Assembly: GCF_009834545.1 (NCBI RefSeq)
Contig: NZ_CP019427.1
Location: 2,610,001 to 2,674,000 of the forward strand
DNA: 64,000 nt
Direction: 5' to 3'
Source: Pseudomonas sp. S04
Lineage (GTDB): Bacteria > Pseudomonadota > Gammaproteobacteria > Pseudomonadales > Pseudomonadaceae
In this document: positions 1-64,000 of the stretch, piece after piece
Layout of the letters: each line of letters opens with the position of its first letter
Numbering within the stretch: the first letter of the stretch is position 1
The notes under the pieces: generated by a model
Database searches by the model: none
What the model saw: only the letters and a program-made list of their open reading frames with translations
What the model was told of the DNA's origin: nothing
Translations under genes and position numbers: made by a program

Positions 1-1
1 A

Positions 2-1141
2 GCGCTCCCGCGCATCTACGACAAGGCCGGCAAGCGCGTGCCGGTCCAGGACAAAAGCTGGTACGCCGTGCAAGCCAGCGGCGAAGCCGAACAACGCACC
101 ATCGAAGTCTTTGTGTATGGCGAGATCGGTTACTGGGGCGTCACGGCCAATCAGTTCGTGCTGGATCTGCAGACGATGGACGACGGTGTGTCGCCAGTCA
201 TCGTCGCCTTCAACAGCATCGGCGGTGACTTGTTCGACGGCCTGGCCATTCACAACGCGCTGTCGCGTCTCGGTGAGCGTTGCACCGGTCGTGTTGATGC
301 CTTGGCGGCCAGTGCGGCCAGCGTGGCGGTCTGCGGCGCGCACCGGGTGGTGATCGCGGCCAACGCCATGCTGATGATTCACAACCCCTGGACCTACGCC
401 TCGGGCGATGCCGAGGACTTCCGCAAGGTGGCCCAGGTGCTGGACCAAACCATGGAAGCGATTATCGCTGCCTACAAGTCCAAGGCGCCGGACATCGACG
501 AAGCCGAGCTACGGCGGATGGTTGATGCTGAAACCTGGCTCACCGCCAATGAAGCGGTGGCACTGGGCCTGGCCGATGAAGTGGGCGAGGGCGTGAAGGT
601 CAAGGCCTGCCTCGGCCAGGGTGGGGTGTTGCAGCGCTACCAGCATGCACCGGCAGATCTGCTGGCCCAGCTCGACGAACCACCCGAGTCAGATCCTGAA
701 TTGGAGCCTGTCGACCCACCGGCGCCGCCCGTGGTCGACTCGGCCAAGCTGGCGCTGATGATCACCCAGCGTTGCGCTGAGGGTGGCATCAGCAACCTGG
801 TCGAACCGCTGCTCAGTTCGACCAAGCTTGAAAGCGAGTCCATCGTCCTGGCCGGGTTGACCCGCGCCAAGGCCGTGCACGATCTCTGTGTCGCGGCGAG
901 GTTGCCAGAGTTCAGCGCCGAGTACGTCGCGGCGGGGCTGGACGCACCGGCGGTCCGTGCGCGTCTGTTCGACAAGATCGTCGGCAGCGGCAAGGGCTTC
1001 GAAATCGACAACAGCCTGCCACTGGACAACGACCCACCGGCGAAGGTGCAGGCGAAGCAAATCGATCAGCCTTCCATCTGGTCCGCCCGACACGCCGCGC
1101 ATTCCGGCAAACCCCAATCCGCTACAGGAGCAAGAACATGA
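2..1141 (+). CDS. ClpP-like phage head maturation protease (5' end outside window)
   Basis: This is a serine protease of the ClpP/S14 fold, used in tailed phages to process the prohead. The first ~195 residues carry the fold, with a candidate nucleophile Ser in an AAS-V context (about residue 95 counted from the GTG at 38) and the His of an MIHNP motif (about 115). The ~170-residue tail is Pro/Glu-rich and then helical, and may act as the scaffold, as in lambda C/Nu3. The frame is open to the window edge, so the true start is probably upstream; the GTG at 38 is only the first start codon visible. The stop overlaps the next ATG (ATGA), which ties it to the decoration protein gene. Confidence 0.88.
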   Translation, partial: ALPRIYDKAGKRVPVQDKSWYAVQASGEAEQRTIEVFVYGEIGYWGVTANQFVLDLQTMDDGVSPVIVAFNSIGGDLFDGLAIHNALSRLGERCTGRVDALAASAASVAVCGAHRVVIAANAMLMIHNPWTYASGDAEDFRKVAQVLDQTMEAIIAAYKSKAPDIDEAELRRMVDAETWLTANEAVALGLADEVGEGVKVKACLGQGGVLQRYQHAPADLLAQLDEPPESDPELEPVDPPAPPVVDSAKLALMITQRCAEGGISNLVEPLLSSTKLESESIVLAGLTRAKAVHDLCVAARLPEFSAEYVAAGLDAPAVRARLFDKIVGSGKGFEIDNSLPLDNDPPAKVQAKQIDQPSIWSARHAAHSGKPQSATGART

Positions 1142-1482
1142 CCATTCAACGCGAGCCCATGCATGCAGGCGAGTTTCTCCTGTCCGAAGCAGCCGGCACC
1201 ATTTCCCGTGAGGCTATCAACGTCGCTGCTGGTCCCGCACTGGAACCGGGGCAGATCCTTGGCCTGGTCAGCGCTACCAGCGAGTTTGCCCCGTACAACC
1301 CGACCGCGGAAGACGGTAGCGAGAATGCGTTGGCCATTCTTTATGGCCCGTTGGGCGAGTCGGATGTGGTGCGTCGCGGTCGCGCCGTGGTGCGTTTGGC
1401 TGAAGTCAGCGAGGCGCACCTCACCGGTCTCGATCCCGCCGCTGAAAAGGCCCTGGCCACTCATTTCTTGATCGTCCGCTAA
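1138..1482 (+). CDS. Head decoration protein, lambda gpD family
   Basis: A 114-residue protein that fits the lambda gpD-type capsid-stabilising family (lambda D is 110 residues). It begins on the ATGA overlap with the head protease gene and lies directly before the capsid gene, as D precedes E in lambda. The N-terminal half (MTIQREPMHAGEFLLSE followed by an Arg-Glu stretch) matches the extended arm seen in these trimeric spikes. Size and gene order support the call strongly; the role in capping expanded capsid is taken from the family. Confidence 0.88.
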   Translation: MTIQREPMHAGEFLLSEAAGTISREAINVAAGPALEPGQILGLVSATSEFAPYNPTAEDGSENALAILYGPLGESDVVRRGRAVVRLAEVSEAHLTGLDPAAEKALATHFLIVR

Positions 1483-1543
1483 GACGACCACCCTGATGAT
1501 CGAATCCGCCGAGTGCGGGTTTTTGCTTTTTGGAGATTGATTC

Positions 1544-2539
1544 ATGGCTGATATTGAAATCTTTAACGATGACGCGTTCTCGGTTTCGTCGCTGACCGCC
1601 GCCATCAACGAGCAGGAATACCTGCCGGGTCGCATCAGCAGCCTCGGCCTGTTCCAGGAAGAGGGCATCACCACCCTGACCGTACAGATCGAAAAGGACG
1701 GCGACACGCTGGCCCTGGTCCCTGCGGGTGAACGTGGTACCTCCGGTTTGGTGGTGGCGGGCACCAAGCGCAACCTGATCCCGTTCAACACCGTGCACCT
1801 GCCTCAGCGTTTTTCGATCAAGGCCGATGAGATTCAGGGTATTCGTGCGTTCGGCACTCGCTCCGAGCTGCAGTCCGTCCAAGATGTGGTCAACAAGCGC
1901 TTGGCCAAATGCCGGCGGCAGCTGGACGCCACGCACGAGTTTCAGCGCATGGGTGCGTTGAATGGTCAGATCCTTGATGCAGACGGTACGACCGTCCTGC
2001 TGGACATCTACAAGACCTTCGGTGTGACCCGCAAGAAAATGTCCATGGGGCTGAACAGCCCCGACACCGAGATCCGTGTCAAATGTGGTGACGCATTGGA
2101 CCTGCAGGAGGAAGCGCTGGGCAGCATTACCAGCAGCGGTTCCCGGGCGCTCTGCGGCAAGAACTTTTGGAACAAGCTGGTCGTTCACAAGTCGATCAAG
2201 GATACCTTCCTCAACAGCCAGCAGGCAGCGGCGCTGCGTGGAGATGCTCGTGAGAGCTTCGAGTTCGGCGGCATCGTCTGGGAACGTTATCGCGGCAAGA
2301 TCGCGGGCGTGAGCTTTATCCATGATGACAAGGCACTGCTGATTCCTGAGGGCGTACCTGACCTCTATATTTCGGTGTTTGCACCGGCTGACTACATGGA
2401 GACAGTCAACACCGAGGGTGTTCCGTACTACAGCAAGATCGAGCCGCTGCCGTTCAACAAGGGAATGGCCGGAGAAGCCCAATCCAACCCGTTGCACCTG
2501 TGCACGCGCCCCCTGGCGCAGATCCTGCTGGAACTCTGA
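1544..2539 (+). CDS. Major capsid protein, lambda gpE family
   Basis: A 331-residue protein, close to lambda gpE (341). It lies between the decoration protein and the head-tail joining gene, the expected place for the capsid subunit. Recognisable family features are the early Phe-Asn-Asp-Asp-Ala-Phe segment, the long helix around residues 100-140 rich in Gln/Arg, and the C-terminal NPLHLCTRPLAQI segment typical of this family. The start ATG follows a TGGAG ribosome site 8 bases upstream. A short hairpin with a T run precedes it. Confidence 0.92.
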   Translation: MADIEIFNDDAFSVSSLTAAINEQEYLPGRISSLGLFQEEGITTLTVQIEKDGDTLALVPAGERGTSGLVVAGTKRNLIPFNTVHLPQRFSIKADEIQGIRAFGTRSELQSVQDVVNKRLAKCRRQLDATHEFQRMGALNGQILDADGTTVLLDIYKTFGVTRKKMSMGLNSPDTEIRVKCGDALDLQEEALGSITSSGSRALCGKNFWNKLVVHKSIKDTFLNSQQAAALRGDARESFEFGGIVWERYRGKIAGVSFIHDDKALLIPEGVPDLYISVFAPADYMETVNTEGVPYYSKIEPLPFNKGMAGEAQSNPLHLCTRPLAQILLEL

Positions 2540-2541
2540 CC

Positions 2542-2856
2542 ATGGCTTTTCGCGACCTGATCGACGACATCGACGACGTGGTGTTTGAAGTTCTGGGTGA
2601 TACGGCATACATCAATGACAAGGAGGTGCTGGGGATGTTCTCGGCACCTTGGCTGCAGCCGAAGCTAGGCCGGATCAACACCGGGTTGCGCGAGCCGCAC
2701 CTGGTGATCCGCGTGGTGGACTCCGATGGTGTGCGGGAGCGTCAGCAGGTGCGTATCGATTTGCCTGTTCATGATGGTGGTGGTCACTACACCCTGGTTC
2801 GGGTTGAACCAGGTGGTGACGGTCTGTTGACCTTGGTACTGAGGAAAACTCCATGA
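2542..2856 (+). CDS. Head-tail joining protein (lambda gpFII-like)
   Basis: A 104-residue protein two bases after the capsid stop. Its position and size match lambda gpFII-type joining proteins, which sit on the portal neck and create the tail-binding site. The start is the ATG at 2542 (MAFRDLIDDIDDVV), not the upstream in-frame ATG that would run into the capsid gene. The end overlaps the next gene (ATGA). I see only a weak sequence signature, so the family call rests mainly on order (D, E, FII, Z). Confidence 0.72.
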   Translation: MAFRDLIDDIDDVVFEVLGDTAYINDKEVLGMFSAPWLQPKLGRINTGLREPHLVIRVVDSDGVRERQQVRIDLPVHDGGGHYTLVRVEPGGDGLLTLVLRKTP

Positions 2857-3515
2857 GTGTCGGCAGCTACGTTAAGCAATCAGCCAAGAGCGGCATGATC
2901 ACCCTGCAGGCCGATCGGTCTGACCTGAAGGCCTTCACCGATTTCGCGGCATTGGTACCCAAGGCACTAGCAGCGGCTCAACGTCGAGCCATCAACAAGA
3001 CCTTGCGCTGGCTGCGCACCCAGATTGCCCGTGCGGTTAGTCGGCAGGAGCGCATTGCGGTCACTGCGGTAAGGCAGCGCTTGCGTGCTTATCCGGCCGG
3101 CAGTAACAGCCAGGGCAAGCTGTGGTTCGGCATCAACCCGATAGAAGCCAGCCGGGCAGGTCGACCTCGGCAGACTCGAACAGGTGTGTCGGTGGCAGGA
3201 CGACGCTATCAAGGGGCGTTCTTCAAGAAGGTCTACGGTGGTCAGCCCGATATCTGGATTCGCACGGCCAGCAAGCACTTCGATGCAAGCAATTACCCGG
3301 AAAGCGACGTATCCGGTGGCAGCGGTCGCCGCTCAGGTTGGATCTCGGAAAACGACAGTCGCTTCCCGCTGGCCAAGGCGAAGATTTCGCTGGATGACGT
3401 TCGTCCGCACTTCGAGGAATGGACCAATCGTGCTCATCAGCGGTTGCTGGTGGTGATGGAGCAAGAGTTGAACTTTGAACTGCAGAAGTACTTGCGGAGA
3501 ACAGGCAATGGTTGA
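2853..3515 (+). CDS. Prophage minor tail protein Z family
   Basis: A 220-residue basic protein of the lambda gpZ family. The early pattern (KALAAAQRRAINKTLRWLRT) with an Arg-rich helix is characteristic. gpZ is needed for correct positioning of the tail before head joining. It sits directly after the joining protein, as in lambda, and its stop overlaps the next start. An Asp/Ser/Gly-rich loop near residues 150-170 is poorly conserved in character and may be exposed. Confidence 0.82.
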   Translation: MSVGSYVKQSAKSGMITLQADRSDLKAFTDFAALVPKALAAAQRRAINKTLRWLRTQIARAVSRQERIAVTAVRQRLRAYPAGSNSQGKLWFGINPIEASRAGRPRQTRTGVSVAGRRYQGAFFKKVYGGQPDIWIRTASKHFDASNYPESDVSGGSGRRSGWISENDSRFPLAKAKISLDDVRPHFEEWTNRAHQRLLVVMEQELNFELQKYLRRTGNG

Positions 3516-4038
3516 TGACCCAATTCCCCTCGGTCAGGTTTATGCCGCGATTGAACAGCACATCAGGGACGCGATCCCTGGACTAGCTTATGTCGGGACC
3601 ATGCCGGATGGGATCGAAGTGGTGCCGCCTCCGGCAGTAGTGCTTGAGCTGGCCGGATTCGAAAACGCAGACAAGGATCCAGGCACAGGCGAAACCGCAG
3701 TTGAGGCTCGCTTCGAGGCTCGTGTGATCGTTGCAGCCGAGGAAGAAAACTGCCTGCATGTGGCGGCTTTTGTCGCGGCTCAATTGGCAGTGCTGCTACG
3801 TATGCAGTCGTGGGGCTTGGCCGTTGAGTTTGCCGAGTTCGTGCGAGCAGAAAGAGACTGGAGTCGACCCGAGCTGGATAGTTACGCGGTTTGGGTAGTT
3901 GAGTGGACCCAGGTCATTTATCTCGGTGAGGAGGAGTGGCCGTGGCCCGAGGCCAATGGCCAGTTGGTAGTCGCTTTTGATCCGGACACTGGTCCGGGTA
4001 ACGAGCGCCATTATCAGGCCCCGGAGACCCTGGAGTGA
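3508..4038 (+). CDS. Probable tail completion/terminator protein (Gp37/gpU-like position)
   Basis: A 176-residue acidic protein with no motif I can name with certainty. It starts at the ATG at 3508, overlapping the Z stop by eight bases. Two clues suggest tail completion: it occupies the place of the tail terminator after Z, and it has the mixed alpha/beta pattern of Gp37-type proteins (an AAFVAAQLAVLLR helix after two strands). The C-terminus is Glu/Trp-rich. The exact family is uncertain. Confidence 0.5.
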   Translation: MVDDPIPLGQVYAAIEQHIRDAIPGLAYVGTMPDGIEVVPPPAVVLELAGFENADKDPGTGETAVEARFEARVIVAAEEENCLHVAAFVAAQLAVLLRMQSWGLAVEFAEFVRAERDWSRPELDSYAVWVVEWTQVIYLGEEEWPWPEANGQLVVAFDPDTGPGNERHYQAPETLE

Positions 4039-4637
4039 GCTACGCGACCGCCGAGCACGACCGCATGCTGGCTGGTCTGGTGATCCCCTGTCGCGTTGTG
4101 GCGGTGGATCTGGTGGCCGCTAAGGTAAGGGTGTCGGATGGCGGCACCTGGGTCAGCGCTTGGGTGCGTTGGCATGCTCTGGCCGCTGGCAAGGCCCGCC
4201 ACTGGCGAGCGCCGAGCATGGGCGAGCAAGGCGCACTGGTGAGCCCTAGCGGCGATCCTGCGCAGGGCACTTTCATGCCGGGGCTGTATGGCAATGCCGG
4301 CGCCCAGCCGGACAACCGCGACCATGTCGAGGTGTGGCGCTTCGATGATGGTGGTTCCTTGGTCTACGACTGGAGGGCCAAGAGCTACACCATCAAGGTG
4401 CCTACCGGCACGGTCAACATCGAGGTTGGCAGCAGCTCGGCGGTTCTGACCGACGATGCGATCAACGCCAAGTCAACCGCGATCACTGCTGAGGCTCAAA
4501 CCATCACAGCCAAGGCGTCCACGATCACCTTGCAGGGCAACGTGCAGATCAGTGGGCAGCTAGTAGTCGCGGGCAACATCCTCGGTGGCGGCAGCATCAT
4601 TGATACCACCGGAAATACGCCGAACCACAAACACTGA
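4035..4637 (+). CDS. Baseplate assembly/spike protein V (P2 gpV-like)
   Basis: A 200-residue protein of the phage spike family. An N-terminal OB-fold (residues ~1-100) is followed by a triple-stranded beta-helix of short repeats such as AITAEAQTITAKASTITLQG. It ends with NHKH, and the two His (198, 200) form the HxH iron-binding tip known in P2 gpV spikes. It starts with GTG at 4035, overlapping the upstream stop. The spike pierces the outer membrane during contraction. This gene opens the P2-like baseplate block. Confidence 0.93.
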   Translation: MSYATAEHDRMLAGLVIPCRVVAVDLVAAKVRVSDGGTWVSAWVRWHALAAGKARHWRAPSMGEQGALVSPSGDPAQGTFMPGLYGNAGAQPDNRDHVEVWRFDDGGSLVYDWRAKSYTIKVPTGTVNIEVGSSSAVLTDDAINAKSTAITAEAQTITAKASTITLQGNVQISGQLVVAGNILGGGSIIDTTGNTPNHKH

Positions 4638-4638
4638 C

Positions 4639-4662
4639 AGCCCGCCCTCGCGGGCTTTGTCA
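4639..4662 (+). terminator. Short hairpin after spike gene
   Basis: Seven-base stem AGCCCGC/GCGGGCT with a CCTC loop, followed by only three T. It lies two bases past the spike stop and just before a TGGAG ribosome site. It is likely a weak attenuator or an mRNA stability element rather than a full terminator, because the tail genes on both sides should be co-transcribed. Confidence 0.45.
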
Positions 4663-4680
4663 TATCTGGAGCATTGCCTT

Positions 4681-4929
4681 ATGGCTAGCAAGAAACCCGC
4701 TGTGGACGACGCGGCAACGGACGCGGCCGCCTCCGCAGTTGTACCTGTTACGTCGGCGGGCGTGACCTTCACCGACACCGCCTATACCTCGCGCTCGTTG
4801 TTCCTGCAGATGGAAGCCGGGTTGCGCGACTTGAAGGTGGTTGGCCATCGCGTGACCGTCCAGGCAGACGACGCCGAGGCGCTGGCATTCCTGGCCGGCC
4901 ACGCTGATCTGCAGCGTCTGGACGGTTAA
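4681..4929 (+). CDS. Small phage protein between V and W, function unknown
   Basis: An 82-residue protein, Ala-rich at the N-terminus, then a beta/alpha pattern (GVTFTDTAYTSRSLFLQ, then RVTVQADDAEALAFLAGH). The start ATG at 4681 follows a TATCTGGAG site. It lies between the spike and gpW-like genes, where baseplate hub or tail assembly helpers are found. I do not recognise the family. Confidence 0.6.
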   Translation: MASKKPAVDDAATDAAASAVVPVTSAGVTFTDTAYTSRSLFLQMEAGLRDLKVVGHRVTVQADDAEALAFLAGHADLQRLDG

Positions 4930-4931
4930 TC

Positions 4932-5258
4932 ATGATTGGCCTGGACCGCCGCACTGGCCAGCAAACCACCGGCCTCGATCATTTGCGGCAGTCGATCGAG
5001 GACATTTTGACCACGCCCACTGGCAGCCGGCGCATGCGGCCGGACTACGGCAGCAATTTGCGTCGTTACGTCGACCTTCCAGTTAACGAGGGCTGGAAAA
5101 GCGCCGTGCAGGCAGAAGTGGCCCGTGCCCTGGTGCGCTGGGAGCCGCGCTTGAAGCTTGAGCGCGTCCGCGTGACGGCTGTTGTAGGCGGCCAAATCAC
5201 CCTGCAGCTGACGGGTGAGTACCTGGGCAATTCTGCCGTACTGGAGGTAAGCGCATGA
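4932..5258 (+). CDS. Baseplate wedge protein W (GpW/gp25 family)
   Basis: A 108-residue protein of the gp25/GPW family, the small wedge component with a lysozyme-like fold. Typical signatures are SIEDILTTPTGSRRMRPDYG near residues 21-40, with the conserved Thr-Pro-x-Gly-x-Arg and Pro-x-Phe/Tyr-Gly, and the C-terminal strand pair. It overlaps gpJ by ATGA, as in P2-like phages. The start gives the usual family length. Confidence 0.93.
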   Translation: MIGLDRRTGQQTTGLDHLRQSIEDILTTPTGSRRMRPDYGSNLRRYVDLPVNEGWKSAVQAEVARALVRWEPRLKLERVRVTAVVGGQITLQLTGEYLGNSAVLEVSA

Positions 5259-6235
5259 TCGATCTTTCTTTGCTGCCGTCGCCGGACGTGGTGGAGACGC
5301 TGGAATTCGAGGTGCTGTATCAGGAAACCCTCGGCAACTTCCGCGAGCATATGGGCGATCAATGGACTGCGGTTTTGGAGTCCGACCCCGTGGTCAAGCT
5401 GCTGGAGGTGGCGGCCTACCAGAAATTGTTGGGCCGGGCACGGGTCAATTCGGCGGCCAAGGCCAGCTTGCTGGCTTATGCCACTGGCGCGGACCTAGTT
5501 AATCGTGCGGCTGACTACGGCGTTGAGCCGCTGGTAATCAGGCCGGCCGACCCTGACGCAGTGCCGCCTGTGGCGTTGGTGATGGAGAGCGACGAGGCAT
5601 TGCGTTACCGCGCGCGCCTGTCGCTTGAAGCGCTGTCAGTAGCTGGCAGCCGTGGTGCCTACGAGTACCACGGGCTGAGCGCGTCGGCCGAGCTGGTCAA
5701 CGTGTCGGTCGACTCACCCCGGTTTTCCGGGGTTGAGTTGAGTGCTGAGGTCCGGGCGCAACTGCCGCCCGGGGCGATTGTGGTGGTCTGCGACTATGAC
5801 GCGGGCTTGACCAATCCGCTGCCCGGCGACGTTTCCCTGGCCATTCTGCCGAGACGGGACAGCACTACGCCGGCGGCGCAGCTGGTGGCCACGGTGCAGA
5901 CGGCGCTATCAGCCGAGAGTGTGCGGCCATTGACTGACCGCCCACGCGTCCAGGCCGGTGCTGCCGCTGAGTTCAAGGTGCAGGCCGTCCTGCAGGTAGA
6001 GGCGGGGCCAGATCCTGAAGTGGTCAAGGCCACGGCGCGCAAAGGCCTGGATGCAGCCATTGCCGAGGCCCGGCGGCTAGAGGGCCAGTTGCCACTGTCG
6101 GCGATCTACGCGGCGTTACACGTAACGGGCATCAGCCGTGTGGACTTGCTCCACCCAGTTGAAGGGTTGGTATGTGATAAGCGGCATTTCCCCAGTTGCA
6201 CGTCGATATCGCTGACAACGCAGGTGGTGGGATGA
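5255..6235 (+). CDS. Baseplate assembly protein J (P2 gpJ-like)
   Basis: A 326-residue baseplate wedge protein (P2 gpJ is 302). The N-terminus (IDLSLLPSPDVVETLEFE, then a long helix) and the central ARLSLEALSVAGSRGAYEYHGLSAS segment are characteristic of the J/gp6 family. It lies between W and I with ATGA junctions on both sides, so translation is probably coupled. A near-palindrome CGTTACACGTAACG at 6114-6127 lies inside the coding sequence. Confidence 0.93.
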   Translation: MIDLSLLPSPDVVETLEFEVLYQETLGNFREHMGDQWTAVLESDPVVKLLEVAAYQKLLGRARVNSAAKASLLAYATGADLVNRAADYGVEPLVIRPADPDAVPPVALVMESDEALRYRARLSLEALSVAGSRGAYEYHGLSASAELVNVSVDSPRFSGVELSAEVRAQLPPGAIVVVCDYDAGLTNPLPGDVSLAILPRRDSTTPAAQLVATVQTALSAESVRPLTDRPRVQAGAAAEFKVQAVLQVEAGPDPEVVKATARKGLDAAIAEARRLEGQLPLSAIYAALHVTGISRVDLLHPVEGLVCDKRHFPSCTSISLTTQVVG

Positions 6236-6954
6236 GCTTGCTGCCGATCAACTCCACGCTGCTGGAGCTCTCGCTGGAGGCGGCCAGTGAACAAGGCATC
6301 GACCCCGATATTATCCGGGGCGTTGCCGACTCGGCGCGCTGTCCACCCAACTTCCTCCCCTGGCTTGGCTGGGCTTGGAAGGTCGAGGGGTGGGAGGCGG
6401 CCAACACCGACGCCCAGCGTCGTGAGCTGATCCGCGAGGCGATCCCGGTTCACAAGACCAAAGGCACCGTCGGCGCGATCCGGCGGGTGCTCAAGGCGGT
6501 GCGGGTTAACGCGGACTTCAAGGAGTGGCACCAGATACCGAACGCGGCCCCGTACACGTTCCAGGTCACGGCCTGGGCGAACGAGAATCGCGAGGGTGAG
6601 GGTTCGATTATTTCGCCGCAGTTAGGGGAGCGCCTGCGCGCCCTGATCGATGCGGCGAAGAACGAGCGCAGCCACTACGAGTTTCGCCTGGGGGCGCGTT
6701 TCGATGGCGGCCTGTTGTTGGCCAACGCTTCACGCGGTCGGGCGCTACAGCGGCGCACGGTAGAGGCTCTGCCGATACCCATGCCGCTTTCCGAGCAAGG
6801 TCTGTTACTGGCCAATGCCGCCAATACGCGGTGCCTGTTTCGGCGGTTTGCCGAGGCGCAGGGCATCCCCATAAACGCTGAATCGGGCCTGCAGGTCGCG
6901 TGTGCTACCCGTGCGCGGGCGGTGCTGCGGGTGCCGATGGAGGCAGTTCAATGA
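6232..6954 (+). CDS. Tail protein I (P2 gpI-like)
   Basis: A 240-residue wedge protein. The first ~175 residues carry the gpI family features (LPWLGWAWKVEGW, then VHKTKGTVGAIRRVL). The last ~65 residues contain two related segments (GGLLLANASRGRALQRR and QGLLLANAANTRCLFRR), which look like a small duplication that may mediate fibre attachment. The chosen start at 6232 overlaps the J stop, and the upstream in-frame ATG would intrude into J. Confidence 0.92.
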   Translation: MSLLPINSTLLELSLEAASEQGIDPDIIRGVADSARCPPNFLPWLGWAWKVEGWEAANTDAQRRELIREAIPVHKTKGTVGAIRRVLKAVRVNADFKEWHQIPNAAPYTFQVTAWANENREGEGSIISPQLGERLRALIDAAKNERSHYEFRLGARFDGGLLLANASRGRALQRRTVEALPIPMPLSEQGLLLANAANTRCLFRRFAEAQGIPINAESGLQVACATRARAVLRVPMEAVQ

Positions 6955-7817
6955 GCACACCGTTACAACCTGTGATCACCAAGGCTGGCTTGGCGGCCAT
7001 CCTGCGTGCCGACAACACCGGTATCTCGGCGCAGATCACCCATATCGCCCTGGGTAGCACCGGTTACAGGCCAGACAATGGGCAGAAAAGCCTCGTTAAC
7101 CAGGTGGCCAAGTTCCCTATCAGTGGCGGCGAGCGGTTGAGCAGTACGCTGTTGCACCTGACCGCCTTGGCGGATGGAACTGCAGCGTATTGGGTGCGGG
7201 AGGTCGGCTTTCTGCTGAGCGACGGCACCTTGCTGGCCGTCTGGTCGCACCCCACCGAGGCGCTGACCTACAAGTCGGCCAATACCGACCTGTTGCTGGC
7301 CTACGACCTGTCGCTGGCCGCGCTGCCGGCCAATAGCGTGACCATCGTTAGCGGTGAGGCGGGCTTGAGTTTGAGCCTTGCCGAGCCGCTAGCCGCCCAG
7401 GCGGCCGCCCTGATTGCCGAGCAACTACGCGGCCTGAAGCGTAGCGATGCTGTCGATCAGGAGACTGAAAAGCTGCGCATCGTCGGTGAGCGGATCAACG
7501 ACCTGTCACCGCGTATGAAGGCCGCCGAGCTGCGACAGGACGCTGACCGCGAGATGTTCGCCGAAGTGCATGCCGCTCAGGCCGGCTCGCTGATTGCCGA
7601 GCAACTGCGCGGCCTGAAACAGCAGGACCTGGCCGAGGCTGAGGCCGAAGCCCAGCGGGTCGCTGGCGAGCAGATCTACAACCTGTTGTCGCGCATGAAG
7701 GTCGCCGAACAGCGTCAAGACGCTGATCGGTCCGGCCTGCTAAGCGCAGTCGTATCCAATGCTGCGGCCACTGTTGCGCTGCAGACCCTTATCGCTTCCC
7801 AAATCCACGGAGCCTAA
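6951..7817 (+). CDS. Tail-collar fibre protein (DUF3751-type N-terminus)
   Basis: A 288-residue fibre protein. Residues 1-150 match the phage tail-collar fibre N-terminal domain that docks the fibre to the baseplate (TPLQPVITKAGLAAI, then ITHIALGSTGY). The C-terminal half holds two copies of a ~60-residue Ala/Glu/Gln-rich helical unit (LIAEQLRGLK ... RMKAAE-RQDADR), likely a coiled-coil shaft. No receptor-binding beta domain is present, so it probably joins to the next gene product. The start ATG at 6951 overlaps the upstream stop. Confidence 0.85.
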   Translation: MSTPLQPVITKAGLAAILRADNTGISAQITHIALGSTGYRPDNGQKSLVNQVAKFPISGGERLSSTLLHLTALADGTAAYWVREVGFLLSDGTLLAVWSHPTEALTYKSANTDLLLAYDLSLAALPANSVTIVSGEAGLSLSLAEPLAAQAAALIAEQLRGLKRSDAVDQETEKLRIVGERINDLSPRMKAAELRQDADREMFAEVHAAQAGSLIAEQLRGLKQQDLAEAEAEAQRVAGEQIYNLLSRMKVAEQRQDADRSGLLSAVVSNAAATVALQTLIASQIHGA

Positions 7818-7822
7818 TCCCC

Positions 7823-8572
7823 ATGAGTCTCGAATCCGAAGTTGCCAACCTCGTTAGCGAAACCCGCTCGCTTCTTAACTACTTCAACGCCAAAAAGGCC
7901 GGCATCGAATCAGCGGTATCCGCTGCCATCGCTGCTGTTCCTGAAACCACTCGTAGCTGGTTTGTCGACCAGATTGCTGGCCTGGACACCAACCCTGGCA
8001 CCTCAGCTGCGCCGTTCAAGACCATTGAAAAGGCCGTGGTATCCACGCCGAACTCTGGCGTTTGTGGTGTGTACCTGTTGAAGGACTACGATCTGCTGTC
8101 GCAAATCGACATCACCTGTTCTCTGCTGGTAATCAGGGGGGGGTCAGGTGCTGAAAAGTTGCGACCCAAGTATTACACCCAAGCAAACGGCGGGGTGTCT
8201 GAGTCGCGCTTGGGCGGCTTTGCTTTCCAACGTCAAGGGGCAAACATCGAGCTTCGGGAGCTGACCCTGGTGTTGCCTTCTCCGGCAGGGGTAAACCCGG
8301 CAGTCGTGGGCAATCGTCCAAACAGCTTCTTGCGTACCTTTGGCAGCTACTCGGTGCCCCCGGTCATGGGTGTTCAGATGAATGCTTTGGTTGTGCAGAA
8401 GGCCGATGACTTCGCCGGTTACCTCATCAGTGCCTCTGCGTCCTGTGTTGCTCTGGGCTGCGGCAGCGTGAGTTTCCCGACCGACTTCGCGGGTCGCTAT
8501 ATCGACGGTATCGCCGCCGGTACTGACACCAAGACCATCAGCCGCGTTCTCACCAACCTCGCCACTCTGTAA
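7823..8572 (+). CDS. Tail fibre / receptor-binding protein with beta-helix segment
   Basis: A 249-residue protein directly after the collar fibre. The N-terminal ~50 residues are helical. Then comes GLDTNPGTSAAPFKTIEKAV, a motif that typically begins right-handed beta-helix (pectate-lyase-like, DUF1565-type) domains. The remainder is beta-rich with hydrophobic C-terminal turns. It probably forms the distal part of the fibre that binds the host surface. It lacks obvious glycosidase residues that I could identify. Confidence 0.7.
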   Translation: MSLESEVANLVSETRSLLNYFNAKKAGIESAVSAAIAAVPETTRSWFVDQIAGLDTNPGTSAAPFKTIEKAVVSTPNSGVCGVYLLKDYDLLSQIDITCSLLVIRGGSGAEKLRPKYYTQANGGVSESRLGGFAFQRQGANIELRELTLVLPSPAGVNPAVVGNRPNSFLRTFGSYSVPPVMGVQMNALVVQKADDFAGYLISASASCVALGCGSVSFPTDFAGRYIDGIAAGTDTKTISRVLTNLATL

Positions 8573-8580
8573 GGGCCACC

Positions 8581-9045
8581 ATGAAAACCACCGATATCAA
8601 CGTTATCTACAACGGCCAGCAGTATGTCGGCTTTGACTTCGCGATCCTGCCCCTGGGTGCCGCCCTGGCGGTCGCTTGCCAGCAGATCGACCTGTCTGCT
8701 GATACGGCACGCCGCGCCCTGGTCAGCGACGCCCTGCGCGCCCAGGAGCATCAGACCGCCGCCGAAGAGGCCAAGGCCTTCGCCCAGGCCGACTACGTCG
8801 GCGAGGCACCGCCCAGCGTGCGAGCGTGGATGGTCGCCGCTGACCTCGATGCTCAGGCCGCGACCGACAGCATTCTGGTCAAGGCTCAGGTGTGGCAGAC
8901 GGCGATGTACGCTATTCGTGCCGCGCGCCTCAAGGGTAAGCAGGACGTGCTCAAGTCGACCACCCATGCAGCGATCGAGGTGATTGCTGACCAAGCCGTT
9001 GCCGCCATCCTGGCCAGCATCGAAGGCGTCGACGGTCCAGTCTGA
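8581..9045 (+). CDS. Phage protein next to fibres, possible fibre assembly factor
   Basis: A 154-residue, mostly helical, Ala-rich protein following the fibre genes, where tail-fibre assembly chaperones usually sit. It does not show the motifs of the common chaperone families (such as the P2 gpG or Tfa types), so the role is only suggested by place. The start ATG at 8581 follows a GGGCCACC stretch, which is a weak ribosome site. A hairpin terminator follows. Confidence 0.55.
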   Translation: MKTTDINVIYNGQQYVGFDFAILPLGAALAVACQQIDLSADTARRALVSDALRAQEHQTAAEEAKAFAQADYVGEAPPSVRAWMVAADLDAQAATDSILVKAQVWQTAMYAIRAARLKGKQDVLKSTTHAAIEVIADQAVAAILASIEGVDGPV

Positions 9046-9072
9046 CGCGCCTGTTAACCAACTTTTCACCCG

Positions 9073-9094
9073 AGGCCGCTATGCGGCTTTTTTT
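9073..9094 (+). terminator. Rho-independent terminator-like hairpin
   Basis: Five-base stem GCCGC/GCGGC extended by A-T and G-T pairs, a TAT loop, then seven T. It separates the fibre genes from the small membrane protein gene and may allow partial read-through. Confidence 0.6.
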
Positions 9095-9111
9095 GTGCCT
9101 GGAGGGCACGT

Positions 9112-9435
9112 ATGAACCGAACTCACTTTGAGCACGCCGTTGTAGCGCTGCTGATCATGGGCGTCCTGTGGGGCGTCCTGGCCCTGCTCGGCGTCCCGGC
9201 CGGACATTGGGCCGGCGCCGCTGCCGGCGTCGCCTTCTTCGCGGGCCGCGAGTACACCCAGGGCGAGCGCAACCTGGCGCACGTCGAGGCGGTACATCTG
9301 GCCAATCTGCGCTGGTATGACGGCCTGCGCTTCTGGCGTTGGACGCCAGACGGGCGCCTCGATCTGCTCTTTCCCCTGGTGGCGTGCCTGGTCGTGGCGC
9401 TGCTGATTCAGTGGCTGCAATTGCTGAAGCACTGA
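9112..9435 (+). CDS. Small phage membrane protein, possible holin
   Basis: A 107-residue protein with hydrophobic segments near residues 8-27, a Gly/Ala-rich stretch near 30-47 and a C-terminal segment near 87-102 (LLFPLVACLVVALLIQWLQLL). The last residues are Lys-His. Two or three membrane spans and small size suit a class II holin, but it lies far from the endolysin at 18.4 kb, so this is only a possibility. It is flanked by two hairpins, giving it its own transcription cassette. Confidence 0.55.
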   Translation: MNRTHFEHAVVALLIMGVLWGVLALLGVPAGHWAGAAAGVAFFAGREYTQGERNLAHVEAVHLANLRWYDGLRFWRWTPDGRLDLLFPLVACLVVALLIQWLQLLKH

Positions 9436-9458
9436 CCGAACCCCTCTTTCATCCCCTG

Positions 9459-9480
9459 GGCCGCGCATGACGCGGCCTTG
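9459..9480 (+). terminator. Hairpin before sheath gene
   Basis: Seven-base stem GGCCGCG/CGCGGCC with a CATGA loop, followed by only two T. It sits ~20 bases before the sheath start and just before CTTTCTGGAG. It is the same layout as several other junctions in this prophage. Confidence 0.45.
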
Positions 9481-9499
9481 TGCTTTCTGGAGCTTCACC

Positions 9500-10669
9500 A
9501 TGCCTACTAGCTTCTTTCACGGCGTTACCGTAACGAGCGTCGACACTGGCGCGCGCAATATCTCGCTGCCGTCCTCCTCGATCATTGGCCTGGTCGACAC
9601 CTTCACCGAGGGTTCGAACGCCACGGCCAAGGTCGGCGACGTGGTGTTGATCACCAGCGATAGCGAGGCAATTGCTGCGTTCGGCGCCGCTTCTGCCATT
9701 ACCAAGGCGTGCCTGGCCATCTATGCCCGCTCCAAGGCCGTGATCGTCGCGTCTGGCGTGGCCAAGGCCGTCGACGCAGCGGCACAGACCTCGGCGATTA
9801 TTGGCGGCGTGCAGGCCAGCGGTAAGCGTACCGGTCTGCAGGCGTTACTCGATGGCAAGAGCCTTTTCAACGCTAAGCCGCGAATCATCATCGCGCCCAA
9901 GCACAGCGCAACCCAGGCGGTAGCGACTGCCATGGATTCGATTGCTGGCAAGCTGCGTGCTATCGCCATCATCGACGGCCCCGGCACCACCGACGAAGCG
10001 GCCACGACTTACGCCAAGCTGTTCGGCTCCAAGCGCTTGTACATGGTTGATCCGGGCGTGCAGCTGTGGGACACCACCACCAGTGCCACCGTCGATGCAC
10101 CGGCCTCGGCCTGGGCGGCGGGCGTGTTTGCCTACACCGACAGCGAATACGGTTTCTGGTGCTCGCCATCGAACAAAGACTTCATGGGCATTACCGGCAC
10201 CGGCCGCGCGATCGACTTCTTGGACGGCGACGAGACGTGCCGGGCCAACCTGCTCAACAACGCCAATATTGCGACGATCATTCGCGACGATGGTTTCCGC
10301 CTGTGGGGCAACCGCACCCTGTCGAGCGATGTCAAGTGGGCGTTTGTCACCCGCGTGCGCACCATGGACATCGTCATGGACGCGATTCTTGCTGGCCACA
10401 AGTGGGCAGTCGACCGGGGCATTACCTCGACCTATATCCGCGACGTAACCGAAGGTCTGCAGGCCTTTATGCGCGACCTGAAAGCTCAGGGCGCAATCAT
10501 CAACTTCGAGGTCTACGCCGACCCGGTGCTCAACTCGGCCAGCGCGCTGGAGCAGGGCAAGGTGTACTGGAACATTCGCTTTACGGACGTTCCGCCGGCT
10601 GAGAACCCAAATTTCCGTATCGAAGTCACCAACCAGTGGCTGACCGAAGTCCTCGACCAAGCCGCTTAA
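9500..10669 (+). CDS. Contractile tail sheath protein (P2 gpFI-like)
   Basis: A 389-residue tail sheath subunit (P2 FI is 396). Family marks are the N-terminal FFHGVTVTSVDTGARNI, the central KLRAIAIIDGP nucleotide-fold-like strand, and the C-terminal SGA-type segment ending in QWLTEVLDQAA. Sheath subunits contract to drive the tube through the envelope. The start at 9500 follows TCTGGAGCTTCACC and gives the usual length; an upstream in-frame ATG is within the hairpin region. Confidence 0.95.
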   Translation: MPTSFFHGVTVTSVDTGARNISLPSSSIIGLVDTFTEGSNATAKVGDVVLITSDSEAIAAFGAASAITKACLAIYARSKAVIVASGVAKAVDAAAQTSAIIGGVQASGKRTGLQALLDGKSLFNAKPRIIIAPKHSATQAVATAMDSIAGKLRAIAIIDGPGTTDEAATTYAKLFGSKRLYMVDPGVQLWDTTTSATVDAPASAWAAGVFAYTDSEYGFWCSPSNKDFMGITGTGRAIDFLDGDETCRANLLNNANIATIIRDDGFRLWGNRTLSSDVKWAFVTRVRTMDIVMDAILAGHKWAVDRGITSTYIRDVTEGLQAFMRDLKAQGAIINFEVYADPVLNSASALEQGKVYWNIRFTDVPPAENPNFRIEVTNQWLTEVLDQAA

Positions 10670-10681
10670 GGAGCGCATGAC

Positions 10682-11191
10682 ATGGCAATGATTCCCGAAA
10701 CTCTGGCCAACCTGAACCTGTTTGTGGACGGCCAAAGCTTCAATGGCGACGTACCCAACCTGACCCTGCCAAAGCTCACGCTCAAGACTGAAGAACACCG
10801 TGCCGGCGGCATGGATATCCCTATTGAGCTGGACATGGGCATGGAGAAGATGGAAGCCAACTTCACCACCACCGGCCAACGCAAAGAGTCGTTGAAGTTC
10901 TTCGGCCTGGCCGATGGCAACGCTTTCAACGGCGTATTTCGTGGCTCCTACAAGATCCAGAAAGGCGAGACCAAAGCGGTCATCGTCACTCTGCGTGGCA
11001 CGCTCAAAGAAATCGATATGGGCGACTGGAAGGCCGGTGACAAGGCCGAGGTCAAGCACGCCATCGGCGTGACGTACTACAAGCTCGAAGTCGGCGGCGT
11101 GGTGATCTATGAGATCGACCCGGTCGGCATGAGACGCGTCATCAACGGCGTCGACCAACTGGCCGGCCAGCGAAACGACCTCGGCCTGTAA
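10682..11191 (+). CDS. Tail tube protein (P2 gpFII-like)
   Basis: A 169-residue tube subunit of the P2 FII family (172 in P2). It begins with MAMIPETLANLNLFVDG and includes the typical GGMDIPIELDMGMEKMEA segment. It follows the sheath by 12 bases with an AAGGAG site. Tube rings stack around the tape measure encoded nearby, and the role follows from the family. Confidence 0.95.
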   Translation: MAMIPETLANLNLFVDGQSFNGDVPNLTLPKLTLKTEEHRAGGMDIPIELDMGMEKMEANFTTTGQRKESLKFFGLADGNAFNGVFRGSYKIQKGETKAVIVTLRGTLKEIDMGDWKAGDKAEVKHAIGVTYYKLEVGGVVIYEIDPVGMRRVINGVDQLAGQRNDLGL

Positions 11192-11237
11192 TCCCCCAAC
11201 CCTTTCGCATTCCATTCAAAATCAAGGACACATCCTC

Positions 11238-11534
11238 ATGAACAAGCCACTACCGAAGTACCTTAAGCTGACCACCGAAAGCGTCACCATCAACCTGTCC
11301 AAGCCCACCGAAATGAACGGTATCAAGGTTGACACCATCACCCTGCGGGCCCCGACCGTGCGCGATATTCGCAACTCTACCCAGACCTCGGGTGGCGATG
11401 ATGAGCAACGTGAAATGAATCTGTTCGCGTCGCTGGCCGAGGTCCACGTCAAGGACCTGGAAGGCCTTGCTTACAAGGACTATAACCGCCTGGCGACCGG
11501 CTACACGTTTCTGGTGCGAGACGACGAGCTTTAA
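11238..11534 (+). CDS. Tail assembly chaperone E
   Basis: A 98-residue protein of the phage tail assembly chaperone E class, lying between tube and tape measure as expected. In P2 and Mu the equivalent gene yields a second, longer product by ribosomal frameshifting. Here translation ends at GAG CTT TAA, and an open frame with a recognisable E'-like tail continues in the +1 frame (see next entry). An ATCAAGGACA ribosome site lies 10 bases upstream. Confidence 0.85.
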   Translation: MNKPLPKYLKLTTESVTINLSKPTEMNGIKVDTITLRAPTVRDIRNSTQTSGGDDEQREMNLFASLAEVHVKDLEGLAYKDYNRLATGYTFLVRDDEL

Positions 11535-11646
11535 TCCCACCACGCAAAAGCGCGCTGCCAAGCGACTCGCGGCCGAGCTGAATTTCTCGGCCGCTGAAAT
11601 CGCTACCATGTCCTACGCGGACATGGTCTGGTGGCTCACGGATTAG
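11533..11646 (+). CDS. Predicted frameshift extension E' of the tail chaperone
   Basis: An open segment in the +1 frame relative to E, encoding 37 residues rich in Lys/Arg/Ala and then LNFSAAEIATMSYADMVWW, which resembles the conserved tail of P2 gpE'. No ATG or GTG start exists in this frame between the stop at 11416 and the conserved part, so expression needs frameshifting. The E stop context CTT TAA resembles the CTT TGA site of the RF2 gene, where a Leu-tRNA slips +1 onto TTT. A -2 slip, as in Mu, is the alternative. Confidence 0.55.
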   Translation, partial: NPTTQKRAAKRLAAELNFSAAEIATMSYADMVWWLTD

Positions 11647-11664
11647 CTTGCATAGGGGGTTCCG

Positions 11665-14600
11665 ATGGCAAGCAGGCTAGCGTTGTCACTGGTGATTGGG
11701 GGTGCCGTCGCCTCATCGGTCGGCGCCGCGTTTAACACGGTCGAAGGCCGTATAAAAAAGCTCGAGGACAAGGGCAACAAGGCCAAGGTGCTCAAAAGCA
11801 CCATTGGCGAAACCATCAAACTGCGCGACGAGTGGAAGCGCGCGCACGACGTCGGGGCCGCTGGCGCCGACAAGCTGCTACGCAAGCTCGACGGCAACCT
11901 GGAGGCCTTGCGTAAGCAGGGTGTCGAGGTCGGCCGCCTCGGTCGGGAGTACCAGCGCCTTGGCCGAGAGGCGAAGGCCGCCGATCTGCAGATGAAGGGC
12001 CACCAGCAGCTGCAGGCGGGCAAGTCCTCACTTAAGTCGAACATCGGGCAGTCCGTGGTCGCCACGGGCATGGCCGCCGTGCCAACGATGATCAGCGCGA
12101 ACTATCAAGCGGTCATCCGTGACATTGCGATCAAGGCTGATGTCGTCAACAAGACCGAGGAAAGGCAGCTAACTCGGACCGTGATCGACACGTCGCAAGA
12201 AACCGGCATGTCGCGCAATGACGTGGCCGACCTGGTCAACCAGTTGGTCGGCGCCGGCATGGAGCTGAACAAGGCGCTGTCTTATGCGCCGACGGCCGCC
12301 AAGTTCGCAATTGGCCAGGGCGCCTCGGGCGTCGACACCGCGTCGATGATTATGGCGCTGCAGCAGAACGCCAAGATCAACGATCCGAAGGTTATGCAGC
12401 AGGCCCTGGAGGCCATCGCCTACCAAGGCCAGGCGGGCAGCTTCGAGGCCAGCGATATGGCCAAGTGGTTCCCGCAACTGCTGGCCGGCATGGAAAAGAA
12501 CGGCATCACCGGCATGGAGTCGGTCACGTCCCTGGGCGCGATGCTGCAAGTGCAAATGAAGACCGCCGGCAGCTCGGACGAAGCCGCGAACAACTTCAAA
12601 AACTGGATGGAAAAGATCGGCTCTGGCGACGTGGTCAAGGCCTACAACGACGTAGGTATTGATTACCAAGCTTCGCTGAACACTGGCCTGCAGAAGGGCA
12701 TGAGCGTCATTGAGTCGTCCATGGCCTTGGCCATGAAGTACGTCCAAGCGACCGATCCGGCCAAGGCCAAAAAGATCAAGGATGCTCAGGCCGGTATCGA
12801 CAAGGAAGTTGATCCGGAGAAAGCCAAGGCCGCGTTGGAGGCGCTGGAGAAGACCCTGCGCACCGGCGACCTGTTCGCCGACATGCAGGTTAAGGCCGCG
12901 CTCACGGCCTACGCGCAGAACCGAGGTCTGTACAACGAGCTGAAAGCTGATTCGCAGAAGGCTTCGGGGATTCTCGACAAAAACCTGGCCGAGCGCCGCG
13001 AGACCTCGGCGCAGCAGTGGGCTGAGTTAGGCCAGGCGGTCGATGACTCGATGCGCAGCATCGGGGACGCCATCCGCCCGGCCACGGATTTGGCGGCCAA
13101 GGGACTGACCAAGCTCGCCCGGGGCATTACCTCGCTATCGGACAACTTCCAGCCGGTTGTGCTGGGTATTGCCGGCATTACCGCTGCGGTGTTGGCGTTC
13201 AAGACCGCATCCAGCGCGCTGAAAATCGGTCGAGGGGTGTACAACATCGCCCGCGGCCGAGGCCTTGAGCATCTGGCCGGCCGAGCTGGCCGTGCCGATC
13301 GCGCTCCGATCGAGTTACCCAAGACCGGCAACAAGGTCGTGGACACCGGCCTTAGCGTGCTGGGCAAGGTGTTTTCTGCCCGTACGACCGAGGCCGTTCC
13401 GGCTGACGATCCCGAGGCGGGTGGAAACGTCCTGCAGCGCGTGTTCGTGGTGAATGCAAATGCGTTTGCCGGGGTCGGCAGTGGCGTTGCAAATAGCGCC
13501 CCTGCAGGAGCTGCTAGGGGCAGTCGGAGAAGTCGCCGGCGGGAGCGTAGGCGCGCGGCGAAGCAGGGGCCTGTGGCGCAGCCAGCAGCGAAGGTGGATG
13601 CGCCCGCCGCGCCACCTGCCAAGCGCCGGATGTTTAAGGCGGTGCCAGCGGCGTTAACTGGTGGCGACGAACTGGGTAAGGTGGCGCGCTCGATGCGAGG
13701 CGTTACGCGCCTGGCCAAGCGTTTGCCAGGTGGTAATTTCATGGATGCCGGCACGGCCGCGCTCGATGTTGCGCTGAATGCCAAGACCCAAGACGAAAAG
13801 GCCGAGGGTTACGGCGCCGCCGGCGGCAGTCTCGCGGGCACGCTCGCGGGTGCTGCTGCCGGCGCGGCCATTGGTTCGGTCGTGCCGGTCATTGGTACCG
13901 CCGTCGGCGGTGCAGTCGGTGCCGTCCTGGGCGGCATGGGTGGTGAGTCGGTCGGCGCCTGGCTGGGCAAGCACTGGTTTGGTGATGAGCAGCCTGAAGG
14001 GGAGGCTAAGCCCCTGACGGAAACACCGTCGTTACCAGGTGAGGCGTTACGCGTAACGCTGGAGCCTGGCCAGGAGGCCAAGTCGGCACCGATGCCTGCC
14101 CTGGGCCTGACTGTGCGCGAGCCGGTCAAAGCCGTTGCGCCGGCACCGACAGTGGTTAAGCCGGTCATCCCGCCGTCGAAGCCCGAGCCGGTGCTGCAGG
14201 CACCGGTGGCGGTCCCTGCAGCAGTCGACAGCCGGGAGCGTGTGCCGGTTGCCGAGCCTGTGCCGGTAGCGCTGGGCCAAACCGTGCGCGAGCCGGTTAA
14301 AGCCGTTGCGCCGGCGCCGACAGTGGTTAAGCCGGTCATCAAGCCGGCGAAACCCGAGCCGGAGCCCCAGGCGCCGGTGGCGGTCCCTGCAGCAGTCGAC
14401 AGCCGGGAGCGTGTGTCGGTTGCCGAGCCTATGCAGGCACCGGTACCTGCCCTGGGCCAGACCGTGCGCGAGCCGGTCAAAGCCGTTGCGCCGGCGCCGA
14501 CAGTGGTTAAGCCGGTCATCACACCGGCGAAACCCGAGCCGGTGCCCCGGGCGCCGGTGGTGGTCCTTGCAGCAGTCGACAACCGGGAGCGTGTGCCGGT

Positions 14601-16206
14601 CGCCGAGCCTATGCCAGCAGCGGTGCCTGCCCTGGGCCAGACCTTGCGCGAGCCGGTCAAAGCCGTTGCGCCAGCGCCGACAGTGGTTAAGCCGGTCATC
14701 ACGCCGGCGAAGCCCGAGCCGGTGGCCCAGGCGCCGGTGGTGGTCCCTGCAGCGGTCGACAACCGGGAGCGTGTGGTGGTTGCCGAGCCTGTGCCGGCAG
14801 CAGTGCCCGCTCTGGGTCAGACCGTGCGCGAGCCGGTTAAAGCCGTTGCGCCGGCGCCGACAGTGGTTAAGCCGGTCATCAAGCCGGCGAAACCCGAGCC
14901 GGTGCCCCAGGCGCCGGTGGCGCTCCCTGAAGCGGTCGACAGCCGGGAGCGTGTGCCAGTTGCCCAGCCTGTGCCGGCACCGGTGCCTGCCCTGGGCCAG
15001 ACCGTGCGCGAGCCGGTCAAAGCCGTTGCGCCGGCGCCGACAGTGGTTAAGCCGGTCATCACGCCGGCGAAGCCCGAGCCGGTGCCCCAGGCGCCGGTGG
15101 CGGTCCCTGTAGCGGCCGACAACCGGGAGCGTGAGCCGGTTGCTGAGCCTATGTCGGCACCGGTACCCGCTCTGGGCCAGACCATGCGCGAGCCGGTCAA
15201 AGCCGTTGCGCCGGCGTCGACAGTGGTTAAGCCGGTCATTACGCCGGCGGCGCCCGAGTCGGTGCCCCGGGCGCCGGTGGTGGTCCTTGCAGCGGTCGAC
15301 AACCGGGAGCGTGTGCCGGTTGCTGAGCCGGTGTCGGCACCCGCACCCGCCCTGGGCCAGACTGTGCGCGAGCCGTTCAAAGCCATTGCGCCGGCGCCGA
15401 CAGTGGTTAAGCCGGTCATCATGCCGGCAGCGCCCGAGCCGGAGCCCCAAGTACCGGTCGTACCTGCAGCGGGCGACAACCCGGAGCGTGTGCCGGTTGT
15501 AGAGCCTATGCCGACACCGGTAGTTGCCCTTGGCCAGACCGTGCGCGAGCCGGTCAAAACCGTTGCGCCTGTGCCGACAGTGGTTCAGCCGGTCATCACG
15601 CCGGCGGCGCCCGAGCCGGTGCCCCAGGCGCCGCTGGCGGTCCCTGCAGCAGCCGACAACCGGGAGCGTGTGCCGGTTGCCGAGCCTATGCCGGCACCTC
15701 CCCTGGGCACTGCCATGCGCGACCTGGTCAAGGCCATGCCGGCCGCTCCGGCACCGGTGCTGGTCAAGCCGCTGGTAATGCTTGCGCAGCAGCCTGCGGC
15801 ACTCGTGCCGCTCGTGCCGCCGGTGGTGGTCGACAACCGGGAGCGTCAGCCAGTCGTTGAGCGAGTATCGCCTGATACCCGGCCTACAGCACCGGTACCG
15901 GCCGGACCACCTTCCTTCGGGGAGGTGGTGCGCGAAATGGCCAAGTCGGCTCCGTCGGTGCCACGGCTGCCCGAACAGGCCAAGCCAGCCAAGGCGCCCG
16001 AGCCGGCGAAGTTGCCAGCGCCGAAGGTCGAGCAGTCGTTTACTTTCGCGCCGGTTATCAAGCTCGACGTGCATGGCGATGTGAAGGACCCCGAGCAAGT
16101 GGTGCGCGAACTGGAGTCACCCCTGCGTCGCCTGTTTGAGGCCTTCCAGCGTGATGTATCGGCGCGCATGTCCTCGGCTCAACTGTTTGATCAACCACAT
16201 ATCTAA
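11665..16206 (+). CDS. Tail tape measure protein with long Pro/Ala-rich repeat tract
   Basis: A 1513-residue tape measure protein, far larger than P2 gpT (815). Residues ~1-500 are helical and typical of the family (the early GRIKKLEDKG..., then SQETGMSRNDVADLVNQLV). A Gly/Ala-rich hydrophobic region lies near 715-770. Residues ~815-1350 are about nine near-identical 60-residue repeats (VREPVKAVAPAPTVVKPVI ... VDNRERVPVAEP), plus one or two decayed copies. The C-terminus (~1440-1513) returns to a conserved helical end. An AGGGGG ribosome site precedes the ATG. Confidence 0.92.
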   Translation: MASRLALSLVIGGAVASSVGAAFNTVEGRIKKLEDKGNKAKVLKSTIGETIKLRDEWKRAHDVGAAGADKLLRKLDGNLEALRKQGVEVGRLGREYQRLGREAKAADLQMKGHQQLQAGKSSLKSNIGQSVVATGMAAVPTMISANYQAVIRDIAIKADVVNKTEERQLTRTVIDTSQETGMSRNDVADLVNQLVGAGMELNKALSYAPTAAKFAIGQGASGVDTASMIMALQQNAKINDPKVMQQALEAIAYQGQAGSFEASDMAKWFPQLLAGMEKNGITGMESVTSLGAMLQVQMKTAGSSDEAANNFKNWMEKIGSGDVVKAYNDVGIDYQASLNTGLQKGMSVIESSMALAMKYVQATDPAKAKKIKDAQAGIDKEVDPEKAKAALEALEKTLRTGDLFADMQVKAALTAYAQNRGLYNELKADSQKASGILDKNLAERRETSAQQWAELGQAVDDSMRSIGDAIRPATDLAAKGLTKLARGITSLSDNFQPVVLGIAGITAAVLAFKTASSALKIGRGVYNIARGRGLEHLAGRAGRADRAPIELPKTGNKVVDTGLSVLGKVFSARTTEAVPADDPEAGGNVLQRVFVVNANAFAGVGSGVANSAPAGAARGSRRSRRRERRRAAKQGPVAQPAAKVDAPAAPPAKRRMFKAVPAALTGGDELGKVARSMRGVTRLAKRLPGGNFMDAGTAALDVALNAKTQDEKAEGYGAAGGSLAGTLAGAAAGAAIGSVVPVIGTAVGGAVGAVLGGMGGESVGAWLGKHWFGDEQPEGEAKPLTETPSLPGEALRVTLEPGQEAKSAPMPALGLTVREPVKAVAPAPTVVKPVIPPSKPEPVLQAPVAVPAAVDSRERVPVAEPVPVALGQTVREPVKAVAPAPTVVKPVIKPAKPEPEPQAPVAVPAAVDSRERVSVAEPMQAPVPALGQTVREPVKAVAPAPTVVKPVITPAKPEPVPRAPVVVLAAVDNRERVPVAEPMPAAVPALGQTLREPVKAVAPAPTVVKPVITPAKPEPVAQAPVVVPAAVDNRERVVVAEPVPAAVPALGQTVREPVKAVAPAPTVVKPVIKPAKPEPVPQAPVALPEAVDSRERVPVAQPVPAPVPALGQTVREPVKAVAPAPTVVKPVITPAKPEPVPQAPVAVPVAADNREREPVAEPMSAPVPALGQTMREPVKAVAPASTVVKPVITPAAPESVPRAPVVVLAAVDNRERVPVAEPVSAPAPALGQTVREPFKAIAPAPTVVKPVIMPAAPEPEPQVPVVPAAGDNPERVPVVEPMPTPVVALGQTVREPVKTVAPVPTVVQPVITPAAPEPVPQAPLAVPAAADNRERVPVAEPMPAPPLGTAMRDLVKAMPAAPAPVLVKPLVMLAQQPAALVPLVPPVVVDNRERQPVVERVSPDTRPTAPVPAGPPSFGEVVREMAKSAPSVPRLPEQAKPAKAPEPAKLPAPKVEQSFTFAPVIKLDVHGDVKDPEQVVRELESPLRRLFEAFQRDVSARMSSAQLFDQPHI
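14110..15720 (+). repeat. In-frame tandem repeat, 180-bp period, ~9 copies
   Basis: Copies begin with a TGCGCGAGCCG motif at about 14113, 14284, 14464, 14644, 14824, 15004, 15184, 15364 and 15541. The spacing is exactly 180 bp for the central copies, 171 for the first and 177 for the eighth. All length changes are multiples of three, so the frame of the tape measure gene is kept. Copies differ mainly by single bases and by K/T/M alternatives after KPVI. Confidence 0.95.
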
Positions 16207-16215
16207 GGAGGGCCT

Positions 16216-17061
16216 ATGGCCTACATGGAGCTGCTGGAATCGTCCCTGTCGGGATTGGTTTCAGCGGGGGAGGCTGGGCGCAAAGACCTAGACGGCATGC
16301 TCGGGCCGATTCACGGTGCCGTTGGTAGCATCACCGGTGCTGCCTCGGAGCTGGAAAACATCCCGTTCGTGCCGCCCGAAGTCGGGGCCAAGCTGGGGCG
16401 CATGGTGCGCAGTATCAACGTGGCACAGTCCCGTGTGGGGCAGGTGGCCGCGACCTATGGCCGTGTCGCTTCAGGCGCGGCCCAGATGCAGGAACGGCTC
16501 GGCACGTTCAAGCGGATGGCGTCCAAGGTCTCGGCCGAGGCCGGTCGGGTGGCGGGGATGGTAAGCCCTTCGCTGTCCAACATCCTGCCCACCGGTGGAC
16601 TGATGGCCACGGCCACGCCAAAGTTTGAGGCGATTGCGCCTTTCCCGCACTTGCTGATCATTCAGCCGCATGACCCTAAGGCGCAGCCGTACTACTTCAA
16701 CCTCGACACCACTGCCTTTGACGAGCTGCGCCGGCAGGCGTCGTTTCGCTGGGCTGGCCAGGAACGCCTACGTCGTAGCGTGGCGCAGCAAGCCGTGGGC
16801 TTGGGGGAGGAAAAGATTACCCTCAAGGGTGCGATCTATCCCCACCACAAGGGCGGAATCAAGCAATTGAACGTGCTGCGCAGCATCGGCCGAAACCTGC
16901 AGCCGCTGAATCTGGTGACGGGTTATGGCGAGGTGCTGGGCAACTGGTGCCTGGTCAGCGTCGAGGAAGAGCAAAGCCACCTTCTGGCAGGTGGCATCCC
17001 TCGAAAACAAGGCTTCAACCTGGAGTTTGTGAGCTATGGCAACGATCTGCAGAACGTCTGA
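16216..17061 (+). CDS. Tail protein U (P2 gpU-like) with N-terminal extension
   Basis: A 281-residue protein. Residues ~140-280 match gpU, the tail-terminating or tail-length protein of P2-like phages (FPHLLIIQPHDPKAQPYYFN; SFRWAGQERL; GEVLGNWCLVSVEEEQSHL). The N-terminal ~130 residues are a helical Gly/Ala/Val-rich extension absent from the ~160-residue P2 protein and may interact with the tape measure. An AAGGAGGG ribosome site precedes the start. Confidence 0.85.
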   Translation: MAYMELLESSLSGLVSAGEAGRKDLDGMLGPIHGAVGSITGAASELENIPFVPPEVGAKLGRMVRSINVAQSRVGQVAATYGRVASGAAQMQERLGTFKRMASKVSAEAGRVAGMVSPSLSNILPTGGLMATATPKFEAIAPFPHLLIIQPHDPKAQPYYFNLDTTAFDELRRQASFRWAGQERLRRSVAQQAVGLGEEKITLKGAIYPHHKGGIKQLNVLRSIGRNLQPLNLVTGYGEVLGNWCLVSVEEEQSHLLAGGIPRKQGFNLEFVSYGNDLQNV

Positions 17062-17242
17062 CGGGGATCTGCTCGATGTGATCTGCAATCACCATTATGG
17101 GCATCTCAACGGCACCGTCGAGGCCGTGCTCGATGCCAACCCGGATCTGGCCAGGGAGGTACAGCCCTACGGTGCCGGCCTGCTGATTCGCTTACCTGAT
17201 CTGTCTGCGCCGGCGGTCGAGCTGCTGCAGCTGTTCGATTGA
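17036..17242 (+). CDS. Tail protein X (P2 gpX-like, LysM-type)
   Basis: A 68-residue protein of the tail X family, a LysM-like fold (GDLLDVICNHHYG ... VEAVLDANPDLA ... GLLIRLPDL). It starts inside the end of the U gene (26-base overlap), which suggests coupling. In contractile tails this small protein binds the tape measure or inner baseplate. Confidence 0.9.
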   Translation: MATICRTSDGDLLDVICNHHYGHLNGTVEAVLDANPDLAREVQPYGAGLLIRLPDLSAPAVELLQLFD

Positions 17243-17247
17243 CCCCG

Positions 17248-17261
17248 CGTTACGCGTAACG
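17248..17261. promoter_or_regulatory. Perfect 14-bp palindrome CGTTACGCGTAACG
   Basis: A perfect dyad in the X-D intergenic space, abutting the terminator hairpin. The same core occurs as a 16-bp palindrome at 14044-14059 in the tape measure gene, and near matches occur at 6114-6127 and 9533-9545. It could bind a phage regulator or an assembly factor; no function is shown by the sequence. Confidence 0.4.
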
Positions 17262-17292
17262 AAGCCCCGCCCAGTGCGGGGCTTCGCCTTTC
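17260..17292 (+). terminator. Strong hairpin between X and D genes
   Basis: Eleven-base perfect stem CGAAGCCCCGC/GCGGGGCTTCG, CCAGT loop, then CCTTTC. It lies immediately after the CGTTACGCGTAACG palindrome (17248-17261). It precedes a CTGGAG site for the next gene. Confidence 0.65.
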
Positions 17293-17302
17293 TGGAGCAC
17301 GT

Positions 17303-18346
17303 ATGAAACCAACGTATCGAATCATTGCGGACGGCAAGGACATTACCGCGATGATCAATGACCGCCTGTTGCTGCTGCGTATTTCGGACAAGCCCGGCAT
17401 GGAGTCGGACGAGTTCGAGCTGCGCATTGACGACCGCGACCAGGCTGTCGCATTGCCGGCGCGTGGTGGGCGGGTAGAGGTATTCCTGGGCTATGAGGGG
17501 AAGCCGATTAAGCGCATGGGTGCCTACACGGTCGACGAGGTGCAAGTGTCCGGCCCGCCCGATGAGCTGACCATTCGCGGCAAGGCCAGCGACATGCGTG
17601 GCAGCGGCAAGACGATTCGCAGCGGTAGTTGGGAAAACGTGCCGTTGTCGCAGATCGTCGGCGATATCGCCAAGCGCAACGGCTGGGAAGTGGTCTGTCC
17701 GGTCACGATTAAGGTTGAGCGCATCGACCAGCGCAATGAGTCGGATTTCAACTTTTTTACGCGTCTGGCTCGGCAGTACGACTGCACCGCTAAGGTGGCC
17801 GAAGGCAAGCTGCTGATCATGCCTCGGCAGGGCGGAAAGAGTACTTCCGGCAAATCGCTGCAGGTCATCACCATAAACAAAACAGACGTCCCCCGTTACC
17901 AATTTCGCCTGGGTGATCGCAGCACGCAGAAAGCTGTGAAGACCCGGCATCAGGACCAGAAAAGCGGCGAGCTGAAAGTGGTTGAGTTAACCAATGGCGA
18001 GGCGCCTGACGGTCTGCCCCCAGTTCACACCGACCGCCACATCTACCCCAATAAGACCGCCGCCGAGCAGGCCGCCAAGGCGCGGCTAAATGCGTTTAAC
18101 CGCAGCACCGCCGCCGTGCGCCTGGAAATGGCCGGGCGTACCGACCTGTTTGCCGAATGCACAATCAATGCCCAGGGCTTCAAGGTCGGGCTTGATGGTG
18201 AGTACCTGGTGGACGGTGTTGAGCAGGTTTTCACCGCGTCCGGGTGGACGACCACCGTCGAGTGCAACGGCGGCAAGAAGGGCAAGGCGAAGGCCGCCGG
18301 CAAGAAGAAAAAAGAACAGCGGCCGCTCAGAGTCGAGCAGCTGTAA
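17303..18346 (+). CDS. Late control protein D (P2 gpD-like baseplate hub)
   Basis: A 347-residue protein of the gpD/late control family, a structural homologue of the T4 gp27 hub. Recognised parts are the N-terminal KPTYRIIADGKDITAMIND, FELRIDDRDQAVALPARGG near residues 38-55, and the central QRNESDFNFFTRLARQYD. The C-terminus ends in a Lys-rich tail. The gene closes the tail module, as D does in P2. Confidence 0.93.
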   Translation: MKPTYRIIADGKDITAMINDRLLLLRISDKPGMESDEFELRIDDRDQAVALPARGGRVEVFLGYEGKPIKRMGAYTVDEVQVSGPPDELTIRGKASDMRGSGKTIRSGSWENVPLSQIVGDIAKRNGWEVVCPVTIKVERIDQRNESDFNFFTRLARQYDCTAKVAEGKLLIMPRQGGKSTSGKSLQVITINKTDVPRYQFRLGDRSTQKAVKTRHQDQKSGELKVVELTNGEAPDGLPPVHTDRHIYPNKTAAEQAAKARLNAFNRSTAAVRLEMAGRTDLFAECTINAQGFKVGLDGEYLVDGVEQVFTASGWTTTVECNGGKKGKAKAAGKKKKEQRPLRVEQL

Positions 18347-18383
18347 CCCATACGGCCGAACGCGGCCATCACTGGAGTAAACA

Positions 18384-18932
18384 ATGGCTATCACGGTTCA
18401 ACAACTGCAGAAAATTCTCCCGAACGCCGGCCCTAACGCCGGCGTTTTTGCACCTGTGCTGAATGCTGCCATGGGTAAGTTTGGCATCGTCACGCCGGCG
18501 CGGCAGGCGGCGTTTATCGCGCAGATCGGTCACGAGTCCGGTCAGTTCCGTTACGTGCGTGAGCTGGGCAACAATACTTACCTTGCCAAGTACGACACTG
18601 GTGCGCTGGCTGCGCGCCTGGGCAACACCCTCGAGGCCGACGGCGACGGCCAGAAATATCGCGGCCGGGGTCTGATCCAGATCACAGGCCACGACAACTA
18701 CCAGCGCTGTGGCGAGGCCCTGGGCCTGGATCTGCTTAGCCAGCCCGAGTTGCTTGAGTTGCCGCAACACGCGGCCACTTCGGCGGCCTGGTTCTGGAAG
18801 CAAGCGGGTCTCAACCCCCTGGCAGATCGCGGCGAGTTCAACGCCATCACTCGCAAGATCAATGGTGGCCTCAATGGCCTGGCCGACCGCCTGGCGCTGT
18901 GGGCGAAGGCGCGCGAGGCCCTGGGCGTATGA
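18384..18932 (+). CDS. GH19 family endolysin (chitinase-like lysozyme)
   Basis: A 182-residue glycoside hydrolase of the GH19 class used by many Pseudomonas phages as muralytic endolysin. The catalytic Glu pair is visible as QIGHESGQF (Glu51) and RYVREL (Glu60), followed by KYRGRGLIQITGHDNYQ, a family hallmark. There is no signal peptide, so release would need a holin. The stop overlaps the Rz start (ATGA). Confidence 0.93.
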   Translation: MAITVQQLQKILPNAGPNAGVFAPVLNAAMGKFGIVTPARQAAFIAQIGHESGQFRYVRELGNNTYLAKYDTGALAARLGNTLEADGDGQKYRGRGLIQITGHDNYQRCGEALGLDLLSQPELLELPQHAATSAAWFWKQAGLNPLADRGEFNAITRKINGGLNGLADRLALWAKAREALGV

Positions 18933-19450
18933 CTGCCATCAATTGGCGCTTGGCAGCGCTGATGTTGCTGCTGGGCTTGGCTGTTGGTGGTCGAGTGGCT
19001 TGGCTTTGGCAGGCGAACAGCTATGGCAAGGCGATGGCCGACAAGGCCGGTGACTATCAGAACGAGCGCGAGGCCGCCGCCAGTGCGGCGATTGAGTGGC
19101 AGGCGGCTGAACAGTCCAGGCGTCGAGATCTGGAGGTTCGCCTACGGGCAGATGACGAAACTCACTACAAGGAACTACGCGATGCTCAACAGACTCAGGA
19201 TCGCTTGCGTGACCGCCTCGCTACTGCTGATCTCCGGCTGTCAGTCCTACTCGACATCAGCGCCGAGGGTAGTAGCTGTGGGTTGTCAACCGCCGCCGGT
19301 GGCCCCGGCGTGGTTCATGGAGGCGCGCGAGCCCAACTTGACCCAGCGCATGCTCAACGAATTATCGGCATCACCGATGTCGGCGACCAAGGATTGATCG
19401 CTCTCGCGGCTTGTCAGGCCTATGTCAAAGCCGTGTCAGCAACACAGTAA
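18929..19450 (+). CDS. Rz: Rz-like inner-membrane spanin
   Basis: A 173-residue protein with one N-terminal membrane span (LAALMLLLGLAVGGRVAWLW) and a long charged helix (residues ~35-115), the layout of i-spanins. It overlaps the endolysin stop and encloses an Rz1-type lipoprotein gene in another frame, which is the classical nested arrangement. The C-terminus is less helical and Gly/Ala-rich, partly constrained by the overlapping frame. Spanins fuse inner and outer membranes at lysis. Confidence 0.85.
   Translation: MTAINWRLAALMLLLGLAVGGRVAWLWQANSYGKAMADKAGDYQNEREAAASAAIEWQAAEQSRRRDLEVRLRADDETHYKELRDAQQTQDRLRDRLATADLRLSVLLDISAEGSSCGLSTAAGGPGVVHGGARAQLDPAHAQRIIGITDVGDQGLIALAACQAYVKAVSATQ
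19182..19397 (+). CDS. Rz1: Rz1-like outer-membrane spanin lipoprotein, nested in Rz
   Basis: A 71-residue protein read in the +1 frame inside Rz. It has a basic start (MLNRLRIA), a hydrophobic stretch and the lipobox LLISGC (Cys20), then a Pro-containing segment (CQPPPVAPAW). An AAGGAAC ribosome site lies 7 bases before the ATG. Size, lipobox and nesting fit o-spanins. The upstream in-frame methionines would place the lipobox internally and are rejected. Confidence 0.82.
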   Translation: MLNRLRIACVTASLLLISGCQSYSTSAPRVVAVGCQPPPVAPAWFMEAREPNLTQRMLNELSASPMSATKD

Positions 19451-19456
19451 AAAAGA

Positions 19457-19495
19457 GCGACCGGGGTGGATGCGTCAACATCCATTCCGGTCGCC
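19457..19495 (+). terminator. Long hairpin after lysis genes
   Basis: Inverted repeat GCGACCGG ... CCGGTCGC enclosing a second paired segment TGGATG/CATCCA. There is no T tract behind it. It separates the lysis module from the LexA-box-bearing methylase gene, and transcription probably stops or stalls here. Confidence 0.5.
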
Positions 19496-19567
19496 GTCCC
19501 TGCAGATGGTTCCTGCAAGTCCAGCCTAGGCTCTTGCTCCGTGCACAAAGCGCGGCGAGCCTAGCAC

Positions 19568-19583
19568 CTGTTTATACATACAG
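19568..19583. promoter_or_regulatory. LexA box upstream of the adenine methylase gene
   Basis: CTGTTTATACATACAG, a CTG-N10-CAG match to the gamma-proteobacterial LexA consensus with an AT-rich core. It lies 17 bases before the methylase ATG, so LexA would block transcription initiation or elongation there. This predicts SOS induction together with umuDC. Confidence 0.75.
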
Positions 19584-19600
19584 TAAAGGTCTTGCTAATT

Positions 19601-20395
19601 ATGTCTTCTCCTATTATTCCTTGGATGGGCGGCAAACGCCGCCTGGCCGATCGCCTTATTCCTCTCTTCCCACCACACGAATGCTATGTCGAAGTCTTTG
19701 CCGGTGGTGCCGCGCTCTACTTTATGCGGCCCCAGGCAGCTCCCGTTGAAGTTCTGAACGATATCAACGGCGACCTGGTCACGCTTTATCGGGTCGTGCA
19801 GAACCACCTCGAGGAGTTCGTGCGCCAGTTCAAATGGGCGCTGAGCTCACGCCAGGTGTTCGAGTGGCAGAAGATGACCCGCCCTGAGACCCTCACAGAC
19901 ATCCAGCGTGCCGCCCGATTTTTTTACCTGCAACATCACGCCTTCGCCGGCAAGGTCACGGGTCAGACCTTCGGTACCGCAACGACCGGTCCGGCCATCA
20001 ACCTCCTGCGGATCGAGGAAAATCTCTCTGCGGCCTGGCAGCGCCTTTCTGGTACCTACGTCGAAAACCTATCCTGGCTTGATTGTGCTGAACGCTATGA
20101 CCGTGCTCATACCTTCCAATACATGGACCCGCCTTATTGGCAGACCGCTGGCTATGGGGTGGATTTTCCCTTCGAGAACTATGAACACATGGCTGACTTC
20201 ATGCGTCGGTGCAAGGGGAGGGTGATGGTCAGCATCAACGATCACCCCGACATTCGACGGGTGTTCGCAGGCTTCCATATGGAGACGCTGGACATTCGCT
20301 ACAGCAACACGAACCAGCGACAAGGTAAGGCCGAGATCAGCGGTGAGTTGATCATCATGAACTGGGAGCCGGCTGCTTTGGGTGGATTGTTCTAA
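19601..20395 (+). CDS. DNA adenine methylase, D12 class (Dam-like)
   Basis: A 264-residue N6-adenine methyltransferase. It has PWMGGKRRL near residues 7-15, the SAM-binding EVFAGGAALYF (31-41) and the catalytic DPPY (176-179), in the order of the D12/alpha class. No restriction partner is next to it, so it is an orphan methylase. It may protect phage DNA or alter replication or gene control. It sits under a LexA box. The start is the ATG at 19601; the in-frame TTG at 19592 is less likely. Confidence 0.9.
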   Translation: MSSPIIPWMGGKRRLADRLIPLFPPHECYVEVFAGGAALYFMRPQAAPVEVLNDINGDLVTLYRVVQNHLEEFVRQFKWALSSRQVFEWQKMTRPETLTDIQRAARFFYLQHHAFAGKVTGQTFGTATTGPAINLLRIEENLSAAWQRLSGTYVENLSWLDCAERYDRAHTFQYMDPPYWQTAGYGVDFPFENYEHMADFMRRCKGRVMVSINDHPDIRRVFAGFHMETLDIRYSNTNQRQGKAEISGELIIMNWEPAALGGLF

Positions 20396-20482
20396 TTGGG
20401 TTGGGGAGGGGGCTTTTGACGCTCCCCCCCTTCTGTCGAAATATCCAGGAAGAAATTGACTGAAAGGTGCCTACACAGTTAA

Positions 20483-20498
20483 CTGTATGTATATACAG
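20483..20498. promoter_or_regulatory. LexA box upstream of umuDC
   Basis: CTGTATGTATATACAG, a near-perfect LexA operator (CTG-N10-CAG). It lies 20 bases before the umuD start. A CAGTTAACTG palindrome sits directly next to it (20476-20485). Confidence 0.88.
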
Positions 20499-20518
20499 AT
20501 TTTGCGAGTGGCATCAAC

Positions 20519-20944
20519 ATGAGCTTTACCATACTAGGCCAGCTTTTCGAGGGTGGTGCGAAGCTTCCGCTGTGCTCGTTTCGGGTCCCGGCAGGGTTTC
20601 CATCACCGGCTGCGGACCATATTGAGCAGCACATTTCTCTGGATGAAGTGCTGAACATCCGGGCACCGCATGTCTATCTGATTACGATCACTGGCGAGAG
20701 CATGCAAGGGGCAGGAATATTCGAGGGGGACCTGGCGGTGGTGGACAGGTCTATCGAACCTATTCACGGGCACATTGTGGTGGCCCTGCTAAACAACGAT
20801 CCGATCTGCAAGCGACTGTGCAAGCGCGGAAACGAAGTGATCCTGCTGTCGGAAAACCCGAAATACCCAGCCCGCTATATCCTTGAAGGTGACGAGTTAT
20901 CGATCTGGGGTGTGATCACCAGCACAGTGCGCAGCCATGTCTAA
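20519..20944 (+). CDS. umuD: UmuD-like SOS mutagenesis protein (S24 peptidase)
   Basis: A 141-residue LexA-type self-cleaving protease. The sequence FRVPAGFPSPAADHIEQ holds the cleavage site (Ala25-Gly26). The catalytic pair is Ser61 (TGESM) and Lys98 (DPICKRL). RecA-stimulated cleavage gives UmuD', which joins UmuC as polymerase V. Its end overlaps umuC by eight bases, so the two are co-translated. A LexA box precedes it. Confidence 0.95.
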   Translation: MSFTILGQLFEGGAKLPLCSFRVPAGFPSPAADHIEQHISLDEVLNIRAPHVYLITITGESMQGAGIFEGDLAVVDRSIEPIHGHIVVALLNNDPICKRLCKRGNEVILLSENPKYPARYILEGDELSIWGVITSTVRSHV

Positions 20945-22214
20945 GCCCGTGCCGGTTTTCGGGCTGATCGATTGCAACTCGTTCTATGCGAGCTGCGAGC
21001 GGGTATTTCGGCCCGACCTGGCCAAGGTCCCAATCGTGGTGCTGAGCAACAACGATGGCTGTGTCATTGCTCGCAGCTACGACGCCAAACCTTTCGTGAA
21101 GATGGGCGAGCCATACTTCCAGATCAAGCACAAGCTCAAGCAACACGGCATTGTTCCGTTCTCGTCCAACTATGCGCTTTATGGCGACATGAGCGAGCGT
21201 GTGATGACGCTGATTGAGTCGATAGTTCCGGCGGTCGAGGTCTATAGCATCGACGAAGCCTTCGCAGACCTGACAGGCATTGATGACCTGGATGTACTTG
21301 GCCGGCAGATCCGCAGCCAGGTATTGCGATGTACCGGTATCCCGGTCGGCGTCGGTATAGCCCAAACCAAGACCCTGGCCAAACTGGCCAACCACACAGC
21401 AAAGCGCCTGCAGGCTCAAACTGGAGGTGTGGTGAACGTCTGCGATCCAATCAAGCGCGATTGGGTATTGCGCAATACCGACGTTGCCGAGGTCTGGGGT
21501 GTTGGCCGGCGGATGAAAATGCACTTGGACGCGATGGGTATCAAGAGCGCTATGGATCTGGCCAGCGCTGACCCTTGGACATTGCGCAAGAACTTCAGCG
21601 TGGTCATCGAAAAGACGGCCCGTGAACTGGCCGGCACGCCATGCCTGGAGCTGGATGATCCCGACCCGCCAAAGCAAGAGATTTGCTGCAGCCGGATGTT
21701 TGGCAAGCGCTTGAAGGAGTTACCGCCAATCAAGGAGGCGGTGGCCACCTACATGATGCGCGCCTCAGAAAAGCTACGGGCGCAGGGCTCACTGTGTAAA
21801 AAAATTCGGGTCAGTATTCGCACTGGATTCTTCAATCCCGATGAGGCCAAGTACGCCAACGGTGTGGTGGTTGATCTTCCATACCCGACTGACGATGTGA
21901 GACTACTTACAAAGGCAGCCGTAGATGCGCTCGATCACGTCTACCGGGTTGGGTTCAATTACAGCAAGGCCGAGGTGATGTTGCTGAATCTTTGTCAGCC
22001 TGGCGAGTACACCGAAGACTTATTTGCAGAGTCTCAACCAGGTGCTGCTACAAAGCTGATGGGCGTTTTGGACGAGATCAACCAGCGCTGGGGAAGGGGA
22101 ACGCTTCGCTCAGCGAGTGTGCCAAGTAATCCCGATTGGGTGATGCGGCGCGAAATGATGAGTCAAAGCTATACAACGCGCCTTGATCAGCTCTGGCGAG
22201 TGTCTTGTTCTTAG
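20937..22214 (+). CDS. umuC: UmuC, translesion DNA polymerase V catalytic subunit
   Basis: A 425-residue Y-family polymerase. The metal-binding Asp lies in GLIDCNSFYASCERVF and the second acidic pair in YSIDEAFADL. A helix-hairpin-helix region follows (TLAKLANHTAK, then VWGVGRRMKMHLDAMG), and the UmuC-specific C-terminal domain is complete. Copies of umuDC are often carried by Pseudomonas prophages and plasmids, consistent with this placement after the structural genes. Confidence 0.96.
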   Translation: MSKPVPVFGLIDCNSFYASCERVFRPDLAKVPIVVLSNNDGCVIARSYDAKPFVKMGEPYFQIKHKLKQHGIVPFSSNYALYGDMSERVMTLIESIVPAVEVYSIDEAFADLTGIDDLDVLGRQIRSQVLRCTGIPVGVGIAQTKTLAKLANHTAKRLQAQTGGVVNVCDPIKRDWVLRNTDVAEVWGVGRRMKMHLDAMGIKSAMDLASADPWTLRKNFSVVIEKTARELAGTPCLELDDPDPPKQEICCSRMFGKRLKELPPIKEAVATYMMRASEKLRAQGSLCKKIRVSIRTGFFNPDEAKYANGVVVDLPYPTDDVRLLTKAAVDALDHVYRVGFNYSKAEVMLLNLCQPGEYTEDLFAESQPGAATKLMGVLDEINQRWGRGTLRSASVPSNPDWVMRREMMSQSYTTRLDQLWRVSCS

Positions 22215-22628
22215 GTGAATAAGTAGTAGTTCGGATGGTGTTGAAGTAGTGCAAAGCTGCGCAATACATGGCCTACAGGGCGATCAGTGAAAAACGAACC
22301 TTCCTAACCTCTTTCCCATAGGGCAAGCTGAAAAGCCGGAATACGCGATTTTCATTGCATTCGCACCAACAAGCGTGTGTTCAAAGATACATCGACGATC
22401 GCTCTAGCGAAGACGGGTGGAACCTGCGCCCAGATGGAGGTGGCCGAGATCGGCTATGTGTGTAGGATGGGTACCTAAGGCGACGCAGGGGAGTGTAAAG
22501 CCCCCCCCCTCCCTGTAATAAGTTTTTTTAAATCATTAAATGGGAGAGGGTGAGTAGTTATATGATCGTCGAGGGGTTGATACTAATGTTTTATTATATT
22601 GTCAGTGGTTCAGCGAGTTGATTGCTTG
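22215..22628. other. Gene-free stretch after umuC
   Basis: 414 bases with no convincing reading frame. It contains a C-rich run (about 22500-22515) followed by a T run (TAATAAGTTTTTTT) that could terminate transcription, and then becomes AT-rich toward the minus-strand gene. It marks the change from phage-type to cargo-type base composition. Confidence 0.5.
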
Positions 22629-23810
22629 CTATTTCTCGTTTGGAATGGTGTACATCCAATTTTTTATTGAGTTTTGTGCGATCGATACTAGAAGGTCATA
22701 GCTAGGCAATAGTTTGTCGGGTTTCCCTGTAAAGTATTCATGAAGGGTTTCGAAATAGTGGTTGAAAGGAGTTGGTGAGCGATGAGGTGGCTGTTCTCCT
22801 CTGTGCACAAAACAGGATCTATATGTATAAGAGTCGGAAAGCAGCGTACTGATTTCATCGATCGTCAAATCTGATGGGTAAATTTCACCATGTTTTTTTT
22901 CTAAGATTTTGGGCAGCTCTTCGTCGTCAGGAGAGCACTCTATATAGGTGTCATAGTGATCTTGCCAAGGATGAGGTACTAGGCCTTCCCAAGTGGATGG
23001 CGGTGCGAACGTTTTTATAAAGTCTATGTATTGTTTTTTGATATTTCCAGCTTTATTGGCATTGTTGCGTAGGGCTCTATATTCTTGCAGTAAGTCCGAA
23101 AGTATACGTTTGTCGTCTACTATTTTTTTCCACTCTTTTTCTTTTTCTTTTTCTTTTGGGTTTTTGTTCGACGTTATCTTTATGGCTTGTTGGGCTGCGG
23201 ATTCTATAGCAGATACAATCAATAGGTGTGCAAGTCCGAAGTCTTCTCTCTTGTTTGAAAGCGAGAGGTGTACAAGGCGAATGGCTTGCATGACGATTAC
23301 ATATTTGTTATATGGGATTTGGTGTAGTTTGGTAATTAGTGCTATGGTTTCTTCTTCGTACTTGCTTAAGGTTTTTTTAGTTAGTTGTGTTGTTGAGCTG
23401 CCAGGCCCGGTATAAAGTATTGGGTGGTGAATTGCAAGTTGTATAATTTCATCTCCCTGTGGCTCATGCTGCCACATGAGGTCGTCACGGGTTGACTTTA
23501 TAATTTTTCCCGAAACGAAAGATATAATTGATGCCAGTGCAATTCCATAGAGTTGGCTGTTGTGCGTGCCTACACGTTCAGGATTTTTTACTTTGCAGAT
23601 GAATGATCTATAAGGTCCGTGTAGGTTTACTGTGATTGACGGATTAACAGTGCAGTGCGGTAGATTCCATGCTATTGGCAACTGGAAGCTTGTGAGTAAG
23701 TATGAGTGGTTGGGGCCGAAGTTGTGGGCACTGTCTTTTACTTCGTTCGGTCGGAAAGCGCTAATGCATTCATCGAAAAGAACGTGATCAGCTGTTACAG
23801 CTCGGGACAT
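22629..23810 (-). CDS. HEPN-type protein, probable defence cargo
   Basis: A 393-residue protein with much lower GC than the phage genes, implying separate origin. Near the C-terminus RSCFVH (Arg331-His336) fits the Rx4H catalytic motif of HEPN ribonuclease domains, within a helical context (DEISTLLSDSYTYRSCFVHRG) like Apea-type HEPN. The first ~130 residues are beta-rich and unrecognised; the centre has a Lys/Glu-rich helix (KNPKEKEKEKEWKK). The ATG at 23810 follows GAAGGAA. HEPN proteins at prophage ends often act in abortive infection; that role is inferred here. Confidence 0.68.
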   Translation of the reverse strand: MSRAVTADHVLFDECISAFRPNEVKDSAHNFGPNHSYLLTSFQLPIAWNLPHCTVNPSITVNLHGPYRSFICKVKNPERVGTHNSQLYGIALASIISFVSGKIIKSTRDDLMWQHEPQGDEIIQLAIHHPILYTGPGSSTTQLTKKTLSKYEEETIALITKLHQIPYNKYVIVMQAIRLVHLSLSNKREDFGLAHLLIVSAIESAAQQAIKITSNKNPKEKEKEKEWKKIVDDKRILSDLLQEYRALRNNANKAGNIKKQYIDFIKTFAPPSTWEGLVPHPWQDHYDTYIECSPDDEELPKILEKKHGEIYPSDLTIDEISTLLSDSYTYRSCFVHRGEQPPHRSPTPFNHYFETLHEYFTGKPDKLLPSYDLLVSIAQNSIKNWMYTIPNEK

Positions 23811-23879
23811 ACAAATTTCCTTCAACTTGAATGCTTATGATTTAGGTTGTGACTGGCAGCAATCGACATCCGATCAGCG

Positions 23880-24089
23880 TCATTCGGGTGTTATCAACAC
23901 CGCGCGAGTCATTTTGATAAACTCTTCGTTTCGATCGATTGCAACCAGGGCACCACGTACATTTTTGGCGACATCCCCAGACCCGCGCTGCTCGACCCAC
24001 AAAGTAAGCTCCATGATGGCAGCTTCTAGAGCGAGTTGGTTTTCGTTGATTTTGTGTAGCAGGGAAGGGAGCAGCTCTGAATTTGGCAT
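23880..24089 (-). CDS. Small conserved protein, copy 1 (69 residues), function unknown
   Basis: A 69-residue acidic helical protein, starting MPNSELLPSLLHKINENQ and ending IDRNEEFIKMTRAVLITPE. The ATG at 24089 follows a strong GGAGGAA site; a longer in-frame start upstream lacks one. It shares most residues with the protein at 27410-27622 and so belongs to a family duplicated in this cargo region. No membrane segment, signal peptide or DNA-binding motif is evident. Confidence 0.7.
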   Translation of the reverse strand: MPNSELLPSLLHKINENQLALEAAIMELTLWVEQRGSGDVAKNVRGALVAIDRNEEFIKMTRAVLITPE

Positions 24090-24509
24090 CGCAATTCCTC
24101 CGTGAGCTCGAAAGCGTAGCAGCTTAAGAATTTCATGGGGGATGAAGGCCGGTTCTAATGACAGGCATATTGAGTTTGCATTGACAGTGCACGAGGTTGC
24201 GGCCAATAGCGGTTACTTAGGTTTCGCAACAAGGGATGAGGGTGAAGATGGCTGGCGAAAGTGAATTGTTCGTCTTCCCGCTCACCATGCACGTATTTAT
24301 GACCTGATCGAAGCCTCTTCGGGAGGTATGCAGCTCAAGCAAGGTTTGCGTCTGTAGACCGATGGCGAGCGCGCTGAGTCGACAGGAAAGACTGGCCGGG
24401 AAGAGACGCTTCGCTGACAGTTGGATTAACAGTTACGACAGTGATGGAAAGGGGTATCACCAGGCACAAAAAACCGCCAATGAAGGCGGCTTTTGGGAAA
24501 TCCTATAAG
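24090..24509. other. Gene-free stretch between small cargo genes
   Basis: About 420 bases without a supported gene. The first part (24130-24215) contains a sequence ending in GGCCAATAGCGGTTAC, which resembles pieces of degraded intergenic repeats common in pseudomonads, as I recall. A minus-strand terminator for the 52-residue gene lies at its right end. Confidence 0.4.
24467..24490 (-). terminator. Terminator for the 52-residue gene
   Basis: On the minus strand: stem CCGCC/GGCGG with a TTCATT loop, then six T. It lies 20 bases after the small gene's stop and would end the two-gene minus-strand unit. Confidence 0.65.
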
Positions 24510-24668
24510 CTATGTGCGGCCAGCCATCACGCCAGTAGGCTCAATCTGCTTGCCACGCTTGGCGGCGGCCATGAAACGACGCTGATTCGCAGAAACCGAT
24601 CCGCCCAGGCGCTGGGCTTCCGCGGCGTACGCGGCAACCAACATTGGTTTTGCTGTCTGCTTTTTCAT
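24510..24668 (-). CDS. 52-residue basic protein, partner of acetyltransferase-like gene
   Basis: A 52-residue, Lys/Arg/Ala-rich protein: it starts MKKQTAKPMLVAAYAAEAQR, has NQRRFMAAAKRGKQ in the middle and ends VMAGRT. An AGGGA ribosome site lies ~11 bases upstream. It follows the acetyltransferase-like gene by 39 bases on the same strand and is followed by a terminator, so the two form one unit. Basic and short, it may bind nucleic acid or be the small member of a two-gene module. Function unknown. Confidence 0.6.
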   Translation of the reverse strand: MKKQTAKPMLVAAYAAEAQRLGGSVSANQRRFMAAAKRGKQIEPTGVMAGRT

Positions 24669-24707
24669 CGCATGCATCCCTGAGGGTGATGATTGAATGA
24701 GGTCATG

Positions 24708-25247
24708 TTATTCGCCCTCTACAGAAATGACAAGGCGCCGCTCATCGTCGAACTCGAAGCCGTTCTCGCAGTACCAGGGGATCGCGCCTGAGGCTGGATC
24801 CTGAACCTCAATCCACTTCAACTTCAGCATGCGTGCGAACGCGTCGATCGCAGTTAGAGCAATGGGTAGCACGTATCCCTTCAGTGGGTGGCTCGAGTCT
24901 GGCTTTCCCTCGAGGAGGATAAGCTTGATAGTGAGCTTGCTGTCTCGGGCATTCGCGTATGCCATGCCGCATAGCTCTACGTCATACCACAGCGCCAGGT
25001 CGATCCCCTTGGGCCATTTCTGCTTCCAATTGGATACTTCCTCCCAGGAAAGCAAAGCGCCGTCTTCGCCCCAATTGTAGCTTGCCTCAACTGCCGCGTG
25101 GTTGATGGGCTCTAGTCGGACGCGCGAAACATCGAGATCGGGTGGGTCTAACGAGGCCTGCTCTTCGGCTAACAGCCCGAGGGCTTGCCGGTAAGCCTCT
25201 CCCCGATACACCTGGTATTTCAGGTGGTCGTTACGTGGTGCCATCAA
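24708..25247 (-). CDS. GNAT-like acetyltransferase family protein
   Basis: A 179-residue protein whose second half has the GNAT pattern: strand LCGMAYANARDSKLTIKLI, helix LPIALTAIDAFARMLKLKW, then IEVQDPASGAIPWYCENGFEF, the usual end of the fold where a Tyr and a Gly-Phe follow the last helix. The acetyl-CoA loop (Q/RxxGxG/A) is not evident, so activity is uncertain. It starts at MM (25247 or 25244). Its partner is the 52-residue protein downstream. It may be a cargo toxin or modifying enzyme; this is inference. Confidence 0.62.
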   Translation of the reverse strand: MMAPRNDHLKYQVYRGEAYRQALGLLAEEQASLDPPDLDVSRVRLEPINHAAVEASYNWGEDGALLSWEEVSNWKQKWPKGIDLALWYDVELCGMAYANARDSKLTIKLILLEGKPDSSHPLKGYVLPIALTAIDAFARMLKLKWIEVQDPASGAIPWYCENGFEFDDERRLVISVEGE

Positions 25248-25351
25248 TAATCCTTAGATTCTTAGCTACCCCACCCTCTACCACTGGGGCGGCCTCACTA
25301 TAACAGTGGATACGAAAACCACCAGATCGCCGTCGCCGTTGACGGCTTGAC

Positions 25352-25531
25352 CGATTCTGTTGAAAAAGTCGGCCATGGTTTGCGCATCAGAAAAGTACGC
25401 GTCCGAGATTGAAATCTTTACTTTTGGCAGGGACTTCCAGACTCGGATTTCACGTGGCAGCGTGCAAAAAAGGCGTTTTCACCAGTCAATGATCAGGCAG
25501 TTTGGGCAGACCGACTTTTTCAACAGAATCG
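25352..25531 (+). repeat. Miniature inverted-repeat element, copy 1 (180 bp)
   Basis: Bounded by 21-bp perfect terminal inverted repeats CGATTCTGTTGAAAAAGTCGG and its complement (25511-25531). The interior shares GTACGCG..GAGATTGAAAT..TTTACTTTT with the copies at 27218 and 48110. There is no transposase inside, so it would move in trans. Confidence 0.9.
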
Positions 25532-25728
25532 ACCCAAAGGAACCGCTCAATTGGCATTGAAACTTCGGTAACTAAAAGCCTGTTGTTACCACGATGCGGA
25601 AGGGCTGGCCTAAGTCGGATTGTCCGCTTCAGTTGTCGCTCATTCCGAAGTAGCTTGTTCAAACTCACCAAGCTCTAGCTGACACCACGATCTGCACTGA
25701 AGCCATCAGTGGAGAGGGTATCTTAATT
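25532..25728. other. Intergenic DNA between miniature element and AlbA_2 gene
   Basis: No gene. It contains TCGGATTGTCCGCTTCAGTTGTCGCTCATTCCGAAG-like decayed repeat sequence similar in flavour to the flanks of the other miniature element copies. Confidence 0.35.
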
Positions 25729-26874
25729 TTAAAAATGCTCGAGGTCGTTAAATGTATAATGGACATCTTGTTTGTTTATAACCACAGGGATGTTTAATTC
25801 GATGGGTTCGCGCAATTGATCTGATAGAATTCGTACAGTAATGGATGTTAAATTTTGTGGCGGTCTTACGAGATAAACGCAATCTGTAGTTAGAGTTTCT
25901 CCAGATTGAATTTTCCCCATGCGAAACACCGCAGTGTGAAGCTCACGCTCTGTTGTTATTGAAACGCCGCAGCGTGAAAGATTTATCGGCGTTACTCTCT
26001 TCATCGCATCAAGAATGCTGCTTTTTCTCTTCGGTCTGTCAAGTATTTGACGCTCTTCTAGTAGCTGTAAGTCGTTTGCAATTGGAATGGTAAGGTAAAT
26101 TCTGACGTCGTCAGCAAAATTGGTTCCAGAGTTGGTTAGTTGTAGGCGAAAACCCGAAATTCCTTCAAGCTGTTGAATGTATTGAGCAAGCTCGCGGTAA
26201 TATGCTTGGTTGGTATGCGCCATATCGTAGCTTGCACCAGTATCGAACATTCCGTAAGGAGTCCGCTTCTCCATCAGGTCCGGAAGTTCATCTTGATTTT
26301 CAATGATTACATTATTATAATTTAAATATAAAGAATCTAGATTAGTGTCATCTGATCCTAAGAGTTGTAGAGAAAGATTCGGAGAAAATGTTTGCGATTT
26401 TTCGACACGATCCGCGCCCATTTTTGCAATTTCTTCGGGTTTTGCTATTGCCGTAGATGAGCCGCGTCGTACATAAACAGTATCAGCCAATACCTTGCCG
26501 AAGGCTTGCTTTGCATAGATAGGCCGGTCTTGGGTGTCGATGGTATACAGCCCCAGCTGGAACCCTTTGAATGTTAACGATCTGTATGAAAAGTGAACCG
26601 GGGTGTTTGTTTTTCCATTGATGAACTGTTGAAGTCGTGCATCGTCCAGGTCTATATCAAGTCCGACAAGCTCTCCTAAGTCACTAACGCCGACTAAAAT
26701 GTGCGCGTCTTCCTGTCGCCAAGCGTTGGCGAATGCTAGTACATCTTTAAGTAGCTCACCTTTAGCTTCTGGTGTAGCGCCATCGTGTGGGTATTGCTGC
26801 ACTTTATAGTCCAGTGTTGTGCCTTCGCCTTTATAAAGTAGTGTTTCTATTAACGATTGGTCATCCATTTTCAT
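25729..26874 (-). CDS. AlbA_2 (Schlafen-type) domain protein, probable defence or regulatory cargo
   Basis: A 381-residue protein. Residues ~5-150 match the AlbA_2 domain: EGTTLDYKVQ near the start, KGELLKDVLAFANAW, ILVGVSDLGELVGLD, and a closing VYVRRGSSTAIAKPEEI. Such domains occur in Schlafen relatives and in several anti-phage proteins. The C-terminal ~230 residues are beta-rich and unrecognised. The start is the ATG at 26874 with AAGGTG upstream; a longer in-frame start has no ribosome site. Base composition is AT-rich compared with the phage genes. Confidence 0.72.
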   Translation of the reverse strand: MKMDDQSLIETLLYKGEGTTLDYKVQQYPHDGATPEAKGELLKDVLAFANAWRQEDAHILVGVSDLGELVGLDIDLDDARLQQFINGKTNTPVHFSYRSLTFKGFQLGLYTIDTQDRPIYAKQAFGKVLADTVYVRRGSSTAIAKPEEIAKMGADRVEKSQTFSPNLSLQLLGSDDTNLDSLYLNYNNVIIENQDELPDLMEKRTPYGMFDTGASYDMAHTNQAYYRELAQYIQQLEGISGFRLQLTNSGTNFADDVRIYLTIPIANDLQLLEERQILDRPKRKSSILDAMKRVTPINLSRCGVSITTERELHTAVFRMGKIQSGETLTTDCVYLVRPPQNLTSITVRILSDQLREPIELNIPVVINKQDVHYTFNDLEHF

Positions 26875-27217
26875 AATCCACACCTTGATTTCCCGCAACG
26901 CTACTGTTTTGGTGTCGACCTGTCTAGCTGCAAGGGTTGGGACGTCGGGTACAGATCCGCGATCAGCATTTAGTCGTGCATCTTCCGCATACCAACGCCC
27001 GGAAGAGCGACTAAAGAGTCGACGTCCGTTAAGGCGAGGTCTCGGCGCAAAAGGGCATTCCCAGTTTCGTCGGGCTTGCGTTTGGCGAGATCGCTGACGG
27101 CCAACCTTCGGCACGCTGGTCTACGGTCATTATGGCGAAGCTGGAAAGAGGCTTCGTACTCTGGAGCTAATGGAAATAAGTGGACAATACCTCTACAGCG
27201 TAATGTCTGCTTATGGC
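26875..27217. other. Gene-free stretch upstream of AlbA_2 gene
   Basis: 343 bases with no supported gene. It must contain the promoter of the minus-strand AlbA_2 gene. Part of it (about 26990-27110) is GC-rich and different in composition from the AT-rich gene, possibly host-derived repeat remnants. Confidence 0.35.
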
Positions 27218-27398
27218 CGATTCTGTTGAAAAAGTCGGTCATGGTTTCCGCGGCAGAAAGTACGCGCTTGAGATTGAAATTTTTACTTTTAGCAGAGGAT
27301 GCCAGGCTTAGGTTTCGCGGAGCTGAGTGCAAAAAAAAAGGCGTTTTCAGCAGTCAGTACGCGAGTAGCTTGGAAGGACCGACTTTTCAACAGAATCG
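27218..27398 (+). repeat. Miniature inverted-repeat element, copy 2 (181 bp)
   Basis: Left terminal repeat identical to copy 1 (CGATTCTGTTGAAAAAGTCGG); the right one lacks one T (CCGACTTTTCAACAGAATCG). Same orientation as copy 1. It ends 11 bases after the stop of the 70-residue gene on the minus strand. Confidence 0.9.
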
Positions 27399-27409
27399 GC
27401 CGATTGCGG

Positions 27410-27622
27410 TCATTCTGGCGTCATCAGCACGGCGAGCGTCAGCTTGATGAACTCTTCATTCCGGTCGATCGTGTCCAGGGCGCCACGCACGTTGCTCGCA
27501 ACGTCTGCGGAGCCGCGCTGCTCGACCCAGTTCGAAAGTTCCATGACGGCGGCCTCAAGCGCGAGTTGGTTCTCGTTGATTTTGTAGAGCAGGGCAGGAA
27601 GCAGGTCTGAATTTGGCATCAC
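27410..27622 (-). CDS. Small conserved protein, copy 2 (70 residues), function unknown
   Basis: A 70-residue paralogue of the protein at 23880-24089, differing at roughly 16 positions; both keep NENQLALEAA-MEL, WVEQRGS-DVA-NVRGAL and IDRNEEFIK. It begins MMPNSDLLPALLYK after a GGAGGAG site. The two copies lie at either side of the cargo block, so they may be the ends of an inserted unit or result from duplication. Function unknown. Confidence 0.7.
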   Translation of the reverse strand: MMPNSDLLPALLYKINENQLALEAAVMELSNWVEQRGSADVASNVRGALDTIDRNEEFIKLTLAVLMTPE

Positions 27623-27720
27623 GACTCCTCCGTGGAGCTTTCAGTTTAGCAGCATCAGATTTTTAAGGGATGGAAGGTCGCTTTCGGGTCGGTATTGCAC
27701 GCGGGGAGTGTTCAAAAATC

Positions 27721-27794
27721 CGTTCCGCAACCGAAAATGTAGCCCCCGAAAACCGTGGGCGGCAGGCCTTTAAAAATCAGTAGCTTGCGGAACG
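27721..27794. repeat. 10-bp inverted repeat beside the attachment site
   Basis: CGTTCCGCAA (27721-27730) and TTGCGGAACG (27785-27794), perfect complements 54 bases apart, ending 36 bases before the tRNA-Cys fragment. They could be arm-type sites for the prophage integrase or excisionase. This is inferred from place only. Confidence 0.4.
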
Positions 27795-27830
27795 CTATGC
27801 GTGCTAACCTATTGAAATTCAGGGCTTTAT

Positions 27831-27881
27831 AGATGGATTGCAAATCCACCTACGCCGGTTCGATTCCGACCTCGGCCTCCA
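27831..27881 (+). other. 3' fragment of tRNA-Cys: prophage attachment site (attR side)
   Basis: 51 bases ending CTCGGCCTCCA contain the anticodon loop TTGCAAA, the T arm GTTCGATTC and the 3' acceptor strand of a tRNA-Cys. The complementary 5' acceptor GGCCGAG is absent upstream, so this is a partial gene left by site-specific integration. The intact tRNA-Cys should lie at the other end of the prophage, left of the window. An intact tRNA-Leu follows, as in the usual Pseudomonas Gly-Cys-Leu cluster. Confidence 0.85.
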
Positions 27882-27889
27882 CTATAAAT

Positions 27890-27925
27890 AGCCCTGTAGA
27901 TCAACGATCTACAGGGCTTTTTTAT
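27890..27925 (+). terminator. Terminator after the tRNA-Cys site
   Basis: Thirteen-base perfect stem AGCCCTGTAGATC/GATCTACAGGGCT with an AAC loop and a T-rich tail (TTTTTTATTT). A strong rho-independent terminator. Confidence 0.9.
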
Positions 27926-28074
27926 TTAAGCTGGTGCGCAATGTTTTGTCCTGGAATTGCCTTGGATGAACTTGCTTAGCAGGGTAGGGGTGTATATATT
28001 TCCTCCCCTGTCGCACTAGTAGCAAAAACGACTGGTTGGCTTCAGGTCGTGATTGACCGCGACACCGCGCTACC

Positions 28075-28161
28075 GCCCGAATGGCGAAATTGGTAGACGC
28101 ATGGGACTTAAAATCCCCCGCTCGTAAGGGCGTGCCGGTTCGATTCCGGCTTCGGGCACCA
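28075..28161 (+). tRNA. tRNA-Leu (anticodon TAA)
   Basis: 87 bases from GCCCGAA to TTCGGGCACCA. The acceptor stem GCCCGAA/TTCGGGC is perfect, the anticodon loop CTTAAAA holds TAA, a long variable arm (CGCTCGTAAGGGCG) marks a class II tRNA, and CCA is encoded. It reads UUA codons, which are rare in this genome type. Confidence 0.97.
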
Positions 28162-28347
28162 TATATATCAAGGGCTTGCGTGATTTTATCGCGCAGGCCC
28201 TTGTTCGTTTCTGGTTGAGAAAAAAGCTCATTAAAACTTTTTGATGCCTTCTGCGACCGTCAAGTCCTGGCTGACCAAGTAAGTCTGAAACGACTTCCAA
28301 AGGGCTCTTTGAGGGTAATGCTGATCAGTTAAGCGACGCAGTTCATT

Positions 28348-28457
28348 GTGGGAGCGGGCGCCCGCTTGCGGCTTGCTCGCGATGGACTTGAAAGCGCCGC
28401 GTATTTATCTACTTACGCGTTATCGTTCACGTCCATCGCGAGCAAGCTCGCTCCCAC
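28348..28457. repeat. REP doublet (paired palindromic repeats)
   Basis: Outer arms GTGGGAGC/GCTCCCAC and inner 17-bp arms GCTTGCTCGCGATGGAC (28371-28387) and its complement (28431-28447) flank a short spacer. This is the typical head-to-tail pair of Pseudomonas REPs. It can form a long hairpin and may limit transcription between loci. Confidence 0.85.
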
Positions 28458-28537
28458 ATAGGGTCTGCAAGCGAGGTGTTCTGGAATTCCTTGATCAGCG
28501 ATGTGTGCAACCGTAGGTAGCATCCAGAAAATACAAA

Positions 28538-28552
28538 TGCGAATACGTATCA
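28538..28552. promoter_or_regulatory. Fur-box-like site upstream of TonB receptor
   Basis: TGCGAATACGTATCA matches the 7-1-7 Fur consensus TGATAAT-N-ATTATCA at about 10 of 14 positions. It lies 85 bases before the receptor start, a plausible promoter position. It predicts iron repression. Confidence 0.5.
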
Positions 28553-28636
28553 ATATATTGCTGTTAGGTATACCATACGCCGCGATTTATTGGCATGTAT
28601 GCCCTCCCATTTGGCTATTTTCTCAAGGTTTACTAG

Positions 28637-30763
28637 ATGCGTCGTACTCTGGTGTCCATCTGCGTGCTTCAGGCATTCTCCGTGTCCTCCTGGGCAGAAG
28701 AAGCCACAACTGAAAAAGCCAGTCTGGAGTTGCAAGCGACTGACATCGTTGGCACAGCAGATTTTGAAACCGCCCTTGGGCCAGTTGACGGTTATCGCGC
28801 GACGCGGTCGGCCAGCGCTACGCGCACCGACACTTCGATCCACGAAACGCCACAGTCCATCAGCGTGGTCACCAGGGATGTCGTCGAGGACATCAGTGCG
28901 ACAAGGTTGCAGGACGCTCTCGATTACGCCGGTGGTGTGGGGCGGGCCAACAATTTCGGCGGACAGGGGCTGACTACCTTTACCGTGCGCGGCTTTACCA
29001 CCGGGGAGTTCTATCGCAACGGGTTCCCGATCAACCGTGGTTATCCGAACATGCCCGATGCCAACATCATCGAGCGACTGGAAGTGCTGCGAGGGCCGGC
29101 GACCATGCTCTATGGCCGAGGCGATCCAGGTGGCACCTTCAACGTCATCTCCAAGCAGCCCCTGGCCGTGCCCACTGTGACCCTGGGGAGCCAACTCGAC
29201 GACCAGGGCATGCAGCGCGGCACGCTGGACGCCTCCGGCCCGTTGGACGAAGAGGGCCGCCTGGCCTATCGCCTGAACGTGGTGGGTGAGGGCGGTGATA
29301 CCTTCCGCGATCATGTCGAAACCGAACGCTACGGCGTGACCCCGGTGCTGTCCTGGCAGGCCACCGACGAGACCAAGGTGATTTTCGAAGGCGATTTCAT
29401 GCGCAACAATCACCCGCTCGACCGTGGCCTGACGCGCTATCCAAACCAGATCGGCACCGCCTCGCGCGACACCTTCTTCGGCGAAAAAGACGTTGGCAAA
29501 CTGCACAACGACAACAACATGGCGCAGCTGCGGTTCGAGCATCTGCTGAGCGATAACTGGACGTTGGGCGGTGGATTCCAATGGCTCGACGGGACCCTGG
29601 CGGGGAATGCGGTCGAAGCCAACGGTGTGGCTTCGGACGGGCGCACCCTGGGCCGTAACTTCAATTACCGCAAGCTGGAGTGGACGGACAAGGACACCCA
29701 ACTCAACCTCACCGGACATTTCACCGCAGGCGGTTTAGATCACACCCTGCTGACCGGCGTCGAGTACGAGGATTACGACTACCAGTCGATCATCCAGCGC
29801 TCCAGCGGAGACGCCAGTGCCTATCCGATCGATATCTTCAATCCGGTGTATGGCCAGCCGCGTCCAGCCTTGACCCGCACCCCGACCAACGACAAGGAAA
29901 ACCTCAAGACCTACGCCGCGTTCATCCAGGATCAGGTGGCCGTGACCGAGCGCTTGCGCGTCCTGGCCGGAGCCCGTTTCGAACGCTTCGAGCATGCCTA
30001 CCAAACCTTCGTGCCGGCCGGCAGAAGCTGGGAGGCCAGCGACAATGCCGTGACCCCGCGCGTTGGTGTGACCTATGACCTAACCGATACCGTGGCGATT
30101 TATGCCGACACGGCGCGCTCGTTCAAGCCCAATACCGGTGCCAGTCGCCAGGGCGGTGGTTTCGAACCGGAAAAGGGCAAGTCCTATGAGCTGGGTATCA
30201 AGTGGGAAGCGCTGGACAGTCAATTGAGTGTCGACGCGGCGATCTACCAGATCGAAAAGCGCAACGTACTCACCACCGATCCTGTGGACTCGACGTTCAG
30301 CGTGGCGGCAGGCGAGGTGCGCAGCCGTGGTTTGGACCTGAACATCGCCGGCAACCTGACCCCGCAATGGCGGGTGATCGGCGGCTACGCCTATGTCGAT
30401 GCGCAAGTGACCAAGGACAACGTCATCGAATCCGGCACCCGGCTGATGAACATCCCGCAGAGCAGCTTCAGCCTGCTCAATGTCTACGAGTTCCAGGATG
30501 GCGCGCTCAAGGGTCTGGGGCTTGGCACCGGGCTCAAGTACGTCGATGAGCGCGCAGGGCAGACCGCCAACACAGCGTTTTCGATGGGTAGCTACACGGT
30601 GGTCGACCTGCTGAGCTACTACAAGGTGAACGACAGGGTCAGGCTCAATCTGGATGTGAAAAACCTGGCGGATGAAGATTATGAGGAGGGGGCGTTCGGC
30701 AACGTTTACGCTTATCCAGGGGCGCCGAGAACAGTGCAGGTCGGTATTTCCTACACGTTGTGA
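28637..30763 (+). CDS. TonB-dependent siderophore receptor
   Basis: A 708-residue outer-membrane receptor with a signal peptide (about residues 1-20, cleaved near SSWA-EE). The plug domain follows (SIHETPQSISVVTRDVVED; LEVLRGPATMLYGRGDPGGTFN), then a 22-strand barrel ending in the C-terminal aromatic/hydrophobic pattern QVGISYTL. There is no N-terminal secretin/TonB signalling domain, and no sigma/anti-sigma pair is nearby, so it is a plain transporter. It is likely Fur-regulated. The ligand cannot be told from sequence; a ferric siderophore of the ferrichrome or coprogen class is typical of the family. Confidence 0.93.
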   Translation: MRRTLVSICVLQAFSVSSWAEEATTEKASLELQATDIVGTADFETALGPVDGYRATRSASATRTDTSIHETPQSISVVTRDVVEDISATRLQDALDYAGGVGRANNFGGQGLTTFTVRGFTTGEFYRNGFPINRGYPNMPDANIIERLEVLRGPATMLYGRGDPGGTFNVISKQPLAVPTVTLGSQLDDQGMQRGTLDASGPLDEEGRLAYRLNVVGEGGDTFRDHVETERYGVTPVLSWQATDETKVIFEGDFMRNNHPLDRGLTRYPNQIGTASRDTFFGEKDVGKLHNDNNMAQLRFEHLLSDNWTLGGGFQWLDGTLAGNAVEANGVASDGRTLGRNFNYRKLEWTDKDTQLNLTGHFTAGGLDHTLLTGVEYEDYDYQSIIQRSSGDASAYPIDIFNPVYGQPRPALTRTPTNDKENLKTYAAFIQDQVAVTERLRVLAGARFERFEHAYQTFVPAGRSWEASDNAVTPRVGVTYDLTDTVAIYADTARSFKPNTGASRQGGGFEPEKGKSYELGIKWEALDSQLSVDAAIYQIEKRNVLTTDPVDSTFSVAAGEVRSRGLDLNIAGNLTPQWRVIGGYAYVDAQVTKDNVIESGTRLMNIPQSSFSLLNVYEFQDGALKGLGLGTGLKYVDERAGQTANTAFSMGSYTVVDLLSYYKVNDRVRLNLDVKNLADEDYEEGAFGNVYAYPGAPRTVQVGISYTL

Positions 30764-31230
30764 TTCGATTGAATGGGCGGTCTTGCGAATTGTGAAAGCT
30801 CAGCACGCAGCACGTCCTGCAGCTAATCGGGCAAAAGCCCCGCTGGCCCTGGCCTGGCGGGGCTTGTTCGTTCTCCTCAGTTCTCATTATTTTTAGTACA
30901 TTGGCCAGCACATCTGAGTTCGACTCGATCCACGGTTGCCGGTCAGGATGGTCCTGAATCAGATCCGCAAGTTACCCGCCCTGATGAATTCGATGAGTGC
31001 TTTCAAGGCAGGTGGCATATGGCGTCGGCTGGAGTAATAAAGAATGAGAAAATGCGAGAAAATGGGCACGGATTTATTTTCAAGATCAGCAGAAAATGCA
31101 GAGTCAAATAAATCTGTCCCCTTTTGCTCGTCCCCTTTTGCTCCCTGCGGGAAAAGCCGGATAACCAAACACCTCAGGCTTGGGCGTCATCATAGCGCCC
31201 GATTGAAGTGTCCAAAATCGTCAGGCCAGT
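30764..31230. other. Intergenic region with terminator and repeat fragments
   Basis: About 470 bases. After the terminator at 30835-30870 it contains GGCACGGATTTATTTT (31065-31080) and AAATAAATCTGTCCCCTTTT (31106-31125), which form an inverted pair of a short repeat seen again near 50.2 and 51.5 kb. No gene is supported. Confidence 0.45.
30835..30872 (+). terminator. Terminator after TonB receptor gene
   Basis: Nine-base stem AAGCCCCGC/GCGGGGCTT with an inner GGCC pair in the loop, then GTTCGTT. It terminates the receptor transcript. Confidence 0.75.
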
Positions 31231-32109
31231 TCACTTCGCCACCGCCGTCATCAGCAGCTTGCGAATCTCCCCGGTAATCGCGCTTTTGGTGCCTTGCTCC
31301 AATATCCCCACCCGGCGTACCGCCAAGTCGCCGGGCAGCGGCAGCACTCGCAGGCTGGGGTCCTTGTGCCAGTCGAAGTTCTTCAGCAAGGGCACGATTG
31401 CCACGCCGACTTGTTGGCGAACCAGGTCGGCGATGCCGATGATGGAGTTCAGTTCGAGAATTTCCAACGGCTCGACGGACTCACTCTTGATGATTGCCTG
31501 TACCTTGCGCCCGACTGCCGTGGACCTGTCGTAGCGAATAAACGGCTGGGTTCTCAGCAGTTCCACGGCGTCGTCAATGCCGGCGGTTTGCGTGGCATTG
31601 GCGAGCATGACGATCGGTTCGTTGTAGAGCAGGGTCCAGCTCAATCCATCGAAGTTTTGCCGCGCGGTCTCGATCAACAGCGCGGCGTCGAGCTTGGCGG
31701 CATGCACCAGGTTGACCACTTCGTCGGAGCGGGCAGTCATCAAGTTGACCGATATCCTCGGGTGCAGTTTTTTCAGTTGCACCAGGCAATTGGCGAGCAG
31801 GCCCATGCCGGAGGTAATGCCGCCGATGGACACTTCACCTTCCATTGCCACGCCTTCGGGCGCTTCGGCGATCATTTGCTCGTAGTCCGCCAGCAGGCGC
31901 TTGGCTTTGGGCAGCAACAACACCCCGTCGCGGCTCAGTTTGATCTGCCGATGACTGCGGTCGAACAGCGGTCGGCGCATCTCTTCTTCGAGTGCGCGCA
32001 TTTGCTGGCCGACCGCGGCATTGGTCAGGGCCACGCGGTCGGCGGCGGCGGCAAAGCTGCCGTATTCGGCGACGGCGATAAAGGTCTTGAAAAAACGAAT
32101 ACTGCTCAT
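31231..32109 (-). CDS. LysR-type transcriptional regulator
   Basis: A 292-residue LysR regulator. The N-terminal winged helix-turn-helix is SIRFFKTFIAVAEYGSFAAAAD ... AVGQQMRALEEEM, followed by the periplasmic-binding-protein-like effector domain. Divergent from the peptide catabolism operon starting at 32242, it is the likely local activator. A dyad in the shared space could be its binding site. The chosen start (32109, MSSIRFF) fits family length; an earlier in-frame ATG at 32142 is possible. Neither has a clear ribosome site. Confidence 0.9.
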   Translation of the reverse strand: MSSIRFFKTFIAVAEYGSFAAAADRVALTNAAVGQQMRALEEEMRRPLFDRSHRQIKLSRDGVLLLPKAKRLLADYEQMIAEAPEGVAMEGEVSIGGITSGMGLLANCLVQLKKLHPRISVNLMTARSDEVVNLVHAAKLDAALLIETARQNFDGLSWTLLYNEPIVMLANATQTAGIDDAVELLRTQPFIRYDRSTAVGRKVQAIIKSESVEPLEILELNSIIGIADLVRQQVGVAIVPLLKNFDWHKDPSLRVLPLPGDLAVRRVGILEQGTKSAITGEIRKLLMTAVAK

Positions 32110-32162
32110 GGAAAGGGCCGTAGTCAGGGGGTATCGCTGCATCGTAAAGGGTTTGTTTACTC

Positions 32163-32183
32163 AAACTAAAGTTTAATTAGTTT
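32163..32183. promoter_or_regulatory. LysR-type operator dyad in divergent promoter
   Basis: AAACTAA-N7-TTAGTTT, a perfect 7-bp dyad with T-rich surroundings between the regulator and the hydrolase gene. It is of the T-N11-A kind of interrupted dyad bound by LysR proteins. The centre is 64 bases from the regulator start and 69 from the operon start. Confidence 0.55.
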
Positions 32184-32241
32184 TTCTTTTTATAGCCTCC
32201 GCCCAATACTCATTCCCGAACTGACTCGGCGAACTTTCCAC

Positions 32242-33120
32242 ATGAGCAATTTAGACACCACTTCAGATAACAACCCCGAACAACTGGCCCTGCGTGCTGC
32301 CAAGAGCGTGTATCACCTCGGTGCTACCACCGTGTATTCACACACCGAAGACAGCCGTTTTGCCTACACCCTCTACGTGCCTGAGGCGATTGAAGACAGC
32401 AGCCGGCCAGTGGACCTGGTGGTCTCGCTGCACGGCTCGACCCGGGCGATGGAGATCTATCGCAATGGCTTCGCGGAATTTGGCCGTTGGAACGATTGCG
32501 TGATTCTGTCCCCACTGTTCCCGGTCGGCGTCCTGGGTGACAACAATGGGGACGGCTACAAGCAGTTGGTCGAGGGCGATATCCGCTACGACCAGGTCCT
32601 GCTCGACATGATCGCCGGCGTCGGTAAACGTTATGGTCGGCGCTTCGATACCTTCGCGCTGTTTGGTTATTCCGGCGGCGGGCAATTCACTCATCGATTC
32701 TGCTACTTGCACCCCGAGAAACTCTGGGCAGCGTCCATCGGTGCGCCGGGATCGGTGACTTTGCTGGATGCCGATCAGGATTGGTGGGTAGGGGTGCGGG
32801 ACTTCGCGGCGCGATTCGGCAAACCGCTGAACCTGCAAGCCTTGCAGCAACTGCCGGTGCACATGGTGGTGGGTGACTCGGACCTCGAGACCTGGGAGAT
32901 CACCCACCGCGAAGGTGGCAAACACTACATGGCCGGTGCCAACGCCGCCGGACGTACACGCCCGGAACGCCTGGCCAGCTTGCAGGCAAGTTTCCAAGCC
33001 GCCGGCGTACAGGTGCACTTCGACCTGTTACCCAACGTGGCTCACCAGGGCATCAAGGCGATGCCGGCGGCCCAGGACTTTTTCGCCAAGGTGCTGCGGC
33101 ACAAGCGCAGCCTTGGCTGA
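32242..33120 (+). CDS. Alpha/beta hydrolase (esterase/amidase type), first gene of operon
   Basis: A 292-residue alpha/beta hydrolase with nucleophile elbow GYSGGG (Ser144), an oxyanion segment SLHGSTR near residue 62, and a likely catalytic His in NVAHQG near the C-terminus. The Asp is probably in VVGDSDLETWE. It has no signal peptide, so it is cytoplasmic. It resembles poly-hydroxyalkanoate depolymerase or feruloyl-esterase-like enzymes. It begins an operon with a peptide-type importer, so it may act on the imported compound. The substrate is not evident. Confidence 0.8.
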   Translation: MSNLDTTSDNNPEQLALRAAKSVYHLGATTVYSHTEDSRFAYTLYVPEAIEDSSRPVDLVVSLHGSTRAMEIYRNGFAEFGRWNDCVILSPLFPVGVLGDNNGDGYKQLVEGDIRYDQVLLDMIAGVGKRYGRRFDTFALFGYSGGGQFTHRFCYLHPEKLWAASIGAPGSVTLLDADQDWWVGVRDFAARFGKPLNLQALQQLPVHMVVGDSDLETWEITHREGGKHYMAGANAAGRTRPERLASLQASFQAAGVQVHFDLLPNVAHQGIKAMPAAQDFFAKVLRHKRSLG

Positions 33121-33246
33121 TACACCACTGCCAGATGCACTCAGAACAGGCCGTATAACAATAACTAAGGATTCACTCATTCTGATGCCGGTCCTGCCTT
33201 GGCCTTCGCCACTGACCGGAATACTTCTTCAAGGAGTCGTTCTCCC

Positions 33247-34815
33247 GTGAATAATTACGTAAAGACCGCGCTCGTCGTCGCGATGTCGACATGCACAGTG
33301 TCCCTTGCCGTTGCGCAAGACAAGGTCATCAATGTGGGCCTCAATGGCGATATCCGCAGCACCGACCCAGGCGTCAACCGCGACGACAATACCGATGCGG
33401 TCATGATGCATATCGTCGAAGGGCTGGTGGCGTATCGCGAAGACACCAGCATCGCGCCGATGCTGGCCAGCGCGGTGGATGTCTCGCCGGACGGCCTGCG
33501 CTACACCTTCACCCTGCGCGATGGGGTGCACTTTCAAAATGGCCAGTTGTTGACGGCCAAGGACGTGCAATGGACCTGGCAGCGCTACCTTGACCCCAAG
33601 ACCCAGTGGCGCTGCCTGGCGGAGTTCGATGGCCGTGGCGCGGCCAAGATCGTCGATGTCTCCACCCCCGACGCGCAGACCGTGGTGTTCCAACTGGACC
33701 AGGCCAATGGCTTGTTCCTGGCTGCGATGGCCCGCCCGGATTGCACCGGCAGCGGCATTCTGCATCCGGACTCCCTGGCGGCCGATGGCAGTTGGCGCGC
33801 CCCGATTGGTACCGGTCCATTCACCTTGGGCAAATGGCAAAAGGGCCAGTACGTCGAGCTGGATCGCTTCAAGGATTACTCCCCGCGGGCCGAGGCCGAG
33901 GCGGACGGGTACACCGGCAACAAGCAGGCGTTTGTCGACAAGGTGCGTTTCGAGGTGATCCCCGATTCGGCGTCGGCCAAGGCTGCGCTGCTGTCGGGTG
34001 GCGTGGACCTGCTGCCGGACGTGACGGCGATGGATGCCGCAGAACTCAAGAAGGTCAAGAACCTGCAGATCCAGGTCAGCCCGATCATGACCATCAGCGG
34101 CCTGTTGTTCCAGACCCGTGACCCACTGCTCAAGGACGTGCGCATTCGTCGTGCGGTGGCGCTGTCCCTGGATTACGCGCAGATGGTGGCGGCGTTGTCC
34201 GATGGTTTGTCGGTGGTCAACAACTCGGTGATTCCGACCGCCAGCCCGTACTACGACGCCACTGCGCACCAGGGTTACAGCTACAACCTCGACGAGGCCC
34301 GGCGCCTGTTGAAAGAGGCGGGTTACGCCGGTGAAAAGATCCGCATGCTGGTCAACAAGCGCTACCCGCAGATGTTCGACATGGGCTTGCTCAGCCAGGC
34401 CATGACCCAGGCGGCGGGGCTCAATATCGAGATGGAGACCCTGGAGTGGGGCACGCAGTTGGAGCGCTACCAGACCGGCAGCTACCAGATGATGTCGTTC
34501 TCTTATTCGGGGCGTTTCGACGCGGCGCAAAGCTATGAATCGGTGATCGGCGACAAGCACAAGGAGCCGCGCAAAGTCTGGGACAACCCCGAGGCCCTGG
34601 CGATATTGCGTGAGGTCCAGCGCGAGGTTGACCCCGCCAAGCGCCAACCGTTGTTCGACAAGCTGCATACCTTGATGCTCAAGGATGTGCCAATGGTGGC
34701 CATCTACAACGGTACCGCCATCGGCGCGATGGGCAAGCGCGTTGAAGGGTACCGCTCCTGGCCCGTTGCCAAGCCGCGCCTGTGGGGCGTGAAGCTGGCC
34801 GACACTTCCAAGTAA
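33247..34815 (+). CDS. ABC transporter periplasmic dipeptide/oligopeptide-binding protein
   Basis: A 522-residue SBP family 5 protein. The GTG start at 33247 follows AAGGAG and gives a clear signal peptide (MNNYVKTALVVAMSTC ... SLAVAQ-DK); an earlier in-frame ATG would bury this. Family features include the N-terminal DPGVNRDDNTD, FTLRDGVHFQNGQLLTAKDV and the C-terminal half DLGLLSQAM-type segment. It delivers peptides or similar amides to the two permeases downstream. Confidence 0.9.
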   Translation: MNNYVKTALVVAMSTCTVSLAVAQDKVINVGLNGDIRSTDPGVNRDDNTDAVMMHIVEGLVAYREDTSIAPMLASAVDVSPDGLRYTFTLRDGVHFQNGQLLTAKDVQWTWQRYLDPKTQWRCLAEFDGRGAAKIVDVSTPDAQTVVFQLDQANGLFLAAMARPDCTGSGILHPDSLAADGSWRAPIGTGPFTLGKWQKGQYVELDRFKDYSPRAEAEADGYTGNKQAFVDKVRFEVIPDSASAKAALLSGGVDLLPDVTAMDAAELKKVKNLQIQVSPIMTISGLLFQTRDPLLKDVRIRRAVALSLDYAQMVAALSDGLSVVNNSVIPTASPYYDATAHQGYSYNLDEARRLLKEAGYAGEKIRMLVNKRYPQMFDMGLLSQAMTQAAGLNIEMETLEWGTQLERYQTGSYQMMSFSYSGRFDAAQSYESVIGDKHKEPRKVWDNPEALAILREVQREVDPAKRQPLFDKLHTLMLKDVPMVAIYNGTAIGAMGKRVEGYRSWPVAKPRLWGVKLADTSK

Positions 34816-34826
34816 GGCGTACCACT

Positions 34827-35768
34827 ATGTTTCGATTCATCTTGCACAGGCTCGGCATGGCGGTGCCGACCCTGCTGCTGATCTCGGTGATTGTGTTTGC
34901 CTTGATCCGCCTGATTCCCGGCGACCCCGCGTTGCTGATGCTGGGCGACATGGCCGACCCGCAAAGCCTCGCCGACATGCGCAGCAGCCTGGGGCTGGAC
35001 CACTCGGTGCCGACCCAGTACCTGATCTGGATCAAGTCGGTGCTCAGTGGCGACCTTGGGGTGTCCATCAGCAGTCGCCAGCCCGTGTTGGAGTTGCTGG
35101 TCGAGCGTTTCAGCGTCAGCGCCACGGTGGTGCTCGTCGCGGTGTTGCTGGCGACCCTGCTCGCGGTACCGGTGGGCTTGCTCGCGGCCTGGAAGCAAAA
35201 CAGCGCGATGGACCTGGGCCTGGTGGCAACGGCGACCTTGCTGTTGTCGGTGCCAAGCTTCTGGCTGGGCTTGTTGCTGCTGTATGTGTTCGGCATCCAG
35301 TTGGGTTGGTTGCCGGTGATCGGCTACGTTGGCTTCGCCAGCGATCCCATGAAGGCGGTGACCTATGTGGTGCTGCCGATCATTACCCTGACCCTGGTGG
35401 AATTCGGCGCCATTGCGCGGATGGCACGGGCCAGCACCATTGAAGTGTTGCGCCTGGAGTACATCGCCCATGCACGGGCCAAGGGATTGTCAGAGGGCGC
35501 GGTGCTGTGGAATCACGCCCTGCGCAATGCGTTTGCGCCGACCTGGACCCTGATCGGCCTGATCCTGGGCAATCTGCTCGGCGGCATTGCAGTCCTGGAA
35601 ACCGTGTTCACCTTGCCCGGCATCGGCCGGTTGATGGTCGATGCGATCTTCTCCCGCGACTATCCGGTGCTGCAGGGTTGCCTGCTGCTGATCACCTGCA
35701 TCTATGTGTTGGTCAACCTGTTGGTGGATCTGGTGTATCCGCTGTTCGATCCAAGGGTGAAGCTATGA
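34827..35768 (+). CDS. ABC transporter permease, DppB-like
   Basis: A 313-residue inner-membrane permease. It begins MFRFILHRLGMAVPTLL and has six predicted spans. The EAA-type loop (EYIAHARAKGLSEGAVLWNHALRNAFAP) that contacts the ATPase is clear. The start at 34827 is 11 bases after the upstream stop. The end overlaps the next permease (ATGA). Confidence 0.93.
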   Translation: MFRFILHRLGMAVPTLLLISVIVFALIRLIPGDPALLMLGDMADPQSLADMRSSLGLDHSVPTQYLIWIKSVLSGDLGVSISSRQPVLELLVERFSVSATVVLVAVLLATLLAVPVGLLAAWKQNSAMDLGLVATATLLLSVPSFWLGLLLLYVFGIQLGWLPVIGYVGFASDPMKAVTYVVLPIITLTLVEFGAIARMARASTIEVLRLEYIAHARAKGLSEGAVLWNHALRNAFAPTWTLIGLILGNLLGGIAVLETVFTLPGIGRLMVDAIFSRDYPVLQGCLLLITCIYVLVNLLVDLVYPLFDPRVKL

Positions 35769-36634
35769 ACCTCAAGACTCCTGCCTTGCCGAGCGGGCTG
35801 GATACCCAGCCTCGACGGAGCTGGCGTTACCCGCCGTTGAATGCCTTGATCGGCGGCAGTTTACTCGCGGCACTGGTATTGCTGGCGTTGCTCGGCGTGG
35901 TGTGGACACCTTATGACCCGCTCAAGCTGGACTTGTTGTCGCGCCTGCACGCGCCGAGCGCTGCACACTGGCTGGGCACCGACGAGTTCGGCCGTGACGT
36001 GTTCAGTCGCTTGATCATTGGGGCACGCACCAGCCTGTGGATCAGCCTGCTCTCGGTGAGCGTGGCGGTTATCTGCGGCACGGTGATCGGCATGCTCGCC
36101 GGTTACCTGCGCGGCTGGACCGACCGCGTGCTGATGATGCTCAACGATGCGCTGCTGGCGTTTCCCGGGATCCTCATGGCCCTGGGTATCATGGCGATCG
36201 TGGGTGCCAGCCAGTACGGAATCGTGCTCGCCCTGGGTATCGCCTACACCCCCTCGGTGGTCCGGGTGGTGCGTGGCAGCGTGTTGTCGTTGCGTGAGCT
36301 GGAGTTCATCGAGGCCTCACGGGTGATCGGCAACTCAGAGCTGTACACCATGTTCCGCCACATCACCCCCAACTGCCTGGCGCCGTTGTGTGTGTTGGCC
36401 ACCAGCATGTTCGGCTGGGCCTTGCTCTCGGAGAGCGCGCTGAGCTTCCTTGGCCTGGGCGTGCCACCGCCGGCTGCCACCTGGGGCAGCATGCTCTCGG
36501 CAAGCCGCACCTACATCTCGACGGCACCGTGGCTGGGGATCTTCCCGGGCATCTTTATCAGCCTGACGTTGCTGGCTATCAATCTGTTCGGCGATGCCTT
36601 GCGCGATCGTCTCGACCCGCGCATGAGGAAATGA
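35765..36634 (+). CDS. ABC transporter permease, DppC-like
   Basis: A 289-residue permease with the N-terminal cytoplasmic helix and hydrophobic span (LIGGSLLAALVLLALLGVVWTPYDP), the HWLGTDEFGRDVFSRLI motif of the C-type family, and a coupling loop. It starts at ATG 35765, overlapping the DppB-like stop. With the preceding gene it forms the transmembrane pair. Confidence 0.93.
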   Translation: MNLKTPALPSGLDTQPRRSWRYPPLNALIGGSLLAALVLLALLGVVWTPYDPLKLDLLSRLHAPSAAHWLGTDEFGRDVFSRLIIGARTSLWISLLSVSVAVICGTVIGMLAGYLRGWTDRVLMMLNDALLAFPGILMALGIMAIVGASQYGIVLALGIAYTPSVVRVVRGSVLSLRELEFIEASRVIGNSELYTMFRHITPNCLAPLCVLATSMFGWALLSESALSFLGLGVPPPAATWGSMLSASRTYISTAPWLGIFPGIFISLTLLAINLFGDALRDRLDPRMRK

Positions 36635-36636
36635 GC

Positions 36637-38268
36637 ATGAGCGTTTCAGTGCCACTACTGGCCGTTGAAAATCTACAGATTCGTGTCGGTACAGACGGTC
36701 CGCTGGCTGTCGACGACTTCAGCTTCACCATGGCTCCCGGGGAAATCGTTGCACTGGTGGGCGAGTCCGGCAGTGGCAAGACCATGGCTGCACGCGCGGC
36801 CATTGGCTTGCTGCCAGCGCCGATGAACGTGTGTGGCGGGCAAATCATCTTCCAGGGTGAACCGTTGGAGCCCGGCAATGCCAAGGCGATGCGTGGGGTG
36901 CGCGGCGCGCGGATCGGCATGGTGTTCCAGGAACCGATGGTCTCGCTCAACCCCGCGCTGACCATTGGCCGGCAGATGAGCGAGGCGCTCAAGTTGCACA
37001 CCGAGTTGGACGCGGCGACGATCCGTCAGCGTTGCAGCGATATGCTGCAGCGCATCGGTATCAAGGACGCCGAGAAATGCCTGGCATCCTATCCGCACCA
37101 GTTCTCCGGTGGCATGCGCCAACGCATTATGCTCGCCTCGGTGATGCTGCTGCGCCCGGCGCTGTTGATTGCTGACGAGCCGACCACGGCACTCGATTGC
37201 CTGGCACAACTGGACGTGATCGAGTTGATGCTGGAGCTGACCCGCGAGCAGGGCACCGCCATTCTGTTCATCAGCCATGACCTCTCCCTGGTCGCGCGTT
37301 ATGCCCACAAGGTGGTGGTGATGCGTGCGGGCAAGGCGGTGGAGCAGGGCCGAATCGAAGACATCCTGTTCGCGCCGAAGGCCGACTACACCCGCCAGTT
37401 GCTTGAAGCGCTGCCACGGCGCGGCGCGCTGGTGCCATTGCCAGCGGCCGAAAGTGCGCTGTTGCAGGTCCAGGATGTGTGCATCGAACATCCGGGGCCG
37501 CGCAGCTTTTGGGGGCGCAGCGTGCCCAAGCGGGTGGTGCATTCGGTGAACCTGAGCATCGCACCGGGCGAGACCCTGGCGTTGGTCGGTGGCAGTGGTT
37601 CGGGCAAGACCACCCTCGGCCGTGCCGTGGTCGGGTTGGTTACGCCATGCGCCGGGTCGATCCTGTTCCAGGGCGTGGATATCCTCAAGGCCGCCAACCG
37701 TGCGCACCGCCTGCAATGCCAGATGATTTTCCAGGACCCGTATTCATCCCTCGATCCGCGCATGACCGTGGGCCAGATCATCGCCGAGCCGCTGCGCCAT
37801 GAACCGGGCCTGACGGCTGCGCAAAAACGCCAGCGGGTCACCGACACACTGCTCGATGTGGGCTTGCCCGAGCAGTTCCGTGAGCGCTTTGCCCATCAAC
37901 TCTCGGGTGGCCAGCGCCAGCGCGTGGCAATTGGCCGAGCGCTGGTCCGGCGGCCGAAACTGGTGATTGCCGACGAGCCGATTTCGGCGTTGGACATGAC
38001 CATTCAAAAGCAGATTCTGGAGTTGTTCGAACGCCTGCAGCGCCAATACGGGTTCGCCTGCCTGTTCATCTCCCACGACCTGTCGGCGGTGGAGCGCATT
38101 GCCCATCGCGTGGCAGTGATGAACCAGGGTGAGGTGGTGGAAATGGGCCCGCGCGAGAGGATTTTCGACACTCCACAACACCCTTACACCCGCCGGCTGC
38201 TCGCGGCGGCCAGCCCCTTGGAAAAACGTGCGGATGGCAGTTACCGCCTCCGTGCCAGCGTGATTTAG
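36637..38268 (+). CDS. Fused ABC transporter ATPase (DppD-DppF type)
   Basis: A 543-residue protein with two complete nucleotide-binding domains. Domain 1 has Walker A GESGSGKT (42-49), signature FSGGMRQR and Walker B LLIADEPTT; domain 2 has GGSGSGKT, LSGGQRQR and LVIADEPIS. Each ends in the HPYT/DYT-type oligopeptide ABC C-terminus. Such fusions replace the usual two separate ATPase genes. The ATG at 36637 lies 6 bases after AGGAA; the ATG at 36631 would leave no spacing. Confidence 0.92.
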   Translation: MSVSVPLLAVENLQIRVGTDGPLAVDDFSFTMAPGEIVALVGESGSGKTMAARAAIGLLPAPMNVCGGQIIFQGEPLEPGNAKAMRGVRGARIGMVFQEPMVSLNPALTIGRQMSEALKLHTELDAATIRQRCSDMLQRIGIKDAEKCLASYPHQFSGGMRQRIMLASVMLLRPALLIADEPTTALDCLAQLDVIELMLELTREQGTAILFISHDLSLVARYAHKVVVMRAGKAVEQGRIEDILFAPKADYTRQLLEALPRRGALVPLPAAESALLQVQDVCIEHPGPRSFWGRSVPKRVVHSVNLSIAPGETLALVGGSGSGKTTLGRAVVGLVTPCAGSILFQGVDILKAANRAHRLQCQMIFQDPYSSLDPRMTVGQIIAEPLRHEPGLTAAQKRQRVTDTLLDVGLPEQFRERFAHQLSGGQRQRVAIGRALVRRPKLVIADEPISALDMTIQKQILELFERLQRQYGFACLFISHDLSAVERIAHRVAVMNQGEVVEMGPRERIFDTPQHPYTRRLLAAASPLEKRADGSYRLRASVI

Positions 38269-38398
38269 GTACTGCAACACCCCAGGCCTGTGCTTTGCAA
38301 ACCCACCCTTCGTCAATCGCTGATTGGCGAAGCAGGCGAAGCCATGGTCGAAGAAAACAAAAACAACTCCACTCAACCTGTCTGCCAGGAACCTACAC

Positions 38399-39679
38399 AT
38401 GAATATCCGCTTCAACACAGTCCTCGCCAGTGCCAGTGTCATGGGCGCCGGTTTCATGCCCTTGTTTGCCCAGGCTGACTTCGTCGCCGACAGCAAGGCT
38501 GCGCTTGAACTGAAGAACTATTACTTCAACCGCGACTATCGCGAGTCCAGCGGCCAGAGCAAGCGCGCCGAGTGGGCACAGGGGTTCACCCTCAACGTCC
38601 AATCGGGTTTTACCGAAGGCACTGTCGGTTTTGGCCTCGACGCGGTCGGCATGTTCGGGATGAAGCTCGATTCGAGCCCGGACAACTCGGGCACCGGGCT
38701 GTTGTCCCGCTCAAGCGTCGCCGAACCGGGTGCTCCCAGCTATGCCCGCCGTGCCCACGACAACTACTCCAAGCTCGGCGTCACCGGCAAGGCGCGCCTG
38801 GCGCAAAGCGAGCTGCGTGTGGGCTATATGGTGCCTGACCTGCCCACCCTGCAACCGAACCTCAGTCGTCTGTTCCCGCAGAGTTTCAGCGGCACCGCGC
38901 TGACCTCCAGGGACATCGACCAGTTGACCCTGACCGTGGGGCAACTGGACCAGGTCAAGCAGCGCGATTCGACCAACTACGAAGACATGGGCCTCACCAG
39001 CCAGTACGGCGCGTACAAAAGCAGCGCCAAAAGCGATGAGTTCCGCTACGCCGGCGGTGAGTACAAGCTGACGCCTAACACCATCGCCACCTACCAGTTC
39101 GCGCAATTGGAGAGCTTGTACCGCCAGCACTACCTGGGCTTGAAAAACAGCTTCAAGTGGGGCCCCGGCACGTTCAAGACGGACGTCCGCTACTTCGACG
39201 CGAGCGAAGATGCCGCAGGGCTGGCCGGCAAAGTCGATAACCGTGCGTTGAGTACGCGTGTGGGCTATGGCCTGCATGGCCACAACCTGAGTGGCGGTTA
39301 CCAGGAGCAGTACGGTTCGACGCCGTTCACCTATGTCGACGGCACCAACACGTACCTGTTCACCGAGTACCAACTGGCGAACTTCTCCCAGACCGGCGAG
39401 CGCGTCTGGCACGCCCGCTATGACTATGACTTCGCCACGCTGGGCATTCCCGGCCTGCTGTTCTCGACCCGTTATGCCAAGGGCGACAACGCCAAGGTCA
39501 TTGGCTTCGACGGCGAAGGGCGCGAGTGGGAACGCGATCTGAGTCTTGGCTATGTGGTGCAGAGCGGCACTTTCAAGGACGTGTCGCTGCGTTGGCAGAA
39601 CGCTAGCGCCACCAGCAACTTCGCCCGTGACACCAATGAAAACCGAGTGATCGTCGGCTACACCGTGGCGCTCTGGTAG
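38399..39679 (+). CDS. OprD-family outer-membrane porin
   Basis: A 426-residue OprD-type porin with a signal peptide (~25 residues ending PLFAQA-DF), the early ALELKNYYFNRDYR motif, and a barrel ending with the aromatic C-terminus VIVGYTVALW. It sits among importer and enzyme genes, so it is likely the outer-membrane gate for the same substrate. OprD relatives take up basic amino acids, peptides or aromatics. An AGGAA site precedes the start at 38399. Confidence 0.92.
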   Translation: MNIRFNTVLASASVMGAGFMPLFAQADFVADSKAALELKNYYFNRDYRESSGQSKRAEWAQGFTLNVQSGFTEGTVGFGLDAVGMFGMKLDSSPDNSGTGLLSRSSVAEPGAPSYARRAHDNYSKLGVTGKARLAQSELRVGYMVPDLPTLQPNLSRLFPQSFSGTALTSRDIDQLTLTVGQLDQVKQRDSTNYEDMGLTSQYGAYKSSAKSDEFRYAGGEYKLTPNTIATYQFAQLESLYRQHYLGLKNSFKWGPGTFKTDVRYFDASEDAAGLAGKVDNRALSTRVGYGLHGHNLSGGYQEQYGSTPFTYVDGTNTYLFTEYQLANFSQTGERVWHARYDYDFATLGIPGLLFSTRYAKGDNAKVIGFDGEGREWERDLSLGYVVQSGTFKDVSLRWQNASATSNFARDTNENRVIVGYTVALW

Positions 39680-39746
39680 CAGTGACGGCGTGCAGCAGGG
39701 GCAGCCTGTTGCACGCCCAGGCAATGGAAATGAGGGGATAGATCAG

Positions 39747-41264
39747 ATGACGAGTTTGCCGTTGCGGCGGGCATTGCCCAGCCAACAACGCGTATCGGCG
39801 CGTGGCGTGAGTGATTTCATCGATGCGGTGAACGCTGCGTGCCTTCAGTTGCACAGTTTCATGCTGTACCGCGACGGTGCGGTGGTGGCTGAAGCATTTT
39901 GGGCGCCTTACCGTGCCGACCGACTCCATGTGCAGCATTCGGCAACCAAGAGCTGGGTGTCCATGGCCATTGGGCTATTGGTTGATGACGGCGTGCTGTC
40001 ACTGGAGGCCAAGGTGGTGGATTTTTTCGCCGCCGACTGCCCGAAACCGGTCAGCGCCAACCTGGCCGCCATGACCGTGGGCGATTTGCTGACCATGCGC
40101 ACCGGGCATCGCCAGGGTATTTCTGGCGGGGCCTGGCGGGGGCGCAGTGAAAGTTGGGTGAAGTTGTTCCTCAATGAGCCGGTTGCAGACCTGCCAGGGC
40201 AGCACTTCATCTACAGCAGCGCGTCGAGCTTCATGCTCTCGGCCATTGTCAGCGTGGTCAGCGGCCAAACGGCGTTCGAGTTGTGCAACACCCGTCTGTT
40301 CCAACCCATGGGCATGGGCCGCATCGAGTGGGACCTGGCACCGGGTGGCTTCAACACGGGTGGCAATGGCTTGAGTTGCAGCACCGAGGACTTGCTCAAG
40401 TTCGGCGTGCTGCACTTGCAGCAAGGTAACTGGGAGGGGCAACAATTACTGTCCAGAGAGTGGGTGGCGCAGGCCACGCGCGGGCACGTCGACGATGTAT
40501 GGATGGGTGCCTTCGATGGCAAGCGCTACCTGGGTCGCGACGAGTCGAGCAACGCAGCTGTGACGCGCCGCGAGGGCTATGGCTACCAGTGGTGGATGAC
40601 CCTGCACGGCGGCTATTACGCCTCCGGGGTGTTTGGCCAGCAGTGCATTGTGCTGCCGCAACACAACGCGGTGATTGCGTTTACCGCAGGGCTGCCATTG
40701 GGTGAAAGGCGCCTGCATAGCCTGCTGTGGGAGCACCTGTTGCCGGCGTTGGGCGTGCCCGGCGACTGCGCGGCAGATGCCGATCTTGCCGCGCAGTTGG
40801 CCAATCAACGGCGGCCGGTTATGACAGGTGCGTCGACCTCGCCGCATCAGGCGCAGTTCAGCGGCACGTTTGTGATGGAGGCCAATGAAGATCAGGTCAG
40901 CACGATACGCCTGGAGTTTGGCCCCGACCATTGCGATTTTTACCTCACCGACCCGCGTGGCACCCACTGCATTCGCGCAGGCCTGGCCGACGGTATCGAA
41001 AGCCAGACCAGCATGACCGGACACTATCTACATCACCAATACCAGCCGCAAATCACCCCGGTGGTGGCGCAGGCGCGCTGGACCGAGGACGGCGCGTTGA
41101 GCATGACCTGGCAATTTGTCGAAACCGCCTTTTGTGACCACGTCACTTGCCGCATCGAGCGCGGCAGCTTGTCTGTGGACCGCCGCGTCAACGTTAACGC
41201 TGGCCCGTTGCAGCGCCCGACGCTGACCGGCCATCCAACCAGTACTTTGCAGGAGTCGCTATGA
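39747..41264 (+). CDS. Serine hydrolase of the class C beta-lactamase fold (NylB/aminopeptidase type)
   Basis: A 505-residue hydrolase. The catalytic SxxK is SATK (Ser65, Lys68) and the second motif is YSS (Tyr156). The fold is shared by class C beta-lactamases, esterases, D-aminopeptidases and 6-aminohexanoate-oligomer hydrolase NylB. There is an extra C-terminal beta domain of ~130 residues. No signal peptide is present, so it acts inside the cell. The gene lies between the porin and the aminotransferase and overlaps the latter, which suggests amide cleavage releasing an amine-bearing product. Confidence 0.82.
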   Translation: MTSLPLRRALPSQQRVSARGVSDFIDAVNAACLQLHSFMLYRDGAVVAEAFWAPYRADRLHVQHSATKSWVSMAIGLLVDDGVLSLEAKVVDFFAADCPKPVSANLAAMTVGDLLTMRTGHRQGISGGAWRGRSESWVKLFLNEPVADLPGQHFIYSSASSFMLSAIVSVVSGQTAFELCNTRLFQPMGMGRIEWDLAPGGFNTGGNGLSCSTEDLLKFGVLHLQQGNWEGQQLLSREWVAQATRGHVDDVWMGAFDGKRYLGRDESSNAAVTRREGYGYQWWMTLHGGYYASGVFGQQCIVLPQHNAVIAFTAGLPLGERRLHSLLWEHLLPALGVPGDCAADADLAAQLANQRRPVMTGASTSPHQAQFSGTFVMEANEDQVSTIRLEFGPDHCDFYLTDPRGTHCIRAGLADGIESQTSMTGHYLHHQYQPQITPVVAQARWTEDGALSMTWQFVETAFCDHVTCRIERGSLSVDRRVNVNAGPLQRPTLTGHPTSTLQESL

Positions 41265-42586
41265 ACGATCTATCCAACCCATCAGGTTCCCGGTCCAGCG
41301 CGTTCTGGGCACCGTTTACCCCGATGCGCCAGTTCCAGCAGCAACCGATGATGTTCGCCAGCGCCGACGGCATGTACTACACCACCACCGACGGCCGACG
41401 GGTACTCGATGCGATGGCGGGGTTGTGGTGCGTCAACGCCGGACATGGCCAGGCCAAAATCGTCGAGGCGATTCGCGAAGCGGCGGGGCGCCTGGACTTT
41501 GTCTCCTCATTCAAGATGAGCCATCCCCACGCCCTGGAGATGGCCGAGCGTTTGATCGAGATCAGCCCGGCCGGCATCGAGCAGGTGTTCTTCACCAACT
41601 CAGGTTCCGAGGCGGTCGACACTTCGCTGAAAATTGCTCGGGCCTATCACCAGGCCCGGGGCGACAGCCGCCGGACCAAGTTTATCGGGCGGGCCAAGGG
41701 TTACCACGGCATGGGCTTTGGCGGGCTGTCGGTGTCGGGTATCGGCCGGCAGAAACGTGAGTTTGGCCCGCTGCTGGGGGAGGTGTCACACCTGCCGCTG
41801 CCTTATGACGCGCAGATGCGTTTCAGCGCGGGACTGCCACAGCACGGCGCCAGTTACGCCGATGCGTTGTCACAACTGCTGGAGATCCAGGACCCGAGCA
41901 GCGTGGCCGCGGTGATCGTTGAGCCAGTGACAGGCTCCGGCGGTGTCTACCCGCCGCCCCAGGGGTACTTGCAACGCCTGCGCGAGATTTGCACCCGGCA
42001 CGGCGTGCTGTTGATTTTCGACGAAGTGATTACCGGCTTTGGCCGTGTCGGGGCCAGCTTCGCCGCGCAAGCCTTCGGCGTGACACCGGACCTGATCACC
42101 ACGGCGAAAGGCCTGACCAACGGCGCCGTACCCATGGGCGGTGTGCTGGTCAGCGGCGCGGTGTATGAAGCGTTCATGGCCGGGCCAACCAATGTCATCG
42201 AGCTGATGCACGGCTACACCTATTCGGCGCATCCATTGGCGTGTGCGGCCGGGTTGGCGACCATCGAGTTGCATCGTGAATTGGGCATCAATCAACACGT
42301 CAACGCGGTCAGCGGGCTCTGGCAGTCCGCCGCGCTGACGCTGCGCGGTGTTGGCCCGGTGCTCGACGTCCGCACCGTCGGTTTGCTCTGCGCCGTCGAA
42401 CTCGAACCGCGCCCCGGTGCCGCCGGCGCACGGGGCAGCGAAGTGGCGCAGTGGTGCTTCGAGCACGGCGTACTGGTGCGCGGCTCGGGCGATACCATCG
42501 TGATTTCGCCGCCGCTGGTGATCAGCCCGCAGGAGATCGCCCAGGTGTTCGACACCTTGGCGGATGCGTTGCAACAGGTCGCCTGA
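41261..42586 (+). CDS. Class III omega-amino acid aminotransferase
   Basis: A 441-residue PLP-dependent aminotransferase of the beta-alanine/omega-amino acid:pyruvate type. FFTNSGSEAVD (~110-120) is the phosphate-binding turn, FDEVITGFGR holds the cofactor Asp254, and TTAKGLTNG holds the Schiff-base Lys283. It starts on the ATGA overlap with the serine hydrolase. The product would be an omega-semialdehyde, the substrate type of the next gene. The natural amine is not shown by sequence. Confidence 0.93.
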   Translation: MNDLSNPSGSRSSAFWAPFTPMRQFQQQPMMFASADGMYYTTTDGRRVLDAMAGLWCVNAGHGQAKIVEAIREAAGRLDFVSSFKMSHPHALEMAERLIEISPAGIEQVFFTNSGSEAVDTSLKIARAYHQARGDSRRTKFIGRAKGYHGMGFGGLSVSGIGRQKREFGPLLGEVSHLPLPYDAQMRFSAGLPQHGASYADALSQLLEIQDPSSVAAVIVEPVTGSGGVYPPPQGYLQRLREICTRHGVLLIFDEVITGFGRVGASFAAQAFGVTPDLITTAKGLTNGAVPMGGVLVSGAVYEAFMAGPTNVIELMHGYTYSAHPLACAAGLATIELHRELGINQHVNAVSGLWQSAALTLRGVGPVLDVRTVGLLCAVELEPRPGAAGARGSEVAQWCFEHGVLVRGSGDTIVISPPLVISPQEIAQVFDTLADALQQVA

Positions 42587-42600
42587 TGGGAGTCGATGGC

Positions 42601-44019
42601 ATGTCCGATTTGTTTGAGTTCTACATCGACGGCGCCTGGGTCAAACCCCATGGCGAAACCGTCGAAACAGTGGTGAACCCGTCCACCGAGCAGGCGGTGG
42701 CGCGCATCATCCTCGGTGACGCGCAGGATGTGGACCGTGCAGTCAGTGCGGCCCGCCAGGCGTTCCCGGCGTTTGCCGCGAGTTCGCTGCAAGCGCGTAT
42801 CGACCTGCTGCAGCGCATTATCGAAGGCTACCAACGCCACAGCGAAGCGTTGATCGAAGCGGTTCACCTGGAGATGGGCGCGCCGCTGTCCCTGGCCCGC
42901 AGCGCCCATGTGCCGGCGGGACTGGGCCATCTGACGCAGGCGCTGCAGGTGTTGCGCGAGTACCGCTTCGAACGGTGCCTGGGCAATACGCTGGTGGTGC
43001 GTGAGCCGATTGGCGTATGCGCCTTGATCACGCCCTGGAACTGGCCGCTCAATCAACTCACCTGCAAGCTCGCGCCAGCCCTCGCGGTGGGTTGCACCGT
43101 GGTCCTCAAGCCGAGTGAGCGCGCGCCGCTGTCGGCGCTGATCCTCGCGCAAATCCTGCATGAGGCCGGGGTGCCCAAAGGCGTGTTCAACCTGGTCAAC
43201 GGCGACGGCCCTGGCGTGGGTACCGCGCTGGCACGCCATGCCGACGTGGACATGGTCTCATTTACCGGCTCGACCGGCGCTGGTATTGCCGTGGCGAAGG
43301 CGGCGGCCGATACGGTCAAGCGGGTGTCCCAGGAGCTGGGCGGCAAATCGGCGAACATCCTGCTGGACGATGCGGTCCTGCCCGACGCGGTGCGTCACGG
43401 GGTCTTGGGGTGTATCCGCAACAGTGGCCAGTCGTGCAATGCGCCGACGCGGCTGCTGGTGCCCCGCGCCCAGCAACAGGCGGTGATTGATCTCGCCAGG
43501 GACGTGCTGGCGCAGGTGTGCTTCGACGACAGTAACCCGGCGTCAGCCCTCGGCCCGGTGGCGAACGCCGTGCAGTTCGAGCGTGTACAGGCGATGATCG
43601 CGCAGGCGATGACCGAGGGGTCGCGGTTGGTCGCCGGAGGGCTGGGCCGGCCGCAAGGCATTGAGCGCGGCTACTATGTACAACCGACGATATTTGCCGA
43701 CGTCACCGCGGATATGCGAGTGGCGCGTGAAGAAATCTTCGGCCCGGTCCTGGCGATCATGCCTTACGACAGCGAAGCCGAGGCCATAGCCATTGCCAAC
43801 GACAGCCTTTACGGTTTGTCGGGGTACGTCACCTCGGCGAGCCTGGATCGCAGTCGCGCGGTGGCCCGCCAACTGCGTACCGGGATGGTCCACATCAACG
43901 GCGCGCGTGCTGACCAGGCCGCGCCGTTTGGCGGATACAAACAGTCGGGCAATGGACGTGAGTGGGGTGAGCAGGGGTTTGACGAGTACCTGGAGAGCAA
44001 GTCGATGTTCGGCTACTAG
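42601..44019 (+). CDS. NAD(P)-dependent aldehyde dehydrogenase
   Basis: A 472-residue aldehyde dehydrogenase with catalytic Glu245 (SQELGGKS) and Cys279 (NSGQSCNAP), plus the TPWNWPL and FTGSTGAG cofactor motifs. The ATG at 42601 has GGGAGT upstream, better than the ATG at 42586. As the last gene of the operon after the aminotransferase, it likely oxidises the resulting semialdehyde to a dicarboxylic acid. Confidence 0.93.
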   Translation: MSDLFEFYIDGAWVKPHGETVETVVNPSTEQAVARIILGDAQDVDRAVSAARQAFPAFAASSLQARIDLLQRIIEGYQRHSEALIEAVHLEMGAPLSLARSAHVPAGLGHLTQALQVLREYRFERCLGNTLVVREPIGVCALITPWNWPLNQLTCKLAPALAVGCTVVLKPSERAPLSALILAQILHEAGVPKGVFNLVNGDGPGVGTALARHADVDMVSFTGSTGAGIAVAKAAADTVKRVSQELGGKSANILLDDAVLPDAVRHGVLGCIRNSGQSCNAPTRLLVPRAQQQAVIDLARDVLAQVCFDDSNPASALGPVANAVQFERVQAMIAQAMTEGSRLVAGGLGRPQGIERGYYVQPTIFADVTADMRVAREEIFGPVLAIMPYDSEAEAIAIANDSLYGLSGYVTSASLDRSRAVARQLRTGMVHINGARADQAAPFGGYKQSGNGREWGEQGFDEYLESKSMFGY

Positions 44020-44132
44020 CGGCTTGAGGCGTGTGCCAAGGGGGGACTATCAAGGTCCTGATTAACCTTCTTGCTTGCAACCCTTGTGGTTAAATGGCAA
44101 GTCCAGGCCATCGTTAGTAGGGATAGAGTTGT

Positions 44133-44519
44133 ATGGGAATGGAAAGCACCGTCTTGGCATTCTTGAGGCGCTATCGGTACTGGTTACTGGCGTTGATGAT
44201 CGCGGCCGCACTGGTAAACGCCTTTGTGCGTTTTGCCGGGGATGGACCGAATTTCTTTGGCGCGCTGCTGGTGCACGGATGGCTTATCCAGGCAGTCTTT
44301 GCGTACTGTCGCGGCGGTTGGGTCGCGCTTGGCCCAGGTGGATTATCCAAAGATGCGAACCCCATGGGCCGAGCCGCGTTAGCCGCAACCGCATTTGCAT
44401 TTTACTTGCTGACGTTCACCTACGATGGCGCGCTGCGCGATGACTCGGTGCATGAAAGAACAGCCGAGGACTGGACGATGCCTACCCGGGAGGAGTTCCG
44501 GCAGGCGAAGGAGCAATAG
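44133..44519 (+). CDS. Small membrane protein, function unknown
   Basis: A 128-residue protein with about three hydrophobic segments (WLLALMIAAALVNAFV; FGALLVHGWLIQAVFAY; AALAATAFAFYLLTFTY) and an acidic C-terminal tail. I do not recognise the family. A TAGGGATAG site precedes the ATG. It stands alone between the operon and the CPBP protease gene. Confidence 0.65.
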   Translation: MGMESTVLAFLRRYRYWLLALMIAAALVNAFVRFAGDGPNFFGALLVHGWLIQAVFAYCRGGWVALGPGGLSKDANPMGRAALAATAFAFYLLTFTYDGALRDDSVHERTAEDWTMPTREEFRQAKEQ

Positions 44520-44637
44520 CCAGCTGGTACCTCGTCGACAAACGCTGCGACGGTTCACTCCGTTAATAACCAGGCAGGGATAAACACAGTCTCAGCTTGC
44601 TGCGCAGCGCCTACCCTCAGCATTTGCTTCGCATCCC

Positions 44638-45381
44638 ATGGACGGCCAAATGATCGCAGAAGGACTTTCGCTACTCATCGACTACGGTATTTACCTGCTT
44701 CCAGGTCTTTGCCTCTGTGCCCTGTGGTTCTGGCTGACACCGAAGACGCAGCCAGGTCTACGCATTGTGATCCTGCTGCTGACCTTCGTACTGATGCGCG
44801 ATGTGATGACCCCGCTGCGCTTATGGTCCCTGAGTGGCGGCGTGCAGATCGGCTTTATTTCAAATCCATTGGTCCTGGCCACGCTAGGCGTTCTGTCGCT
44901 GGCGATCATCGCCGCTCTGGCACGGATCGCCCCCGAGTTATGGAAACTCGTGGTCTGGCGCAAGTGCAACCTGGCCGCGGGACTTGCCCTGGGCATCGCT
45001 GCCGGCTGTGCGATCGGTGTCCCGCTGCGGCTCTATCAAGGCACCGATGTCGGCGAGATAGCAGGGTACTGGCCTTGGTTGCTGGGCATGGTCGTGCTGG
45101 CCTACGGCGGCAACGCGCTGGAAGAGGTGCTGTTTCGCGGGTTCCTGCAAGGACACCTCGAACAGCACACTTGTGCACTACGAGCAGCCCTGATCAGTGC
45201 TATCGCCTTCGCCGCCTGCCATTCGTTCCTGGCACTGAGCGTTACCCGGATTGGCTGGCCGATTTTACTGTTCACGCTGGTTGAGGGGCTGGTCTGCGCT
45301 TTGGTGCGCATGCGCTATGGGGTAAGTGCTGCCATAGCCGCACATGGGACGGCGATAGTGCTGATTGCCGTGCCCATGTAG
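44638..45381 (+). CDS. CPBP family intramembrane metalloprotease
   Basis: A 247-residue membrane protein of the CPBP/Abi family. The diagnostic EEVLFR (Glu162-Arg167) lies in GNALEEVLFRGFLQG, followed by conserved His in FAACHSFLA. About six to seven membrane spans. Members cleave or bind membrane proteins and some give bacteriocin self-immunity; the substrate here is unknown. The start may be ATG 44638 or the in-frame ATG at 44650. Confidence 0.85.
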   Translation: MDGQMIAEGLSLLIDYGIYLLPGLCLCALWFWLTPKTQPGLRIVILLLTFVLMRDVMTPLRLWSLSGGVQIGFISNPLVLATLGVLSLAIIAALARIAPELWKLVVWRKCNLAAGLALGIAAGCAIGVPLRLYQGTDVGEIAGYWPWLLGMVVLAYGGNALEEVLFRGFLQGHLEQHTCALRAALISAIAFAACHSFLALSVTRIGWPILLFTLVEGLVCALVRMRYGVSAAIAAHGTAIVLIAVPM

Positions 45382-45454
45382 TGGCCTAACGGCCATGATC
45401 CGTATGCATATTTGAAGGGCGTGCTCACGCGACTGCCGATGCAGCTTCGGTTTC

Positions 45455-45859
45455 TCAGATGCTGACAGTTCGGTTGGAAGGGTTACTCAGTTGCTGAAGT
45501 TCAAGCTGCTTGGCAGCACTGGCTTCGAGGTTTGCACGCTCTTGATCCAGATACTGATAGATGCTTTGGAAGCTGGCGATTTTCTGTTTGATTTCTGCCA
45601 TCTTTTTTTCAATTAACTTAGCGCCGTCAGCACAATCGATCAGCTTGTTGCGCTGCGCATCCAGAATCTCGCCTATTTCCCCCAGGGAAAACCCCATGCT
45701 TTGCGCGCGCTGGATAAAGTCCAGATCCTGCAGCGTTTGCGTGGTGTAAACGCGATAGTTGTTAGTTTGTCGCAGCGGTGAGATCAGGCCGATTTGTTCG
45801 TAGTAACGCAGCGTATGGCGGCTGGCGCCGCTGCGGGCTTCGAGTTCGCCGATTTTCAT
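45455..45859 (-). CDS. MerR family transcriptional regulator
   Basis: A 134-residue MerR protein: an N-terminal DNA-binding part (MKIGELEARSGASRHTLRYYEQIGLISP) and a long dimerisation helix. The C-terminal effector region is short and lacks a metal-type Cys cluster (one Cys near 76). It is divergent from the SDR gene with a 74-base shared space that carries a MerR-type promoter. Confidence 0.92.
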   Translation of the reverse strand: MKIGELEARSGASRHTLRYYEQIGLISPLRQTNNYRVYTTQTLQDLDFIQRAQSMGFSLGEIGEILDAQRNKLIDCADGAKLIEKKMAEIKQKIASFQSIYQYLDQERANLEASAAKQLELQQLSNPSNRTVSI

Positions 45860-45869
45860 GAAAACACCG

Positions 45870-45902
45870 CTTGACTGTGGAGTTGGGTCGATAGTTTACG
45901 CT
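45870..45902 (+). promoter_or_regulatory. MerR-type promoter for the SDR gene
   Basis: A -35 element TTGACT at 45871 followed after a long spacer (18-19 bp) by a TTTACG-type -10. The overlong spacer is the kind that MerR proteins untwist for activation. The site lies between the regulator and the SDR gene. Confidence 0.45.
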
Positions 45903-45933
45903 TGATTTCTCACCTTAAACAAGGAACAGGGAA

Positions 45934-47004
45934 ATGAGCGTGGAGTGCTTTGTCACGGGGGGTACCGGCTTTATCGGTCAACATTTAGTGGCGTACCTGA
46001 GTGCAAAAGGTCACACCGTTCGGGTGTTGATGCGTCGCCCGGATCGACTGGTTGCACTGCGCGAGCAAGTCGACAATTTGAGAGGCTGCGCAGCCCGGGT
46101 ATTTGCCGTTGCTGGCGATCTGGAACAAGACAATCTCGGGCTGAGTCTTGCTGACCGAGAAGTGCTAAGGCGCGCCAGCGTCATATTCCACCTGGGCGCC
46201 CACTTCGCATGGGGGCTTTCAGTGGAGCATTCTCGTGCGGTGAATGTGGAAGGGGCAAAGCGCGTGGCGCTGTTGGCGGCTGAGCAAAAGAGCCGGTTAG
46301 TGATGATCGGCGGCTACATGCTGAAAAATCATGAACATCTGCAGCGCATCGGAATTGATCCTCGTTATCCGCAGCTGACGAATTGGCCTGCTGTCTACCG
46401 ACGTGTCGGTGGTTACGAGGGGAGCAAGCTGGAGGCGCATTTTGCGACCCTGGAGGTCATGTCCGCCAAGGGCGGGGAGATTACCGTTGTCCATCCCGCG
46501 ACGGTTTGTGGCCACAGCCGTACGGGGCATATCCTTGATGGTCAGCCGCTGGTGGAGCTGATACGCAACCTTGTGCAGGGAAAGCTGACTGCAGTGCCTG
46601 GTACCACCGAGCACTGGCTGCCACTGGTTACCGTGGATTACCTGGTTGAACTGGTGGCGGTGTGTGCTTTTGATCCTGCCATGGTGGGTCAGGAACTGCT
46701 GGCGCTCGATGACCAAACGCCCAACTTACGAGAACTGCTGGTACAGGCGGCACAACCTTTGGGCTTAAAGTCTCCCAAGCATTACATTTCACTCCGATTG
46801 CTGAAGTTGCTACTGAGTATTCCTCCCGTTGCGCGGTTTTTGAATTCAAAACCCGAAGCCTTGGACTTCATCCAGACCACTCGTTTTGATACCGCGGCGG
46901 TCGAGCAGTTTGCCAACAGGCATGGAATAGCCAAGCCGGATATACGACAGTCTTTGCAGCACACTGCAAGGTTCGTCAACTCATATTGCATAGCCAAGGG
47001 CTAG
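45934..47004 (+). CDS. NAD(P)-dependent extended SDR (epimerase/reductase family)
   Basis: A 356-residue extended short-chain dehydrogenase with the dinucleotide motif TGGTGFIG near residues 8-15 and a catalytic YxxxK in GGYEGSKLE. The second half resembles 3-beta-HSD or dihydroflavonol reductase-like enzymes. The divergent MerR regulator probably controls it. Substrate unknown. Confidence 0.85.
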   Translation: MSVECFVTGGTGFIGQHLVAYLSAKGHTVRVLMRRPDRLVALREQVDNLRGCAARVFAVAGDLEQDNLGLSLADREVLRRASVIFHLGAHFAWGLSVEHSRAVNVEGAKRVALLAAEQKSRLVMIGGYMLKNHEHLQRIGIDPRYPQLTNWPAVYRRVGGYEGSKLEAHFATLEVMSAKGGEITVVHPATVCGHSRTGHILDGQPLVELIRNLVQGKLTAVPGTTEHWLPLVTVDYLVELVAVCAFDPAMVGQELLALDDQTPNLRELLVQAAQPLGLKSPKHYISLRLLKLLLSIPPVARFLNSKPEALDFIQTTRFDTAAVEQFANRHGIAKPDIRQSLQHTARFVNSYCIAKG

Positions 47005-47103
47005 GCCCTCTGACTTCTCCCTTGCGGGCATCCTCAAACTTTTCGCCGTCGATGTAGGACGGCACTCTATCGAACGACAATTCAGCGACAGGGATCGTCA
47101 ACA

Positions 47104-48003
47104 ATGCAATCTACTTTCAGCAAAGGCGTCATGTTTGCACTCTGCGCTGCGGCACTGAACGCAACGATCGGTGTGCTCAGTAAAGTGCTCATGAGTAATG
47201 GTTTCACCGCCAGCAGTGTCGCTGTCATCAAGACCGTACTTGGTTGCGTGCTTCTCTCGATCTTACTGTTTCTCCTCAAGCGCCCGGCGGTGTCGACCAA
47301 ATGGATTCAAGCGGCTATCTGCGCATTCCTTGGCATCTTCGTGCTGTTCCATTTCGAAACGTCCGCTTATCGACACTATGCTGCGGCAGGTGTGGTGGTG
47401 GTGCTGATGGCCAGCGCCTCAATCTCCTCGATCATTCTGGGGCGCATTTTCCTCAAGGATGCCATCACCGCCAACGCAACCGTTGGCGCCGCACTGGCTA
47501 TCGCTGGGATCTCGGTGATCTTCGGCGGCGACCTGCAGCAGGGTTTTAACCTGCAAGGCGCTGCGCTCGCCTGCATGGCCGGCTGCGGCTATGGGGCCTT
47601 TTCAGTTGCCATGAAGCGTATGGGTGTTTCGGGAGGGCTGCACTTCACCCGGCAATTGTTGTTCTTTGGCAGCCTGTACCTGCTGATGCCGGCTGCGGCC
47701 GATGGTTTTGCGATGGGCGAGCTGTCGCCGCTGGCGATCGCTGCGCTGCTGGCGCTGGCCACGCTGCCGACAATCCTGGGCTTCTTCTGCACCACCAAGG
47801 CCATCGAGTATCTCAAGCCATCCCAAGTGCAAGCGCTGGAGCTGACCGAGCCATTGTTCGCCGCGCTGCTGGCGTTTGTGGCGCTCAATGAAGTGCCGCG
47901 CGAAAGCCTGTATGCGGGAGCAGCACTGATTATCGTCGGCCTGTGTTTCTCCAATGAACTAATCCGCTTGGGCAGCAAAGCGTCCGTCTCTTCGACCGAG
48001 TGA
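47104..48003 (+). CDS. EamA/DMT superfamily transporter
   Basis: A 299-residue membrane protein with ten predicted spans in two EamA repeats (first starting ALCAAALNATIGVLSKVLMS, second near GAALACMAGCGYGAFSVAMKRM). Typical of drug/metabolite exporters. The final PSQVQALELTEPLFAALLAF is the characteristic second-repeat end. Cargo unknown. Confidence 0.92.
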   Translation: MQSTFSKGVMFALCAAALNATIGVLSKVLMSNGFTASSVAVIKTVLGCVLLSILLFLLKRPAVSTKWIQAAICAFLGIFVLFHFETSAYRHYAAAGVVVVLMASASISSIILGRIFLKDAITANATVGAALAIAGISVIFGGDLQQGFNLQGAALACMAGCGYGAFSVAMKRMGVSGGLHFTRQLLFFGSLYLLMPAAADGFAMGELSPLAIAALLALATLPTILGFFCTTKAIEYLKPSQVQALELTEPLFAALLAFVALNEVPRESLYAGAALIIVGLCFSNELIRLGSKASVSSTE

Positions 48004-48109
48004 GCTAGTTTCGGATCCTGATGATTTCAGCAATCTGTGGTTTTTGAGAGTTTTGAGCGATTTGCCGCTTCTAGCCGATTTCTGTCTGTCGTCACCGGCT
48101 GAAAACGAC

Positions 48110-48289
48110 CGATTCTGTTGAAAAAGTCGTTTCGCCCAGATTGCCCCAATACTGACCGCTGAAAACGTCTTTATTGCGCATAGCTACGCGAAATCTGAGC
48201 CCCGAACCCTCTGCTCGAAGTAAAGATTTCAATCTCAAACGCGTACTTTTCTACCGTGGAAACCATGACCGACTTTTTCAACAGAATCG
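48110..48289 (-). repeat. Miniature inverted-repeat element, copy 3 (180 bp, inverted)
   Basis: Terminal repeats CGATTCTGTTGAAAAAGTCG (48110-48129) and CCGACTTTTTCAACAGAATCG (48269-48289). The interior is the reverse complement of the pattern in copies 1 and 2 (GTAAAGATTTCAATCTC then GTACTTTT). It is located outside the prophage, so the family is a genome resident, not a phage part. Confidence 0.9.
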
Positions 48290-48361
48290 ACCCAATGCGG
48301 ACATCTGGAATGAGTAGTAACCGATCTGCCTGAACTGCGATCAAACAACTCTGCTACAGCG

Positions 48362-48985
48362 TTATGGCGTTCCATTCCTTCCGTACAGCCGGTAGCTTTG
48401 TCGCCGACTCAGACGTTCGTAATAGTCGCTCACTGCAGGAAAGTTCGGATGAGCGAAGGGTGTTTCAAACCATCGATTAACCGAGAGTCCAATCGGTATG
48501 TCTGCAAGAGAAAACTTGTCACCAATGACGTAGGCCCCGGTTGAGTCGAGCTGTCTATCGAGAATCTCCATGTGCCTCGACCAGTCATCGCATGAGGTTG
48601 CTAATGCATGGCTGTCTTGATGCCCATGCGAATGCCTGACCAGCGACATAAAGGCATAACTCCACGATTTGTTGAGATCCGACGCTTGCCAATCGATCCA
48701 TTGATCCACACGCGCTTTGGCCCTTGCTTCGATCGGGTACAAACCGGTGTCGTCGTAGCGAGACGCCAGGTAGCGAATAATCGAGTTTGACTCCCAGAGG
48801 ATGAAATCGTCATCCTGGATGACCGGCACCATGGCATTGGGATTCAACGCCATGAATTCGGGCGTTTGCGTCGACCTGAATCCAGAACCCCAATCCTCCC
48901 GCTCAAAGGGGATTCCAATCTCAGCGCAGGCCCAGAGTACTTTTCGTACATTGATCGATGATGCCTTACCCAGTACGCGCAACAT
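48362..48985 (-). CDS. Glutathione S-transferase family protein
   Basis: A 207-residue GST. The N-terminal thioredoxin-like domain ([44 protein letters not shown], the cis-Pro and Glu/Ser glutathione contacts) is followed by the helical C-terminal domain ([16 protein letters not shown]). It stands alone, next to a miniature element. Confidence 0.92.
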
Positions 48986-49277
48986 TCCTTGTCCTTACAG
49001 TGATGGCTGGTCGTGTCGACAATATCGCCTAGTAGAGTCGGGTGTCCAGCGACCGTTTTTAGCCGATTTCTGCCGATCGCGACCGGCAGCTGTCGACCCA
49101 AAACGGACGCTAAGGATTGCATGAGAGGATAGTTTCCCGGCGCCTTCGTGCACCGTATAGTGGCGATATTTTGTCGGTCAAAGGAATGGCTATGTACCCC
49201 TCAAGCTGCCTACTCGTCGGTGTGATTGGCGACTGTGATATCGCTTATTTTTCGCATTGCGCTAAAAGGGCAACGCC
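48986..49277. other. Intergenic region with a short inverted repeat
   Basis: Contains CTGCCGATCGCGACCGGCAG (about 49072-49091), a partial palindrome, within sequence that resembles the flank of the third miniature element (GATTTCTG... at 48078). No gene. Confidence 0.4.
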
Positions 49278-50177
49278 ATGCGTTTGAGAATGATCCTTGC
49301 CGGGATCGGCACAACGTTGGCGCTGGTGTCTGCATCGCCAGCCCAGGCTGCGCCCCTGCCGCCAGGAGCGATCAAACAGGGTGGTATTTCGGTGCTGGTC
49401 CAAGGCTCGGGACCAGACATCATATTGATTCCGGGATTGGCGTCGTCTTACGAAGTGTGGGCTGATTTGGCCTCCAGACTACAGCAGAGCCACCGTCTTC
49501 ATCTGGTACAGGTAGCTGGCTTTGCCGGCTCGCCTGCCGTATCCGATCCAGGCGGGAAAGTAGTAGCGCCCACGGCCGAGGCGATCGCTGAATATATCCG
49601 CAGCCAGCGCATCGAGGCCCCGGCCATCATTGGCCATTCGTTGGGCGGTGAGGTGGCACTGATGCTAGGTGCTCGTCATCCCGACCAAGTTGGACGCCTG
49701 ATGATTGTCGATGCGCTGCCCTTTTATGCGTTGCTGTTTGACCCTTCGGCGACCAGTGAAGCGGCGACCCCGCAGGCTGCTGCGATGCGCGATGCAATGT
49801 TAGCGGCAACGGCTGAACAGGCGGAAGTCATGCAGCATGCATCCATCGCCCGTCTCGCCAAAACTGAAGCGGTCAGGCCTGGCTTGGCCGCGGCGGGAAC
49901 AAGCTCGGACCGCAAGACCGTGGCCGATGCCATGCATGAGCTGATGGTCACCGACCTGCGGCCTGAGCTTGGACGCATCAGGGTGCCGGTCGAGGTCGTC
50001 TATGCCTACGACTTGCTTTACGGCGTAGATGCGACCCAGGTTGATGCAATGTTCCGTAACGCCTATGTCTCGACCCCAAACATCAGTTTCAGGCGCATTG
50101 ATGGCAGCTTTCACTTCGTCATGCTTGACCAGCCAGAACTGTTCGCCAGTGCTGTCTTCAAGTTCCTGGACCAGTAA
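49278..50177 (+). CDS. Secreted alpha/beta hydrolase
   Basis: A 299-residue alpha/beta hydrolase with an N-terminal signal peptide (cleavage near PAQA-AP) and nucleophile elbow GHSLGG (Ser121). A likely catalytic His lies in GSFHFVMLDQP near the C-terminus. Probably periplasmic. Substrate unknown. It is a single gene with a repeat downstream. Confidence 0.85.
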   Translation: MRLRMILAGIGTTLALVSASPAQAAPLPPGAIKQGGISVLVQGSGPDIILIPGLASSYEVWADLASRLQQSHRLHLVQVAGFAGSPAVSDPGGKVVAPTAEAIAEYIRSQRIEAPAIIGHSLGGEVALMLGARHPDQVGRLMIVDALPFYALLFDPSATSEAATPQAAAMRDAMLAATAEQAEVMQHASIARLAKTEAVRPGLAAAGTSSDRKTVADAMHELMVTDLRPELGRIRVPVEVVYAYDLLYGVDATQVDAMFRNAYVSTPNISFRRIDGSFHFVMLDQPELFASAVFKFLDQ

Positions 50178-50196
50178 GCGGCGGCAGTGGGTTGTC

Positions 50197-50221
50197 AGGG
50201 ATAATAAATCTGTCCCTTTTT
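50197..50221 (+). repeat. Short repeat CAGGGATAATAAATCTGTCCC, left copy
   Basis: Nearly the same 25 bases occur at 51501-51526 in direct orientation, on the other side of one gene (50284-51498), and a partial copy lies at 31106-31125. Confidence 0.6.
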
Positions 50222-50283
50222 AAGCTTGCTGAAACGATTCATCAAGTTTATAAAAAGGCACAACTCCAAGAAAGGCTGCCGCC

Positions 50284-51498
50284 ATGACCCCGCTCAAACT
50301 CGTTGTTGCCCTCAGCGCACTGTCCGCTGCCTCCCACGCCATGGCCTGGGATTACGTTCTGCTCGACACCGACAAAGCCGCCCAGAACTGGCAGATCACC
50401 AGCCAGCAACTCGGCATAAAAACCGACAAACCCTTCAGCGTTACCCTGCGCACCTTGCACGGCGGTCGGCAGGAGGGCGTCAGCATCGTCGACATCGATA
50501 ACGGCACGATGAAACTCTCGGTAGTACCAACTCGCGGCATGAACGTCTTGCAGGCCTCGGTCGGTGATGTGCGCATGGGCTGGGATTCGCCGGTCAAGGA
50601 GGTGGTCAATCCGTCCTTCATCGAACTCAATGGCCGCGGTGGCCTGGGCTGGCTGGAAGGTTTCAATGAACTGGTCACCCGCTGTGGATACGAATGGGTC
50701 GGCCACCCCGGCGTCGACAACGGTGAACTGCTGACCCTGCACGGTCGGGCCGCGAACATTCCTGCGAACAAAGTCACCCTGCACATCGATGAGAAACCAC
50801 CGTACGCCATCACCCTGCGCGGTGAACTGAAAGAGCAGGCGTTCAAGAAGGTCGACTTCTCGGTCGCGACCGAACTGGTTACCGAACCCGCCAGCGTAGT
50901 GTTCGCCCTCAACGACACTCTGACCAACAACGGCGACTATCCCAAGGAATACCAGGCGCTGTATCACAGTAACTTCAGTACGCCGTTCCTGGAGCAGGGC
51001 GCTCGTTTCGCCGCGCCGGTAAAACAGGTGTCGCCGTTCAACGACAAGGCCAAGGGCGATCTGCCCGATTGGCAAACCTACCGCGCACCAACCAAGGACT
51101 ACGACGAAACGGTTTACAACGTGGTGCCGTATGCCGATGCCAAGGGCGATACGTTGACGGTGTTGCATAACAAGGCCGGTAGCCTGGGCGTTGCGGTCGG
51201 CTTCAATACTCAGACACTGCCGGTGTTTTCCCTGTGGAAAAACACCGATACCCAGGGCCAGGGCTATGTCACGGGGCTGGAACCGGGGACAAGTTTTTCC
51301 TACAACCGTCGTTATCAGCGGCCACTGAACCTGGTCCCGACAATTGCGCCGAAGGAGCACAAGCAGTTCCGCATCAGCTACAGCTTGTTGGCGGATAAGG
51401 CGGCAGTGGACAAGGCCTTGAAGCAAGTGAGCGAGATCCAGGGTGGGCGGGAGACTGAGGTGCGGCAGACGCCGTTGGTTGATCTGACCAAGGGCTGA
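50284..51498 (+). CDS. Aldose-1-epimerase-like protein (DUF4432), exported
   Basis: A 404-residue protein with a signal peptide (ending ASHAMA-WD) and the DUF4432/galactose-mutarotase-like beta-sandwich fold (PTRGMNVLQA; WLEGFNELVTRCGYEWVG; GLEPGTSFSYNRRYQRP). The family binds sugars or sugar acids; no transport or sugar genes adjoin it. Direct repeats flank the gene closely on both sides. Confidence 0.85.
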   Translation: MTPLKLVVALSALSAASHAMAWDYVLLDTDKAAQNWQITSQQLGIKTDKPFSVTLRTLHGGRQEGVSIVDIDNGTMKLSVVPTRGMNVLQASVGDVRMGWDSPVKEVVNPSFIELNGRGGLGWLEGFNELVTRCGYEWVGHPGVDNGELLTLHGRAANIPANKVTLHIDEKPPYAITLRGELKEQAFKKVDFSVATELVTEPASVVFALNDTLTNNGDYPKEYQALYHSNFSTPFLEQGARFAAPVKQVSPFNDKAKGDLPDWQTYRAPTKDYDETVYNVVPYADAKGDTLTVLHNKAGSLGVAVGFNTQTLPVFSLWKNTDTQGQGYVTGLEPGTSFSYNRRYQRPLNLVPTIAPKEHKQFRISYSLLADKAAVDKALKQVSEIQGGRETEVRQTPLVDLTKG

Positions 51499-51500
51499 CG

Positions 51501-51526
51501 CCAGGGATAATAAATCCGTCCCCTTT
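51501..51526 (+). repeat. Short repeat CCAGGGATAATAAATCCGTCCC, right copy
   Basis: Direct copy of the repeat at 50197-50221, directly after the DUF4432 gene stop. Related to the inverted pair at 31065-31125. Confidence 0.6.
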
Positions 51527-52074
51527 TAGACGGCCTCGGGCGCGCGGAAGGCCTTACTGTAATAGCCGGACTGGTCGAAACAGCAAACGTGCTTCTTGCC
51601 GGACGCGAGCATGTCGCAGGCATCACTGATTCGTTTTGCGCGCGTCTTGAGTTGCTTGGCTGAAGAAATCCAGTGTATCCAGTCGACTCGGGCGATGGTC
51701 GTCGTATTTTTCCAGACTTTATGAGCCTCTGGAGCGGCTGCCAGTGCCTCCTGAAGATCTGGCGGGATGTCAGGCTCGGGTTCCTTCTTCACAGGAGTTA
51801 GCTCGAGTGTAACGACATCCCCAATGGCCGCGCCGGCGGCTTCGAGTAACGCTCCGCTGACCTGCAGCCAATGGCTCAGCTGACCATCCGGCTCAAGGGT
51901 TGCCTGGAAAGGGTATCCATTGATCGTGCCTTCAACTGTCGTCCTTCCTCGCCTCGGCAGCTGTTCACTCGCGTCTCTTGGCAGTACCAAGAACGCCCAA
52001 GACGTATCATTGCCAGGCTTCGCCGGACGAAGAAGCGTTGCTTCGAATCGGGATTTCACATCGACTGTTGTCAT
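51526..52074 (-). CDS. YdeI/OmdA family protein with DUF1905 domain
   Basis: A 182-residue protein. Residues ~1-95 match the small DUF1905 beta domain (FEATLLRPAKPGNDTSWAF; GTINGYPFQATLEPDG). Residues ~115-182 match the YdeI/OmdA C-terminal helical domain (LAAAPEAHKVWKN; IHWISSAKQLKTRAKRI). The ATG at 52074 follows TTGGAGG. Biochemical role unknown; related proteins are linked to low-pH and peptide stress responses. Confidence 0.88.
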   Translation of the reverse strand: MTTVDVKSRFEATLLRPAKPGNDTSWAFLVLPRDASEQLPRRGRTTVEGTINGYPFQATLEPDGQLSHWLQVSGALLEAAGAAIGDVVTLELTPVKKEPEPDIPPDLQEALAAAPEAHKVWKNTTTIARVDWIHWISSAKQLKTRAKRISDACDMLASGKKHVCCFDQSGYYSKAFRAPEAV

Positions 52075-52297
52075 TGCCACGCCTCCAACTGATACGTCTG
52101 GAAGGTCGACGCTACCGACTCGCCACGAGGCTGTCCAGCGGCTGCTGGTGGCCGCTGGTTGTCCTTCGCATCGTGCAACTAACGCCTCACAAGAACCCGT
52201 CCCGAACATTCCTTTGAGGAATGCCTCTTATAAAATTAATGAATTTTTCTTATCGGATTATCTGGCGTAGCTTGATTCAAGGACACGGAGAACCGCC

Positions 52298-53014
52298 TTG
52301 AAATCATCCCCTCTGAACTCAGCTGAAAAATTCGATACTTCACGGGCTAATGAGTACGCACGCCAGAGCCGTATCGCATTAGCCGGGTATGACGCCTGCC
52401 AGGATCTTGCTGCGTGCATGCTGGCGGCAAGCCTGGGCGATGCGCGCTCGGCGAAAGTGCTGGTGGTTGGCGCGGGTGGTACGGCTCAGGAGATTATTGC
52501 GATGGCAGCGCTGGAGCCGACCTGGCGCTTCACTGCCGTTGATCCATCCGAGCCGATGCTCGAGGCTGCGGCGCAGCAGTTGCAGGCAAACAATCTGCTT
52601 GAGCGAACCAGCCTGCATCTCGGCCATGTTGAAGACCTGGTTGCGGATGAGTCATACGACGCAGCGACCTTGATCGGGGTGCTCCATCATCTCGAGGGGG
52701 ATGCTGCGAAGCGACAGATTTTACGCTCCATTCGGGTTCATCTAAAGCCGGGTGCGCCGTTGATTGTCGCCGGCAATCAATATGCTTATGCCAGCCAACC
52801 GTTATTGCTTGCGGCCTGGGGGCAACGGTGGCGACAGCATGGCGCCAGCGCGGATGAAGTGAAGGCCAAGCTGGGGAAAATCCTTCAGGGTGCCGACCCA
52901 CCCCATTCCGAGGCGGCGGTTCAACAATTGATGTTTGACGCTGGATTCGCAGACGCTACGCGCTTTTTCAGTAGTCTGTTCTGGGGTGCCTGGCTAACGC
53001 GTAAAACCATTTGA
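52298..53014 (+). CDS. Class I SAM-dependent methyltransferase
   Basis: A 238-residue methyltransferase with SAM motif I VLVVGAGGTAQEII, an acidic loop FTAVDPSEPML, and the post-motif LIGVLHHLEGD. The start is TTG at 52298 after CGGAG. It stands beside a small membrane protein. The substrate is not evident. Confidence 0.88.
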   Translation: MKSSPLNSAEKFDTSRANEYARQSRIALAGYDACQDLAACMLAASLGDARSAKVLVVGAGGTAQEIIAMAALEPTWRFTAVDPSEPMLEAAAQQLQANNLLERTSLHLGHVEDLVADESYDAATLIGVLHHLEGDAAKRQILRSIRVHLKPGAPLIVAGNQYAYASQPLLLAAWGQRWRQHGASADEVKAKLGKILQGADPPHSEAAVQQLMFDAGFADATRFFSSLFWGAWLTRKTI

Positions 53015-53118
53015 ACGGCAGCGATAGGTTGTGGTTTCTTGCCAATCGACGGAGCCTGCGCCTTGGTGTGTCAGTGGGGCTTGGGTTAGGATTGCCGGGT
53101 TTTTCAAGGATGAAACCG

Positions 53119-53343
53119 ATGAAGTACCTCAAGGCCCTGAACGCCGCCGCAGAGCGTTTTCTAAGCAGGTTTACGCGTAAGCAGTTTCTCTTTGCCGCCA
53201 TTGCGGTGACGGCACTCAATTATTTGCTGGCCTATACCGTCCCAGGGTACAGGTCCATCTATCTAGCCATGATCGGTGGCTGGCTGTTCGGCATGATTTT
53301 CGCGGGATTCCATTCTGCCAAGAGCGCCGAGAGCGAGTCATGA
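53119..53343 (+). CDS. Small membrane protein, function unknown
   Basis: A 74-residue protein with hydrophobic segments (FLFAAIAVTALNYLLAYTV; IYLAMIGGWLFGMIFAGF). I chose ATG 53119 since AAGGAT lies 8 bases upstream; ATG 53110 or the longer frame lacks spacing. The tail is Ser/Glu-rich. Family not recognised. Confidence 0.6.
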   Translation: MKYLKALNAAAERFLSRFTRKQFLFAAIAVTALNYLLAYTVPGYRSIYLAMIGGWLFGMIFAGFHSAKSAESES

Positions 53344-53401
53344 ATGGCTGGCACTGCGCACGCTCAACGTCGGCGACGCCGCTGCTTTTGACTCCATCCT
53401 T

Positions 53402-54802
53402 CTAGATAATTTGCGCCAGGCGCAGCGCCACCGCTGTTGCCTGTTCGGCACTGGTGATGTTGGTGAAACCAAGCACCAGGCCATGCCTCGGCTCGGCTTC
53501 CAGGTACCACTGCGATAGCGGCTCGACGGCGATGCCAACGGACCGGGCACGCTGTGCCAACTGGTTGTCATCACCTTCGCGAAGGCCCACCACCAGGTGC
53601 ATGCCGCCGGCCTGGGGGTTGATCAGCAGGCGGTCTCCCATTTGTTGTTGCAGCGCCTCCACCAGCCATTGGCGGCGGTGGGCGTAGAGGCTGCGCATTT
53701 TTTTCAGGTGCCGGGCGAAGTGCCCCTCGTTGAGGAATGCCGTGACGGTTGCCTGCAGGAGGTGCGGGCAGTGGTTATGCAGTCGGTCTGCCTGGCGGGC
53801 GAACGCTTCGCTCTGGTCGGCCGGTACCACCAGGTAGGCCAGGCGCAGGCCTGGAAACAGCACTTTACTGAAGGTCCCGGTGTAGAGCACGCGACCCTGT
53901 TGGTCGAGGCTCTTGAGGGCGGGCAGGGGTTTGCCCTGGTAGCGGTATTCGCTGTCGTAATCGTCCTCGATGATCCAACTGCCCCGGCTGTTGGCCCAGT
54001 CCAGCAGGGCCAGGCGCCGTGGCAGTGACAGCGACACTCCCAGCGGGCTCTGGTGGGTCGGCGTGACCACGGCGAAGCGGGCATCCGGGGCGCGGCGGAT
54101 GCCTTGTGCGACGTCCAGTCCCTGGTCATCCACGGGCACCGGCACCAACTGTGCGCCGGCTTCCAGCAGGGCGTTGCGGGCCATGAAGTAGCCGGGTTCT
54201 TCCAGCCAGCAGCTATCGCCAGGCTGCATGAGGGTGTGGCTGATCAGGTCCAGGCACGCGCGATAGCCGGCGCAGACGAATATCTGCTCAGGGCGGCAGG
54301 TGATGCCGCGGGAGATGCCCAGGTAGGTGGCGATGGCCGCGCGCAACGGCGCATGGCCGCGTGGGTCCGGGTAGACCAGCCCCTCGAGGCCGGCCTGGCG
54401 CAACTGGCGGCCCGCCAGCCGGGTCCAGAGCTTGCGCGGAAAGGCATCCAGCGCTGGCAGGCCCATCTGCAGGGCGAGCGGCTGCGTCCCACTGTGGGTG
54501 GCCAGGTACGTGGTTGATGCCAGCGGGGGCTGATGGATGGGCGAGGAAACGGCTGCCAGGTGAGGGGTGACCACCGTCCCTGCGGCCCCGCGAGCTGTCA
54601 GGTAACCTTCGCCAATCAGTAGCTGGTACGCCGCTTCGACGGTGCCGCGCGCCAGGTTCAGCTCCGCCGCCAGTGCGCGAACGGCAGGCACCCGGTCTCC
54701 CGGGCGCAGGCGACCGTCGGCGATCGATTCACGAAATCGCTGATACAGCTGGCGATAGATGGGGGCTGGTTGGCAGCGATCCAGTTGGAAGGGCGGAATC
54801 AT
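53402..54802 (-). CDS. MocR-type regulator (GntR helix-turn-helix fused to aminotransferase fold)
   Basis: A 466-residue PdxR/MocR-like protein. Residues ~10-75 form a GntR winged helix (IYRQLYQRFRESIADGRLRPGD), followed by a class I aminotransferase domain with Schiff-base Lys in YTGTFSKVLFPGLRLAY and the IIEDDYDSE motif. Such proteins use PLP as a sensor. It is divergent from the GNAT/azoreductase/AhpD cluster, which it likely controls. Confidence 0.93.
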   Translation of the reverse strand: MIPPFQLDRCQPAPIYRQLYQRFRESIADGRLRPGDRVPAVRALAAELNLARGTVEAAYQLLIGEGYLTARGAAGTVVTPHLAAVSSPIHQPPLASTTYLATHSGTQPLALQMGLPALDAFPRKLWTRLAGRQLRQAGLEGLVYPDPRGHAPLRAAIATYLGISRGITCRPEQIFVCAGYRACLDLISHTLMQPGDSCWLEEPGYFMARNALLEAGAQLVPVPVDDQGLDVAQGIRRAPDARFAVVTPTHQSPLGVSLSLPRRLALLDWANSRGSWIIEDDYDSEYRYQGKPLPALKSLDQQGRVLYTGTFSKVLFPGLRLAYLVVPADQSEAFARQADRLHNHCPHLLQATVTAFLNEGHFARHLKKMRSLYAHRRQWLVEALQQQMGDRLLINPQAGGMHLVVGLREGDDNQLAQRARSVGIAVEPLSQWYLEAEPRHGLVLGFTNITSAEQATAVALRLAQII

Positions 54803-54889
54803 GGCCTAGTCATTTATGCATTTTTCGGCCCTGTAGCTTAAGCCATTACCGCCCTAAAGTGAGCCATCTGTTCACGGCGGACAACGCAC

Positions 54890-55336
54890 ATGCCTTACAC
54901 CTTTCAACACCTCGACGACCCGCAGGCCTTGGCGGCCAGCTTTGCGCTGATGGGCGTGTTGCGCCCGCACCTCAATGACCAGGACCGCTATGTGGCGCAA
55001 CTGGTTCGGCAGGCGGAGCAGGGCTACCGTTTGCTGGCCGCGCAGGAGGGCGAACGCCTGGTCGGCCTGGCCGGTTACCGCGAGTTGGAAAACCTGCTCT
55101 ACGGGCGTTTCATCTACGTTGATGATCTGGTGGTCAGTCCCGAGCTGCAGCGCAGCGGCGTGGGCGCGCAACTGTTGAACGCGGTTCGCGAGCAGGCCGT
55201 GCAGCGCGATTGTGATCACCTGGTGCTGGATACCGGCCTGCATATGCCGTTGGCCCAACGCTTCTATTTTCGCCAGGGGCTGTTGGCCCGTGGCATGCAT
55301 TTCACCCAGAGCCTGCGGGCAGGAAATCCGGCATGA
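54890..55336 (+). CDS. GNAT family N-acetyltransferase
   Basis: A 148-residue GNAT acetyltransferase. The acetyl-CoA-binding motif is LQRSGVGAQLLNAV (residues ~85-98), preceded by the strand YVDDLVVSPE. It overlaps the next gene start (ATGA), forming an operon with it. Substrate unknown. Confidence 0.92.
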   Translation: MPYTFQHLDDPQALAASFALMGVLRPHLNDQDRYVAQLVRQAEQGYRLLAAQEGERLVGLAGYRELENLLYGRFIYVDDLVVSPELQRSGVGAQLLNAVREQAVQRDCDHLVLDTGLHMPLAQRFYFRQGLLARGMHFTQSLRAGNPA

Positions 55337-55953
55337 ATAATCTGTTGTTGCTCAATGCCAGCCCGCAGGGGCAGGTGTCCCACGCCAACCAGTTGGCACT
55401 GGAGCTGGTGGCCTCCCTGCGCAACCGCTATCCGCAGCTCGAACTGGCCGAGCGCGACCTCGGCGCGCAGCCGTTGCCCCCGCTGGATATGGACTATGCC
55501 CGTGCGCTGACCACGGCCACGCCCTTCGACTCGCCAACGTTCGAGTTGTCCGAGGCGTTGATCAGCGAATTGGAGCGCAGCGATATGCTGCTGATAGCCA
55601 CGCCGATGCACAACTTTACCCTGCCGGCCGCGCTCAAGCTGTGGATCGACTACGTCCTGCGCATTCACCGCACATTCAGCTCGGGCCCCGAGGGCAAGAC
55701 CGGCCTGCTGTGCGATCGCCCGGTGTACGTGATTGTCGGTTCCGGTGGTTTTCACCAGGGTGAGCGGGCCCGGCAAGCGGATTTCCTGAGTTCGTACCTG
55801 CGCCATGTGCTGAATACCCTTGGGCTGTTCGACCTGCACTTTTCTTATCTTCAGGGCTTGGTGTTGGGTGAGGAGGCCGTCCGCGCAACGCTCGACGATA
55901 GCCGCGCCCGGCTGGCGCTGGAGCCGCTGTTCAATCATCTCGTTTGTGCCTGA
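55333..55953 (+). CDS. FMN-dependent NADH-azoreductase-like flavoprotein
   Basis: A 206-residue flavodoxin-fold quinone/azo reductase. NASPQGQVSHANQLALELV binds FMN phosphate, and PMHNFTLPAALKLWIDYVLR is the characteristic helix near the flavin. It overlaps the GNAT stop and lies 28 bases before the AhpD-like gene. Likely part of a redox-stress or quinone detoxification unit. Confidence 0.92.
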   Translation: MNNLLLLNASPQGQVSHANQLALELVASLRNRYPQLELAERDLGAQPLPPLDMDYARALTTATPFDSPTFELSEALISELERSDMLLIATPMHNFTLPAALKLWIDYVLRIHRTFSSGPEGKTGLLCDRPVYVIVGSGGFHQGERARQADFLSSYLRHVLNTLGLFDLHFSYLQGLVLGEEAVRATLDDSRARLALEPLFNHLVCA

Positions 55954-55981
55954 GCCATTTTTTCTACCGAGGAGTTTCACC

Positions 55982-56413
55982 ATGAGCCAACTCAGACTGC
56001 CGTTTCCGTCCCTGTCGCCTGCCGCCTACCAGGGCCTGCTCGCCACCAACACGGCGCTGGCCGACAGCTCCCTGGGCTTGCCGCTGCTGGAGCTGGTGTA
56101 CTTGCGCATCTCGCAGATCAACGGCTGCGCGTTCTGCCTGGGCAAACATGCGCAGACCTTGCGCGACAGTGAGGTGGCGCAAGAGAAGCTGGATTGCCTG
56201 GCGGGCTGGCGCATCAGCGAACTGTTCAACGCCCGCGAACGCGCCGCACTGGCCTGGGCCGAGACACTCACCTACGTCAGTGAGAAGGGCGCGCCAGACG
56301 AATTGTACGAGCCATTGAAAGCGCACTTCAGCGATGTCGAGATTAGCGACCTGACGTTGGCCGCGGCCTTGATGAATGCGTTTAACCGGCTGGCGGTGGG
56401 GATGAAGCTCTAA
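55982..56413 (+). CDS. AhpD/carboxymuconolactone decarboxylase-like protein
   Basis: A 143-residue AhpD-like protein with the redox CxxC in INGCAFCLGKH (Cys49, Cys52, His56) and the ERAALAWAETLT helix. Such proteins reduce peroxides with thiol help. It follows the azoreductase after an ACCGAGGAG ribosome site, consistent with one redox operon under the MocR regulator. Confidence 0.93.
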   Translation: MSQLRLPFPSLSPAAYQGLLATNTALADSSLGLPLLELVYLRISQINGCAFCLGKHAQTLRDSEVAQEKLDCLAGWRISELFNARERAALAWAETLTYVSEKGAPDELYEPLKAHFSDVEISDLTLAAALMNAFNRLAVGMKL

Positions 56414-56474
56414 GGGCAAAAATCCTATTCTCAAAACCCAGGGCGAGCCTGATAATCCGCGCAACCGCGCGCAC

Positions 56475-56500
56475 TGTAGGAGCGGGTGCCTGCTCCTACA
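56475..56500. repeat. Single REP-type hairpin
   Basis: TGTAGGAGC-N8-GCTCCTACA, a 9-bp stem of the Pseudomonas REP kind, 61 bases after the AhpD-like gene stop. Confidence 0.75.
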
Positions 56501-56528
56501 ACTTTTCACCCAGGTTGAGGGATTATCC

Positions 56529-57029
56529 TTGGTTAGCACATCAGCTGTTCACACCCTGCGTCCGCTGTCCGAACTGGATTACTACGACTGTCGCTCGGCC
56601 GCGCTGGCTGCGGATGTCAGTGTGCTTGAGGCATGGAACATCATTACCGCGCAAACGGGGTGGTTCATGCGCCTGGCGTTCCGGGTGAGGGACCGGATTT
56701 CCTCGCTGTTCGGGGTGAAGCGCATCGGCGGTTTTTCCGCTACCCAGCGCGAGACAGTCAGTGTGGGGGACTACCTGGATTTTTTCCGGGTGGAGCATTG
56801 TGCCCCCGACGTGTTGGTTTTGACCGAGCGGGACCGGCACCTGGATGTGATGATTTGCCTGTCGATAAGCGCTCGAGTGATGACGATCACCTCATCGGTG
56901 ATCACCCACAACGCCTTCGGCCGCGCCTACATGGTGCCGGTCGGTCCAGCGCACAAGGTGATCATCAAGCGCAATCTGCGGCAACTGCAGCGCACGCTGG
57001 CAGAGCGCGCATCAGCGCTCACGGACTAG
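56529..57029 (+). CDS. DUF2867-like protein
   Basis: A 166-residue protein with the pattern of DUF2867: an early VSVGDYLDFFRV strand pair near residues 76-87, VLVLTERDRHLDVMICLSI, then THNAFGRAYMVPVGPAHKVIIKR near the C-terminus. The start codon is TTG 56529, with GAGGGA upstream. Probably a cytoplasmic small-ligand-binding fold; the role is unknown. Confidence 0.8.
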   Translation: MVSTSAVHTLRPLSELDYYDCRSAALAADVSVLEAWNIITAQTGWFMRLAFRVRDRISSLFGVKRIGGFSATQRETVSVGDYLDFFRVEHCAPDVLVLTERDRHLDVMICLSISARVMTITSSVITHNAFGRAYMVPVGPAHKVIIKRNLRQLQRTLAERASALTD

Positions 57030-57036
57030 CAGCGGA

Positions 57037-57471
57037 TCACTGCCGATCAATGTCGCGCCGCAGGACCACTGCGGTGGTGATGTCTTCAACGGATTCGTGA
57101 ATCGCGACGGCGTCCCTGACTCGATTGAGGTCATCGATGGTGCGCGATTCAACCTCGATCACCAGGTCGAGCTGGCCACTGACCGAGGAGACGCGCCGTA
57201 CCTGGGAGTTCTGGGCCAGGAGGTCGAGCAGGCCGATGGCGGGGGTGCGTTTCAGGCTGACCAGCAAGATGGCGCGAATCACGTGGGCGTCGATTTCGCC
57301 GATGTCGGCGCGGTAGCCGCGGATCACGCCGTTGCGTTCCAGGTTGATCACGCGCTCGCTGGTAGCACTGCGTGAGAGGCCAATCCTCGCGGCCAGGGCC
57401 TTCAGGGCGATGCGTGCTTCTTTCGACAGGATTTCCAGGATTTCGCGGTCTTTGGTGTCCAGGTCGCGCAT
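57037..57471 (-). CDS. Lrp/AsnC family transcriptional regulator
   Basis: A 144-residue Lrp/AsnC regulator: helix-turn-helix (LDTKDREILEILSKEARIALKALAARIGLSRSA region) and a RAM ligand-binding domain. It is divergent from the trifunctional fusion gene, with a 139-base shared space, so it probably senses an amino acid or amino alcohol that the enzyme uses. Confidence 0.93.
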   Translation of the reverse strand: MRDLDTKDREILEILSKEARIALKALAARIGLSRSATSERVINLERNGVIRGYRADIGEIDAHVIRAILLVSLKRTPAIGLLDLLAQNSQVRRVSSVSGQLDLVIEVESRTIDDLNRVRDAVAIHESVEDITTAVVLRRDIDRQ

Positions 57472-57610
57472 ATCAACTCCCCATTTTTGCTGCCGATTTT
57501 GTGCCGGTCGATTCCGACAATATGCAGGCCAAAGCCGACCGTATACTTACTGCCTTCCCTGGTTTCGCGTGCCAAGCTATCTGAAAAAAATGGCTTGGAA
57601 AACAATTACT

Positions 57611-60600
57611 ATGACTAATCTTTCGCATCCTGCCCCGCAGTTCTCGACAGGCGATGCCGAAAAGCTGGGCGCGCAGCTTTTCAACGTAATCGGTACCGCC
57701 ACGCCGCTGGACGGTGAGCGAGATCGCAACTATCGGTTGCAGACCCAAAGCGATGCAGGGTGGATCCTGAAAGTCGTCAACTCCACCGAGCCACGGGTTG
57801 AAAGCGAGTTCCAGACGGCCATTCTCAGCCACCTCGCCAGGCACAATCCCGAGCTGACCGTGCCGTTCCTGAAGAAGAGCCTGGCCGGCGATTTCCTCGC
57901 CACGGCAGTGGCGGCCTCCGGCGAGACCCATGCGGTGCGCCTGGTCAGCTGGCTGCACGGCACGCCGATGGCCGAGGTCGAGCGTACCTTCGAATTGATG
58001 CGCAGCCTTGGCCAGTCCTTCGGTGAGATCGATCGGGCGCTGCAGGGCTTTATGCACCCCGGCGCGGTCCGCGATCTGGACTGGGATCTGCGCCACGCCG
58101 CCCGTTCGCGGGCACGCCTGCACTTCGTCAAGGACCCGGCCAAAAGGGCGATTCTGCAGCGCTTCATCGAGACCTTCGAACAACAGGTCCAGCCCCGGCT
58201 TGCGCGCCTGCGTGCCCAGGTGATTCACAATGACGGCAACGACTGGAACATCCTCGTCGATTCCGGCGATCACCAAAAAGTCTCGGGCATCATCGATTTT
58301 GGCGATGCGGTGCACACGATTCTGATCGCCGAAGTAGCCATCACCTGCGCCTATTCGATTCTCGACATGCAGGACCCCATCGGCGCGGCCGCCGCCCTGG
58401 CTGCCGGGTTCCATGAGAAGTACCCGCTGCAGCCGGAGGAACTGGACGTCCTGTTCAACCTGATCGCCATGCGCCTGGTGACCAGCGTGACCTTGTCGGC
58501 CTCGCGCCACGACCAGACGCAAGACAACCCTTACCTTGCCATCAGCGAAGCACCGGCCTGGCGCCTGCTGGAGCGGATGGACGCGATGAACCCGCGCCTG
58601 GCGACAGCAATCCTGCGCAAGGCCTGTGGGTTTGACGCGGTCGAAGGCGCGGGGGCGATTCGCCGCTGGGTGGCGCAGAATAGCCAGTCCTTCGCGGATA
58701 TCGTGCGGCCTTCGGCGGCGAGCATGAACAAGGCCATTGCGCCGTTCGGCGATGCCGCCCATGTGATGACTGTCGCTTCCGCCGAGCAGCGTCCGGCAGA
58801 GGCCACCCAGTGGTGGGAAGACTTTGCGGCCGAGCACAAGGTGCCGCTGGGCATCGGGCCGTGGGGCGAGGAAAGAACCATCTACACCGACGCTGCGTTC
58901 GAGTCGCGCTTCATCCAGGGGCAACGGCGCATCGTGCACGTCGGTGTCGACCTGATCATGCCCGCTGGCACGCCGCTCTATACGCCGGTCGCCGGGGTGG
59001 TGCAGAGCGTCGAGGTCGAGTGGGAGCCGTTGGGCTACGGCGGCCTGATCATGCTCAAGCACTCCCCTGAAGGATGCCCGCCATTCCTGACCCTGTGGGG
59101 CCACATGGCCCATGAAGCGCTAAGTCGCCTGAAGCCCGGTGATCAGCTGGAAGCGGGGGCGCTGGTCGGGCACATGGGGGCGGATCAGGAAAACGGCGGG
59201 TGGATTCCCCACGTGCATTTCCAGATGTCCACGGACATCGGCCTGAAAGCGAGCGAGTTCATCGGGGTCGGTGAACGGGCCTATCGTGAGGTCTGGGCCG
59301 ATGTGTTCCCCGACACCTCGACGCTGGCCGGGATCCCGCCAGAAACCTACAGCCAGGATGGACGCACCAAGGCTGAGATTGTCGCCAAGCGCAAGGAGCT
59401 GCTGCTGCCCAACCTGTCGATTTCCTATTCTGACCCGATCAAGTTCGTGCGCGGCGATGGGGTCTGGTTGATCGATAACTTTGGCCGGGCCTATCTGGAC
59501 TGCTTCAATAACGTGTGCCACCTCGGCCACTCCCATCCGGATGTGGTGCAAGCACTGGCGCGCCAGGCAGGACGCCTGAACACCAACACCCGCTACCTGC
59601 ACGACAATATCGTGGAGTATGCCGAGCGGCTCACCGCGACCTTGCCGGAAGGCTTGGCGGTGGCGTCCTTTGGCTGTTCCGGCAGTGAAGCCAACAGCCT
59701 CATGCTGCGCATGGCGCGCAACCACACCGGGCGCAACGATGCCATCGTGCTGGATTGGGCTTACCACGGCACCACTCAGGAACTGATTGACCTCAGCCCC
59801 TACAAGTACAAGCGCAAGGCCGGTAAGGGCCGGGCCGAACATGTGTTTGAAGCGACCGTGCCGGATGCCTACCGTGCGCCGGACGATTGGCCGTTCGAGG
59901 AGCTGGGCAAGCGTTTTGCGCAAAGCGTGGCGGAGCAGATTGACTGCATGCGCAAGCAGGGCAGGGCCCCGGCATTTTTCTTGGCAGAGTCGATTCCCAG
60001 CGTCGCCGGGCAATTGTTCTTCCCTGAAAACTACCTCAAGGAAGTCTATGCCATGGTTCGCGCCGAGGGCGGCCTGTGCCTGGCTGACGAGGTCCAGGTC
60101 GGCTTTGGTCGGGTCGGCAGTCACTGGTGGGCGTTTGAAACCCAGGGCGTGGTGCCCGACGCAGTGACCATGGGCAAACCGATTGGCAACGGCCATCCGA
60201 TGTCGGCGGTGGTGACCACCCGGGAGATCGCCGACAGCTTCAACAACGGTATGGAGTACTTCAATACCTTTGCCGGCAGTCCGGTGTCTTGTGCGGTGGG
60301 GCTTTCGGTACTGGAGGTGATTGAGCGCGATAACCTCAAGCTCAATGCGTTGACCATGGGTAACTATCTGCTCGACGGTTTCCGCAAGCTGCAGCAGCGC
60401 TACGAGGTGATCGGCGACGTGCGCGGACAGGGCCTGTTCCTTGGGATTGAACTGGTCACCGACCGCAAGACCAAGGTGCCCGCCACGCACATGGCCAAGC
60501 TGGTCGCCGATGGTGCCCGCGAGCGAGGCATCCTGATCGGTACCGAAGGTCCGTATGACAACGTGCTGAAAATGCGTCCCTCGATGATTTTCAGCCAGGC

Positions 60601-60658
60601 CAATGCGGACTTCCTGCTGGAAGTGCTGGACGACAGCTTCCGGGCAGCACTCCAGTAA
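57611..60658 (+). CDS. Three-domain fusion: APH-type kinase, M23 peptidase, class III PLP enzyme (phospho-lyase type)
   Basis: A 1015-residue fusion. Residues ~20-330 are an APH-like kinase (HNDGNDWN catalytic loop near 207; IIDFGD near 228), related to hydroxylysine/ethanolamine-type kinases. Residues ~400-545 are an M23/LytM domain with both zinc motifs (HVGVD near 442; HVHFQ near 534). Residues ~580-1015 are a class III PLP fold ([24 protein letters not shown] with Lys near 856), like ethanolamine-phosphate/5-phosphohydroxylysine phospho-lyases. Kinase plus lyase would turn an amino alcohol into an aldehyde. The role of the M23 part is unclear. Confidence 0.88.
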
Positions 60659-60662
60659 ATCC

Positions 60663-60707
60663 CCGCAAACGGCGTGCGACAACCACGGTGTCGCACGCCG
60701 TTTGCGG
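60663..60707 (+). terminator. Long hairpin after the fusion gene
   Basis: An 18-base perfect stem CCGCAAACGGCGTGCGAC and its complement with a 9-base loop, five bases after the stop. No T tract follows. The stem is longer than usual and may protect the mRNA 3' end. Confidence 0.7.
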
Positions 60708-60906
60708 CTGGTGCAAAGCCTGGGAGTGATCAAGCGGTTGGCAGCTTCACGAGCGGTTGTGTACTATCGGCGCTGGCCGCTGCTGCCCGCCGCTCGCTCC
60801 CGTTGGGAAAGGTGAAAGCAGGTTTTTTTCAAACTCTCCTGTATCACTCTTGATAGTCGAGATTTGGCAACGCGAGCACCAGAATGCTTCGACTCCGGGA
60901 GTCACA

Positions 60907-61437
60907 ATGCTGTCTATCCTCAAAGCCAAGCAAATGGCCAAGCACCTGCGTGCTTCGCTCGAGCAGCACCATCAACCAGTGTCCCACTCCACCGCGCTTG
61001 AACTGGTCGCCCAGCAGTTGGGCTACAAGGACTGGAACACCGCCTCGGCACTGCTGCCAGAAGAAAATCCCCAGCCCGCTGTGACCTTCGACAAAGCCAT
61101 TCCAATCCTGCGAATGTTCGACGAAGCCAAGGCGCGGGAGTTTTATCTGGATTTCCTGGGGTTCAGCGTCGAATTCGAACATCGCTTCGAAGCGGATCTG
61201 CCGCTGTACCTGGGCATCAGCCGTAACGGCCTGCAACTGCACCTGTCTGAACACCATGGCGATGCGAGCCCCGGGGCGACGATATTCGTGCCGATGCACA
61301 ACATCGACATGCTCCGCGATGAGTTGCAGGGCAAACGCTACGGTTACGGACGTCCGGAGATAGTCGAGCAGGGCTGGGGCAAGGTTCTGGAAGTGTACGA
61401 CCCGTTCGGCAACCGGATTCGCTTCTGCCAAAGCTGA
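60907..61437 (+). CDS. Glyoxalase superfamily (VOC) protein with N-terminal helical domain
   Basis: A 176-residue protein. Residues ~1-55 form a helical N-terminal domain (MLSILKAKQMAKHLRASLEQ; STALELVAQQLGYKDWNTA), as in the Glyoxalase_8-type proteins. Residues ~57-176 are a VOC fold like bleomycin-resistance proteins (AIPILRMFDEAKAREFYLDFLGF; VYDPFGNRIRFC). Such proteins sequester or convert small molecules. It reads away from the fusion gene and sits beside the palindromic repeat. Confidence 0.88.
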   Translation: MLSILKAKQMAKHLRASLEQHHQPVSHSTALELVAQQLGYKDWNTASALLPEENPQPAVTFDKAIPILRMFDEAKAREFYLDFLGFSVEFEHRFEADLPLYLGISRNGLQLHLSEHHGDASPGATIFVPMHNIDMLRDELQGKRYGYGRPEIVEQGWGKVLEVYDPFGNRIRFCQS

Positions 61438-61554
61438 TGGGGTGATGGGGTGATGGGCACGGCGCTTTAGCCAGGGCCCAGCATAGGTTTCTACACAACT
61501 TTGTAGTGGCCTGTGGCGAGGGAACTTGCTGCCGTGGCGGTCTCTGGGGTGTTG

Positions 61555-62238
61555 GATTAGGCGGAGTACATATCCATTTCTTCGGTAACGGCCTCCTATG
61601 GTTCCGCCTGACGGCGGCTCACTTTTGAACAGCCCAAAAGTAAGCAAAAGGCTCTTGCCCCACCACTTGGCACCTCGCTTGGGCTCGGTGTGCCCTCACT
61701 CCGGCTTGAATCCGTGGGCCGCCGCCACGCGCCATCCATGGCGCGGGGCGGCTAACCCGGCGTCCTGCCGGGTTACCCACGGCTTCAAGCCTGCGTTCGG
61801 CCAGCGTGGTTAACGGGGCGCCCAGGATCAAAAGCCAGAGCCAGAGCCAGAGCCAGAGCGAGATCAAAAGATTGCTGACTTCGTCAGCGTCTTAGGAAGT
61901 AGAAGCCACACCGCGCATGCCCTAGCGATCAGGTCGGCTCTAAGGCCGCCTCGCTTTGTTTTTGATCCTGAGCGCCCCGTTAACCACGCTGGCCGGAGTC
62001 CGATATTGATTTGGGGGGTAAACCGGCAGGACGCCGGTTTAGCCGCACTGGGCCAGGGAGGGCCCATTGCGGCGGCCCCCCAAATCAATGTCGGAGTACG
62101 GGCATGCCGAGCCTAAGCGAGGCACCGAGTGGTGGGGTAAAAGCGTTTTGCTTACTTTTGCGCTGTTCAAAAGTGAGCCGCCGTCAGGCGGAACCATAGG
62201 AGGCCGTTACCGCAAAAATGGATATGTACTCGGTCTAA
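61555..62238. repeat. Composite nested inverted repeat (~690 bp)
   Basis: Outer arms ~138 bp (61555-61693 and 62102-62238) are reverse complements at roughly nine bases in ten. Inner arms ~35 bp (61799-61834 and 61960-61995) also pair (CCAGCGTGGTTAACGGGGCG and its complement). Each half contains further hairpins (AACCCGGC..GCCGGGTT; TTGATTTGGGGGG..CCCCCCAAATCAA). A CCAGAG hexamer repeat sits at about 61835-61860. It carries no real gene. Confidence 0.85.
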
Positions 62239-62370
62239 TCCCACATCCCGGTCCGCCCACAGGTGCAACGTCGCACCACAGTTGTGTAGATACCTATGCA
62301 GGGCCCAGGCACCTACCCGAATCCACGCACGTGGTCAGATAGGTGCCTGGGCCTTGCCGGCCAGCGCGTT

Positions 62371-63621
62371 TTAGCGAATGGCCGCCAGGCAGCTTTCGAA
62401 AATATCCAGGCCTGCTTCCAGGACGTCTGGCTCGATCGTCAGCGGTGGCAGCAGGCGGATGATGTGCCGGGATTTTCCGCTGGGCATTAGCAAAAGTCCC
62501 TGCTGCCTGGCGCTTTCCAGTAGCTGTGCCAATACCGCAGTGGCGGGCGCGCCTTCGGGTGTGAGTAGCTCAATGCCGCGCATGGCCCCGACACCCGTCA
62601 ACTTACCGAGATAGGGCGACAGCTTGTCTTGCTGCCAGGCCTGATAGCGGCTGAGGATGGCCTGTTCCTGCGACTCGCCCCAGGCCGCCAGGTTGGCATC
62701 GGTCATCTGGTCCAGGGTGGCCAGCGCCGCTGCGCAGGCAATCGGGTTGCCGGAGTAAGTGCCGCCCAGTCCGCCTTTGGGCAAGGTGTCGAGCAGTGCT
62801 TTTTTACCCACCACCGCGCCCAGCGGCAGACCGCCGGCAATGCTTTTGCCCAGCAAGATCAAATCCGGTTCGATGCCCAGTCGGGTGAAGGCAAAACGTT
62901 GCCCGGTACGCCCGAATCCAGACTGGATTTCATCGGCGATGAGCAGGATGCCGTGGTCATCGCAAAACTTGCGCAGTGCTAGTGCAAAGGGCGGCTCGAG
63001 CGCCAGGAACCCACCTTCGCCCTGCACCGGTTCGAGAATGAAACAGGCCACTTCATTAACGTCGATCTCGACGCTGAACAGCCGGTCCAGGGCCTTGAGT
63101 GCTTCCTCAGTCGTGACCCCGTTGTCTTTACTGGGGTAGGGCAGGTGATAGACCGGGCCTGGCAAGGTGCCGACCCGCTGTTTGTAGGGCGCGACTTTGC
63201 CGTTCAGGTTCAGGGTGGCCAAGGTCCGTCCATGGAAGCCGCCATCAAAGGCTATGACCGCCGTACGACCGGTCGCCGCGCGGACGATTTTCAGCGCGTT
63301 TTCTGCCGCCTCCGCGCCGCTGTTGGTCAGCATGCCGCTGACCGCATAAGACACCGGGATGAACCTGGCCAGGCGCTCCATAAACTGCTTGTACGGTTCG
63401 TGCGGCGCGGCGTTAAAGGCGTAGTGGGTCAGCCGGCTGGCTTGCGTGCACACCGCCTCGACAATCGGTGGGTTGCAATGACCCAGGTTGAGCACGCCGA
63501 TGCCACCGACGAAGTCGATGTAGCGCTTGCCGTCCGTGTCCCAGACATGGGCATTGAGACCGTGGCTCAAGGTTATGGGGTGGACAATGGCGATGGACTC
63601 GCTGATGGATGACGCGGTCAT
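62371..63621 (-). CDS. 4-aminobutyrate-type aminotransferase (class III)
   Basis: A 416-residue PLP-dependent aminotransferase of the GABA/acetylornithine class: MLTNSGAEAAENALK (phosphate turn ~97-111), ADEIQSGFGRTG (Asp230), and LLGKSIAGGLPLGAV (Lys259). The ATG at 63621 follows AGGGGCC. It is monocistronic here. It may remove amino groups from GABA or similar omega-amino acids; whether it pairs with the fusion gene is unknown. Confidence 0.92.
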   Translation of the reverse strand: MTASSISESIAIVHPITLSHGLNAHVWDTDGKRYIDFVGGIGVLNLGHCNPPIVEAVCTQASRLTHYAFNAAPHEPYKQFMERLARFIPVSYAVSGMLTNSGAEAAENALKIVRAATGRTAVIAFDGGFHGRTLATLNLNGKVAPYKQRVGTLPGPVYHLPYPSKDNGVTTEEALKALDRLFSVEIDVNEVACFILEPVQGEGGFLALEPPFALALRKFCDDHGILLIADEIQSGFGRTGQRFAFTRLGIEPDLILLGKSIAGGLPLGAVVGKKALLDTLPKGGLGGTYSGNPIACAAALATLDQMTDANLAAWGESQEQAILSRYQAWQQDKLSPYLGKLTGVGAMRGIELLTPEGAPATAVLAQLLESARQQGLLLMPSGKSRHIIRLLPPLTIEPDVLEAGLDIFESCLAAIR

Positions 63622-64000
63622 TGGGTGGCCCCTGGCTGCATGGATTTTCTCCAATGAAAGCGAGGATCGCCTGGCTACCACAAGCGAAAAGAAATGCCGC
63701 GGTCATTCCATAAACTCTTGAAGTATTTCGGCGCCGGATTTTTCAACCCGGCGCAACGCTGCGTCGACCTCGCATTCAGCAGCCACGGCGCTGTGCCATG
63801 GCGCGCGAGGCAGAGGTTTGCAGCGAGCGTTTCGCGCTCCACCCGGCATAGTGTCGGCCAACTCCGGCAATGTGTCAGGCAGGCTGACACCTTGCCTGGT
63901 GCATTCCAAAATTGCCTATGCAAGACTTTTCGTGAAGGCTGGGTGAACAACCCCTGAAAAATAAATAATAATTCTTCGAAGGTGCCAACCGATGCTAACC
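63622..64000. other. Upstream region of the aminotransferase and right edge
   Basis: About 380 bases without a firmly supported gene. At the edge an ATG at 63992 preceded by GAAGGTG (63978-63984) may begin a further gene reading out of the window, but only three codons are visible. Confidence 0.4.

Follow-up and report, generated by a model that had tools for sequence, protein, structure and literature searches.

The locus analysed here raises the question of which compound is taken up and degraded by an operon that joins an importer and a porin to two hydrolases, an aminotransferase and an aldehyde dehydrogenase. The cluster spans positions 31231-44019 of the window, by which we mean the whole stretch of 64,000 nucleotides that was analysed (Pseudomonas sp. 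S04, contig NZ_CP019427.1, positions 2,610,001 to 2,674,000). The initial annotation had described an ABC importer, an OprD porin, a NylB-fold hydrolase, an aminotransferase, an aldehyde dehydrogenase, an extra alpha/beta hydrolase and a LysR regulator, and all of these are indeed present; the importer is also complete, as had been claimed, with its binding protein, two permeases and a fused ATPase. Our preferred answer, with moderate confidence, is that the operon serves the breakdown of a small carboxylate amide in which a carboxylic acid is joined to beta-alanine or another short omega-amino acid like it.

Table 1. Features of the cluster (positions in the window)
Feature	Position	Strand	Remarks
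LysR-type regulator	31231..32142	-	divergent from the rest of the cluster
Divergent control region	32143..32241		99 bp; conserved block, putative operator/promoter
ABH, alpha/beta hydrolase of PahZ1/LpqC fold	32242..33120	+	
Periplasmic family-5 substrate-binding protein (SBP)	33247..34815	+	signal peptide judged by eye
ABC permease B	34827..35768	+	
ABC permease C	35765..36634	+	
ABC ATPase, two fused nucleotide-binding domains	36637..38268	+	
OprD-family porin, carboxylate type	38399..39679	+	nearest OpdH
SerH, 505-aa serine hydrolase, NylB/class-C beta-lactamase fold	39747..41264	+	
AT, AptA-type omega-amino acid:pyruvate aminotransferase (class III)	41261..42586	+	
ALDH, aldehyde dehydrogenase	42601..44019	+	

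The sequences themselves show which genes are present and how they are conserved, their folds and catalytic motifs, and that the AT subfamily and the importer are kept whether SerH or a C45-family gene stands beside them. We mapped 55 of 80 loci (L037-L091), the other 25 having SerH at 32% or less. SerH, AT and ALDH occur together in all 32 Pseudomonas loci mapped, accompanied by the importer and the porin in 31 of them, and among the 23 loci mapped outside Pseudomonas the SBP is found in five and an AT more than 50% identical in two. SerH, AT and importer are rearranged in Paraburkholderia (L067) and Roseomonas (L081), whose ATs are 57% and 54% identical to that of the operon; the ALDH beside the Paraburkholderia AT is 34% identical to the operon ALDH, and no match to the latter was found in L081. 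In the family of L067, SerH was found in one genome of 349 (the seed itself), in that of L081 in two of 249 (the genomes of L081 and L091), and in the order of L064 in two of 17 (the seed and one other).

In Chelatococcus (L165), R. etli (L169) and Rhizobium (L170), a C45 Ntn-hydrolase-family gene accompanies an AptA-type AT and the importer. These ATs are 66%, 53% and 56% identical to the operon AT, all score above the AptA cut-off, and the one from Chelatococcus groups with 12 Pseudomonas ATs (support 100/99). For the genes of L165 and L169 the C45 assignment rests on a pass in the family model, and for that of L170 on the annotation of its record. One study counts insect Tan, an enzyme that releases beta-alanine from N-beta-alanyldopamine, among the C45 family (PMC10194958). 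Because the gene set recurs in other genera, with SerH or a C45-family gene, the predicted steps of import, amide cleavage, transamination and oxidation form a recurrent module. No description of such an operon appeared in titles or abstract openings among the matches listed, a set largely outside the subscription literature.

In Agrobacterium, Shinella and Qingshengfaniella, the importer and SerH have creatininase-, RraA- and FGase-family neighbours, and the annotation of these stretches shows no AptA-type AT; in Inquilinus and Rhizobiales, SerH is paired with an IPMDH-like gene and a cupin; and in Variovorax (L158) a distant SerH lies beside tripartite-transporter genes. These differing neighbours suggest that the substrates differ between lineages. 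Ponticoccus (L172) has the importer with two alpha/beta hydrolases, SerH, C45 and AT not being annotated there, and in the unannotated record of Caballeronia (L159) tblastn placed a SerH relative and importer genes on opposite strands. On plasmids, eight regions were opened from 123 SBP and 105 ABH records, together with six of 21 SerH matches; all were chosen, not random, and the PLSDB gene tables are incomplete.

ABH is accessory to the operon, and we rejected it as an essential part because it is missing from all 11 clade-2 genomes. It has the fold of the PahZ1/LpqC group, with PahZ1 nearest (family profile E 3.6e-12), a G-Y-S144-G-G motif of the G-x-S-x-G type and invariant D214 and H268. 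It shares 21% identity with PahZ1, poly(aspartic acid) hydrolase-1; unlike PahZ1, it has no signal peptide visible by eye and sits in an import operon. All 12 of the 12 close relatives have the LysR at 94-97% identity, and LysRs 39-47% identical stand beside ABH genes in the Burkholderiales-type loci L160, L163 and L164. LysR was rejected as the defining regulator, because in clade 2 a GntR gene precedes SerH (20/20 loci). The block in the control region, kept in an alignment of the window with 11 relatives, is a probable operator/promoter; a scan of positions 31900-44700 returned no sigma-70-like site.

We infer the bond type, the substrate, the order of steps, the regulation and the ALDH substrate as follows. 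The amide would cross the outer membrane by the porin and the inner membrane by the family-5 ABC importer. In the cytoplasm, SerH would open the amide by a Ser/Lys/Tyr acyl-enzyme mechanism, after which the AptA-type AT would transfer the amino group so released to pyruvate or, less probably, another keto acid, leaving a semialdehyde to be oxidised by ALDH. In this Pseudomonas clade, ABH may carry out a second hydrolysis (of an ester, lactone or beta-amide), and LysR would sense the substrate or a product. If this is true, a conserved catabolic module gains testable chemistry, namely that of amides of short omega-amino acids, there would be sequences to try for pantothenase, and NylB-fold hydrolases with their own importer would be at hand for polyamide or beta-peptide work. 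Moreover, substitution of SerH by a C45 Ntn-hydrolase-family gene next to a single AT subfamily would be a non-orthologous replacement, which is useful for function prediction.

SerH shares with NylB the class-C beta-lactamase fold and has counterparts of NylB Ser112, Lys115 and Tyr215; its S65-x-x-K68 and Y156 are invariant. No signal peptide was seen by eye. This fold is common to many esterases and beta-lactamases. In Foldseek comparisons, confined to the pdb_via set, Lsa45 and PIB-1 are better matches to SerH than NylB is, and SerH carries an extra C-terminal part (about residues 340-505). Against the 3-succinylated cholic acid synthase model NF045925 it scores 213.6 bits, under the cut-off of 800. 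Tyr170 of NylB lies in the substrate loop. It pairs with L114 of SerH in the 1wyc alignments and, by hand count, with H121 in the 1wyb alignment, and a 12-residue gap falls at this loop against 8rlj; thus, no tyrosine stands opposite Tyr170 in any of these alignments, which are unsure in the loop. The title given to Lsa45, the closest relative with a solved structure, is that of a penicillin-binding protein with esterase activity; SerH could thus act on esters. It is conceivable, though unlikely, that SerH is an esterase or acyltransferase, the AT acting on a free amine or on the product of another enzyme, and that an ester, lactone or gamma-glutamyl compound is degraded. The title of Lsa45 and the name of EstG point this way, as do the esterase-rich fold of ABH, an SGNH-family gene after SerH in Inquilinus L064 (the family being tested on the L065 relative) and a ggt gene that comes after an ABH relative at loci of R. 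leguminosarum and S. meliloti, where the ABC transporter has two separate ATPases. However, the tight coupling of SerH to AT (spacing of -4 bp) and its recurrence argue against this reading, as does the replacement of SerH by a C45 Ntn-hydrolase-family gene beside the same AT subfamily.

The AT scores 617 bits on the AptA model NF052567, above the curated cut-off of 500, and five of six operon-linked ATs of other genera also pass (586-655 bits), the model not being among the listed matches of the Agrobacterium L154 AT. Activity on beta-alanine and beta-aminobutyrate is published for a Caulobacter enzyme that we equate by name with the AptA of the model. A second AptA-type AT in the genome (708 bits, 43% identical to the operon AT) adjoins a CoA-acylating MMSDH at C1:758278, and this pair is an ordinary beta-alanine route outside the operon; the operon AT may therefore serve another amine. 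The two systems share the AT subfamily, whereas the operon has a non-acylating ALDH and adds import and hydrolysis. For the operon ALDH, 25 of 41 matching NCBIfam models are listed, and it stays under the cut-off of all 25, including those for SSADH and aminobutyraldehyde DH and that for CoA-acylating (methyl)malonate-semialdehyde dehydrogenase (TIGR01722, 241.5 bits against 448.5).

The 6-aminohexanoate route NylB-NylD-NylE likewise consists of a serine hydrolase, an omega-AT and an ALDH, and the hydrolase has the same fold. The nylon-oligomer-like logic proposed in the initial annotation is thus partly supported: it agrees in gene order and hydrolase fold, but close kinship is not supported, since SerH is nearer Lsa45 and PIB-1 and has its extra C-terminal part, and the AT is AptA-type. 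In addition, the operon has a dedicated importer and porin, and a C45-family gene replaces SerH in other genera. Membership in the nylon/caprolactam pathways was not adopted because SerH matches better elsewhere and the AT belongs to another subfamily. The caprolactam pathway of P. jessenii, in the accessible text of its description, also opens a lactam or amide before a class-III AT, but its caprolactamase is ATP-dependent and oxoprolinase/hydantoinase-like, its 6-aminohexanoate AT is described as most similar to that of Vibrio fluvialis, the binding proteins induced there belong to other families, and the paper never uses the wording "serine hydrolase" (PMC6061476).

We consider it distinctly unlikely that the amide carries a longer omega-amino acid or a polyamine (6-aminohexanoate, 5-aminovalerate, GABA, acylated putrescine). 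Apart from the SerH fold, this is favoured by Hist_deacetyl- and FMN_bind_2-family genes near the ABH-importer locus L161. In P. putida, according to the part of the study available, PP_0596 is among the transaminases up-regulated on 6-aminohexanoate, and a four-AT knockout including it abolished growth on hexamethylenediamine; beta-alanine:pyruvate-type ATs may accept longer omega-amino acids (PMC11879879), as with the Pseudomonas F-126 enzyme (PMC3281772). On the other hand, the operon AT is nearer beta-alanine:pyruvate AT (403 bits) than the V. fluvialis AT (200 bits), and the SerH relationships and ALDH scores given above point the same way.

A special case of our short-amide reading, quite improbable as it stands, is that the substrate is pantothenate and SerH the missing pantothenase (EC 3.5.1.22). 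Pantoate is degraded through aldopantoate to dimethylmalate. The AT would then handle beta-alanine, ALDH would act on aldopantoate or malonate semialdehyde, and ABH would hydrolyse pantoyl lactone. The chemistry predicted here (amide to acid plus beta-alanine) would resemble pantothenate degradation in P. fluorescens, and the AptA-type AT and carboxylate-type porin would suit it. P. fluorescens strains and species of the fluorescens group are among the named relatives. A beta-decarboxylating IPMDH-like gene, of the family one would expect for dimethylmalate dehydrogenase, adjoins SerH in Inquilinus (L064, L070) and Rhizobiales (L065); in Peristeroidobacter (L076) and Sphingomonas (L073) the SerH is more distant (43-44%) and separated from such a gene by 3 to 8 kb. 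However, at these five loci no AT exceeds 33% identity to the operon AT. A dimethylmalate-type dehydrogenase was not found in the window genome, whose best full-length match to the IPMDH-like group (42%) is presumably LeuB, and no pantoate 4-dehydrogenase, an activity not tied here to a gene family, was recognised in the operon. In the accessible part of a 2023 article, the one Pseudomonas isolate mentioned by name built pantothenate in intact, cleavage occurring in other groups, and the protein behind the old P. fluorescens pantothenase activity is stated to be unknown (PMC10393543). It is very doubtful that SerH is this fluorescens-type pantothenase and the operon a system for scavenging and degrading vitamin B5 that recurs in Proteobacteria, with exchangeable amide hydrolases (SerH/C45) placed before one beta-alanine-type AT.

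The porin is of the carboxylate type, its nearest solved relatives being carboxylate porins (OpdH 6.1e-126 and OpdO 3.6e-99, followed by porin D 5.5e-59 and OpdP 4.1e-32), and its selectivity is predicted from them. As named, the ligands of OpdH, OpdO and OpdP are cis-aconitate, pyroglutamate and a Gly-Glu dipeptide, and we take OpdH and OpdO to belong to the OccK group. The ligand could not be named from the SBP, whose solved relatives are AgaA, heme, dipeptide and nickel binders. Ordinary uptake and use of alpha-dipeptides would fit an importer that is dipeptide/oligopeptide/nickel-like by family, but it is highly improbable, since no alpha-peptidase was recognised in the operon, an omega-type AT would be superfluous and the porin is nearer the carboxylate porins than OpdP. 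A tricarboxylate- or citrate-conjugate idea, prompted by the OpdH-like porin and by aconitase-like genes in the vicinity of SerH relatives (L076, L091), was dropped because these links are few and distant.

The window comes from a genome of 6.1 Mb on a single contig, and its closest named relatives, by proteins and by loci, are Pseudomonas. The initial annotation had described a serine hydrolase, an aminotransferase and an aldehyde dehydrogenase in that order, together with a complete importer, an OprD porin, an alpha/beta hydrolase and a LysR regulator, and this was borne out by Pfam and NCBIfam. The operon encodes the alpha/beta hydrolase (ABH; no match in the Pfam search), a family-5 substrate-binding protein (SBP), two permeases, a double ATPase, the porin, a PF00144 serine hydrolase (SerH), a class-III aminotransferase (AT) and the aldehyde dehydrogenase (ALDH), the last three joined by gaps of -4 and 14 bp. 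Judged by eye, a signal peptide is present on the SBP and none was seen on SerH or ABH; hydrolysis should therefore take place in the cytoplasm.

Features of the window by position
Feature	Position	Strand	Remark
Contractile-tail genes	5255-16206	+	tail cluster of a tailocin or prophage, with baseplate J, sheath and phage minor tail genes
UmuC-like Y-family polymerase	20937-22214	+	IMS, IMS_C, DUF4113
Schlafen AlbA_2 domain protein	25729-27114	-	
TonB-dependent receptor	28637-30763	+	immediately upstream of LysR gene
LysR gene	31231-32142		divergent from operon
Operon, nine genes	32242-44019		one strand, beyond divergent LysR gene
Unusual fusion	57332-60658	+	single 1108-aa frame: APH-type kinase, M23 peptidase, class-III aminotransferase
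Further class-III aminotransferase	62371-63681	-	35% identity to operon AT over matched part

Scanning contigs with SerH yielded 99 relatives. The top 80 were retained, and the ten operon proteins were mapped on 55 of these 80 loci (L037-L091; 32 from Pseudomonas, 23 from elsewhere). The complete ten-gene set is present in 12/12 loci with a SerH of 86-89% identity (L037-L048). A second Pseudomonas group comprises 20 loci (SerH about 61-67%; L082 fragmentary). ABH and an adjacent LysR gene were not seen in the locus stretches examined in this group, and a GntR-type gene lies ahead of SerH on the opposite strand in all 20 (GntR and FCD domains checked on the L049 protein). The eight genes from SBP to ALDH (SBP, both permeases, ATPase, OprD, SerH, AT, ALDH) are kept in 19 of the 20, the exception being L055, with SerH-AT-ALDH on a short contig. 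Since SerH was found at E <= 1e-60 in 30/398 genomes of the genus sample, the window genome included, the operon is patchy in Pseudomonas. ABH occurs in 14/14 genomes with the ABH- and LysR-containing type versus 0/11 with the GntR type, and in 1/48 SerH-negative genomes (52% identity); its distribution tracks the former type exactly.

Among the 23 mapped loci outside Pseudomonas, SBP is found in five and an AT of >50% identity in two. In Paraburkholderia unamae (L067), a GntR relative, an ALDH (34%) and an AT (57%) occupy one strand and SerH-SBP-permeases-ATPase the other; in Roseomonas (L081), SBP-permeases-ATPase-GntR-SerH-ABH is accompanied by an oppositely facing AT (54%), and the window ALDH has no match in the locus. 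Plasmids of Agrobacterium, Shinella and Qingshengfaniella carry SBP-permeases-ATPase-SerH-creatininase-RraA-N-formylglutamate amidohydrolase-alpha/beta hydrolase (three of these families verified on Shinella), creatininase and SerH being annotated as a single gene in Agrobacterium (L154, 11980-14388); the fusion measures 790 aa in two SerH-related proteins, P0107 and P0113. An isopropylmalate-dehydrogenase-like gene and a cupin lie alongside SerH and SBP in Inquilinus and a Rhizobiales bacterium, loci in which AT had no match. Such a dehydrogenase occurs in L064, L065, L070, L073, L076 and L127, close to SerH in the first five, and a cupin adjoins it in all of these loci except L073. The L065 protein matches 16 NCBIfam models, scoring under the cut-off of each, and may represent an unassigned enzyme of the beta-decarboxylating kind. 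Aconitase-like genes, recognised by eye from sequence, lie near SerH relatives in L076 (15928-18504) and L091 (3484-6132).

The same importer is also found with a gene of the C45 Ntn-hydrolase family. Chelatococcus, R. etli and a Rhizobium combine both with an AptA-type AT; Phyllobacterium and a Klebsiella plasmid have importer, C45 and an alpha/beta hydrolase, with no AT annotated in the stretch; the Burkholderiaceae-type L161 and L162 have ABH, importer and a C45-like gene, AT having no match in the locus. All four C45 proteins tested (L161, L165, L168, L169) exceed the model cut-off (272-306 bits versus 85); the assignment follows the record annotation for L170 and L171 and a reading by eye for L162. 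R. leguminosarum and S. meliloti carry an ABH relative, ggt, permeases and ATPases as two separate genes. Thus, what recurs is the importer together with either SerH or C45. The window AT exceeds the AptA cut-off of 500, as do those of Chelatococcus, Paraburkholderia, Rhizobium, Roseomonas and R. etli (66%, 57%, 56%, 54% and 53% identical to the window AT, respectively); that of Agrobacterium L154 (36%) does not. The Chelatococcus AT clusters with the Pseudomonas ATs at 100/99 in a midpoint-rooted tree of 20 rows (12 from Pseudomonas, namely the window plus 11 of the 32 mapped loci), which has some very long branches and leaves its deeper forks open. Because this AT subfamily accompanies both SerH and C45, we read these loci as a single chemistry, in which an amide would be cleaved to a short omega-amino acid by two unrelated hydrolases.

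The window genome has a second AptA-type AT on its contig (C1:758278), beside a CoA-acylating (methyl)malonate-semialdehyde dehydrogenase (708 and 693.5 bits). Given this pair, the operon AT is best regarded as a specialised copy. A plain beta-alanine reading is weakened both by the pair and by the response of P. putida PP_0596 to 6-aminohexanoate, reported in PMC11879879. Pantothenate is an improbable substrate, at roughly one chance in ten: it matches on amide bond, beta-alanine-type AT and taxon, and PMC10393543 assigns no protein to pantothenate hydrolase (pantothenase), but no pantoate dehydrogenase was recognised, a dimethylmalate-type dehydrogenase was not found in the window genome, and the sole Pseudomonas isolate named in that paper incorporated pantothenate intact. 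The operon ALDH lies below all 25 listed cut-offs, of 41 NCBIfam families matched, and its closest solved relative is 6x9l, an ALDH with no stated substrate. Of solved structures, OpdH is closest to the porin and OpdO is among those that follow; both are, by name, carboxylate channels.
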